Assembly: GCA_031082125.1 (NCBI GenBank)
Contig: JAVHLM010000047.1
Coordinates: 593 to 41,947 of the forward strand
Direction: 5' to 3'
DNA length: 41,355 nucleotides
From: Candidatus Eremiobacterota bacterium
Lineage (GTDB): Bacteria > Vulcanimicrobiota > CADAWZ01 > Ess09-12
This document shows, in pieces, positions 1 through 41,355 of the stretch (its first letter is position 1; the number at the start of each line of letters is the position of its first letter). A program made the position numbers and the translations under genes. The notes beneath the pieces were generated by a model. The model made no database searches. It had not been told where the DNA came from and was given only the letters and a program-made list of their open reading frames with translations.

Positions 1-340
<340 letters not shown>

Positions 341-407
341 TCATAAGAACCCTCCCTTAACGTTGAGATTATTCTGCAGCATACAACTCTATCACAAAGA
401 TTATATA

Positions 408-525
408 TCCCGGTGGCAATAGCGGAGGGGTCATACCCGTTCCCATTCCGAACACGGAAGTCAAGCCCTCCAGCGCCGATGGTACTATCCTGGCAACGGG
501 GTGGGAGAGTAGGACACTGCCGGGA
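408..525 (+). rRNA. 5S ribosomal RNA
   Basis: About 118 nt. The terminal helix is visible as TCCCGG (408-413) pairing with CCGGGA (520-525). The internal 5S consensus (cccgttcccattccgaacacgg) is present. It sits about 67 nt downstream of the 23S gene on the same strand, so this is the end of an rRNA operon. No tRNA is seen in the spacer or after the 5S gene. Confidence 0.95.
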
Positions 526-526
526 T

Positions 527-780
527 TATTTATTTTCTCATCTCTTTACCCATAAGAACCATTCGAACTAATGCTTATCTCTCCATAAAAGGCCTTTTGA
601 GGGATCATATGAATAGACTTAAGGGTGAGGAATAATTACCCATGAGGATAGATTCGCCACCTTTTTCCATCGCTTATAATAATAAGAGGGTACACCGGGG
701 ATTTCCGTTATAAGAAGCTGCTTCTTATAACACCGATTTTCGCGCATCCTTAAACGTCATATAAATATAACATCAAAATC
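527..780. other. Intergenic stretch after the rRNA operon with a perfect palindrome
   Basis: No gene was recognised between the 5S rRNA and the insertion-sequence remnants. The stretch holds an 11-bp perfect inverted repeat (TTATAAGAAGC / GCTTCTTATAA, arms 708-718 and 720-730, one-base spacer). It could be a transcription terminator-like hairpin or the end of a mobile element. There is no clear poly-T tract. Confidence 0.5.
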
Positions 781-1605
781 CTACCTGAACTCAAGCGCAA
801 GTTTAGTGCCAGGCATACCTGCTGTTGCCTGATGCATTCTGTCCCATTTTGCCGCACGAAGCACAGGATTATGAGCACGCATAGGATAACTCACGTTGAT
901 CTGACCATCAGATACGCTCACGGTTCCTTTTCCTCTTATGAAATGGAGATATATTGTCCTGGCATCGCAATGCTTAAAGCCACGTAATCTTGACGCCAGA
1001 ATTGAGTAAAGTGTATCCACGATCATCGTCATCACCACGTCGAAATGAACTTTGATAAGGATAGGAGATGACAGTGAATTAAGATGAAAGAACTATACCG
1101 CCTCAGCAATGCCGTTCTCAACCCTCCAGCGGCGTCTGTAATTCCCGATCACTAGCTCTACAGGGCTTTCAAAATTGTTGGTGATGAGAAAGGCCGGCTT
1201 TTCATTGCCATTGCCAAGAACCACCAACTGGCGCAGCATTCCATCATAGCCTCGAAGCTCAACGATAGACTCATGGACCTCTGGATTCGGATATTTCCGC
1301 TTCGCATGGGGGATATGGACTCTCTCCCAGGGAGCCATCTTTTCAATGTCCTGCAGTATGCCTTTACCCCTTCGACGAAGCGTGATAAACTTTACACCCT
1401 GTGCATTTAATGCAGAAAGATTGCCATATGTCGTGAACTTTGAATCAAAGACAAAGGTGGGCTTCACGCCTCGCTGTACGCCCTTCCAGAAAGAGAGAAA
1501 GGAGAGCGCCTGGTCATTCGCTTCGTCTTGCTTGATATCTGCAGCGGTATAAAGAAGAAGCCTGGAATCGGCATCCTGCGCGAAAAGCGTAAGAGCGCTT
1601 TTCAT
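781..1605 (-). pseudogene. Broken DDE transposase (IS4/IS1634-like), C-terminal part
   Basis: Two minus-strand segments, 1605-1093 and 1038-781, lie in the same frame separated by an in-frame stop at about 1093. Together they read as the catalytic and C-terminal part of a DDE transposase. Recognisable pieces are a TFVFDSKFTTYGNL block with its catalytic-type Asp, a FITLRRRG block, and the YRRRWRVENGIAEA block with the Tyr/Arg/Glu signature of the YREK type. The expected N-terminus is missing; the reading frame ends at the inverted repeat of the neighbouring IS66-like element at 1619. Family placement (IS4 superfamily, IS1634-like) is by pattern only. It is not expected to be active. Confidence 0.75.
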
Positions 1606-1618
1606 CTTCTTTTTTCTT

Positions 1619-1631
1619 GGTAAGTTTTTAG
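1619..1631. repeat. Terminal inverted repeat of the IS66-like element (end distal to the transposase start)
   Basis: GGTAAGTTTTTAG. It is exactly repeated in inverted orientation at 3080-3092. It starts 9 bases beyond the transposase stop at 1628 and partly overlaps it. Confidence 0.8.
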
Positions 1632-3018
1632 TGTCCTGAAGTTGCTGATTCGGGAAATGGCGGTAGTTTCCCTGTTTTGATGTATTCTACAAGATTATCA
1701 TGGAGGGCATCAATAGGATTATGGCCTCGAATTTTCAGTATTCGGTAAATGCTCATCAGCACCGCCTGCATATCGGCGCCCTTTTCGCTCTTGTTCTGTC
1801 CCGAGTTCTTGCGCGTTATCACCGCCGGGCGGATTTCCCAATCCGCCTTGTTATTGTCCGATGCCACGCCTTCATGGTCAAGAAACGTCAGGAGCGCATG
1901 CTGAAAATCCCTGAGCCTCTTCTGAATCCTGCGGCACTCCTTGTCAGCAAAAGACTCTCCGATGAACTCTTTGAGGCAAAGCTCCAGTCTCTCCCTGCGG
2001 GAAGCGAAAGATTCTTCCGCAAGATCTTCATTTTTGTCAAGGCGAACGGCATCTCGCATCCAGCGGGTGAGCTTCTTGCTGAAAGCTTTCCACTCCAGAG
2101 AGGCATTCTTCAGCGATACCTTGGCCAGTTCGCGAAACATATGAACAAAGCATGCCTGGCGGTGTTCCGCAAACTTCCCATAGGCTTACCAGAAGACAGT
2201 GATAAGGACTCCTTTGAATATCTCCTTGAAGAATTCTCTCAGCGCAGGAGATCCTCTCGAGCGATCCACCATATAGTAGACAACACTCTCATTGGTAAAG
2301 CACCAGAGCCAGTTCGTAATCCCATTCACCCTCCAGCCGGTTTCATCGGCATGGAGATGAGTGCCCGCCTGCGCTTCATCGGCAAGCTTTTCATACCATA
2401 CGGCGAGGATTTCGCAGAGCCGCTTCCACATATTCACCAGCCCACCGCCACTCAGCTTGAAATGGAGATGGAAATTCAGAACCTCGCAGATATGAGGGAT
2501 CGTCACTCCAAGACCATAATGAAGCCATGCGATGAAGACCAGAAGGTTCAGGCCGACAGTGGATTTGGGAAGCGCTTCGGCCACGACGCCTTCCACCAGT
2601 TTATTGCATCGCTTGCAGAAACTACTGTGAATGACATATTTTTTGACGTAGGCACGCGTGTCTCGCATGTCCTCTATCAGACGCTCCCGGGTCACCATCG
2701 AAGCGGAGAGCGTATCGCCACAATGGGGACATTGAAACACATATACGTGGGTCGGTTCTCCGTCAATAACAAGAGGAACTTCACGGTGCTCGCCCTTATG
2801 ACCCTTCTTTCTCCCCGGCTTTTTCCGCCCTCTTCGGGGAGAGTTCTCTTTCTTGTAAACCGGGACTGCGCCTGGATGCGTTGTCGCTCTTCAATCTCAC
2901 TCTGAAGGTTCCGTGCAAGCTCAAGAAGCTTGAAAACAATCGCTTCACGGCCTTGCTCATAGATGGCGAGAGCCTCTTGCTCGGTCAGAATACTTCCAAA
3001 GGCGCCACAGGTCAACAT
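1628..3018 (-). pseudogene. IS66 transposase, disrupted by a frameshift and a stop
   Basis: Reading from 3018, the N-terminal coiled-coil-like part (LTEQEALAIYEQGREAIVF) is in one frame. The continuation (HPGAVPVYKKENSPRRGRKK, then GRKKGHKG, then a CPHC/CKRC zinc-finger region) is in another, so a frameshift lies near 2880-2900. The DDE part follows, with LHADETGWRVNG in the usual IS66 position. It is cut by an in-frame TAA at 2186-2188, and the C-terminal segment 2140-1628 resumes in the same frame (AYGKFAEHRQACFVHMFREL). At least two lesions make it non-functional unless they are sequencing errors. Confidence 0.85.
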
Positions 3019-3079
3019 GGAAGTATTATCCTTGAAGAATAGAAAAAATCCTGCTGGTTTCAGAAAAAACTTTAGATGG

Positions 3080-3092
3080 CTAAAAACTTACC
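3080..3092. repeat. Terminal inverted repeat of the IS66-like element (transposase-start end)
   Basis: CTAAAAACTTACC, the exact reverse complement of 1619-1631. Confidence 0.8.
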
Positions 3093-3490
3093 TTCAGAGA
3101 AGTGCCACATTTCTCACACACTTCGGGGTAATGATGCTCTGTTCGGGTATCGTTATTCTGCGGCATAAGCTCTCGATGATGACCGGGGTGGCCCTTCTGC
3201 CCTCCCTTTGGACGACCCGATGGAGGCTTTTGTTGTTTGGGTTGTATCCAGGGCGGATCAGAGGATGGAGGCTTCGACGAATTGGAAGAATTCTCTCCCA
3301 ATCGACTCTTAAGAACCCGGACCTCATCTTTGAAAGCCCGATTCTCAATTTCAAGTTCAGATATACGCTTGATAAGGGTGACGAGAAGATCCTTAACGGC
3401 TGGATGAAGCGTTGCCAATGCTTCCGGTGGAAGCGATTGCAGCAGATCTTCGTTGTGCCCGGACTTTTCCTTCATAGAGAGATATTTCAA
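3093..3490 (-). pseudogene. N-terminal fragment of a second, different IS66 transposase
   Basis: About 132 residues from an ATG at 3490 show the hallmark start of IS66 TnpC: a leucine-rich coiled coil (LIKRISELEIENRAFKDEV), the RLGENSSNSSKPPSSDPPW box, a basic GRPKGGQKGHPGHHR stretch and the first zinc-finger cysteines (CEKCGT). The frame runs into the inverted end of the neighbouring IS66 element at 3092 and stops within it at 3080. The catalytic domain is absent from the window. The protein differs from the transposase inside 1619-3092, so this is a second element truncated by the first or by a deletion between them. Confidence 0.8.
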
Positions 3491-3773
3491 CAGAAAAGTG
3501 AAAAATCATGCAAAGTATCAAAATATTCTTGAATTCTGGGAGAAAAGTTCAGCTACTCCTGGGGAGGGGCTGAATGGTTACAGAAAAGGTAAGCATAAGC
3601 TGAGGAGGAGTGGAAAAATCAGCGCAAAGCAAAGAACTCCATAAAAGCCCGGGAAAAATCCCGAGTGCGGCGGCGCTTTCCGGCAAAGCCCTCCGGCCAT
3701 CCCATAGGCCGATGATTCATGAAGGGGAAAAAGTGCATGGGAAAATGTGATCCGGTGATAAGGAGTCGAGCAG
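3491..3773. other. Intergenic DNA between the insertion-sequence remnants and the Pup-like locus
   Basis: No coding region with a credible start and ribosome binding site is seen. The short frame at 3453-3644 is taken to be a chance reading of IS-derived DNA. The right-hand part leads into the promoter at 3774. Confidence 0.5.
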
Positions 3774-3802
3774 TTGATTTTATCAGGGGTATCGATTATA
3801 AT
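3774..3802 (+). promoter_or_regulatory. Sigma-70-type promoter for the Pup-like gene
   Basis: TTGATT at 3774-3779, a 17-nt spacer, and a perfect TATAAT at 3797-3802. Transcription would begin near 3809, only about 20 nt before the start codon at 3832. The ribosome binding site (GGAAGGAGG, about 3816-3824) fits in the short leader. Confidence 0.75.
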
Positions 3803-3831
3803 AGATAGTACGAACGGAAGGAGGAATACCG

Positions 3832-3975
3832 ATGAAACTACAAGATGAAGTCAAGAAGGAAATGCCGGTAGAAAAAGAGGTCGCGCCTCCTGCAATCGAG
3901 AACATCAAGCAGGATGCGATGAAAAAGCCGGAGCAGTATATCAAGGACTACAAGATTCCAGCAGAAGGGGAATAA
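3832..3975 (+). CDS. Pup/UBact-like small protein modifier (47 aa, C-terminal Gly-Glu)
   Basis: A 47-residue ORF with a strong ribosome binding site (AGGAGG, 7-8 nt upstream of ATG) and its own consensus promoter. The protein is highly charged, rich in Lys, Glu and Pro, low in hydrophobics, and free of Cys and Trp. It looks intrinsically disordered, as Pup is. It ends ...YKIPAEGE, so the last residues are Gly-Glu. Pup proteins end in Gly-Gly-Glu, or in Gly-Gly-Gln that is deamidated; the terminal Glu side chain is ligated to substrate lysines. UBact proteins of other phyla also end in Gly-Glu. Here Glu is encoded directly, so no deamidation step would be needed. The next gene, 38 nt downstream, is a PafA-like ligase, the expected partner. 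Identification rests on size, composition, C-terminus and this neighbour; similarity to characterised Pup is low and the penultimate Gly is single. Confidence 0.75.
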   Translation: MKLQDEVKKEMPVEKEVAPPAIENIKQDAMKKPEQYIKDYKIPAEGE

Positions 3976-4013
3976 ACACTCATCTGGGGCCATAGCAGCG
4001 CCCGTCGATTCAT

Positions 4014-5993
4014 GTGAAAAAAAGAATATACGGCTACGAAACAGAATACGGGGTGCTCATCTCGTCCTCAGATGATGATGTCAAGCCGCCTATGAGACTC
4101 CATATATACGATTATATGGAGTTTCTTGTCAGTACCACCGTGAAGGTGCTTTACTCGACGTACCGCAAGAAAGGCATTTTTATCGAGAATGGAGGGCTTT
4201 TCAACTATGAGGCCCTCCATACGCATTTCTTCGAAGGCCTTGTGGAAATGGCAACGCCCGAGTGCGCTACACCGCGGGAGGTGGCCCTCTACCACACGGC
4301 ACAGACGTCGATCCTTTATAACATTGTCCAGGAACTCAACAGGAACATCAAGGATATCGACCCGGCATTCATTGGAAGGATATTCCTCGGGAAGAGCAAC
4401 GAGGACTCAGGGGGGAAGTTCATGGCTTCCCATGAGAATTATCTCGTGGAAGATGACCCGGGTTACCTTTCCAGGCTGCTTCTCCATCTCGTCGTGCCCC
4501 TTTTCTGGCTTGTGCACCTTGTGCTGTTAGCCGTCACCTACCTCCCGCTCATCCTGTTTATTCCCCTTGTGGTCGCTTTGTCAGTCTTCTCCTCCCTGCT
4601 CTCGGCCCTTTGCTCCCCCTTCAAGTTTCTCCACGGCATGGCGAGGGCCCTCAGGTCATTTGTGTTCGATTTTCTTCTCAAGGAAGAGTTTCTTATCAAC
4701 CAGTTCGCGAGGATCCACGGCGATTTCTCCCGTTTCATATTCTCCCCCTGGATCACGGCCTTTACCTGGGCCCTCTCGCCCTTCATTTTCAGGAAGATAA
4801 GGAGGAGCCTCATCTCTTTCCTGGTCACGAGGATCATATACACCGGCACCGGCAAAGTCGAGGCCCAGCCGCCCAGAAAGGACAGGACCGCCGACAACGG
4901 GGGCATCTTCGAGATCTCCCAGCGCGCCCGCGCCATAAAAAGCCTCTGCAGGATTTATTTCGACGACGAGAAGCGCCCCATGATAGATATGCGGGATTTC
5001 TTCCTGGAGCCCCTCAGCGCCCTCAGGCGCGAGAAAAGGCTCCATGTTCTTTTCAGCGACACCAACATGTCTTCCATAGGCCTTTACCTCAAGGCAGGCG
5101 TCACCGGCCTCATTCTGGACATGATAGAAGACGGCGTCACCTTTGACGAGGTGCAGCTCAAAAGCCCTCTTGAGGCGATGAAGACAATCTCTCGGGACCT
5201 TTCCATAAGGGAAAAGGTGCCCCTCAGGAGGGGAGGCTCCATGACGGCCCTGGAGATTCAAAGGATATACCTGGGCAAGGCCAGGGAGTATGTCCACTCC
5301 AGGATTCCCGATGACCACGACGCCAGGGACATCATTGAGAAGTGGGAATATCTGCTGGGATGCCTTGAGATAACGCCGTCGCTTCTTTACAGGAAGGTGG
5401 ACTGGGTAACCAAGAAAGATCTTATCGGGGAAGTGATAAGGGACAGGGCAACTCTTTCCGAGCTTAAGGACGTGGCCCCCTGGTATTCTTACCTGTCCGA
5501 GCGTGGCCTCTTGGCGGGCCACCAGGTCCCCCGGGCCCTTATAAGGAGCGTTCTCAAAGAGAAGAAATACCAGGAGTTTCTCTCTTATCTCACCGAAAAG
5601 CACATGACCTACGAGGATTTCTGGGAGAAGATGACTCTTTACAGCGAAGTGGTGAAGGTGGACCTCAAGTTTCACGAGGTGGACGAGGAAGGCTATTACT
5701 ACCAGCTCCTGCAGTCAAATCTTGTGGACAGCCTCTTCACCCACCAGGAGATAGAGGAAGCGAAGGTGGCCCCTCCCCGCCACACCAGGGCCTTTGTGCG
5801 CGGCACCCTTATCAAGAAGTTCGGCTACAAGCTCAGCCCCCTGGAAAGGGAAATATACATGGAGAAAATCGTCCAGGGGAAGTGCAAGATAGGATGGAAC
5901 AAGTTTTATATAAACTGGCCATGGAAGAAGATTAAGCTCGATGATCCATACAACAATAACATCTCCTCAATAGAGAGAGAGATCAACGAATGA
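4014..5993 (+). CDS. pafA: PafA-like Pup ligase (Pup ligase/Dop family) with membrane-type insertion
   Basis: 659 aa from a GTG at 4014 (an ATG overlaps it out of frame; the ribosome binding site is weak). The family attaches Pup to lysines through a phosphorylated C-terminal Glu. Family blocks appear in order: YGYETEYG (6-13, nucleotide/metal glutamates), ATPEC (80-84), SHENYLV (139-145), TRIIYTGTGKV (272-282), EISQRA (300-305), RLHVLFSDTNMSS (342-354), LDMIEDGV (368-375), VDLKFHEVD (549-557), TRAFVRG (591-597) and a PafA-like tail with LDDPYNN (643-649). No Dop-type loop follows the first block, which favours PafA over depupylase. Usual PafA is about 450-480 aa. The excess is a strongly hydrophobic insertion of about 115 residues between HENYLV and TRIIYTG (core 154-204) and about 50 extra residues before the VDLKFHEVD block. 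The PafA catalytic Asp position (NGxxLYLD) reads NGGLFNYE here, so Glu66 may replace it. Confidence 0.88.
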   Translation: MKKRIYGYETEYGVLISSSDDDVKPPMRLHIYDYMEFLVSTTVKVLYSTYRKKGIFIENGGLFNYEALHTHFFEGLVEMATPECATPREVALYHTAQTSILYNIVQELNRNIKDIDPAFIGRIFLGKSNEDSGGKFMASHENYLVEDDPGYLSRLLLHLVVPLFWLVHLVLLAVTYLPLILFIPLVVALSVFSSLLSALCSPFKFLHGMARALRSFVFDFLLKEEFLINQFARIHGDFSRFIFSPWITAFTWALSPFIFRKIRRSLISFLVTRIIYTGTGKVEAQPPRKDRTADNGGIFEISQRARAIKSLCRIYFDDEKRPMIDMRDFFLEPLSALRREKRLHVLFSDTNMSSIGLYLKAGVTGLILDMIEDGVTFDEVQLKSPLEAMKTISRDLSIREKVPLRRGGSMTALEIQRIYLGKAREYVHSRIPDDHDARDIIEKWEYLLGCLEITPSLLYRKVDWVTKKDLIGEVIRDRATLSELKDVAPWYSYLSERGLLAGHQVPRALIRSVLKEKKYQEFLSYLTEKHMTYEDFWEKMTLYSEVVKVDLKFHEVDEEGYYYQLLQSNLVDSLFTHQEIEEAKVAPPRHTRAFVRGTLIKKFGYKLSPLEREIYMEKIVQGKCKIGWNKFYINWPWKKIKLDDPYNNNISSIEREINE

Positions 5994-6029
5994 AAAATAG
6001 GGACAGACTCCTCTATCCCGGCGGAGACC

Positions 6030-7325
6030 CTACCTCACGGTGACCATGATGACGAGCTCATCGTCTGATGAGAGCTCGATTCCGGGGAAGAGAAAGTCTT
6101 TTATCACCTTGGTGAAATATTCCCCCCTGAGGGCCGTAATGATTCCCGATTCTCCCCGGGAAAGCTCCAGAATGACATCGGAGCTGATGGTGTAGATTTT
6201 CAGCGGCATCTGCTCGCGCCTGACCCCGAACAGCATCGATGGATCGGCGTTGTTGAGCCATAGCTTCGCCGTCACGTCCCAGCGGCCGGGTGAGAGGGCC
6301 GCGCATTTCACCACGCCCTTCATCCCGATATCGATGTAGATGACCTGGTACATGCCTGATCTCGGGTCAAAGTAAGTGAGGGGATATTTCCGCCCGATGA
6401 ACATGGCGCTCTCGCTTCGTGACGAGAGGATCTTCTGGCAGTCGATGAGCCTCGCCCCGCCCGATTTCGTGAGGCCCGCCATTTCCCCGGGGGAGAGCCG
6501 GTAGCGTGTTTCGTACTTCTTCCAGAGCGCGCGGGGAAAAAAGAACGACCTCATCTCGATGCACGAGGGCGGCCCGCCCTTCTCCTCTCCCAGTGGCCCA
6601 CCCTGGGAAGGCGCGAGTGAGGGGGTGACGGCGACGACAAGCCCGCTCCCTTTCCTCGAGAAGGCCTCTTTCTCCCCGAGACTCTTCAGGAAGCTCTCGA
6701 GGGAGAGCCCATGGAAGTTCGAGATGATGAGCGTCTCGCCGTTTCGCAGCCCCGAGAAGGAGAGCTCGGCGCTGGAGTTTTTCGTGGAAGGGTAGTAGAA
6801 CACCGTGTCCCTCTCAATTTCCTGCCGGTAGTCCTCTATCGACGAGATGTCGGATTTCATTCCCACGTCGATCCTTCCGCCTGAGGTGATGACGGGCTTG
6901 ATGGCGAATTTCATGCCCACGTCCACAAAAATTATCTGGTAATATGAGTTCTTGGAGTCAAAATAGGTAAGCGGGAACTTGTGGCCGATGGAGGCCATGG
7001 TATCCTGGCCGTTCTGCGCGGGGAAATGAAAGGTCTCGAGCTCCCGGGCCATTTTCCCGTCAATCAGCTTCTGGAGGCTCCCGGGTGGCAGCGTATCCTT
7101 CTCCCCCAGGGCCCTCACTCCCTCTTCGGTAAGGGAGAGGACGCTGATGCGCAGCCATAGCTGTCCCTTGTCGGAAGGAGCAGGCTTCTCTTCGGCGCAG
7201 GCCGCCGGCAAGCAAAGGAAGAAGGCAAAAAAGAGGAGGCTAAAAAGGAAGAAGGCCATTCCCGCGAGCAGAAAGATGGCGGGGAAAGGGCCTTTTCTCT
7301 CATGACAGGATACTCCGCTTTTCAT
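6030..7325 (-). CDS. Exported protein with two tandem secretin-like C-terminal repeats
   Basis: 431 aa from ATG at 7325, chosen for the GGGAGAAG ribosome binding site just upstream; the longer frame to 7565 overlaps the preceding gene. An N-terminal hydrophobic stretch (FLLAGMAFFLFSLLFFAFFL...) is followed by an Ala/Cys-rich cleavage region, so export is predicted. The body contains two similar units, each opening with a KFPLTYFD / KYPLTYFD motif and continuing with YYQIIFVDVGMKF / YQVIYIDIGMKG. Unit one then reads like a secretin core: IKPVIT, DVGMKSDISSI, the gap, then NGETLIISNFHG and LVVAVTPS. Unit two ends in LVIMVTVR. Secretins are outer-membrane pore proteins of type II/III secretion and type IV pili, but N0/N1 and pore-length sequence are absent, so a pore is unlikely. 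It lies 13 nt after the caspase gene and is probably co-transcribed with it. Confidence 0.6.
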   Translation of the reverse strand: MKSGVSCHERKGPFPAIFLLAGMAFFLFSLLFFAFFLCLPAACAEEKPAPSDKGQLWLRISVLSLTEEGVRALGEKDTLPPGSLQKLIDGKMARELETFHFPAQNGQDTMASIGHKFPLTYFDSKNSYYQIIFVDVGMKFAIKPVITSGGRIDVGMKSDISSIEDYRQEIERDTVFYYPSTKNSSAELSFSGLRNGETLIISNFHGLSLESFLKSLGEKEAFSRKGSGLVVAVTPSLAPSQGGPLGEEKGGPPSCIEMRSFFFPRALWKKYETRYRLSPGEMAGLTKSGGARLIDCQKILSSRSESAMFIGRKYPLTYFDPRSGMYQVIYIDIGMKGVVKCAALSPGRWDVTAKLWLNNADPSMLFGVRREQMPLKIYTISSDVILELSRGESGIITALRGEYFTKVIKDFLFPGIELSSDDELVIMVTVR

Positions 7326-7338
7326 AGTGCTTCTCCCT

Positions 7339-9930
7339 TCATCGTGACGTTTTGTAGACTGACAGGGGGATATCGACGGTCCCCCCCAGGACCTGGGGGT
7401 GCTGCCGGTCTTTGGTGATTCTGGGCACCATCTCGGTGACATACTTCTCGATCTCATAGAGGGTGACCTTCCCGCTGCCGCCCGGGGAGGCTTTCCCCCC
7501 GAGGCCCGAGAGAAGGGTCTGCGTGAAGACCCCTCCGAGCCTGGGAAACTCGCGGCTGGACTCATCGGCGCGGCATGCGGCGAAAACCGTCACGCCGACC
7601 ATTCCCTCGGCCAGGCTCTCATGAGGCGCAAGCCCCGCGTCGGCCCCGAAAAGTGACGCCGAATGGCACACGTCGGCGATAAGGAGCACATGCTTCGCCT
7701 TCAGATCCATCAGAATTTTCTGAAAATCGCCCCAGACGAGCCCGTCCGCGGGAAGCCCCTCCCGCCTTCCCCCGTGGCACAGGAAGAAAAAGCGCTCCTG
7801 CTCATCGAGGACTCCGTGGCCGGCAAGAAAGAGCACTATGAGATCCCTTTCCGTCGATTCCCTGCCTATCTCCTTCAATGCCTTCAGGATGGCGTGATCC
7901 TTTGCCTGCGAGTCGGTAAGAGCGAGGGACTTCACCGATTCAAATGCAAGGCCCTTCATTCTCCTGAAGAAGGCCTCGATCTCCCGGGCGTCACGGGCGG
8001 CGCACTCGAGATTCAGGTTGCTGTCGCCGTAGTCGCTTATGCCGACTGCAAGCAGGAAGAGCTTCTTCGAAGGCACGGCGAAGGGGTAGAGATAGTGAAT
8101 GACGACGGTCTCGGGGAGGCTTCTCACCTCGTCAGTGCTCACGGCCAGCGCCTCTATCCTGTTAAGGCCGGGCTGCAGCCTGATTTCAGCAGTAAGCTCC
8201 CTTGCTTCCGCGGCGCTGCTCTCATTGATCGCAAAGGTCCCGGCGGGGCGGCCGTTGATGAGGACCACGAGATCCCTGATCCTGCACTTCCCCTTCGCTT
8301 CGAGCTTCAGCGTGATCTGTTCCTTCTCAGACATGCCCTCTGGAGGGGAGATGATCCTGATCTCGGGGGGATCAGGGAGCTTTTGTGCTTTCTGCGGGAG
8401 AGCCCTTCCGCCGAGGATGTCCCTCACGGTACCGGCGCTTCTGCGGGGGCCCCGGTACTGGTCGAGGGTCACGGCGGCTCCCTTGGACTCAAGAAGGATG
8501 GAGCGGGCGCCATAGAGGGATGAGTCAAAATAGAGTCCGGGAGTTACCGAGACCCATTCCCCGTCGCTGAAAGCCACAAGCGTAGTCAGCAGAGCGCCGA
8601 ACACGGAGTCCACGATGGAGAGAGAGCCGTCTTCTCCGCCCAGGACCAGGTATCTTCCCCCCGGGGAGAATTTCATGGCGCCTATGGCCACGCTCCCCCT
8701 GTAGAGGACCCGCGACCTGCTCCTGGAGAGCCCGTCCCAGTATTTTGCCGCCCCGTCGCTCCCCGCCGAGACGAGGTACCTGCCTCCCGGAGAGTAAAGA
8801 AGAGAGCGCACCGCTCCCTCATGCCCTTGAAAACGCTTCAGCACCCTGCGGGAGAATATGTCCCCGATAAGGATCTCGCCCGATTCGTCTCCCGATGCCA
8901 GGATTCTGCTCCTGGTGGAGAAGCAGAGGGAGCGGATTCCGCTCCCATGGGCATAGAGGAGCTCCTGGCTCTCCAGGCCCGGGAAATCAATCGCCGTGAG
9001 GGTGCCGTCCTCGCATCCCGCCAGAAGCGTGCGGTTTTCAGGGGAGAGGGCCAGCGCGGTGAGAGGGCTGTGGGAAAGAAGAGCGGACCTGACAGGCTCC
9101 CCTGAAGCCAGGCTCCATACCTTCACCGTGCCGTCAGTGCAGCCGCAGGCAAGATATTTTCCCTCGCTTGAGAAGCAAAGGCTTCTTACCGGCGAGGAAT
9201 GGGCGAGGACCTTCTCGGAGCCGTCACGGAAAAGGGCGCTCAGGTCACGCAGGATGACAGTGCCGTCGAGGGATCCCGAGGCAAGCCGGGAGCCTCCGGG
9301 GGAAAAGGCCACGGAGGTCACGGAGGCCTTGTGCCCGCTGAAGCCGGCAAGGAGCCTTCCCGATACTGGGCTCCATATGGCCAGACGGCCGTCATCGCTT
9401 CCCGAGACCAGGAACCGTCCCCCGGGGGAGAAGCATATCGCGGTGACGGGCGCGGCGCATCCTTCCTTGATGCGCCATGGCCGTTCCTCCAAAGAAGCAT
9501 CAGGGGCCGTCAGCTCCCCGTAAGGCAGCCCCCCGAAGGGCATCTTCCCTTCATTGTCAGCTTCAAAGGGATAGGCACCCTGAGAGAGAAGGAGAAGGAT
9601 CAACTCCTTGTTGTTGTTCTCTGCCGCGAGGTGGAGAGGCGTCCTGCCCAGGCCATCGTGAGTGTTGACATCGGCCCCCATGTCCAGGAGCAGCCTCACG
9701 CATTCCTCGTTGTTTCGGTATACGGCCAGGTGCAGGGCCGTGCTGCCGTCGCGGTTTTTGGCGTTTATCGCGGCGCCCTTCAAAAGGATCGCCCTGATGA
9801 CATCAGCCCGCCCCTCTTCGGCAGCCCTGTGAAGAGGAGTGCCGGTATCAGCCGCCCAGGCCCCCCCTGCGACAAGACACACTATCAGTAAAAAAAGTGA
9901 CAGACTCTTATATCTGCAATTATGCAACAC
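7339..9930 (-). CDS. Exported ankyrin-WD40-caspase (peptidase C14) protein
   Basis: 863 aa from GTG at 9930, preferred because GAGG lies 9 nt upstream; GTG at 9945 is the alternative. Segments in order: a signal peptide (SLSLFLLIVCLVAGGAWA); about three ankyrin repeats (about 28-135; TPLHRAAEEG, TALHLAVYRN, TPLHLAAENN); seven WD40-like repeats (about 155-440), enough for one propeller; a beta-rich linker; and a caspase-like C14 domain (about 620-863). The catalytic His is in LAGHG (His705) and the catalytic Cys in IADVCHSA (Cys755). Such proteases cleave after a specific residue and act in signalling or cell death. Having both ankyrin and WD40 sensors plus a signal peptide implies action in the periplasm or outside, which is unusual. 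The secretin-like gene follows by 13 nt. Confidence 0.9.
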   Translation of the reverse strand: MLHNCRYKSLSLFLLIVCLVAGGAWAADTGTPLHRAAEEGRADVIRAILLKGAAINAKNRDGSTALHLAVYRNNEECVRLLLDMGADVNTHDGLGRTPLHLAAENNNKELILLLLSQGAYPFEADNEGKMPFGGLPYGELTAPDASLEERPWRIKEGCAAPVTAICFSPGGRFLVSGSDDGRLAIWSPVSGRLLAGFSGHKASVTSVAFSPGGSRLASGSLDGTVILRDLSALFRDGSEKVLAHSSPVRSLCFSSEGKYLACGCTDGTVKVWSLASGEPVRSALLSHSPLTALALSPENRTLLAGCEDGTLTAIDFPGLESQELLYAHGSGIRSLCFSTRSRILASGDESGEILIGDIFSRRVLKRFQGHEGAVRSLLYSPGGRYLVSAGSDGAAKYWDGLSRSRSRVLYRGSVAIGAMKFSPGGRYLVLGGEDGSLSIVDSVFGALLTTLVAFSDGEWVSVTPGLYFDSSLYGARSILLESKGAAVTLDQYRGPRRSAGTVRDILGGRALPQKAQKLPDPPEIRIISPPEGMSEKEQITLKLEAKGKCRIRDLVVLINGRPAGTFAINESSAAEARELTAEIRLQPGLNRIEALAVSTDEVRSLPETVVIHYLYPFAVPSKKLFLLAVGISDYGDSNLNLECAARDAREIEAFFRRMKGLAFESVKSLALTDSQAKDHAILKALKEIGRESTERDLIVLFLAGHGVLDEQERFFFLCHGGRREGLPADGLVWGDFQKILMDLKAKHVLLIADVCHSASLFGADAGLAPHESLAEGMVGVTVFAACRADESSREFPRLGGVFTQTLLSGLGGKASPGGSGKVTLYEIEKYVTEMVPRITKDRQHPQVLGGTVDIPLSVYKTSR

Positions 9931-9945
9931 AGGTGCAGTCCTCAC

Positions 9946-10364
9946 CGGATAAAAATATGTGAATGCCGATGAAAATTCCAGGCCCCTCCATTATACACCC
10001 GGCCACCACCCGATGCAAAGGGAGCTTCTCGAATCTGAAGAGAATATTCAGCAATTAAAACCGGGCGGAAAATATAGTACGGTCAATAACGCTGGAATTC
10101 CGGAGCTCGTGACACCCGATCCGGCCAGGTTTTCCCCATGGAGCACGCACCGCAAGGCCGGGGAATTTTTGCCGACAGGATTACGCTGTTTTTCAGAAAG
10201 GATTTTTCACGCTGAGAATGTAGTATACCTTTGTAAATATTTTACCTTACTCAACCCCAGTAAAACATCCCAATGCTCGAACACCGTTCCGTAAAAAGAA
10301 TTATCGTAATCCATCGCAAAAGACCGCCTTTATCTCTGCGGTGAGAGAAAGGAGTGCACTTTCC
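9946..10364. other. Divergent intergenic region between the caspase and delta-60 genes
   Basis: About 420 nt separate two divergent genes, so the promoters of both should be here. I could not find a convincing -35/-10 pair for either. The plus-strand frame 9959-10294 lacks a ribosome binding site and recognisable features and was not called. The ribosome binding site of the delta-60 gene (AAAGGAG, about 10347-10353) lies at the right end. Confidence 0.5.
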
Positions 10365-12701
10365 ATGAAGAGGATGACCATGCCATTCCGCTTTCCTTTG
10401 ATTCTTCTGCTCGCTCTGGTGATTCTCTGTCTCTCCTTTTATTTTACCGGCTGCGGCGGGGGCGCGGGGAATGCAGGGGGATGGGCAGGAGGCTCCTCAT
10501 CAGGCGGTAAGGGCTCCCTGAGGCTGGAGCTTCCTTTCCCTCGTTACCAGGTGACTGAAAATGTTTATGCAAGGGTCACCTCATCGGCAGGCACAAAGGT
10601 TGAGGAGCTGCTTCTTCGCAACGTCCCTTCAGGGGTGAGCTCCTATGTGATTTCAGCCTGTGGCAATGAGAGCGCCGCTCCCCTTTTGAAATCCGCCACG
10701 ATTACCCGCCCCGCATCAGGAAGCATCGGGAGCGCCACGTTAAAAAGCCTCCCTGAAGGCCGGAGCACCCTTCGCGTGAAGGCTTATACCGCAGACGGCG
10801 CTCTCGTGGCCGAGAGCTTCACCGCTGGAGATTACCGCGGCATGGTGACCGTTGATCTCCCTTTTCCCGGGCAGGGAAGATTCGTGAAGGTATCGGTGAG
10901 GACCCGGGGAGGCCTGTTCAGAAGCGCGGGAAGTCTCGCCCTTAGAAAATGCTCAGCCCGGGAGAGGGAAATACCTTCGGAGGTGGCATATTATGTAATC
11001 TCTGTGAGCGAGCGCGGGGATACAGGCCCCGTGCTGACCCCGGTGAGGGTAGACCGCCCCGGTGACGGAGCTTCTGCCTCTGTGACTCTTGATGAGATAC
11101 CCATCGGCTGGAAAACTGTCACCATAAAAGCATACAATGGCAACAACGGGCTTGTGGCCGAGGGATCGGCTGATGCTGAGATTCTGCCGGGCGATGCAGG
11201 CCCCGACATCACCATATCTCTCACTCCTCTGGTCTCTCCCGCTCCCTCCCAGTCACCGGCTGCCTCTCCTTCTCCCTCACCTGATATTTCACCTGTCCCG
11301 TCGCCTGCCCCCACGGCAAGCCCCTCGCCGGTGCCGACGCCTTCCCCTGACCCTCCGGGCCCTGGCCCGGTCCCGAGCCCGACTCCTACTACCGGCGATG
11401 TGACAGGAACCGTCACCGATGCCGCGACATCCCTGCCCATTGTCGGTGTGACCGTGACAATAGGCACAAGCAGCACCAGCACCGCCGTTGACGGCACTTA
11501 TTCCATAACCGGGTTATCGGCGGGCCTCCATGTGATCTCCGGCCAGAAGAACGGATATAAGAACTATTCATCAAGCGTCTCAGTGGCAGCCGGCTCCACT
11601 GCGGTTCACGATTTTTCCATGGATGGCCTGAAAATTCTGATAGGGGGAAATTTCAACATCTATAATGCAACAACCCGCAATTTCTGCGCGCAGGTAAACC
11701 CTGACGGCTCCCTCGACACCTCCTTCAATCCCGGCACGGGAAGCGATACCGCCATCGAGGCGCTTGCGGTGCAGAGTGACGGCAAAATCATTATCGGCGG
11801 GCAATTCTCCACTGTCAATGGCGTCTCACGAAACCGCATCGCCCGGTTGAATCCTGACGGCACCCTTGACACCTCCTTCGATCCCGGCACGGGATTCAGC
11901 TCAACTGTCTGGGCACTGGCTGTGCAGAGTGACGGCAAAATCGTCGTGGGCGGAAATTTTGTCACTTATAACGGCTTCCCGTGTAACCACATCGCGCGGT
12001 TGAACACCGACGGCTCACGGGACACCTCCTTTACACCCATTTCAGGAGCCAACAACGTGGTCTATACGGTGGCTCTGCAGAGTGACGGTAAAATCGTCAT
12101 CGGCGGATTCTTTTCCGATTATGACGGCACCGCGTGCTGGCGCATCGCGCGGGTGAAAACCGACGGCACCCTTGACACTTCCTTCACGAGCAACCCGGGA
12201 GCCGATTCCCTTGTCAATTCTCTGGTAGTGCAGAGTGATGGCAAAATCGTCATCGGCGGAGGTTTTTCCAACTATGACGGCGTCGCGCGTCAACGCGTCG
12301 CGCGGGCGAACAGTGACGGCACCATCGACACCGCTTTCAACAGCAGCTCGGGAGCCAGTTTCAACGTCGAAATGCTGGCGGTGCAGAGTGACGGCAAAGT
12401 CTTCATCTGCGGGCAATTCACCAGTTATGGCGGCACCCCGCGGAATTACATCGCCCGGGTGAACGCAGACGGCTCCCTCGACACCTCCTTCAACCCCGGC
12501 ACAGGAGCCAATGTCCCCGTGCTCTCGATGGCACTGCAGTCCGATGGCAAAATTCTCATCGGCGGGCAGTTCGCCAGCTATAACGGCACCCTGCGTAATT
12601 ACATCGCGCGGGTAAACGCAGACGGCTCCCTCGACACCTCCTTCAATCCCGGCACGGGGACCAACGGCAATGTTACGGCAATAATCCTCCAGGCCCCATA
12701 G
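10365..12701 (+). CDS. Lipoprotein with carboxypeptidase-regulatory-like domain and seven delta-60 repeats
   Basis: 778 aa from ATG at 10365, preferred over the upstream in-frame start at 10341 because AAAGGAG precedes it. An N-terminal hydrophobic helix ends in a lipobox-like FTGC followed by a Gly/Ser-rich stretch, so a lipid-anchored surface or periplasmic protein is predicted. Two related beta-rich units follow (SLRLELPFPRY... and FVKVSVRTRGG...). Next are a long Pro/Ser linker (PSPSP type) and a carboxypeptidase-regulatory-like unit (GTVTDAATSLPIVGVTVTIG). The last 355 residues are seven repeats of about 51 residues with the delta-60 signature (LDTSFxPGTG ... ALAVQSDGKIVIGG). Such repeats form beta-propeller-like domains of unknown ligand. 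No catalytic motif is seen. Confidence 0.85.
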   Translation: MKRMTMPFRFPLILLLALVILCLSFYFTGCGGGAGNAGGWAGGSSSGGKGSLRLELPFPRYQVTENVYARVTSSAGTKVEELLLRNVPSGVSSYVISACGNESAAPLLKSATITRPASGSIGSATLKSLPEGRSTLRVKAYTADGALVAESFTAGDYRGMVTVDLPFPGQGRFVKVSVRTRGGLFRSAGSLALRKCSAREREIPSEVAYYVISVSERGDTGPVLTPVRVDRPGDGASASVTLDEIPIGWKTVTIKAYNGNNGLVAEGSADAEILPGDAGPDITISLTPLVSPAPSQSPAASPSPSPDISPVPSPAPTASPSPVPTPSPDPPGPGPVPSPTPTTGDVTGTVTDAATSLPIVGVTVTIGTSSTSTAVDGTYSITGLSAGLHVISGQKNGYKNYSSSVSVAAGSTAVHDFSMDGLKILIGGNFNIYNATTRNFCAQVNPDGSLDTSFNPGTGSDTAIEALAVQSDGKIIIGGQFSTVNGVSRNRIARLNPDGTLDTSFDPGTGFSSTVWALAVQSDGKIVVGGNFVTYNGFPCNHIARLNTDGSRDTSFTPISGANNVVYTVALQSDGKIVIGGFFSDYDGTACWRIARVKTDGTLDTSFTSNPGADSLVNSLVVQSDGKIVIGGGFSNYDGVARQRVARANSDGTIDTAFNSSSGASFNVEMLAVQSDGKVFICGQFTSYGGTPRNYIARVNADGSLDTSFNPGTGANVPVLSMALQSDGKILIGGQFASYNGTLRNYIARVNADGSLDTSFNPGTGTNGNVTAIILQAP
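11635..12698 (+). repeat. Seven tandem coding repeats of about 153 bp (delta-60)
   Basis: In-gene tandem array. Each unit carries a near-identical CAGAGTGACGGCAAAAT-type segment (for example near 11771, 11929, 12078, 12235 and 12384) and a GACACCTCCTTC-type segment. The high nucleotide identity between some units, notably the last two, suggests recent duplication or gene conversion. Confidence 0.8.
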
Positions 12702-12933
12702 TAAGGCAGGACTCCTTTATTGACAGAAGGGCGCCGCTCGGGAGGCATATGCCTGGGAAAGCCGGGGGCCCTGCTCCCTGCCGGCAGATAGCCGGGGAAA
12801 GTACCGCCCGAGAAAGGAAAAGCTTTGTCTGCTGCGAAGTCTGTAATATGAGTCCCGTGGTTTTCTGGTCGTATTAAAGCCCGGTCCCAGCTATGAATCA
12901 CTGTTCTAAACGACTGAAGAAAAGAGGTGCCTT
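12702..12933. other. Intergenic region
   Basis: Nothing convincing was seen apart from the ribosome binding site (AGAGG, about 12923-12927) of the pilin-like gene at its right end. Confidence 0.4.
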
Positions 12934-13365
12934 ATGGTGATATCGCGGTGTCTTATGAGCTTCCTTGTTCTTGTCCTGGTCTTTTTCTCACCCCTGCCTG
13001 CCAGGTGCGAGGAGAAGCTCGCGCCTGCGCAGATCATGATGGCCTATACCAACATTTCGGTGCAGATGAAGAACCTCGCCTGCGCCCTCGACATGTATAA
13101 AACCGACAATAAGCGCTATCCCGGGAGCCTCTCGCAGATATATCCCACCTATCTGAAAAAGCCCAGCGACACGATGAAGGATTCTTATTTCACCTACCTT
13201 CCCTCGCAGAACGGGCAGTCATTCCAGCTCCAGTTCAACCAGGGGGCGCCTCCGGGCGTGAAGGTTCCCGGCGGCTATCCACGCTATGACAGCACGAAGG
13301 CGGCAATCGAGTATATGCCGGGAATCACCGATTTTGAGGCTTTTCTGAGGAAGATCACATGGTAA
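12934..13365 (+). CDS. Exported pilin-like (GspG-type headless pseudopilin) protein
   Basis: 143 aa from ATG at 12934 with an AGAGG ribosome binding site. The N-terminus is a classical signal peptide (FLVLVLVFFSPLPARCEE), not a prepilin peptidase site followed by a long methylated helix. The mature part carries the segment typical of major type II pseudopilins, NLACALDMYKTDNKRYPGSLSQIYPTYLKK (residues about 49-77), then a short beta-rich tail (YFTYLPSQNGQSFQLQF). It therefore looks like the globular part of a pseudopilin delivered as a soluble periplasmic protein. Its stop codon overlaps the start of the following lipoprotein gene (ATGGTAA), so the two are probably translationally coupled. 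Confidence 0.6.
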   Translation: MVISRCLMSFLVLVLVFFSPLPARCEEKLAPAQIMMAYTNISVQMKNLACALDMYKTDNKRYPGSLSQIYPTYLKKPSDTMKDSYFTYLPSQNGQSFQLQFNQGAPPGVKVPGGYPRYDSTKAAIEYMPGITDFEAFLRKITW

Positions 13366-14990
13366 GCCTGGCCGTGTGGTGCCATTGTATAAAAGTCTGT
13401 CCCCGTTTTTTTGCAGCCCTCGCGCTGGTCTCTTTGCTGATCTGTGGCTGCGGCGGAGGGAGCGGCTCATCGGGGGCCTCGGGGTACAGTGCTTCAAGCT
13501 CCACCTCTTCTCCCACTCCCTCGCCCTCCAGTCCTCCGGCTTCCCTCACCACGAGCGAGGTGCGGCTTGTGAACAACAGGCCCGTCCTCTTCGTAAATGA
13601 CCGCGAGCTCACCCCCAGCGTGTTCACTGAAGTCTATTACCATCCTGACGATATGCCCGCCCACGCGAACCAGGCCCTCTACGCCTCGGGTGACAGCCGG
13701 TGGGTGACGGCCATGAAGAAGGTCATCGACAGGGCGAAGGAAAACGGCGTGAAAGTGGTGATGGCGAGGATATGGTGGAGTGACGTGGATCCATCAACGG
13801 CAAGGCCGTCGCCGATAAGCAGCAATTTCACCTTCGCGAAGCTCGATGAGGTAATGAATCATGCCCAGGCGGAGGGAATGTACGTGATACTGATGTCAGA
13901 CCTCCACAACAAGTATCCCGCCTGGTGGAAAGCCGAGAACAGCTTACCTTACGCCACGGCCAGGAACACCGGCTGCGACTTCTGTGAGACCGATTCATAC
14001 GGCAACCAGTACAACAATCCAAGCATGGGGAGCGATAAAGTGCGCAGCGACTTCGGCGGTTTCCTTGAGGCGCTGGTGAGCCGCTACAAAGCCCATCCAG
14101 CCCTCATCGGATGGGCCTTCGGCCTCGGCGCGAGCGGGGAGGACGGGTACGGGCCCAATTACATCCTGGTGCTGGGGCTGGGGGGATACCCGCCTCTTGA
14201 GGGCGGGTGGCAGCCCCTGATGTTTACCGACTACTCTCCCTTTTTCCAGCGGGCCTTCAAGGAATGGCTCCGCGCCAAGTACAAGACCGATGAAGCGCTC
14301 CAGGCCGCATGGTCTGACGGAGCCGCTTCTTTCTCACACTTCATCATGCCCGGGCCTGAAGAGATGGTGAAAGACGCCGCAGCCTTCGGCATGAACAAGT
14401 TCCCCGAGCCTGATTCCAGCGGAGGCGGGAACTACGCTGAAGCGCTCACCCCGAAGGGCATGGACTTCTACGAGTTCAGAAACTTTACCAGGGACAGCGA
14501 GACTGATTTCTACGCCGGAATTTTCAAGAACAACGACCGCAACCATATCCTCATCCTGAACGGAGGGGCGACACCCCGCAAATCTCTTCTTACCCACTCC
14601 AGGGTGGACGGCATCATGGGCAACCCCAACCTCACCTATACCGACGACAAAGGCGGCAGAGGATCGCAGTCAAACGCCATCATGTCGGAAATTGCCACCG
14701 TCACGGGGGCCGGGAAGCTCTGCCTCATCGCCTCGGAGAACTCCGACGGCACCCTGGAGCTCAGGGAGCCGCAGCAGCTCACCTATCTCGAGACCACAGG
14801 CAAGTCGGTGCGCTCGGGCGGGGGCTGGATGGGATACGCGAGCGACCTGCTCGACAGCGGGGGCACCGAATCCATCTGGCTTCCCACCTGGTCTTCGCCT
14901 CAGGCCATGGAGGTGGTGAAGAAAATAGCGGCTTACGCACCTTCCCAGGGCAGGGCGGCACCCGGGAGTAACTGTCCTGGGAAAGAGTGA
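13359..14990 (+). CDS. Lipoprotein with glycoside hydrolase (GH42-like TIM barrel) domain
   Basis: 543 aa. The ATG at 13359 overlaps the stop of the pilin-like gene by 7 nt. A signal segment ends in a lipobox (LLICGC, Cys31), followed by a Ser/Pro linker to about residue 65. The remainder resembles the catalytic barrel of GH42-type beta-galactosidases and related enzymes: a typical opening (VNNRPVLFVNDRELTPSVFTEVYY), a strand with MARIWWSDVDP, YVILMSDLHNKYPAWW, and HPALIGWAFGLGASGEDGYG where the acid/base Glu is expected (GASGED in place of the usual NE). Substrate and activity are uncertain because the catalytic pair cannot be assigned by eye. It is predicted to sit on the membrane facing the periplasm or outside. 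Confidence 0.6.
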   Translation: MVSLAVWCHCIKVCPRFFAALALVSLLICGCGGGSGSSGASGYSASSSTSSPTPSPSSPPASLTTSEVRLVNNRPVLFVNDRELTPSVFTEVYYHPDDMPAHANQALYASGDSRWVTAMKKVIDRAKENGVKVVMARIWWSDVDPSTARPSPISSNFTFAKLDEVMNHAQAEGMYVILMSDLHNKYPAWWKAENSLPYATARNTGCDFCETDSYGNQYNNPSMGSDKVRSDFGGFLEALVSRYKAHPALIGWAFGLGASGEDGYGPNYILVLGLGGYPPLEGGWQPLMFTDYSPFFQRAFKEWLRAKYKTDEALQAAWSDGAASFSHFIMPGPEEMVKDAAAFGMNKFPEPDSSGGGNYAEALTPKGMDFYEFRNFTRDSETDFYAGIFKNNDRNHILILNGGATPRKSLLTHSRVDGIMGNPNLTYTDDKGGRGSQSNAIMSEIATVTGAGKLCLIASENSDGTLELREPQQLTYLETTGKSVRSGGGWMGYASDLLDSGGTESIWLPTWSSPQAMEVVKKIAAYAPSQGRAAPGSNCPGKE

Positions 14991-15011
14991 GGATCCCCTC
15001 TGAATAAAAAA

Positions 15012-15035
15012 AGAGCCGAGTGTTGCGTCGGCTCT
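15012..15035. terminator. Bidirectional-type terminator hairpin between convergent genes
   Basis: Perfect 8-bp stem AGAGCCGA / TCGGCTCT (15012-15019 and 15028-15035) with an 8-nt loop. A run of seven A on the plus strand just upstream becomes a U-tract for minus-strand transcripts, so it best fits as the terminator of the RRM gene. It can also serve the lipoprotein gene ending at 14990. Confidence 0.75.
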
Positions 15036-15076
15036 CTTTCTGAGTGATTGTCGCCCTGCGGCGATGATTCGCGTTA

Positions 15077-15379
15077 TTATCTTCTGCTGTAGCTTCTGTT
15101 GCCGCCCGATGAGCGGCGGTCACCACCTTCTGTACGGGGGCGAGCTTCGTTCACGACGATCGTCCTTCCGTCCATCTGGGTGTTGTTCAGCATCTGGATT
15201 GCCTTTTGCGCCTCTTCTTCCGTGGTCATCTCGACGAAGCCGAAGCCCTTCGGTCTGCCGGTTTCCCTGTCGGTAATGATGCTCACGTTGTCAACAGCTC
15301 CAGCGCCCTGGAACGTCTGAGTCAGCGTCTCTTCGGTGATGCCGTAAGGCAGGCCACCGACGTATAATTTCTTTCCCAT
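15077..15379 (-). CDS. RNA-binding protein with one RRM domain
   Basis: 100 aa, with a clear AAGGAG ribosome binding site before ATG at 15379. The single RRM shows RNP2 (KLYVGGLPY, residues 4-12) and RNP1 (RPKGFGFVEM, about 42-51), followed by a short Arg/Gly/Ser-rich tail (GGDRRSSGGNRSYSRR). This is the arrangement of cyanobacterial and other bacterial glycine-rich RRM proteins, which bind single-stranded RNA and are often cold-induced. It is monocistronic: its own promoter lies at 15564-15536 and a terminator follows. The leader of about 150 nt contains a stable hairpin, hinting at post-transcriptional control. Confidence 0.92.
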   Translation of the reverse strand: MGKKLYVGGLPYGITEETLTQTFQGAGAVDNVSIITDRETGRPKGFGFVEMTTEEEAQKAIQMLNNTQMDGRTIVVNEARPRTEGGDRRSSGGNRSYSRR

Positions 15380-15458
15380 AGTGTTTCTCCTTTCTTATTT
15401 GCTTCAGGAGAAAGACTTGCGAGCAATGCTTTATCCTTTATCAAACATATTAATATAC

Positions 15459-15487
15459 CCAGTCCTGCTTCACTCTCAAGACTGGGC
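15459..15487 (-). promoter_or_regulatory. Leader hairpin of the RRM mRNA
   Basis: Inverted repeat CCCAGTC / GACTGGG separated by 15 nt, inside the predicted 5' leader of the RRM mRNA and followed by AU-rich sequence. It is not a terminator by sequence. It could be a structural element used in cold or autogenous control; this is inference. Confidence 0.4.
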
Positions 15488-15535
15488 AAACTTTTCAATT
15501 TTAAATCCAGTAAGGATTGCGATTCGACTGTGGTA

Positions 15536-15564
15536 AGTATATCATGTCGTGCATATAATGTCAA
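15536..15564 (-). promoter_or_regulatory. Sigma-70-type promoter of the RRM gene
   Basis: On the minus strand, a perfect TTGACA (15564-15559), a 17-nt spacer and TATACT (15541-15536). The start of transcription would be near 15529, giving a leader of about 150 nt. Confidence 0.75.
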
Positions 15565-15800
15565 TGGATATCCGGAAAAAATCTGAAGCCCCCTGCTCCC
15601 CTTGTGCATATTCTCCCGCCTTTTTCCTCGATGATTTTCATAAGCCGGCAATGATGCTATGCCGGTGTGTAGAGGGAAACCTGAGACCGCGCTGGAGGAG
15701 AGGGCCCCGGAAAGCCGGATGAGGGAGAAATGGCAAAAAGAGCGAACTCTTTTATGGGGAAGAAGACCCATGGAAAGAAATAAAAGAAAGGAGCAGTGCT
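15565..15800. other. Divergent intergenic region (RRM / SUMF1)
   Basis: The left side is taken by the RRM promoter. The right end holds a good ribosome binding site (AAAGGAG, about 15787-15793) for the SUMF1 gene. No clear promoter for that gene was found, and minus-strand frames here have no supporting start signals. Confidence 0.4.
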
Positions 15801-16559
15801 ATGGAGAAAATCAATCCCGCTGACGGCGCCGGGTTGATCCTGATCCCCGCAGGAGAGTTTTTGATGGGCTCTCCTCCCGGGGAGGGAAGGAATGACGAGC
15901 GCCCGCAGCACAAAGTCCATCTTGAAAGCTATGGGCTCTATAAATATCAGGTAACCAACGGGCAGTTTGCGAAATTTGCGGCAGAGTCAGGATATAAAGC
16001 GGAAGGTGTGTGGAAGACCTGGCACAAAGCAGGTAGAGAGAATCACCCGGTGGTCTGTGTGACATGGAATGATGCCCTGGCTTACAGCAAATGGGCAGGC
16101 GGGAGTCTTCCGACAGAGGCGCAGTGGGAGAAGGCGGCCCGGGGCACCGACGGCCGGCCTTTCCCCTGGGGCGATGAATGGGATGAGGCAAGGTGCAACT
16201 GGGATAAAGGGCCGAAGCTGCCGGTGATGGTCGATTTGAGCGAGGGAATGGGCACGGCGCCGGTAGGCTCCTTCCCGGCCGGAGCGAGTCCCTGCGGGGT
16301 CCATGACATGCTGGGGAATGTGTGGGAATGGTGCGCAGACTGGTATGATAAGAGCTATTACAAGCACAGTCCCCATGAAAACCCCGCCGGACCGCCGGAA
16401 GGAGCACATCGAGTGCTGCGTGGAGGATCATGGGCTGCCGAGGAAGATATCAACCCTCTTGAGGATCTTCGCTGCACCGCACGCCGCAGGTTCAATCCGG
16501 GTTACAGGTATCGCATTGACTTCGGTTTCCGTGTCTGCCTCCCCGCCGACACTCTCTGA
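15801..16559 (+). CDS. SUMF1/FGE-sulfatase domain protein
   Basis: 252 aa from ATG at 15801 after AAAGGAG. Nearly the whole protein is a formylglycine-generating-enzyme-type domain: GLILIPAGEFLMGSPPGEGRNDERPQHKV at the start, YQVTNGQFAKF, PVVCVTWNDALAYSKWAGGSLPTEAQWEKAARG, GNVWEWCADWYD, HRVLRGGSW and a closing FGFRV. The paired active-site cysteines of true FGE are not evident (a single Cys in DLRCTARRRF), so it is probably not a sulfatase activator. More likely it is one of the many SUMF1 proteins of unknown activity or a C-type-lectin-fold binding protein. No signal peptide is present, so it is cytoplasmic as predicted. Confidence 0.88.
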   Translation: MEKINPADGAGLILIPAGEFLMGSPPGEGRNDERPQHKVHLESYGLYKYQVTNGQFAKFAAESGYKAEGVWKTWHKAGRENHPVVCVTWNDALAYSKWAGGSLPTEAQWEKAARGTDGRPFPWGDEWDEARCNWDKGPKLPVMVDLSEGMGTAPVGSFPAGASPCGVHDMLGNVWEWCADWYDKSYYKHSPHENPAGPPEGAHRVLRGGSWAAEEDINPLEDLRCTARRRFNPGYRYRIDFGFRVCLPADTL

Positions 16560-16687
16560 TAAGCTCCCTTGACCTCGTGGCTGCCGGGAGGCTTCACCCG
16601 GGGCGTCATGGTGCTGTGTGCCGGGTGAGGGCTCGGCTGCGGTGCAGGGCCTGCGCGCCACATCTTTGAGACAAGGAGGAAGGTTTC

Positions 16688-17302
16688 ATGAAATCCTATT
16701 CTGTCTTTTACCTCAGGGATAAGACTCCGGAGGAGCTGGAGCGCCTGGCGGGCGGCGAAAGAAAGCTCCGCCTCATGCTCGGCCAGGTCAATGTCCACCC
16801 CGGCTCGCCATGGCTCGAGTGCAGCTTTCACAGGGATGCCGGTCCGCCCCATGACGAGGCCCTGTTCGGTGAAGCCTCCGTTATCAGGGAGCAGTCAAGG
16901 GCCTTCGGGGAGATGATATTCCTTTACTGCAGCAAGCCTGACTGGTTCTATTACGAGCACGCCCGCGACGGGGTGCTGCTGCGCAGGCTGACCTGGCTTC
17001 CCTTTCTTGACGGTTTTGACACACCGGGATGGATTTCCGTCGAGGGAGAGCCTGAGCCGTGGGAGCGGGACTTCTTCTTCCAGGAGAAAAAGCTTGAGTG
17101 GGCCATCAGGAAAGCCCGCGATATCTATGCCTGTGAAAAGGATTTTGATCTTTCGGCCCACGAGGCGGGAATCCGCCGGATCTGGGAGCATGGCAGAATT
17201 GAGGCCCGCAATGCGCTGCCGGAGTGTGACTGGACGGTTGCAATGCACGTTGAGGAGGTCTTCGGGCTCAGGCACCTGGCGGATCCCTGGAAGCCGGCAT
17301 GA
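16688..17302 (+). CDS. Uncharacterised cytoplasmic protein (204 aa)
   Basis: ATG at 16688 has a strong ribosome binding site (AAGGAGGAAGG) and GC-rich codon use like its neighbours, so it is a real gene. No signal peptide or membrane segment is seen. The protein is acidic and rich in aromatic residues (LYCSKPDWFYYEHARDG; PGWISVEGEPEPWERDFFFQEKKLEW) with a mixed alpha/beta appearance. I do not recognise the family. It lies between the SUMF1 and beta-lactamase-family genes, and its end overlaps the longest frame, but not the likely start, of the next gene. Confidence 0.7.
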   Translation: MKSYSVFYLRDKTPEELERLAGGERKLRLMLGQVNVHPGSPWLECSFHRDAGPPHDEALFGEASVIREQSRAFGEMIFLYCSKPDWFYYEHARDGVLLRRLTWLPFLDGFDTPGWISVEGEPEPWERDFFFQEKKLEWAIRKARDIYACEKDFDLSAHEAGIRRIWEHGRIEARNALPECDWTVAMHVEEVFGLRHLADPWKPA

Positions 17303-17478
17303 GGTGCCGCCGCTTCAGTTTCAACACTCATAAGCTCGGCATTGTTCATCAGTATAGGTGCTCCATTCAATGCAGCCATATCCTCCGGGTGATTCAGAGC
17401 CCTGAAGGAGAATTCGCGGGAGTGATGAAATCTGCCAGGTCTTCACATAGAGGGAAATATACAAAGGAGCAGATGGTG

Positions 17479-18675
17479 ATGAAAAAATTCTCTTTTCTCA
17501 TTCTTGCAGGGCTTGTCATCGTGCTGACAGGCTCGACTCTCTCTGCGGCGCAGGCACAGGAATCCCTTGATTCCATGCTCAGGCCGTACCTGGCGAAGTA
17601 TGAGCTTCCTTCCCTGGCGGCAGCGGTGGCAAAGGAGGGAAAAATCGTCTGCGCCGGCGCCGTGGGGACACGGCGGTACGGCGAGAATATCCCGGTGACG
17701 ATACATGACAGGTACCACCTGGGCTCCGACACCAAGGCGATGACGGCAGTGATGGTCGCGATGCTCGTCGATCAGGGGAAGCTGCGCTGGAATACCCCCA
17801 TGGGCGAGATCTTTCCCGAGCTCGCCGCCTCGATGGACCCCGCTTTCAAGGGAATCACCGTGGAGCAGCTCCTCTCCCAGACCTCCGGCATGCCGAGCGA
17901 CAACACCTCCAAGGAAAGCGAGGCCTACACCAGGTTCATGATTGATGAGGTGTCCTATCCCCAGGGAAACCTTGATGAGATACGCTACTGGCTCGTCGGG
18001 AAGTGGTGCGGGCTCCCCGTGCCTTCAAAACCGGGCGAGAAATTTGAATATTCCAATCTCAACTATATTATTGCCGGCGCCATAGTCGAGCACATCGAGA
18101 AGAAAAGCTGGGATGAGCTCATCATTGAAAAGGTTTTCAATCCCCTGGGCCTCAGGAACACCGGTCTCGGGATCCAGTCATCGCTCGGAAGGGTCGATGC
18201 GCCTCTCGGGCATGCCGTCGTCGAGGGAAAGATCAAGTGTTTTCTCGCAGGCCCGCGGGCTGACAACCCCGTCGTGGTGGGACCTGCCGGCATCGCCAAT
18301 ATGTCGGTGCTTGATTTCGTCACATGGGCGGGATGGAATGCCGGCGAGGGGAAACGGGGCCCCCACCTTGTCAGGCCCGAGACGCTCAGGAAGCTTCATG
18401 CCCCTGCCGTTGCCATACCTGCGCCCAAGGATGCCCCCCTGGGGACGGCGACGGTGGGAAAATATGCTTTCGGGTGGGGAGTGGTGGCCGTTCCCTGGGC
18501 CGCTCATCCGCTTCTCTTTCACGGGGGCTCCAACGGCTTGAACTTTGCGGAGATCTGTGTTGATACCGAGAAGGACCTTGGGATTGTCATCCTGACCAAT
18601 ATGGGCGGGAAGAATGCCGATGCGGCGGTAAAGGAAATCCAGAAAGAGCTTTATCGGAAGTACGGCGGAAAGTGA
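17479..18675 (+). CDS. Exported serine beta-lactamase-family (class C / PBP4*-like) hydrolase
   Basis: 398 aa. The frame is open from 17299, but AAGGAG at 17464-17469 and a signal peptide (MKKFSFLILAGLVIVLTGSTLSAAQA) point to ATG 17479 as the start. The beta-lactamase family motifs are present: SxxK as GSDTKAM, YxN as YSNLNY, and the KTG-equivalent as HGGSNG. Length and motif spacing match class C-like esterase/D-peptidase relatives rather than true resistance enzymes, so the substrate is unknown. It acts in the periplasm or outside. The PAS histidine kinase follows 92 nt downstream on the same strand, without obvious coupling. Confidence 0.9.
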   Translation: MKKFSFLILAGLVIVLTGSTLSAAQAQESLDSMLRPYLAKYELPSLAAAVAKEGKIVCAGAVGTRRYGENIPVTIHDRYHLGSDTKAMTAVMVAMLVDQGKLRWNTPMGEIFPELAASMDPAFKGITVEQLLSQTSGMPSDNTSKESEAYTRFMIDEVSYPQGNLDEIRYWLVGKWCGLPVPSKPGEKFEYSNLNYIIAGAIVEHIEKKSWDELIIEKVFNPLGLRNTGLGIQSSLGRVDAPLGHAVVEGKIKCFLAGPRADNPVVVGPAGIANMSVLDFVTWAGWNAGEGKRGPHLVRPETLRKLHAPAVAIPAPKDAPLGTATVGKYAFGWGVVAVPWAAHPLLFHGGSNGLNFAEICVDTEKDLGIVILTNMGGKNADAAVKEIQKELYRKYGGK

Positions 18676-18767
18676 GAAGGGGGGCGGAATCCACCTTCCT
18701 GTTGATCGAAAGCACGAGACTCACGGCTGAAGAGCTCAGAGGTCTGTGGTGATGGCTCTGGAGGCTG

Positions 18768-20063
18768 GTGAAGCGGGGGGAAGAGTCTGATGTCACAATA
18801 TCAGGAAAGCGTGCCGGGCTCATGAAACAGAAAGATTCAACAGCACCGGAGCATGAGCGCTCTCTCGATGCGCTGCAGCTCATACATCATCTGCAGGCGG
18901 GCGTGGTGGTCCATGGTCCCGACACGGCGATTCTGCTGGCCAACAATGCGGCATCGAGGCTGCTGGGGCTGTCGCTGGAGCAGATGCAGGGCAAGGTCGC
19001 CATAGACCCTGACTGGTGCTTCATCCGGGAAGACAGAACGAAGCTCCCCACTGAGGAATATCCGGTCGTTCGGGTGATCGCAGCGCTCCAGCCCCTGGAT
19101 ACGCAGATCCTCGGCATCAATCGTCCGAATACGGGCGACATCGTCTGGGTGCAGGTCAATGCCTTCCCGAAGCTTGATGACCGCGGGCAGTTGGTCCATG
19201 CGGTGGTGACGTTCGTGGACATCACCGGGCTCAAGCGGGCTGAGGAGCAGATCCGCCGGCTTAATGAGGACCTGCAGCGCCATGCGGCAGAGCTGGAGCG
19301 CCGGGTGGCAGAGCGGACTGCCGAGCTGGAAGTGGCCCGCGATCATGCCCGGGAGTCCGACAGGCTCAAATCGGCTTTTCTCGCCACGATGTCCCATGAG
19401 CTGCGCACTCCCCTCAACTCCATCATCGGCTTCACGGGCATCATTCTCATGGAGATGGTGGGCCCTCTGAACGAGGAGCAGAAAAAGCAGCTCGGCATAG
19501 TGCGGGCCAATGCCCACCACCTGCTGGAGCTGATCAACGACATACTGGACCTTTCCAGGATAGAGTCAGGCCAGTTCGAGATTACCCGGAATCTCGTCGA
19601 TATGGAGAATACCATAGAGAAAGTACTCGAGAAGATGACGCCCCTGGCCGGTAAAAAGGGACTGGAGCTGACGGCCGTGATCGCCCCTCCCGTCGGCCAG
19701 GTTCTCGGAGACCGCCGGCGGGTGGAGCAGATCCTCATCAACCTGATCGGCAATGCCATCAAGTTTACCGAGGAGGGCGAGGTTCGTATCGAGAGCAAGG
19801 CAGAGGGCCGATGGCTGGTCACGCGAGTGCTGGATACCGGCATCGGCATCAAGCCAGAAGACCAGGAGATGCTCTTCAGGCCTTTCCGCCAGGTGGATAC
19901 GCGTCTCTCCCGCCAGTATGAAGGCACCGGTCTCGGTCTTTCCATCAGCAGGCTGCTGGTTGAGGCCATGGGGGGTGAAATTCACGTGGATAGTGAATTC
20001 GGGAAGGGGAGCGCCTTTACGTTCACTCTGCCGCTCACCCTCCCCTCCGGCCCTGCTGAGTAA
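18768..20063 (+). CDS. PAS-domain sensor histidine kinase
   Basis: 431 aa from GTG at 18768; ATG at 18822 (MKQKDSTAPEH) is an alternative start. Segments: a PAS domain (about 38-150, LDALQLIHHLQAGVVVHGPD... to VDITGLKRAEEQ), a coiled coil (EQIRRLNEDLQRHAAELERRVAERTAELE), a HisKA domain with the phospho-acceptor His in FLATMSHELRTPLN, and an HATPase domain with the N box (QILINLIGNAIKFT), G1 (DTGIGI), F box (LFRPFRQVD) and G2 (GTGLGLSI). No membrane segment is present, so it is a soluble sensor. No response regulator is adjacent, so it is an orphan in this window. Confidence 0.95.
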   Translation: MKRGEESDVTISGKRAGLMKQKDSTAPEHERSLDALQLIHHLQAGVVVHGPDTAILLANNAASRLLGLSLEQMQGKVAIDPDWCFIREDRTKLPTEEYPVVRVIAALQPLDTQILGINRPNTGDIVWVQVNAFPKLDDRGQLVHAVVTFVDITGLKRAEEQIRRLNEDLQRHAAELERRVAERTAELEVARDHARESDRLKSAFLATMSHELRTPLNSIIGFTGIILMEMVGPLNEEQKKQLGIVRANAHHLLELINDILDLSRIESGQFEITRNLVDMENTIEKVLEKMTPLAGKKGLELTAVIAPPVGQVLGDRRRVEQILINLIGNAIKFTEEGEVRIESKAEGRWLVTRVLDTGIGIKPEDQEMLFRPFRQVDTRLSRQYEGTGLGLSISRLLVEAMGGEIHVDSEFGKGSAFTFTLPLTLPSGPAE

Positions 20064-20411
20064 GCTGCCGCCCGGCCGATGATCATAAAAAAAATGCGCA
20101 TATCATTTCAGTGAGGATCCCCTCCTGCGGATCCTCCGCAGCTTGAGCTCCTTTCCTGGAGAGCATCTGGGCTCGCCGGCCTCTTTTGCCACAACTCGCC
20201 CTTTCGGGCTCAAACAGTGGCAAAAGGATCGGCCGCCTTGCGCCCGATGCTCTTGCCATGAATTCCGCAGGCTGCTCCGGATTCCACAGGAGGGGCTCTA
20301 TCCATTACTGCATGAAAATGGGAGCCCTGGCCCCACGAGGAGGTATGCTCCAGCAAGGCGAAAGTGAAAGGGGAGGGGCACACGTGGGCACTCTTTCTCA
20401 CTATGGCGGGG
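20064..20411. other. Intergenic region with two hairpins
   Basis: Besides the hairpins at 20125-20141 (CTGCGGA / TCCGCAG, 3-nt loop, no U-tract) and 20184-20225, no gene was recognised. The short frames in the region lack ribosome binding sites and similarity to anything I know. Confidence 0.5.
20184..20225. repeat. Nested inverted repeat (42 nt)
   Basis: Outer arms TTTTGCCAC (20184-20192) and GTGGCAAAA (20217-20225) enclose an inner stem GCCC-TTTC-GGGC (20198-20209). The structure is nearly symmetric and would fold on either strand. It could be a bidirectional terminator, a dispersed palindromic repeat or a small mobile-repeat unit; a genome-wide copy count is needed to tell. Confidence 0.55.
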
Positions 20412-20462
20412 TTGACAGGGTTTAACCTACAATATATAATTATATGGAGAAGAGTAGGTTAA
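20412..20462 (+). promoter_or_regulatory. Strong promoter with an inverted-repeat operator
   Basis: TTGACA (20412-20417), a 17-nt spacer and TATAAT (20435-20440), a consensus promoter. A perfect 9-bp inverted repeat TTAACCTAC (20422-20430) / GTAGGTTAA (20454-20462) straddles the -10 box and the predicted transcription start (about 20447). A regulator bound there would block transcription. Confidence 0.75.
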
Positions 20463-20473
20463 GTGAGGGCGCC

Positions 20474-20788
20474 ATGGAAATGGTAAAATCAATGCTCAAA
20501 GAGGAGCTTGCTCATTCCCTTGAGGTGCTGGAGCATTATCGCCGTGCGCTCTCCGGGCTTCCCTCCGGCGCGCTGGTGAAGAAGCGGATTCACGGCGGGG
20601 AGTACTGGTACAGGGTGTTCCGGGAAGGCTCGAAGGTGAGGACGGAGTATGTGGGAAAGGTGAACGGGGAGGAAGCCGCAGCGGCGCTCAGGGATCAGGA
20701 AAAGCGGAAGCGTTACCGGGAGCTTGAGAGAGAGGTGCGCCAGAAGATACGCTACCTGGAGAAGGTGATTCATGCCCGAGCAGTATGA
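20474..20788 (+). CDS. Small protein with the DUF6788-like GALVKKRIHGGEYWYRV motif
   Basis: 104 aa from ATG at 20474. The in-frame ATG at 20444 lies only 4 nt after the -10 box, before the likely transcription start, so it is rejected; GAGG 6 nt before 20474 supports the shorter form. The centre reads GALVKKRIHGGEYWYRVFREGSKVRTEYVGKV, resembling a beta-hairpin module of small DUF6788-like proteins that often lie beside nucleotidyltransferase toxin genes. Both flanks are helical and charged (coiled-coil-like). The operator overlapping its promoter suggests regulation of the antitoxin kind, but no DNA-binding motif is obvious. The following overlapping mini-ORF may be what remains of a partner. 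Confidence 0.65.
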   Translation: MEMVKSMLKEELAHSLEVLEHYRRALSGLPSGALVKKRIHGGEYWYRVFREGSKVRTEYVGKVNGEEAAAALRDQEKRKRYRELEREVRQKIRYLEKVIHARAV

Positions 20789-20867
20789 GGTGGTGGACAG
20801 GGTGCTCGAGGCGCTGGAGCCAGTCTTCATGGAATTTGCAGGAAAGGCGCATGATGCCGCTGGATAA
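20772..20867 (+). pseudogene. Possible truncated partner ORF (31 aa)
   Basis: ATG at 20772 overlaps the stop of the preceding gene by 17 nt, in the arrangement of a coupled second gene. The frame reads MPEQYEVVDRVLEALEPVFM and stops after 31 codons. In related loci a nucleotidyltransferase-like partner is common, so this may be its decayed start. Without comparison it could equally be chance. Confidence 0.3.
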
Positions 20868-21178
20868 GGGGGGAGCGCTGTACATGGCGGCCCTGGAGAA
20901 GATTGGCGGATCAGGCATCAACCGGATCTCCCCAAATGCCTGAAAACCGGCTTCATCGTGCCGGGACGGCGCCCAGGTAAGGATTCAGGGGGGGTGAGCC
21001 GGGGCTTTTTCTGAGAGTGGACTGGTCGGGTGGAAATTTTGTAGAGGGCTGATTGTGGCTGGATCTGGTGGAGAAGGGCCGGCCAGGGGGTCGCCTGGGG
21101 TGGAGAGTTTTATAGGAGTGACATACATGTGTCATTGTATAAAGATATAATAAGGGGAAAAAGGGAAGGATGAAAGCT
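20868..21178. other. Intergenic region at the left edge of the defence island
   Basis: No gene was recognised. An imperfect dyad with arms TGACA / TGTCA (21119-21134) lies just before a TATAAT-like box (21146-21151), upstream of the small KTSC-like gene. No -35 at normal spacing was found. The base composition shifts towards AT near 21100, marking the likely island boundary. Confidence 0.45.
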
Positions 21179-21406
21179 ATGGCACGATACAAAAACCTTG
21201 GCGGAAATTCTGGAGTTGTAGAATATGAGATAGGGGAAGATAGTATAAGAGTTGCATTTGACGATGGGTGGAAATATTTATACACCTATCAAAGCGCAGG
21301 GAGCCATCATATTGAACAAATGAAGCAACTGGCACTATATGGACAAGGCCTGAACAGTTATATAAAAAAGTATGTTGAAAAAAAATATGCAAGAAAATTT
21401 CGATGA
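21179..21406 (+). CDS. Small KTSC-like protein preceding hsdM
   Basis: 75 aa from ATG at 21179, which has GGAAGGA 8 nt upstream; ATG at 21170 is also possible. The sequence (VVEYEIGEDSIRVAFDDGWKYLYTYQSAG...IKKYVEKKYARKF) has the beta-strand pattern and aromatic positions of short KTSC-type domains, whose function is unknown. It is AT-richer than the genes to its left. It lies 48 nt before hsdM on the same strand and may be the first gene of the restriction operon, but a role in restriction is not established. Confidence 0.6.
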   Translation: MARYKNLGGNSGVVEYEIGEDSIRVAFDDGWKYLYTYQSAGSHHIEQMKQLALYGQGLNSYIKKYVEKKYARKFR

Positions 21407-21454
21407 AGCACCATAATGTGTAGAAGAAGATTGCTTTTAACAGAAGTGGGGTGA

Positions 21455-23023
21455 ATGGTGATGGCGAGGGCCAAGGTGAAAGAGAAGAATGGGACGGGGG
21501 CTAACCTGGGTTTTGAGGCGACGCTCTGGACGGCGGCGGACAAGATGCGGAATAACTTGGATGCTGCTGAATACAAGCACGTGGTGCTGGGCCTCATTTT
21601 CCTGAAATATATCTCTGATGCTTTCGAAGAAAAGCAGAGAGAGCTTTTGCAGGAAGCTTCACAGGGAGCCGATCCAGAAGATCCCGATGAATACAGGGCT
21701 TATAATGTTTTCTGGGTTCCCAGGGAGGCAAGGTGGGCTGAATTACAGGCCCAAGCGAAACAGCCCGAGATCGGAAAGCTCGTCGATAACGCCATGGTAG
21801 CTATCGAGCGTGATAATCCATCACTCAAAGGGGTGCTTCCCAAGGAATATGCGCGGCCCTCACTTGACAAACAGCGATTGGGTGAGCTTATAGACCTTAT
21901 AGGCACAATCGGTCTTGGCGACAGGGAAAACCGCTCCAAGGACATTCTGGGAAGAGTCTATGAATATTTCCTCTCACAGTTTGCAAGTGCCGAAGGAAAG
22001 AAGGGCGGGCAGTTCTATACCCCCCGCTGCGTGGTGCAGGTGCTCGTCTCGATGCTTGCCCCTTACAAGGGGAGAGTCTATGACCCATGCTGCGGCTCCG
22101 GCGGCATGTTCATTCAGAGCGAAAAGTTCGTGGAGGCCCATGGAGGCAAGATCGGCGACATCAGCATTTACGGCCAGGAATCGAATCCCACCACATGGCG
22201 CCTTGCCAAGATGAACCTTGCCATACGCGGTATTGAAGGGAACCTGGGCGCAGAGCATGCCGACAGCTTTCACCGTGATCTGCACAAGGATCTCAAAGCC
22301 GATTATATTCTCGCCAATCCCCCTTTCAATTCGAGCGACTGGGGAGGCGAGAGGCTCAAGGAAGATGTGCGCTGGAAATATGGCGCCCCACCGGCGGCCA
22401 ATGCCAACTATGCCTGGGTGCAGCATTTCATTCATCACCTGGCGCCCCATGGCATCGCCGGCTTTGTGCTCGCCAACGGAAGCATGTCGAGCAACCAGTC
22501 CGGCGAAGGTGAGATAAGGAAAGCCATCATAGAAGATGATATGGTGGACTGCATGGTGGCTATGCCGGGCCAGCTTTTCTACTCGACGCAGATACCTGTC
22601 TGTCTCTGGTTTCTTGCGCGATCAAAACAGAAAAACCGCTTCCGTGATCGTCGGGGACAGACCCTGTTCATTGATGCCAGGAAGCTTGGCCAGCTCGTGG
22701 ACAGGGTGCACCGTGAGCTTACAGATGAGGATATCGCAAAAATTGCAGGGACCTACCACGCCTGGCGAGGTGACAAGGAAGCAGGAACCTATGAAGATAT
22801 GCCGGGATTCTGCAAGAGCGCCTCGATTGAAGAGATAAGGCAGAATGGCTATGTGCTCACTCCAGGGCGTTATGTAGGTGCCGAAGCGGTGGAAGATGAT
22901 GAAGAGCCATTCGAGGAGAAGATGAAGAGGCTTACAAAAACGCTCGCGAATCAGTTTGCAGAAAGCGAGAGCCTGGAAAGAGCAATAAAGGAGAATCTGA
23001 GAGGGCTTGGTTTATTATTATAG
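21455..23023 (+). CDS. hsdM: Type I restriction-modification DNA methyltransferase subunit HsdM
   Basis: 522 aa from ATG at 21455 (ATG 21461 is an alternative). It methylates adenine in the HsdS-specified target as part of the M2S complex, and is needed for restriction by the full R2M2S complex. The N-terminal helical HsdM domain ([36 protein letters not shown]) is followed by the SAM site DPCCGSGG (210-217) and the catalytic NPPF (288-291, [15 protein letters not shown]), the N6-adenine methylase signature. Length is normal. It is GC-rich, unlike the genes directly after it. The tcmP gene begins 8 nt downstream, separating hsdM from hsdS. Confidence 0.97.
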
Positions 23024-23031
23024 GGGGGAAT

Positions 23032-24150
23032 ATGGTCACTGACAAAGGCTGGTTTGAAAAGCCCACTGAGGAATCTCTAGCGAAAAGAGAGATAGTGACA
23101 AAATACTTCAGTGCCTGGTCAAAAATAATGCTGAGTAAAAGTAAATCAGTTCTTTCCTATGTCGATCTTTTTTCTGGACCGGGAAGATATGAGGACGGCA
23201 CTCCATCGACCCCTCTGTTGATATTGGAAAAAGCAATCAATGATGCCGGTTTACGATCACGTTTAATGATAGCTTTTAACGATGCAGATCCAAATCTATC
23301 AAACTCGTTGGATAATGCAATTAATTCTTTCGAAGGAATAAATACGCTTGCTTACAGGCCAAAGGTGAATAACATCAAGATAGCAGGGGATATCGTAAAA
23401 TCTTTTGAAAAAGCATCAAATCCTACGTTATTCTTTCTTGATCCCTGGGGTTATAAGGGATTAACATTGAAATTGATTGGCTCTGCTGTCAAACAATGGG
23501 GATGTGACTGCATTTTTTTCTTCAATTACAATAGAATAAAGATGGGGATAGCAAACAAGATCGTCCTTGAACATATGAACGAGCTCTTTGGTGAAGAAGG
23601 TATGAGACAGCTCAATAATAGACTGAATTGCAAGGTTAATGCTCAGGAAAAAGAAAATATCATAATGTCTGAGATAACTGATGGATTAAGAAAAATCGGG
23701 GGCAAGTTCATTATATTCTTTTGTTTTAAGAATATTAAGGGAACAAAAACAAGTCACTATATTATTTTTGTCAGTAAAAACAAGATAGCGTATAAAATAA
23801 TGAAAGAAATTATGGCACAGATGAGCACATTGAAAGAGCAGGGAGTAGGCACATTTACTTTCTGTGCGCTTGAGAAGAAACAATTACGCCTATTTGAATA
23901 TTCAAAACCTCTTGATGATTTGAAGGAAACGCTCCTTAAGGATTTATCAGGAAGGTCAATGACGGTGGAAGAAATATTTTATGACCATAGCATAGATACC
24001 CCCTATACACTGAAAAATTATAAAGATGTGTTGAGAACACTTGAGGAAGAAGGCAAGATTAAGATAGTATTACCTAAAGGAAGATTTAAAAGAAAAAAGG
24101 GCACGTTGCCTGATGACTTGATTATAAAATTCCCTGAAAGAGTTGATTAA
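23032..24150 (+). CDS. tcmP: Three-Cys-motif partner protein TcmP
   Basis: 372 aa. The N-terminal part has a Rossmann-type methyltransferase look: FEKPTEESLAKREIVTKYF, then SYVDLFSGPGRYEDG (residues about 42-57, motif I-like) and FFLDPWGYKGL (about 134-144, motif IV-like DPWG). The C-terminal about 80 residues form a winged helix (MTVEEIFYDHSIDTPYTLKNYKDVLRTLEEEGKI). The family is defined by its association with the three-Cys protein, and the next gene here is exactly that partner (the stop TAA is directly followed by ATG). Function is unknown; nucleic-acid modification is a reasonable inference. The gene is much AT-richer than hsdM, consistent with insertion into the operon. Confidence 0.9.
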   Translation: MVTDKGWFEKPTEESLAKREIVTKYFSAWSKIMLSKSKSVLSYVDLFSGPGRYEDGTPSTPLLILEKAINDAGLRSRLMIAFNDADPNLSNSLDNAINSFEGINTLAYRPKVNNIKIAGDIVKSFEKASNPTLFFLDPWGYKGLTLKLIGSAVKQWGCDCIFFFNYNRIKMGIANKIVLEHMNELFGEEGMRQLNNRLNCKVNAQEKENIIMSEITDGLRKIGGKFIIFFCFKNIKGTKTSHYIIFVSKNKIAYKIMKEIMAQMSTLKEQGVGTFTFCALEKKQLRLFEYSKPLDDLKETLLKDLSGRSMTVEEIFYDHSIDTPYTLKNYKDVLRTLEEEGKIKIVLPKGRFKRKKGTLPDDLIIKFPERVD

Positions 24151-24852
24151 ATGGCACACACAAAAATAGAATGGACACAAATGACCTGGAATCCTGTAAC
24201 AGGCTGCACAAAAATCAGTGAAGGATGCAGAAACTGTTATGCAGAGCGCATGGCGAAGCGACTTCATCTGATGGGTCAGAGGAATTATCAGAATGAATTC
24301 AAGATAACGATGCACGAGCATATGCTGAATCTCCCTTATCACTGGAAAAAAACGCAGCATGTATTTGTCAATTCTATGAGCGATCTTTTCCACGAAGATA
24401 TCCCTTATGAATATATTAAGAATGTATTTGCCACTATGGAGAGCACTCCTTGGCATCGCTACCAGCTGCTGACAAAGCGCTCTGAGCGATTGAGCAGACT
24501 GGATTCACAGATCAAATGGCCATCAAATGTCTGGATGGGAGTGAGCGTGGAGAGTGATGCATATTCCTTCAGGATTGACCATTTGAGAAAGACAGGTGCA
24601 TTGCTGAAGTTCATATCCTTTGAACCATTAATAGGGCCAATTGACAATATCGACCTCTCGGGAATAGACTGGGTTATTGTGGGAGGTGAATCAGGTCCTG
24701 GCGCACGCCCTATGGCGAAACAATGGGTAATTAAGATAAGGGATAAATGCGAAGAGATGAGTATCCCATTTTTCTTCAAGCAATGGGGAGGCACACAGAA
24801 GAGCAAGACAGGACGGCTTCTGGAGGGAAAGATATGGGATGAGTACCCGTAG
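24151..24852 (+). CDS. Phage Gp37/Gp68-like DUF5131 protein with a three-cysteine motif
   Basis: 233 aa; ATG at 24151 follows the TcmP stop without a gap. The N-terminus carries KIEWTQMTWNPVTGC...GCRNCYAERMAKRL with Cys19, Cys26 and Cys29 (C-x6-C-x2-C). This is the family signature and probably a metal or iron-sulfur site, perhaps of a radical-SAM-like barrel. Other family blocks are VFVNSMSDLFHEDIP, RYQLLTKRSERL, VWMGVSVES, KFISFEPLIGP, WVIVGGESGPGARP and FFFKQWGG. It forms a two-gene unit with TcmP, seen in phages and mobile DNA. Its substrate is unknown. Confidence 0.93.
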   Translation: MAHTKIEWTQMTWNPVTGCTKISEGCRNCYAERMAKRLHLMGQRNYQNEFKITMHEHMLNLPYHWKKTQHVFVNSMSDLFHEDIPYEYIKNVFATMESTPWHRYQLLTKRSERLSRLDSQIKWPSNVWMGVSVESDAYSFRIDHLRKTGALLKFISFEPLIGPIDNIDLSGIDWVIVGGESGPGARPMAKQWVIKIRDKCEEMSIPFFFKQWGGTQKSKTGRLLEGKIWDEYP

Positions 24853-25015
24853 AGTTTGTGCCACATCGACGGAGCAGGTCAGAAATAAAAGGAGACTTGG
24901 GAAGTGTTCTGTAATGATTAAGGGGCTTTGATATGGGAACATTTGATAATCTTGTGACAAGAAGACAAAATACAAAGAAAAGTCTAGTGTGCAATATTTA
25001 TGATTAGGGTGTAAG

Positions 25016-25606
25016 ATGATTACTCCAAAAAAGAAAGTAACAATGAAGTGTGACGATGCATTTTTTGTCAATACTCAAATTTCCCATGAGAAAATATTTA
25101 CAGTCGGTGATTTCTGGAGATGGGCTTTTTCTGACTTACAGGATAATACTTTGAGGGGAGAGCTCGCAGAATTTATCGTGGCAAAGGCGCTTGGGATTAA
25201 AGTCCATGTAAGGGAGTCCTGGGCAAATTATGATCTTGAGACGGAGGATGGAATTCAAATTGAAGTAAAAGCAGGTGGATTTCTCCAGGCATGGGATCAG
25301 AATAAGCTGTCCAGCCCGGTATTTTCCAGACTTAAAGCGAGATCCTGGAATCCGATAGATGGCTATGATAAGGAGAAATCATACAGGGCTCATGTATATA
25401 TTTTCTGTGTGCAGACAGCAAAAACCCATGAGGAATATAATCCGTTGGATCTTTCACAGTGGGAATTTCGGGTGGTTTCAATGAAGGCTCTTGAAAAGCT
25501 TGATTTCAAGAGCCTTTCATACAGTTCACTTTGTAAGCTCTGTCCGGAGAAAGTTTCTTTTAATGAGTTACGTGAAACTATGTATAGAATAAAAATTGGG
25601 GTTTGA
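25016..25606 (+). CDS. Predicted PD-(D/E)XK nuclease inside the hsd operon
   Basis: 196 aa from ATG at 25016. Around residues 46-90 it shows RGELAEFIVAKALG then NYDLETEDGIQIEVKAGGF, with Glu49, Asp73 and Glu83-x-Lys85 in the spacing of a PD-(D/E)XK nuclease core. The rest has no recognisable domain. It sits between the TcmP module (163-nt gap) and hsdS (48-nt gap). It may be a third component of the TcmP module or a stand-alone nuclease. AT-rich like tcmP. The exact family was not recognised. Confidence 0.65.
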   Translation: MITPKKKVTMKCDDAFFVNTQISHEKIFTVGDFWRWAFSDLQDNTLRGELAEFIVAKALGIKVHVRESWANYDLETEDGIQIEVKAGGFLQAWDQNKLSSPVFSRLKARSWNPIDGYDKEKSYRAHVYIFCVQTAKTHEEYNPLDLSQWEFRVVSMKALEKLDFKSLSYSSLCKLCPEKVSFNELRETMYRIKIGV

Positions 25607-25654
25607 GGAACCTATATTAGACTGTGTTGAAATAGAGTTTTAAGGAGATGTGGA

Positions 25655-26947
25655 ATGAGAGATGAATGGAAAAAGTATAAATTGAGGGATGTTGCTAATA
25701 TTATTGATAGTTTACACAAAACACCTGATTACTCTGAATTCGGATTTCCTATGGTAAGAGTGACTGATATTAAGGAAGGCTTTCTTTCTTTGGAAAATGC
25801 CCTCTATGTCTCAAAGGAAGTTTATGAAGAATTCTCAAAAAAACACATATCTGAAAAAGGTGATATAGTCTTTTCCCGCGTCGGATCATATGGAATAGCA
25901 AGCTATGTGAATACAGATAATAGATTTTGTCTAGGGCAAAATACCGTTTTTATTTTACCTAACATCAATAGACGTTTTTTTTACTATTCACTTATAGCTC
26001 CTTCGACGAAAAAACAAATCGAGCGACTGGTTGTTGGATCAACCCAAAAGACAATTAGCCTAAAAAGCATTGGAGAAATTGAGTTCTACATACCCAATGA
26101 TAATACACAGACTCGCATTGCCTCTATATTCTCCTCATTTGACGATAAGATCGAGCTTAACCGCAAGATGAACGAAACACTGGAGGCAATAGCCCGCGCC
26201 CTTTTTAAGTCATGGTTTGTTGATTTTAATCCTGTGCGGGCGAAGATGGAAGGACGACAACCCGCAGGTATGGATGAGGAGACGACTGCTCTCTTCCCGG
26301 ATTCTTTCGAGGAATCGGAGCTAGGGGAGATTCCGAAAGGGTGGAGAGTGGGTAAACTGAGTGAGATCGGCGAACATATCCGACGTAATGTGCAACCCAA
26401 TAAGATAGAGCCAGAAATACCATATATTGCGCTTGAACATATGCCAAGATTCTGTATTGCTCTGTCTGATTGGGGAAACTCAAATGATTTGGAGAGTAAC
26501 AAGTTTCAATTCAAGAAGGGTGAGATTCTCTTTGGGAAACTCAGGCCATATTTTCATAAGGTTGGCGTTGCGCCGGTGGATGGAATATGTTCCACAGACA
26601 TAGTAGTGATGGCACCGAAATCAGAAAAATGGTTCGGTATATTACTCGGTCATGTTTCAAGCAATGAATTTGTAGAATACACAAATGCTGGTTCTACAGG
26701 TACTAAAATGCCGCGAACCAACTGGAATGATATGGCAAAATTTGAAATTGTGTTACCGCCAGAGAAACTTGCCGGAGTGTTTACCGAAAATATGAAACCG
26801 GCAATTAAACATATCATCCAATCGATTCACGAATCCCGTAACCTCGCCCAGATTCGCGACACGCTCCTGCCGAAGCTCCTGTCGGGGGAGATCCAGGTCA
26901 GGGAAGCGGAGAAGGCAGTGGAGAAGGCAGTGGAGAAGGTGCTTTAA
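25655..26947 (+). CDS. hsdS: Type I restriction-modification specificity subunit HsdS
   Basis: 430 aa with AAGGAG before ATG at 25655. Two target-recognition halves are visible: TRD1 (WKKYKLRDVANIIDSLHKTPDY...GDIVFSRVGSYGIASYV) followed by a conserved helix (RIASIFSSFDDKIELNRKMNETLEAIARALFKSWFVDF), and TRD2 (LGEIPKGWRVGKLSEIGEHI...GEILFGKLRPYFHKVGVAP) ending with a second helix (AQIRDTLLPKLLSGEIQV). It reads two half-sites of the target and holds HsdM and HsdR. The 5' half is AT-richer than the 3' half, suggesting TRD exchange. The C-terminus has a 12-bp repeat (GAGAAGGCAGTG twice, about 26909-26932) encoding EKAVEKAVEK. Confidence 0.97.
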   Translation: MRDEWKKYKLRDVANIIDSLHKTPDYSEFGFPMVRVTDIKEGFLSLENALYVSKEVYEEFSKKHISEKGDIVFSRVGSYGIASYVNTDNRFCLGQNTVFILPNINRRFFYYSLIAPSTKKQIERLVVGSTQKTISLKSIGEIEFYIPNDNTQTRIASIFSSFDDKIELNRKMNETLEAIARALFKSWFVDFNPVRAKMEGRQPAGMDEETTALFPDSFEESELGEIPKGWRVGKLSEIGEHIRRNVQPNKIEPEIPYIALEHMPRFCIALSDWGNSNDLESNKFQFKKGEILFGKLRPYFHKVGVAPVDGICSTDIVVMAPKSEKWFGILLGHVSSNEFVEYTNAGSTGTKMPRTNWNDMAKFEIVLPPEKLAGVFTENMKPAIKHIIQSIHESRNLAQIRDTLLPKLLSGEIQVREAEKAVEKAVEKVL

Positions 26948-26974
26948 GAATAGACAAAAGGGGGAGGTCTTTCT

Positions 26975-27343
26975 ATGGAACTGTCTGACAGCGCACACCT
27001 GCAGGGGATACGCGGGCTTTTGTCCGAGATTGTTGAGAACTATCAGGCAATTATCGGAGACAGGCTCTATGAGTTAATTTTGTTCGGCTCCTATGCGAAG
27101 GGCTGCCAGGAAAAATACTCTGATCTCGATATTCTGGCGCTGGTAAACGACACAGAAGAGCAAATCAGAAAATATGACAAGAAACTTGAGGACATCAATC
27201 ACGACCTTACTCTGCGCCATGAGATTCTGATCTCATGCATAATCACAAGATCCTCGCTGTTCAATGAATATAAAGATGCTCTTCCTTTTTACATGAATGT
27301 TGAGAAAGAAGGGATTCTGATCTATGAGCGATCCGCTGCTTAA
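26975..27343 (+). CDS. mntA: MNT-type nucleotidyltransferase (antitoxin MntA)
   Basis: 122 aa. The minimal nucleotidyltransferase motif GSYAKG(x7)D-x-D is clear: Gly38-Ser39, Asp50 and Asp52 in LILFGSYAKGCQEKYSDLDI. In MntA/HepT modules this enzyme inactivates the HEPN toxin by AMPylating it. The following HEPN gene overlaps it by 20 nt, the usual order. It starts 27 nt after hsdS on the same strand, so it is likely expressed from the restriction operon. Confidence 0.9.
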   Translation: MELSDSAHLQGIRGLLSEIVENYQAIIGDRLYELILFGSYAKGCQEKYSDLDILALVNDTEEQIRKYDKKLEDINHDLTLRHEILISCIITRSSLFNEYKDALPFYMNVEKEGILIYERSAA

Positions 27344-27734
27344 CCTGGCATTGCATCGATTGGAGAAGGCAAGAGAAGATATTGACTCTTCTGACGCGCT
27401 GCTGAAAATCAGTAAATTTGCGCAATCCATCAATCGCTCCTATTATGCGATGTTTCACGCGACAAGGGCAATTCTTGCCCTCGACAGATTTGACGCTAAA
27501 AAGCATTCTGCAGTTATTTCATTTTTAATTTTCAACTATGTAAAGGCCGGAAAAATAAGTGAAGGATTCAGTAAAATGCTTACCACCGCAGAGAAGATAA
27601 GAATCAACAGTGACTATGATGATTTCTATATCGCTGATAAAGAAACGGCGGAAGAACAGTTGAGCAACGCCAGAAGCTTTATTGAAATGGCAGAGGCGAT
27701 TATTGATGAAAAAAGGAAACGCCTGAATGGATAA
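27324..27734 (+). CDS. hepT: HEPN-domain ribonuclease toxin (HepT-like)
   Basis: 136 aa. An all-helical HEPN domain with RSYYAMFHATRA (Arg38-x6-His45), the family's RNase signature region. The adjacent Tyr residues are the kind of site modified by the partner nucleotidyltransferase in characterised pairs, though the canonical RX4HXY of HepT is not exact here. ATG at 27324 lies inside mntA, implying coupled translation. The predicted role is RNA cleavage when the antitoxin is lost or a phage infects. Confidence 0.88.
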   Translation: MSDPLLNLALHRLEKAREDIDSSDALLKISKFAQSINRSYYAMFHATRAILALDRFDAKKHSAVISFLIFNYVKAGKISEGFSKMLTTAEKIRINSDYDDFYIADKETAEEQLSNARSFIEMAEAIIDEKRKRLNG

Positions 27735-27948
27735 GACAGAGAAACGTGGATATAAGCAACTGTCCGGAAATAATGAATCCTCATCACAAGATCTGGAGGC
27801 TGCTGAACGGGCAGAGGATCAAGAGGACCTCAGGATGCTTGAAGAGATGAGGAAGAAAAAGCTTCATTTCAAGAAGCTGGATACCTTTCTGGGGGGATTA
27901 AAAACAATGCCTGAGGTATATCACCGGCATAGCGGAAAAGAGACCTGA
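27727..27948 (+). CDS. Small charged protein downstream of the HEPN toxin (73 aa)
   Basis: ATG at 27727 overlaps the HEPN stop by 8 nt (ATGGATAA), suggesting translational coupling. The protein is very hydrophilic, with an acidic helical middle (DLEAAERAEDQEDLRMLEEMRKKK) and a basic tail. No known domain was recognised. It could be an accessory factor of the MNT/HEPN pair or belong to the AAA/PIN pair, which starts 52 nt downstream. Short length makes it less certain. Confidence 0.5.
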   Translation: MDKTEKRGYKQLSGNNESSSQDLEAAERAEDQEDLRMLEEMRKKKLHFKKLDTFLGGLKTMPEVYHRHSGKET

Positions 27949-28000
27949 AATAGCTTGTGATTACCGCACCAAAAATGAATATTGAGGATGGAGCTTTATC

Positions 28001-29251
28001 ATGATCAAGCAAATTGAATTTGAAAACTGGAAAAGTTTCTCTCAATCCACCTTATACGTAGATCCGCTCACTGTTTTGATCGGCACAAACTCAAGCGGTA
28101 AATCCAATGCTCTCGACGGCTTCCAATTTCTTCTTCGCATCACGCAGGGAAAAGAAATCAAAGCATCGCTTGCAGGTGAGACACTTCTTACTCCTATCAG
28201 GGGTGGTGTTGAATGGGCCTCACTCAGACCTCATAATCGTTTTACCGTAAAGGCAATGATTGGTGGAGACACAGAACAGACAGATTATTCCTATACAATT
28301 ACTGTTGAAACGCATCCTGAAGTCCAACTTGCAGCCGAGTCTCTTACAAGAATAAAGTACAGACCAAGGACTAAGACAACCCCCTATGAGCTTACTCTCT
28401 TCAAGACGGATCCCGTGCGGCATGAGGGCCCCGCAATTATCGCCAGGCTCTATAATGAAAAGAGAGGAGCTCCACGGGAAGTCAGCAGGCAGAGAGCGGT
28501 AATCAATCAGATTGGCGCCTATCCATTGAGAAAAGAGATCACTGAAGGAATAAAAGCGGTATCTCAGGCGTTACAGAATATTTTCATACTTGATCCGATT
28601 CCTTTCAATATGAGGAATTATTCTCCTTTATCGGAAACATTGCAAAGCGATGCATCGAATATCGCGGGAGTGCTTGCAGCTCTGACGGATAGTGAAAAAA
28701 ATAGAATAGAAGCGACACTCACTGACTATGCCAGGCATTTGCCAGAGAGAGACATCAGGAGAGTATGGTCGGAAAAGGTGGGGAGATTTGAAAGCGATGC
28801 CATGCTGTACTGCGAAGAAGAATGGGTTTCCAATAAAGAAACGGTTACAATTGATGCAAGGGGAATGTCTGATGGCACGCTTCGGTTCCTTGCAATAGTC
28901 ACTGCATTACTCACAAGGCCAAAAGGAAGCCAGCTTATAATTGAAGAGATCGATAATGGCCTCCATCCCTCAAGGTCTGATATTCTTCTCAAGATGCTCA
29001 GAGAAATCGGAGCAGAGAGATCGATAGATGTACTTGTCACCACACATAATCCTGCATTGCTTGACGCTCTCAGCCCTGCGATGATGCCATATGTGCTCAT
29101 CGCTCATAGGGATCCAAAAAGTGGATTCAGTATGCTTACCCCACTTGAAGATATCAGTGATCTTCCCAAGCTCTTTGCACGAGGCTCTCTAGGAAAACTG
29201 ATAGCTGATGGCTCCCTGGAGAAAAGCCTTACAAGGGAGGCTGCACGATGA
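28001..29251 (+). CDS. AAA-family ATPase (OLD/RecF-like SMC fold), partner of a PIN protein
   Basis: 416 aa from ATG at 28001 with GGAG upstream. Walker A is GTNSSGKSN (28-36), preceded by IKQIEFENWKSFSQSTLYVDPLTVLIG, the start typical of AAA_21/OLD-like ATPases. The ABC-type signature is in SDGTLRFLAIVTALL, Walker B is QLIIEEIDNGLHP, and the switch is VLVTTHNPALLDAL. No TOPRIM nuclease domain follows, so it is not an OLD nuclease by itself. The stop overlaps the start of the PIN gene (ATGA), so nuclease activity may be supplied by that partner. Related ATPases act as sensors in Septu, Gabija and retron systems. Confidence 0.88.
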   Translation: MIKQIEFENWKSFSQSTLYVDPLTVLIGTNSSGKSNALDGFQFLLRITQGKEIKASLAGETLLTPIRGGVEWASLRPHNRFTVKAMIGGDTEQTDYSYTITVETHPEVQLAAESLTRIKYRPRTKTTPYELTLFKTDPVRHEGPAIIARLYNEKRGAPREVSRQRAVINQIGAYPLRKEITEGIKAVSQALQNIFILDPIPFNMRNYSPLSETLQSDASNIAGVLAALTDSEKNRIEATLTDYARHLPERDIRRVWSEKVGRFESDAMLYCEEEWVSNKETVTIDARGMSDGTLRFLAIVTALLTRPKGSQLIIEEIDNGLHPSRSDILLKMLREIGAERSIDVLVTTHNPALLDALSPAMMPYVLIAHRDPKSGFSMLTPLEDISDLPKLFARGSLGKLIADGSLEKSLTREAAR

Positions 29252-29760
29252 GAAAAGTGATTGTCCTTGACACTTCTGTGATGTGTGCCTTTCTTGAGGT
29301 TCCGGGCAAGGAGACATGTATGAACGGAGATCTGAGATGGGACAGAGATCGTGTTGAAGAATATCTAAAAAGTGAGGAGCAAGAGGGCACCACTCTGGTT
29401 CTTCCTATTGCAACAATTATCGAGACCGGTAATCATATAGCACAGGCACCTTCTCAAAGATACGAAAAGGCAAAAAGCCTTGTTGAATTACTTGAAAAAG
29501 CAGTAGATGAAGAGACTCCCTGGGCTGCATTTACTGAGCAGAAAAACCTTTGGACGGAGAAGAGCCTCAGAAAGCTCATCAATGAGTGGCCTGAGCTGGC
29601 TTCAAGTAGATTATCAATGGGTGATGCCACAATAAAAGATGTAGCGGAGTTCTATGCCCAGATGGGATATAGAGTGGAGATTTTCACCGGTGATCAGGGC
29701 TTGAAGGGTTATGAGACGCCCATCCCTCCGTCAATACCCAGGAGAAGAAGAAATGCATGA
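29248..29760 (+). CDS. PIN-domain-like nuclease coupled to the AAA ATPase
   Basis: 170 aa; ATG at 29248 overlaps the ATPase stop by 4 nt. Acidic residues of a PIN-type active site are in the expected order: Asp8 (VIVLDTSVM), Glu59 ([10 protein letters not shown]), Asp in SMGDATIKD and Asp in FTGDQGL. PIN domains cut RNA, or DNA in some systems. The C-terminus is basic (PRRRRNA), suggesting nucleic-acid binding. The gene in turn overlaps hsdR by 4 nt. Pairing with a large ATPase instead of a small antitoxin argues for a defence effector rather than a VapC toxin. Confidence 0.82.
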
Positions 29761-32700
29761 CTAAGGCATTTTCGGAGTCCGTCCTTGAAGAGGCCTCACT
29801 GGCCTGGTTTTCGGAACTGGGCTACACGGTCCTGCCCGGCCCTGATATCGAGCCGGAAAAGCCGGGGGCTGAGCGAAGGGATTTTCGGCAGGTACTGCTT
29901 ATGGGGAGGGCACAGGATGCCATTGCGCGGCTCAATCCCACCATCCCTCCTGATGCGAGGGAAGAGGCGCTCCGGAAGCTCACCCGCGCCGAAGCGCCCT
30001 CACTCATAGGGAACAACCGCCTCTTTCACCGGATGCTCACCGATGGCATAGGGGTGGAGTGCCGGCGGCCCGACGGCACAGTCGCCGGAGACAGGGTATG
30101 CCTCATTGATTTTGAGAATGTGGAGAACAACGACTGGCTCGTGGTGAACCAGTTCACCGTGGTGGAGGGGCAGTTCACCAGAAGGCCCGACGTGGTGATA
30201 TTCGTGAATGGCCTTCCACTTGCCGTGATAGAGCTGAAAAATCCGGCAGACGAAAACGCCACTGTGTGGAGCGCCTTCAACCAGCTCAAAACCTATCTTA
30301 AGCAGATCTCCTCGCTTTTTGTATATAACGAGGTGCTGGTGATATCCGATGGCGTCGATGCCCGGATGGGCTCACTTTCCTCCGACAGGGAGCGCTTCAT
30401 GCCGTGGCGCACCATCGAGGGCAATGAGGTGGCGCCGTCAGCTCTGCCGCAGCTTGAAGTGCTCCTGAAGGGCGTTTTCGAGCGCCGGCGCTTTCTCACA
30501 TACCTCAGGCATTTCATCGTCTTTGAGGATGACGAGAGCGGCGCGCCTCTCAAGAAACTCGCGGCATATCACCAGTTCCATGCGGTGAATACGGCCGTTG
30601 ACGAGACGGTGAGGGCCTCCAGGATAACCACCAGGGCGGAGGAAGTGCGTGATGATCCTGGAGTTTTTTATGCCGGGAAAGCGCCCGGCAGTGCTGAAGG
30701 GGATCGCCGCTGCGGTGTCGTGTGGCATACCCAGGGATCAGGGAAAAGCCTCACCATGGCGTTCTATGCAGGGAGAGTCATACTGCACCCCGCGATGGAA
30801 AACCCCACGCTTGTTATCCTCACAGACCGCAATGACCTCGATGAACAGCTCTTCTGTACTTTCTCACGCTGCCGGGAGCTTCTGCGCCAGAATCCTGTGC
30901 GGGCGCAGAGCAGGGAAGAGCTCCAGGCGCTCCTCTCGGTCGCCTCGGGTGGCGTGGTCTTTACCACGATTCAGAAGTTCTTTCCCGAGGAAAAAGGCGA
31001 TCAGTACCCGGTGCTCTCCAGGAGGCACAACATTGTCGTAATAGCTGATGAGGCGCACCGGAGCCAATACGACTTCATAGACGGCTTCGCGCGGCACATG
31101 CGAGACGCCCTGCCTCATGCATCATTCATCGGCTTCACGGGGACGCCTCTTGAGCTTACCGACAAAAACACCAGGGCGGTATTCGGGGATTACATCAGTA
31201 TTTATGATATCCAGCGCGCCGTTGAGGACGGCGCCACCGTGCCCATTTTCTACGAGAGCCGCCTTGCAAGGCTGGAGCTGAAAGAGGAGGAAAAGCCCCA
31301 TATTGACACGGAGTTTGAGGAGGTCACCGAGGGCGAGGAGCTCCAGAAGAAGGAGAAGCTGAAGACCAAGTGGGCAGCACTGGAAGCCCTCGTGGGAACG
31401 GAGAAGCGCCTGGGCCTTGTCGCCAGGGACATCGTGCGCCATTTTGAAGACCGTCTCTCGGCGATGGACGGCAAGGCGATGATAGTATGCATGAGCCGCC
31501 GAATATGTGTTGAGCTTTACCACGAGCTGGTGAAACAAAGGCCCGAATGGCATAATGATGATGATTTAAAGGGCGCCATCAAGATCGTGATGACAGGCTC
31601 AGCGTCGGACCCCCTGGAGTGGCAGGGGCATATTCGGAATAAGGCAAGGAGAGAAGCCCTCGCAAAGCGCTTTAAAAACTCAACGGTTCCTTTCAAGATC
31701 GTGATTGTGAGAGATATGTGGCTCACGGGCTTCGATGTACCCTGCCTTCACACCATGTATCTCGACAAGCCTATGAAAGGCCATGGCCTTATGCAGGCTA
31801 TTGCAAGGGTGAACAGGGTATTCAAGGACAAGCCCGGGGGCCTTGTCGTTGATTATCTCGGGCTTGCCGACGCCCTCAAAAGAGCTCTCTCTGATTATAC
31901 GGAGAGCGGCGGCAAGGGAAAGACTGCGGTGGACCAGGAAGAAGCTGTGGCTCTTATGCTTGAAAAGTATGAGGTATGCTGCCAGATCTTCCACGGCTTC
32001 GACTGGACACCCTGGTACAAAGGGAAGCCCCAGGAAAAGCTCTCGCTTCTTCCCGCCGCCCAGGAGCACGTGCTTGCCCAGGAGGAAGGGAAAAACAGGG
32101 TTCTGAAATCGGTGACGGAGCTTTCCCAGGCCTTTTCCCTCGCAGTGCCTCATGAAAAGGCCATTGAGATCCGTGATGACGTGGGATTCTTCCAGGCAGT
32201 GCGCTCGGTGCTGGCGAAGTCATCGCCGGGAGCGGGAAAGCCCCCCGATGACCTCGATCATGCTATCCGCCAGATCGTCTCAAAGGCTGTCTCTTCTGAG
32301 GAGGTAGTGGACATATTCGCCGCGGCAGGCCTCAAGAAGCCTGATATCTCAATTCTCTCTGATGAGTTTTTGGCCGAGATCAAGGGAATGCCTCATAAAA
32401 ACCTCGCCGTTGAGCTTCTTCGAAAGCTCCTGAATGACGAGATAAAGGTAAGGGAGAAGAAATACATGGTCCAGGCCCGCTCCTTTGCCGAGCTTCTTGA
32501 GCGCTCGTTGAAGGCCTATAAGAACAGGGCCGTGGAAACCGCGCAGGTGATAGAGGAGCTTATCGCCCTTGCCAGGGAGCTCCGGGAGGCCCAGAAACGG
32601 GGCCAGAAGCTCGGGCTCTCAGATGATGAGCTGGCTTTCTATGATGCACTTGAGGTGAATGACAGCGCCGTGAAGATACTTGGTGATGAAACGCTTCGGG

Positions 32701-32900
32701 CTATTGCGCGTGACCTTGTGGAGGCGATGCGCGGCTCGGTGACTATTGACTGGACTGTGCGGGAGAATGTGAGAGCACAGATCAGGGTGAGAGTGAGAAG
32801 GATACTGAGGAAGCACGGCTATCCGCCTGACAAGCAGGAGAAAGCGACGCAGACGGTGCTGGAACAGGCGGAGTTGCTGTGCAAGGATTGGGTGGGGTAG
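29757..32900 (+). CDS. hsdR: Type I restriction endonuclease subunit HsdR
   Basis: 1047 aa, a normal length. ATG at 29757 overlaps the PIN gene stop by 4 nt. The N-terminal nuclease domain has [22 protein letters not shown], the D...E-x-K core. The superfamily 2 translocase follows, with Walker [15 protein letters not shown] as [11 protein letters not shown], motif [13 protein letters not shown], and later motifs ([35 protein letters not shown]). The C-terminal helical part binds the methylase. Together with HsdM and HsdS it makes the translocating restriction complex that cleaves unmethylated DNA far from the target. GC-rich and host-like, in contrast to the guest genes between it and hsdS. 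Confidence 0.97.
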
Positions 32901-32922
32901 TATCTTGAAATGTGAGGTTTAA

Positions 32923-34110
32923 ATGGCAGGTTCGATAAAAGCCATGGTTGAGGCTGAAATGTTAATATGGGCCAGAAAAAATTCCGGCCTTGATATAGAT
33001 ATGGCTGCGAAAAAAGCGCAAGTGAAACCAGAAAAATTAACGGAATGGGAAAATGGCAATGTAAGGCCCACCATAAAGCAATTGCGAAAGCTAGGAAAAG
33101 TTTATAAAAGGCCTATTGCCTTTTTTTACCTGCCAGAACCACCTCGGGATTTTCAGGCAATGAAAGATTGCAGGAGGTTTCCTGGAGTTACAGGCTTTTC
33201 GGTATCACCCGAGTTAATCTATGAAATTCGAAGGGCTTTCGAAAAAAGGGAGATAGCAATAGAGCTTTATAAAGCAATGGACAGCAAACCGCCGGAGTTA
33301 AAAGTAAAAGCGAGCCTCAGTGATGATCCTGAAAAATTGGGTGATCACCTGAGGAAGGTGTTAGATGTTAAATTTGAGGAACAGATTCAGTTTAAAAGCA
33401 GTTATGATGCTTTAAATTATTGGAGGAGCAAGGTAGAAGAAAGAGGGGTATTGGTATTCAGCGCCACAGATGTGAAAATCGAAGAAATGAGGGGATTTGC
33501 CATTGGAGAACCGCCATTGCCTGCCATTGTAGTAAACATAAAAGACAGCCCATATGGGAGAGTGTTTTCCATCATACATGAATTGGTGCATATAATTTTA
33601 AAAGAAAGCTGCCTTTGTGACTCTCATGATGCCGAAGATCTTCCACCGGAAAAAAGAGAAGTGGAAATATTCTGCAATGCAGTGGCTGGCTGTACCTTGG
33701 TGCCTCGAAGAAATATACTAAAAGAGGAACTTGTTGAGAAGAAAACAAACGCCTGTGAATGGACAGATGATGAGCTTAAAGGCTTAGCTAAGCGATATGG
33801 TGTAAGTAGAGAGACAATGCTTAGGAGGCTTCTTGAATACGGCAGAACAAATGAATCATTTTATAAGGAAAAACGGGCTCAGTTTATAAAAGAGTATACG
33901 CAACCCCAAAGAAAAAGGAAAAAGGCCATACCTCAGCCTTACCGTATTGCTATTAGTAAGGCCGGAAGGCCATTGGTTAAACTTGTTTTGAACAATTATT
34001 ACAAACAGACGATTACTTCAAGTGATGTCTCTGACTTCTTGGAAATAAGACTGAAGCATCTGAAAAAAATCGAAGACGAAGTTATGGGTCCAAATATAGT
34101 GATTGATTGA
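32923..34110 (+). CDS. XRE-family regulator fused to an ImmA/IrrE metallopeptidase
   Basis: 395 aa, GAGG before ATG at 32923. The N-terminal helix-turn-helix (residues about 11-65, MLIWARKNSGLDIDMAAKKAQVKPEKLTEWENGNVRPTI) is followed by the FFYLPEPP linker usual in this family. An ImmA/IrrE (DUF955) zinc peptidase domain has IIHELVHII, giving His219-Glu220-x-x-His223. Proteins of this kind repress and, on damage, cleave partners. The stop overlaps the start of the DUF4411 gene by one base (TGATG), the standard two-gene arrangement for this toxin-antitoxin-like unit. Confidence 0.92.
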   Translation: MAGSIKAMVEAEMLIWARKNSGLDIDMAAKKAQVKPEKLTEWENGNVRPTIKQLRKLGKVYKRPIAFFYLPEPPRDFQAMKDCRRFPGVTGFSVSPELIYEIRRAFEKREIAIELYKAMDSKPPELKVKASLSDDPEKLGDHLRKVLDVKFEEQIQFKSSYDALNYWRSKVEERGVLVFSATDVKIEEMRGFAIGEPPLPAIVVNIKDSPYGRVFSIIHELVHIILKESCLCDSHDAEDLPPEKREVEIFCNAVAGCTLVPRRNILKEELVEKKTNACEWTDDELKGLAKRYGVSRETMLRRLLEYGRTNESFYKEKRAQFIKEYTQPQRKRKKAIPQPYRIAISKAGRPLVKLVLNNYYKQTITSSDVSDFLEIRLKHLKKIEDEVMGPNIVID

Positions 34111-34589
34111 TGGAAACAAATCAAGTAATGTATACTATTGATACAAGCTCCATAATACATGGATGGCATGAGGCATATCCAAAGGATGCCTTTCCCGCTT
34201 TATGGCAGAAAATAGAGGAATTGATTGATGATGGAAAGCTTATAGCAATTGAAGAAGTAATACTTGAACTTGAAAAGAAGGAAGATGTATTGCATAAATG
34301 GGCTATCAAGCAGGAAAAATTATGTGTGCCAATAGATATAGACATTCAAAAAGAGGTTAGAGAAATTTTAAAAAGCCACAAAAGGCTTTTGGATACAAGA
34401 AAAAACAGATCTGGTGCGGATCCTTTTGTAATAGCCCTCGCCAAAGTCAGGAAATGTACAGTTATTACCAACGAAAAGAAAACGAGTAGCCAAGAAAAGC
34501 CGCATATACCAGATGTTTGTGAAAAACTGGGGATTCGATGTATAAATCTTTTGGAGTTGATATTGGAACAAGGATGGATATTTCGATAA
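34110..34589 (+). CDS. DUF4411 PIN-like protein (toxin candidate)
   Basis: 159 aa from ATG at 34110, sharing the A of the upstream TGA stop (the in-frame TTG at 34107 is less likely). The sequence opens with YTIDTSSIIHGWHEAYP, the family start, and has acidic residues at PIN positions (Asp11 here, the Glu run in AIEEVILELEKKED, SGADPFVIALA, then TNEKK). DUF4411 proteins are found directly after XRE-ImmA genes and are considered probable RNase toxins. AT-rich. Its 3' end overlaps the open frame of the AbiEii gene. Confidence 0.88.
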   Translation: METNQVMYTIDTSSIIHGWHEAYPKDAFPALWQKIEELIDDGKLIAIEEVILELEKKEDVLHKWAIKQEKLCVPIDIDIQKEVREILKSHKRLLDTRKNRSGADPFVIALAKVRKCTVITNEKKTSSQEKPHIPDVCEKLGIRCINLLELILEQGWIFR

Positions 34590-35473
34590 AGAGAGGCTTT
34601 GAAAGGATCAAGCGACTCGCCATCATTGCGATGGTTTCCAATGACTATCTCATGGAGCGCCTGGTGCTCAAAGGCGGTAACGCGCTCGATATCATTTATC
34701 ACATCGCCTCGCGCTCATCGGTGGATCTGGATTTTTCCATCTGTGATGACTTCCCGAAAGATGAGCTGAAGAAGATAGAAGAGGCGGTGATACACACCAT
34801 CACCACCACCTTCAATGAAGCAAGATATGTGGCTTTTGACGTGACATTCAGGGAGAGACCCAGGAGGCGCCGGAGCGATCAGCCTGATTTCTGGGGAGGA
34901 TACAAAATAGAGTTCAAGGTTATCGAGAAAGAGCGCTATAAAAATATCAAGCACGATATGGAGACTTTGCGCCGAAACGCCATTACGCTTGACAGCGCGC
35001 AGCACAGGAAGATAGAGATAGACATCAGCAAGTTCGAGTACTGTGACGGCAGGAGAGAAGCGGAGCTTGACGGCTATACCGTGTATGTGTATCCTCTGGA
35101 AATGATTCTTTTCGAAAAGCTTCGGGCTATCTGCCAGCAGATGCCCGAATACGCAGTGGCGCTGAAGACGACAAGAAAAGCCAGGGCAAGAGATTTTTTC
35201 GATATACACACCATCTGCGAGCATTCACCGATCAATGTTGAAGCTGAAGAGCACAAGGCCCTTATAAAAACGGCTTTCGAGATCAAGAGAGTACCATTGG
35301 AGCTGCTTGGTAAAATTGGTGATTACCGGGATTTTCACCGGCAGGACTTCCCGGCGGTGCGCCAGACTGCTGCGGGGGATGTGAAGGAATTCGATTATTA
35401 TTTTGATTTTGTGGCGGCCCTTGGTAAAAGAATTTTACATTCCCTTGGGATAATGAAGGCGCCACCTCTCTGA
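34574..35473 (+). CDS. abiEii: AbiEii/AbiGii-type nucleotidyltransferase toxin
   Basis: 299 aa from ATG at 34574 (MDISIKRGFERIKRL); an upstream in-frame ATG at 34538 would overlap the DUF4411 gene further. Both start contexts are poor. The nucleotidyltransferase core is seen as RLVLKGGNALDIIYHIASRSSVDLDFSI (KGGxxL and SxDLD), and KIEIDISKFEY and YPLEMILFEKLRAIC continue the family pattern. AbiEii enzymes transfer nucleotides onto tRNA and stop growth during phage infection. The antitoxin normally precedes it in the same operon; here the AbiEi-like gene is on the other strand and overlaps it tail to tail by 39 nt. Confidence 0.9.
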   Translation: MDISIKRGFERIKRLAIIAMVSNDYLMERLVLKGGNALDIIYHIASRSSVDLDFSICDDFPKDELKKIEEAVIHTITTTFNEARYVAFDVTFRERPRRRRSDQPDFWGGYKIEFKVIEKERYKNIKHDMETLRRNAITLDSAQHRKIEIDISKFEYCDGRREAELDGYTVYVYPLEMILFEKLRAICQQMPEYAVALKTTRKARARDFFDIHTICEHSPINVEAEEHKALIKTAFEIKRVPLELLGKIGDYRDFHRQDFPAVRQTAAGDVKEFDYYFDFVAALGKRILHSLGIMKAPPL

Positions 35474-36313
35474 AAAGGAAGTCTCCTTCATCCCGTGGAC
35501 AAGATAGAAGTCAAATTTCATGGGGAAGGCCTTTCCGAACATGGTGAGCTGAGTGTCTGAGTAAACACCGGCTTTTTCGAGGTAAAATCCGATAGCCTGA
35601 TGATAGGGGTATGTGTGGGCAAGCTGCTTCAACACCGCAGAAAGTTTGTTTATGGAGAGGCGATCTTTCGCCAGTCTATAGGCGTTAAGCACCTCGAACA
35701 CGCCGCCGACATAGACGGGCCTCACTGCGATATCAATAAGGGTTCGCTCAATATTGGTGACCTGGAGGGTTTCGCCATCGGGGCCGCTGAGTTCGATTAC
35801 GCCGAGATTATTGGTATTCTTCCCGTTGAGCGCGACAATCTCATGATCCTGAAAGATGCCTCTGTAGTGAGAAAGGCGCTGGGCATTCCTGAATGCCATA
35901 TCGATGCGGCTCTGCTCCAGTTTGCCGACTGAGACGGAACTCAGCTTCTGCTCGTGGTTTGCATAGATCGTTTTGGGAATCTGATCGGTAAGGTGGTGGA
36001 TAAAGACCGCGGAATAGTGGGAGAGGTAACTTCTGGGATAGAGTGAGAGCGCGATCTCGAAGACAGAGGCATTTTCCATGGCATAGCGCTTATAGGTCTT
36101 GCCGGGGAACTCAAGCTCAATCTTTTTGAGGAGGTCCTCAGAGGAGAGGAAGTAAATGAAGTCGGCGACCGTTACTTCCCGGCCTGTTTTCCAATCAAGG
36201 ATGTGGGTGACGAGTATCTTGTTCAGCTCGGAGCGCAGAAAGACCCGCGCAGGCTGGGCCTTGAAGAATTTGACGATTTCTGATTTTGCTTTTCTGAGCT
36301 TTGCAGTTCTCAT
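35435..36313 (-). CDS. AbiEi-like antitoxin / transcriptional regulator
   Basis: 292 aa from ATG at 36313 (MRTAKLRKAKSEIVKFF). The longer frame to 36364 would run through the palindrome at 36333-36356 and is rejected. The N-terminal part is a winged-helix-like domain (KAKSEIVKFFKAQPARVFLRSELNKIL). The remainder fits the AbiEi C-terminal region (SLYPRSYLSHYSAVFIHHLTDQIPKTIYA..., LGVIELSGPDGETLQVTNIERTLIDIAVRP, DFYLVHGM). AbiEi antitoxins neutralise AbiEii and repress by binding inverted repeats. Convergent orientation with a 39-nt 3' overlap is unusual. Confidence 0.8.
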   Translation of the reverse strand: MRTAKLRKAKSEIVKFFKAQPARVFLRSELNKILVTHILDWKTGREVTVADFIYFLSSEDLLKKIELEFPGKTYKRYAMENASVFEIALSLYPRSYLSHYSAVFIHHLTDQIPKTIYANHEQKLSSVSVGKLEQSRIDMAFRNAQRLSHYRGIFQDHEIVALNGKNTNNLGVIELSGPDGETLQVTNIERTLIDIAVRPVYVGGVFEVLNAYRLAKDRLSINKLSAVLKQLAHTYPYHQAIGFYLEKAGVYSDTQLTMFGKAFPMKFDFYLVHGMKETSFSERWRLHYPKGM

Positions 36314-36332
36314 GGTATGGTGGTTAGGTATA

Positions 36333-36356
36333 CTGTGTAGTATATATACTACACAG
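36333..36356. promoter_or_regulatory. 24-bp perfect palindrome upstream of the AbiEi-like gene
   Basis: Half-site CTGTGTAGTATA followed by its exact reverse complement. It lies 20 nt before the chosen start codon of the AbiEi-like gene, where an autoregulatory operator would be. Confidence 0.7.
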
Positions 36357-36430
36357 CTTTCCAATTAAAAATATTCTCGAAATATTGTTAGCAAAAGCAT
36401 TTTAGCAAATTTTCTGCGTTTAATTTAAAA

Positions 36431-36458
36431 CTTTAGTATGTATATATACATACTAAAG
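36431..36458. promoter_or_regulatory. 28-bp perfect palindrome, second operator-like site
   Basis: Half-site CTTTAGTATGTATA followed by its exact reverse complement. It shares the TAGTAT half with the 24-bp palindrome about 100 bp away and lies between the AbiEi-like gene and the end of the CoiA-like gene. It may be a second operator, or a symmetric terminator for the minus-strand cluster, although it is AT-rich. Confidence 0.6.
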
Positions 36459-36537
36459 CAATTTTCGGGTTTTGTCAAGAATCATTTATTGATGCATTTT
36501 TATACAAGCTTTCGAAGGAGCGTGCCTAGCAAAACTG

Positions 36538-37467
36538 TCATTCACAATGATATGGGTTGCTGGGGAGCCAAAAATCTATGCCGTCATCGAGGTGGAAGTC
36601 TCCTTGAATAGCACCGCAGAAACGGCACGTGTTAACCCAATATTTAGATCGGGTTGTATGGGAATACTTGAACTTAACGCTTGGAGGAATGGGCTTGGGT
36701 GGCAACTTTGTCTGCCAAAGACTATGTCCTTGCCATTTGTACACAAGCGTTCTTTTATCGCAGCGATAGCAATTCTTAATGGACCAATAATAAGGGGGAG
36801 ATGGCGGGAGCTTTATTTGATAGTGCTCGGTGAATGACTGCACTTCCTTTATTAAGGCATCTCTCTTTTCTTTTATCTCATTCTCCCGCGCCAAGCAATC
36901 AGGGCATTTGAAAGGCTTAAGAGAATCTTGACGGCATTCCCAAAGTAAAGGGTTTTCGAGAATCTTAAGGGCGTCAACCTCAAACCATGGATGCTCAAAT
37001 TCGGAAGCTTTTTGCGCATCGACCTTATGGCTATAATAAATCTCGACAGCCGCTGCCACAGAAGATTCTTCCATAAGAGCGACATCTACAACGCGGCCAT
37101 TGGGGAGCCCGAACTCCTCTGATGCGCTGACGACTTTTTCCGGCAACTCCTGATCTTTGAAGCCGCTACAGTAACTTTTAGGGCATAATCTTCTAATTTT
37201 TGGCCGAGGGCCCTTACCTTCTTTCCAGTTCGATACGGCTTCAACAATCAAGAGCTTGGCGATCTTATGCATGACCGTCTCTTCAGAGCAGTTGGCAATA
37301 ATCTTGTGGGCAAAATGAGGAGCGCGGACTTTCCCTTGGCGAAAAACGAGATCAGAATGGCAGGAAGGGCAGTAATAATTATTCGACTTTAGCGCATCAC
37401 ATGCTTTGATGAGCTCGCCGACTTTTTCATCGACACCATAGGGGATCTTAAATGTCTTTTTTTCCAT
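36538..37467 (-). CDS. CoiA-like zinc-binding nuclease
   Basis: 309 aa. The start near residue 31 reads YYCPSCHSDLVFRQGKVRAPHFAHKI, then CSEETVMHKIAKLLI: the CoiA-family arrangement of a CxxC zinc site, a PHFAH block and an ExxxH-type helix. A nuclease-like core follows (GRVVDVALMEESSVAAAVEIYYSHKVD). More CxxC pairs appear later (KCPDC, CYRCDK, CRFCGA). CoiA proteins are competence-associated and resemble restriction-endonuclease-fold enzymes; many copies in islands have no competence role. No clear ribosome binding site precedes the ATG at 37467. Confidence 0.8.
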   Translation of the reverse strand: MEKKTFKIPYGVDEKVGELIKACDALKSNNYYCPSCHSDLVFRQGKVRAPHFAHKIIANCSEETVMHKIAKLLIVEAVSNWKEGKGPRPKIRRLCPKSYCSGFKDQELPEKVVSASEEFGLPNGRVVDVALMEESSVAAAVEIYYSHKVDAQKASEFEHPWFEVDALKILENPLLWECRQDSLKPFKCPDCLARENEIKEKRDALIKEVQSFTEHYQIKLPPSPPYYWSIKNCYRCDKRTLVYKWQGHSLWQTKLPPKPIPPSVKFKYSHTTRSKYWVNTCRFCGAIQGDFHLDDGIDFWLPSNPYHCE

Positions 37468-37490
37468 TGCAATGACGTTGGAGAAAAGGG

Positions 37491-37718
37491 CTACCCCGGG
37501 CTCTCGTGGGGATCGCTTCCGTAGGTGTATTCTTCCTGGATCTTGCCGTCCTCACCGTGAACAAACACTTGGGCAGGCTGGGACTGCTTTGCCAGGGCTC
37601 TGGCGGCGGCCACGGCTTCTTCCTTGGTGCGATGGGTGCTCAGGGGATCGGGAAGGTGCTCTTCCTTCACCGCCCAGGTGGAATTGTGGGGGACGACGTG
37701 GTATTTCTTCCTGACCAT
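37491..37718 (-). CDS. DUF2188 family small protein
   Basis: 75 aa, with AGAGGTGAT upstream of ATG at 37718. The sequence KKYHVVPHNSTWAVKEEHLPDPLSTHRTKEEAVAAARALAKQSQPAQVFVHGEDGKIQEEYTYGSDP matches the DUF2188 pattern throughout (HVVP..GW.V......R....T..EA...A...A......v.iH..DG.I). Function unknown. It precedes the CoiA-like gene by 23 nt on the same strand. Confidence 0.9.
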   Translation of the reverse strand: MVRKKYHVVPHNSTWAVKEEHLPDPLSTHRTKEEAVAAARALAKQSQPAQVFVHGEDGKIQEEYTYGSDPHESPG

Positions 37719-37732
37719 AAGGCGATCACCTC

Positions 37733-38809
37733 TTATACAATGCTAGGCTCAATATATGCATTATTCAATTGAGCAAAACGTAACAGGCAATAACGTATAA
37801 TTCTTTCAAGACCTAAGTATGTTGGGACCTTTGCAAGAATTTTACCGAACTCTTTGTCTTCTACAACGGGCTTCCCTATCATAATTTCATTGTTCATGCC
37901 TGAAATATAATGAGAAACCAAATTCCTGAAAGGTATTCCTGTGTGAACATATCTGCTGCGCAGATCATAAGCAGCAGATATTGTATCCCTAAAGGAGGAC
38001 TCCTTTAATCCTGCGAATGGCTCTTTCGCTTCTGAATGCTGAAAAAAATCTTTTTCTACGAGACCAATAATTGTTTCAACAAATCTTCTTTTTACCTGAA
38101 GAAGCTTCTTTGAGATAAATTTAGCAACTCGGTCTCCATTTACTAATTCCTCTTGTATTTTTGACAATACTTTTAGGGTCTGAGTATCAAGCAATGCCTC
38201 TGTTCTATAATCGTAATAATTTGACAATATTTCACCGGCCGTTATAAGGTGAAGATATGCGATCTCTGGATCATATTCAATATTCCGTAACGCCTGAAGA
38301 TAGAATTTGGTAGCCCCTTGGAATGTTCTGAGAAATTTAATGTCAGGTAGGGGAGCAAGAAGAAGCCGTTCTATTCTTGAAAACTGCCCTAATTCGAGAG
38401 GAACAGGAAAATCAACCCGGGGAGAGTGTGAATTTTGAGGCAGATGGTGATCGCAAAGATGCTCAAACTGTTTAAGGTTCGGGAAATGAAAAAGCCCTCT
38501 GCTTTCGATAATCCCATGAAAATCAAAGCGTTTACCAAATAATACAGCAAGATATGCACAGATCAAATCCCCCATTGGAGAATAATCGGGAACAGGGCCC
38601 GACTTTTCAATCAGTGGAGGAGTCTCAAAGATAAAAACAAATGCACTGCGAGATAAAGGACCCTCAAACCATCGAGTTGATGCTGTTCGGTCATAAAAAT
38701 CAGGCCAAGCATGGGCCAATAACATGCCATTTTTCTCATACTCACCGACAAAACGGCTTGTACTTGAGATAAGCGCCTTTTGTATAGTTGGCTTTGGGCG
38801 CAGTGTCAT
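37733..38809 (-). CDS. Apea-like HEPN domain protein
   Basis: 358 aa from ATG at 38809, chosen because GGGGAG lies about 11 nt upstream; a GTG at 38833 gives 366 aa. The C-terminal third is a helical HEPN-like domain with AAYDLRSRYVHTGIPF, an R-x4-H motif inside the sequence typical of Apea-like HEPN RNases. The middle (YLQALRNIEYDPEIAYLHLITAGEILSNYY) matches the helices that precede this motif. The N-terminal half is not recognised and may be the sensing part. It lies on the minus strand just after the TIR gene. Confidence 0.7.
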   Translation of the reverse strand: MTLRPKPTIQKALISSTSRFVGEYEKNGMLLAHAWPDFYDRTASTRWFEGPLSRSAFVFIFETPPLIEKSGPVPDYSPMGDLICAYLAVLFGKRFDFHGIIESRGLFHFPNLKQFEHLCDHHLPQNSHSPRVDFPVPLELGQFSRIERLLLAPLPDIKFLRTFQGATKFYLQALRNIEYDPEIAYLHLITAGEILSNYYDYRTEALLDTQTLKVLSKIQEELVNGDRVAKFISKKLLQVKRRFVETIIGLVEKDFFQHSEAKEPFAGLKESSFRDTISAAYDLRSRYVHTGIPFRNLVSHYISGMNNEIMIGKPVVEDKEFGKILAKVPTYLGLERIIRYCLLRFAQLNNAYIEPSIV

Positions 38810-38936
38810 ATCAGGATAAACTCCCCGGAGCACATCCGTGTTCTTAGGATAATAGAATTTCTGTCGGGTTTTCGCATTAGAATTTAAGCCTTTTTAAATT
38901 AAGAGCATCAAAGATTTTGACCAATGATGCTCTGTA

Positions 38937-39791
38937 TTATAAGGTGAGAACACGATACAACTTCCCGGCGACATTGTCTACACCGTCCTCCCAATTGAGA
39001 GCAAGGCGATCTGCCAAGCTAGGACAGTAATCATAGACATCCTTTACCGTAATACCCGACCATATAGGCAAGATAACATCCTGACACTCGACAATTTCCC
39101 GAGTAAACGCTGAATTAAACTCCACCTTTGACCATCTTTCGTTTCGGAGAAAATTTGGAGAAAGAATCACGATACACTTTCGGCACTCTCTGATACCTTT
39201 TTCTATCGACTCACGAAGCCGAGCTCCTGCAATAAGAGAAAATTCATCATACCAGACTGGGCAAAGAAGGCTAGACAGTTTTAAAGCTAGTGGCCTTGCA
39301 ATGGCTTCTTTGTCGCGAGAATCATGAGAAATAAAGGCTCGTGGAGTTTCATTCGACGTTCGAATAAACGCATAAGCATTATCACGTATTTTTAATGCCA
39401 GACCATGCTGTGCAGCAAGTTCAACAAGTGCCGTTTTTTGTGCTGGCTCGATTAAAGAATCAATATAAAGAAACATGCGCCCGGTGAATAAAAGATCTGA
39501 TGATGAAATTGCAATGTCCTCATTGAATGTATAACTGGCCTCTATCTGGTTATCTAGATCATTGGCAATATTAAGACAAAGCGAAGAAATCACATATGAA
39601 GCTAAACCAATAGAATTTTTAGAACCTGGCAGAAAAAAGAAAACATATTTTGCACCTGCGAAAAAGTCCAACTGGACACGTGATTCTACAACAATGGTTT
39701 CACCTTGGGGTGTTGTAATTTCATGAGAACGCCTTGCGCCCATCGTATGAGAAGGCGCGTCTCGCTCGAAGTATTCCCGAATTGTCGCCAC
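38937..39791 (-). CDS. TIR-domain protein, probable NAD-cleaving effector
   Basis: 284 aa from GTG at 39791 (AAGG about 7 nt upstream). Residues about 150-284 form a TIR domain: PRAFISHDSRDKEAIARPLALKL, VWYDEFSLIAGARLRESIEKGI, CIVILSPNFL and RWSKVEFNSAF with the catalytic-type Glu224 in W220-x3-E224. Bacterial TIR domains cleave NAD or make signalling nucleotides during phage defence. The 150-residue N-terminal part is not recognised (TTPQGETIVVESRVQLDFFAGAKYVFFFLPGS...) and may sense infection or assemble. No SAVED or Thoeris partner is adjacent; an HEPN gene follows. Confidence 0.88.
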   Translation of the reverse strand: MATIREYFERDAPSHTMGARRSHEITTPQGETIVVESRVQLDFFAGAKYVFFFLPGSKNSIGLASYVISSLCLNIANDLDNQIEASYTFNEDIAISSSDLLFTGRMFLYIDSLIEPAQKTALVELAAQHGLALKIRDNAYAFIRTSNETPRAFISHDSRDKEAIARPLALKLSSLLCPVWYDEFSLIAGARLRESIEKGIRECRKCIVILSPNFLRNERWSKVEFNSAFTREIVECQDVILPIWSGITVKDVYDYCPSLADRLALNWEDGVDNVAGKLYRVLTL

Positions 39792-40026
39792 TATGACCTT
39801 CTTGAGTCTGAATTATGAGGCCAGATATAATTTTATTATCAGATTCAATACTATGACTCAATTTACCTGTTGTTCCTACAAGGAAGTATCAATGAGAGAG
39901 GAAGTTGATAGAACAGTCGCTGGATTTCGCTTAACAATCAGAAAGATTGAATAACATGAAACCTTAGTCATTGAAAATATGATTGCACAACTTTTTCTAT
40001 CTGAACTCGTTTTCCTCAGACACCCT
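39792..40026. other. Intergenic gap between the TIR and DUF6602-like genes
   Basis: AT-rich. It probably contains the promoter of the minus-strand TIR gene. Nothing could be assigned with confidence. Confidence 0.4.
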
Positions 40027-40884
40027 TTAATTAGTGCATCCACGAATTCCTCCAGTGGTCCTTCTGAAAACCTTTAATAGGGGTGCACGTTCCGTGAATT
40101 GTGTCACAGAAAGACTCGATCTAAATATATCCAAATAATATAGCATAATTATTAGTGACTGTCCCTCATCCAAACCCCTAAAGAAAGTAAAATCCTTTCT
40201 TTTATCGATTTGAGATCCCTTTAAATTAAGAGCTTTCTCAATCATCTCTGGATTATGTTCTTTATGTATTATCATAGAATTTCCACCAAAATCTATAATA
40301 ATGTCTGGAATAATATCGTTTACACGTATGGGCCTTTCTATTTCTTCAGCGTCTATGGAATACTTTTTCCCCACTCCCTTAACAAAATGTTTTTCATATG
40401 TTTTGCTGTCTTTGAAACCTTTGCTTCCTATCACGCACATGGGGACCCATTCTACCTTTACAAAATCATACTCTACACCATCATACTCCTCTGGACAATT
40501 CTTATCAAAACCACCATGAAGTCTGTGACATTCCCAAGTTTTTGAAATAATTTCTTCTATTTGTGATGAAATATTAGATTTTACCTCAAATGCAGCTATT
40601 ACCTGATTCGCGAAATATCCATATCCAGATCCTAAACCGAATAATACACTTGGTATTCTCAACTCCCCTCTTATCCGCATTATTAAATCTACTTGACCAG
40701 TATATTTATGTTCCCGATCACAAATCCATCCCGAATCTCTGGGCTCAGGAAAGAAATCAAGAAGTTGGTTAGCAACTTGCTCTCTTATAAGCCCAACAAT
40801 GGTGTTATTATCCACAATATCGCTTTTTTCAAACATAGTCTTGATCATCACATACAATGCCGTTATTTGCTTCCTCATGTCCAT
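40027..40884 (-). CDS. DUF6602-like PD-(D/E)XK nuclease-fold protein
   Basis: 285 aa from ATG at 40884, with AGGTGA about 9 nt upstream; the frame extends to a GTG at 40896. It has a restriction-endonuclease-fold core: a helical start with LIREQVANQLLDFFP, then TGQVDLIMRI and IAAFEVKSNI (D...E-x-K) after about 35 residues. This resembles DUF6602 and similar nuclease-like proteins. The C-terminal half is not recognised. AT-rich. It is separated from the TIR gene by about 235 nt of apparently non-coding sequence. Confidence 0.6.
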   Translation of the reverse strand: MDMRKQITALYVMIKTMFEKSDIVDNNTIVGLIREQVANQLLDFFPEPRDSGWICDREHKYTGQVDLIMRIRGELRIPSVLFGLGSGYGYFANQVIAAFEVKSNISSQIEEIISKTWECHRLHGGFDKNCPEEYDGVEYDFVKVEWVPMCVIGSKGFKDSKTYEKHFVKGVGKKYSIDAEEIERPIRVNDIIPDIIIDFGGNSMIIHKEHNPEMIEKALNLKGSQIDKRKDFTFFRGLDEGQSLIIMLYYLDIFRSSLSVTQFTERAPLLKVFRRTTGGIRGCTN

Positions 40885-41131
40885 ATTGAAAATCACCTAC
40901 CTCATCATAAGTTTCAACAAAATTTTTTCACCAAACATTTCTATAACCCTTTCCATAAAAGGGGTATCGGAAACATAGCAGTGTAGCTGCCGGGACATAG
41001 CTTCCCTTTTTATAAACAGAACTGGAAATTTCCCCTTTGCCTTAATTCTATTATTGGCATAACCTTTTTGCAACGCTCATCAAGCCATTAATTCCGGGTC
41101 TTGTTATTCAAGGAAATTAAAGACAAGGTGT
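40885..41131. other. Intergenic region right of the DUF6602-like gene
   Basis: AT-rich, no gene recognised. The region should hold the promoter of the DUF6602-like gene on the minus strand. Composition becomes GC-rich again from about 41130. Confidence 0.4.
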
Positions 41132-41199
41132 GGTCCGGCAGGCCAGGCCGCCTCTTTACAAAGTTGGGTCAAAAATGGGCGTGTCTGGCCTGCCGGACC
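41132..41199. repeat. 15-bp perfect inverted repeat
   Basis: GGTCCGGCAGGCCAG at 41132-41146 and its reverse complement at 41185-41199, separated by 38 nt. It could form a large hairpin or be the two ends of a short mobile repeat. It lies where the composition turns GC-rich, near the possible right edge of the island. Confidence 0.7.
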
Positions 41200-41270
41200 G
41201 CACCTGAGCGCACAGGCCGCGTGAAGCAGAAAAGCAGCCCTTTTACCACCAGGCTCTGTCGAGGGATATG

Positions 41271-41335
41271 GCGCGAATGTCGTCAAACACACCTGTTTGA
41301 CGACCCGTAGGGTTTGCGAATGCAAACATTCGCGC
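41271..41335. repeat. Three-way-junction-like nested inverted repeats
   Basis: Outer arms GCGCGAAT (41271-41278) / ATTCGCGC (41328-41335) enclose two hairpins: TCGTCAAACA (41280-41289) / TGTTTGACGA (41294-41303) with loop CACC, and GTTTGC (41312-41317) / GCAAAC (41322-41327) with loop GAAT. The second copy of GCGAATG at 41316-41322 can alternatively pair with CATTCGC (41327-41333). It is a compact structured element of unknown function, possibly a structured RNA or a recombination/repeat unit. Confidence 0.6.
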
Positions 41336-41355
41336 AGAGATACCCCCGCACACCA

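Follow-up and report, generated by a model that had tools for sequence, protein, structure and literature searches.

Modifier and ligase genes at the locus

The window, defined here as the whole stretch of DNA analysed (41,355 nucleotides), corresponds to positions 593-41947 of contig 47 in a 7.43 Mb genome assembly comprising 69 contigs and estimated to be 97.6% complete. Two adjacent genes on the forward strand are the subject of this analysis. The upstream gene (3832-3975, +) encodes a putative protein modifier of 47 amino acids that contains no cysteines and ends in ...PEQYIKDYKIPAEGE before a TAA stop codon, with the tail KPEQYIKDYKIPAEGE. After a gap of 38 nt it is followed by a gene with a GTG start (4014-5993, +) encoding a 659-amino acid enzyme of the Pup-ligase family (Pfam Pup_ligase, PF03136). 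The small open reading frame (ORF) with the ending ...AEGE and its distance from the ligase gene are as given in a preliminary description of this DNA, which also proposed a consensus promoter and a strong ribosome binding site. The latter was confirmed, as a Shine-Dalgarno sequence, AAGGAGGA (3818-3825, +), can be read directly 6 nt 5' of the modifier ATG. The promoter-like element (TTGATT-17 nt-TATAAT; 3774-3802, +) agrees with the consensus at 10 of 12 positions; since four such sites were found in the region compared to 1.8 +/- 1.3 in shuffled sequences, it is regarded as a consensus match and no more.

Ligase fold, predicted membrane insert and active site

The window ligase scored 280.5 bits against PF03136 (cut-off 25) and fell under the cut-offs of the equivalog models for both PafA (TIGR03686, 216.7 bits, cut-off 551.3) and Dop (TIGR03688, 200.5 bits, cut-off 492.3). 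Single-sequence comparison gave 144.7 bits for Dop structures and about 91 bits for PafA. An AlphaFold model of the enzyme (mean pLDDT 79) had Dop 4b0r as its best Foldseek match (E 1.4e-28, target TM-score 0.81), with the PafA-Pup complex 4bjr at E 1.4e-26. The insert known as the Dop-loop is absent from the window ligase.

An insert of approximately 114 residues (4449-4790, +) follows the strand-4 motif H140-E-N142 (4431-4439, +; H140 aligns with Dop H155) at a place where PafA and Dop have six residues. Residues 152-203 of the ligase (4467-4622, +) form a hydrophobic stretch within this insert and are predicted to be a transmembrane helical hairpin (with a hydropathy maximum of 2.73 and a modelled helix at 150-199), a topology suggested by hydropathy and by a model computed without a membrane. 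Inserts of 95-134 amino acids were aligned after the HEN motif in all 29 ligases of this kind, hereafter membrane-type ligases, and in none of 16 PafA and Dop sequences; the same 29/29 versus 0/16 split was observed for a hydrophobic stretch of 41-60 residues inside the insert. The hydropathy profile of the window ligase contains one stretch of about 50 residues (two helices), and a second stretch is present in some myxobacterial members.

In phylogenetic trees, PafA and Dop together were split from the membrane-type ligases at 100/100. When myxobacterial rows were included, the window ligase lay outside the PafA clade (100/97) and outside the Dop clade. Thus, the PafA-like ligase of the preliminary description is retained as a member of the Pup-ligase family, but judged by its placement and score it is not PafA proper. 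Since the root of the tree is not known, the membrane-type ligases may represent one clade or a basal grade. The ligase of genome G015 grouped with the other three in the first tree and with the myxobacterial ones once those rows were added, a shift that leaves the branching among membrane-type ligases unsettled. Single-copy planctomycete homologues served as outgroup to PafA and Dop in a 2020 study (PMC7947786).

Active-site residues were compared with those of Dop, in which Glu8, Glu10, Tyr92, Glu99, His155, and His241 bind Mg and Asp94 is the presumed activator of the attacking group (PMC8599861). The window ligase retains the equivalents of E8, E10, E99, H155, and H241, as well as that of Arg227, while Asn occupies the Tyr92 position. 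E9 and E11 of the GxExE motif (4038-4046, +), which align with the Mg/ATP ligands E8 and E10 of Dop, are invariant in 45/45 aligned family members. E66 (4209-4211, +) aligns with the catalytic Asp of PafA and Dop (Dop D94), the last residue of the NG..xYxD strand; at a constant spacing from the conserved Asn-Gly, 29/29 membrane-type ligases have Glu, compared to Asp in 16/16 PafA and Dop. The DEPHAD motif of PafA and Dop is not kept, and this loss together with the replacement of the catalytic Asp suggests that the acceptor may differ. Neither the membrane-spanning insert nor the Asp-to-Glu change had been recognised in the preliminary description.

Conservation of the gene pair

Two PF03136 genes were found in the source genome, each at a modifier-ligase pair. 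The second pair (L006:10614-13094, contig 1) includes a modifier ORF of 57 amino acids with the tail CPEKYVNDFKIPAEGE and lies in surroundings unrelated to those of the window pair. Its ligase (761 amino acids) is 45% identical to the window ligase across most of its length and, besides the shared hairpin, contains a further hydrophobic insert nearer the N-terminus (residues 132-181). Ligase homologues were detected in two of 57 other genomes in a search of relatives, G007 and G015, which represent two other families of the phylum; a profile search of 149 genomes of the phylum yielded no ligases beyond these. In both genomes an ORF ending Gly-Glu-stop lies directly 5' of the ligase, with the tails ...EALKYVKNWKAPGGGE (G007) and ...AATYVSAWSSHADGE (G015). 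Two TldD/PmbA-type genes, read by eye, are located directly 3' of the G007 pair (L013:8306-11180).

Since an ORF with the same tail precedes the other ligase of the source genome, and ORFs ending Gly-Glu-stop precede ligases in two other families and ten myxobacteria, the small ORF of the window is not a chance occurrence, and by these comparisons the modifier-ligase pair is real and conserved. Conservation of the pair in relatives had been put forward as a check in the preliminary description, which held that a small ORF lacking conservation or a freely varying Gly-Glu would speak against the locus. Neither was observed, as all 15 modifiers end in Gly-Glu; the terminal Glu is encoded directly in each and Gln occurs in none, and 14 of the 15 lie directly 5' of the ligase. 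An ungapped alignment anchored at the C-terminus was constructed for 14 modifiers, the fifteenth (from the myxobacterial genome G436) being kept outside the table. E(-1), G(-2), and Y(-12) are invariant in 14/14, while P(-5) and D(-20) are each present in 13/14; the G436 modifier (...AEKYLRETVVPEGGE) fits the tail pattern. N-termini of the 14 are variable and the tail pattern is conserved without gaps, as would be expected of a tag that is disordered but recognised by its C-terminus.

A search of the modifier against Pup profiles, as the preliminary description had proposed, gave no match to any Pfam or NCBIfam model, those for Pup included (0/14 members), and the window pair was unmatched in PADLOC. 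Profile-profile alignment with hhalign placed the C-terminal 30 positions in register with canonical Pup, a weak match from a single comparison (probability 15%, E 0.0017). Going by this weak alignment, common descent of the modifier with canonical Pup appears likely.

Survey of Myxococcota and other databases

A ligase profile search of 379 Myxococcota genomes recovered 25 membrane-type ligases among many canonical PafA and Dop. Eleven of these constitute group G2 (L057-L066, L070), each being the sole ligase of its genome. A modifier, e.g. PEQYLKDSEVPHGGE, lies directly 5' of the ligase in 10 of the 11; in the eleventh genome (G436) it is unlinked to the ligase and was detected with a profile built from the 14 other modifiers (E 4.5e-12). 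The G2 ligases have Gln, Gly or Pro (His to Gln, Arg to Gly, Arg to Pro) at the positions of Dop His155, His241, and Arg227 and of window R592. As the G2 ligases have thereby lost further active-site residues, the window lineage is catalytically closer to the classical enzymes.

The remaining group, G1 (L043-L056), comprises 14 ligases with no modifier nearby or elsewhere in the genome above noise. Some G1 ligases are preceded by an ORF with an acidic tail such as ELFDSDAFDFSEE. The Mpa/ARC domain (PF16450) was found in 12 of 14 G1 genomes, the two exceptions being assemblies of 1.6-2.0 Mb, and in none of the 11 G2 genomes. Presence of the modifier therefore goes with absence of Mpa/ARC, the known unfoldase. 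If the genomes were independent, which they are not, the modifier split itself (11/11 in G2, 0/14 in G1) would be expected with a probability of 2e-7. G1 ligases may use the canonical Pup of their own genomes, at the membrane. Most of the genomes surveyed are metagenome-assembled, so absences are provisional, and related genomes are not independent of one another.

In 388 Verrucomicrobiota genomes, no membrane-type ligase was detected at E 1e-60; this threshold was chosen so as to leave out canonical members, and the phylum provided no positive control for it. A single-protein search of genome contigs gave no match, and an alignment-based search of the same kind of data returned canonical PafA and Dop loci and the G007 contig. 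Among plasmids, two partial matches were found in two actinomycete records; IMG/VR gave no match, and a phage search gave one, the unannotated record MT835496.1. This record ('Bacteriophage sp.', 159 kb, from faeces) contains a Pup-ligase-family stretch of 31% identity (42477-43091) and may be a mislabelled bacterial contig.

Genomic context and downstream partners

The preliminary description reported no proteasome, Mpa/ARC or Dop in the window, and genome-wide searches extended this to the whole genome. A 20S proteasome was not found in the 97.6% complete assembly, where the PF00227 match is HslV (264 bits for TIGR03692). The Mpa/ARC domain PF16450 was likewise not found in the source genome by a search that detected the ARC of Corynebacterium glutamicum as a positive control. 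The best pup_AAA match, considered as a candidate Mpa, was rejected, being of FtsH type (HEAGH motif) and far under the cut-off. There is no Dop in the genome, as both PF03136 genes are membrane-type. PF16450 is also absent from G007 and G015 and is present in four genomes with canonical Pup-type loci. These searches lend support to the earlier suggestion that the tag may serve something other than the proteasome, with no feeding via Mpa/ARC.

The window pair is flanked by IS66-type transposase remains and a secretin-like gene, and no neighbouring membrane-protein gene is present. Broken transposase remains (an IS66 DDE domain, DUF6444, and another DDE transposase) occupy positions 1093-3490, just 5' of the pair. 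Further downstream, an 868-amino acid protein (7339-9945, -) contains ankyrin repeats and a WD40 propeller, and its C-terminus reads as a caspase-type peptidase. A defence-type block (21455-36364) encodes type I restriction-modification M, S, and R genes, a PDC-M30A-like protein, a nucleotidyltransferase/HEPN-like pair, and AbiEi/AbiEii-like genes. A defence role for the pair was considered in view of this restriction and abortive-infection block, which begins at about 21.4 kb; nothing was found in its support.

Proposed function and alternative readings

The conserved pair, the directly encoded terminal Glu, the ligase family, the retained ATP/Mg residues, the hydrophobic insert, and the absence of downstream partners are together best explained by a membrane-anchored, proteasome-independent system of the pupylation type, and we consider it probable that conjugation via the terminal Glu takes place at the membrane. 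The modifier-plus-ligase interpretation of the preliminary description is accordingly preserved as the best reading, with conjugation as its predicted activity. The 47-amino acid modifier would be made ready for use, and since Glu is already encoded at its C-terminus no deamidase would be needed. The helical hairpin after strand 4 of the glutamine-synthetase-type fold would hold the ligase at the cytoplasmic face of the membrane, where the enzyme would phosphorylate the gamma-carboxylate of the terminal Glu at the expense of ATP. The activated Glu would then be transferred to an amine, for which lysines of proteins in or near the membrane are the most likely candidates. Given that Mpa/ARC, 20S, and Dop are all missing from the genome, the tag would most likely represent a regulatory or sorting mark.

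The same chemistry could lead to a different fate, with conjugates handed to an FtsH-like membrane protease or to HslUV. A short tag whose N-terminus varies and is of low complexity would be suited to starting the unfolding of a protein, the genome has FtsH-type and HslV genes, and characterised Pup-type tags serve AAA+ machines. FtsH and HslV are, however, widespread proteins whose genes are not linked to the pair, an adaptor was not found, and the Myxococcota modifier occurs where Mpa/ARC is missing and hence gives no pointer to a dedicated unfoldase; a proteolysis tag is thus considered unlikely. A different acceptor could also be envisaged. The membrane anchor and the Asp-to-Glu change common to all membrane-type ligases would suit the joining of the modifier to a membrane-lipid amine or other membrane amine instead of protein lysines, in parallel to Atg8 lipidation, a reading to which we give very little weight.

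The group-wide catalytic change could also suit a carrier role, in which a small amine or amino acid, loaded onto the terminal Glu by the glutamine-synthetase-fold enzyme, would be carried along a biosynthetic pathway. LysW, the model for such a role, has a directly encoded terminal Glu after Gly, a cysteine zinc site, and an ATP-grasp partner. The first of these features is shared by the window modifier, but the modifier has no cysteines for a zinc site and the ligase has a glutamine synthetase-type fold, not an ATP-grasp fold. Relatives of the same fold do make small peptides (PMC2588565), yet no biosynthetic genes are common to the window, G007, and contig-1 loci, and it is hard to see what a membrane hairpin would contribute to such a pathway, making a carrier function rather improbable. 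Finally, the large protein might be a Dop-related membrane enzyme whose role is to take the modifier off or recycle it, consistent with the higher single-sequence scores of Dop structures over PafA (144.7 versus about 91 bits) and with a TPE..PR motif that resembles Dop. Against this, the Dop-loop is missing, the protein lies outside the Dop clade, and the NCBIfam models slightly favour PafA (216.7 versus 200.5). Furthermore, deamidation is unnecessary where Glu is encoded, and as the sole kind of family member in the genome a lone hydrolase would have nothing to remove, so that a depupylase-like activity is highly unlikely.

Comparison with known systems

Similar to the Pup-PafA-Dop-Mpa-20S system of Actinobacteria and Nitrospirota, the window system combines a small modifier of the G[EQ]-ending type with a PF03136 ligase of the glutamine-synthetase fold, and a similar helix precedes the modifier tail. 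It differs in lacking Dop, Mpa/ARC, and 20S, in its membrane insert, and in having Glu in place of the catalytic Asp. Furthermore, the modifier tail, mostly [IV]PxxGE, is one residue longer from the aromatic position to the end than in canonical Pup. Pupylation without a 20S proteasome occurs in C. glutamicum, which has ARC and a soluble canonical PafA. The window system would share Pup-type conjugation without 20S, but its genome has neither ARC nor a canonical PafA. UBact-type modifiers of Gram-negative bacteria are also short, end in GE, and lie beside a family member, but their loci come with proteasome-type partners. The modifier of locus L031 (...RRYRQRSGE), a likely UBact example, belongs to a genome with PF16450, and the Y(-12)/P(-5) pattern is missing from the UBact-type tail.

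To our knowledge, every experimentally studied pupylation feeds an AAA+ machine. Recurrence of a tag and ligase without the other partners across distant bacteria, with the ligase predicted to reside in the membrane, makes the role of a Pup-type tag without unfoldase or depupylase testable. Ligases that lie outside the PafA and Dop clades, are accompanied by an encoded Glu, and occur without Dop would also bear on the origin of PafA and Dop, and a membrane-resident, deamidase-free Pup ligase could serve proximity labelling.

The window system belongs to a kind already predicted in 2008, when Iyer, Burroughs and Aravind described Pup ligases of Plesiocystis and Rhodopirellula with four transmembrane segments right after strand 4, noted no linkage to proteasome genes, and proposed that they may modify membrane-associated proteins (PMC2588565). 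Its novelty is accordingly lower than the preliminary description implied. Experimental follow-up of that prediction was not found in the open-access literature, subscription papers being mostly outside the scope of the search. Shared features with the type of Plesiocystis pacifica and Rhodopirellula baltica are the transmembrane insert after strand 4, the adjacent small gene ending in G[EQ], and the absence of proteasome linkage (PMC2588565). These two ligases were compared by their published description, with Myxococcota genomes as proxy: Plesiocystis belongs to Myxococcota, where the same ligase architecture was counted 25 times in the 379 genomes. Unlike the 2008 type, the window system occurs in another phylum, its genome has two diverged pairs, and no gene for a membrane protein adjoins it; its ligase is predicted to have one strong hydrophobic hairpin, compared to the four transmembrane segments reported in 2008. 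The window ligase also keeps the catalytic His and Arg, whereas the modifier-bearing myxobacterial group has Gln, Gly or Pro. As far as can be told, the features added here are a further phylum, one genome with two pairs, a tail common to the modifiers, the Asp-to-Glu signature, and the mutual exclusion of modifier and Mpa/ARC.
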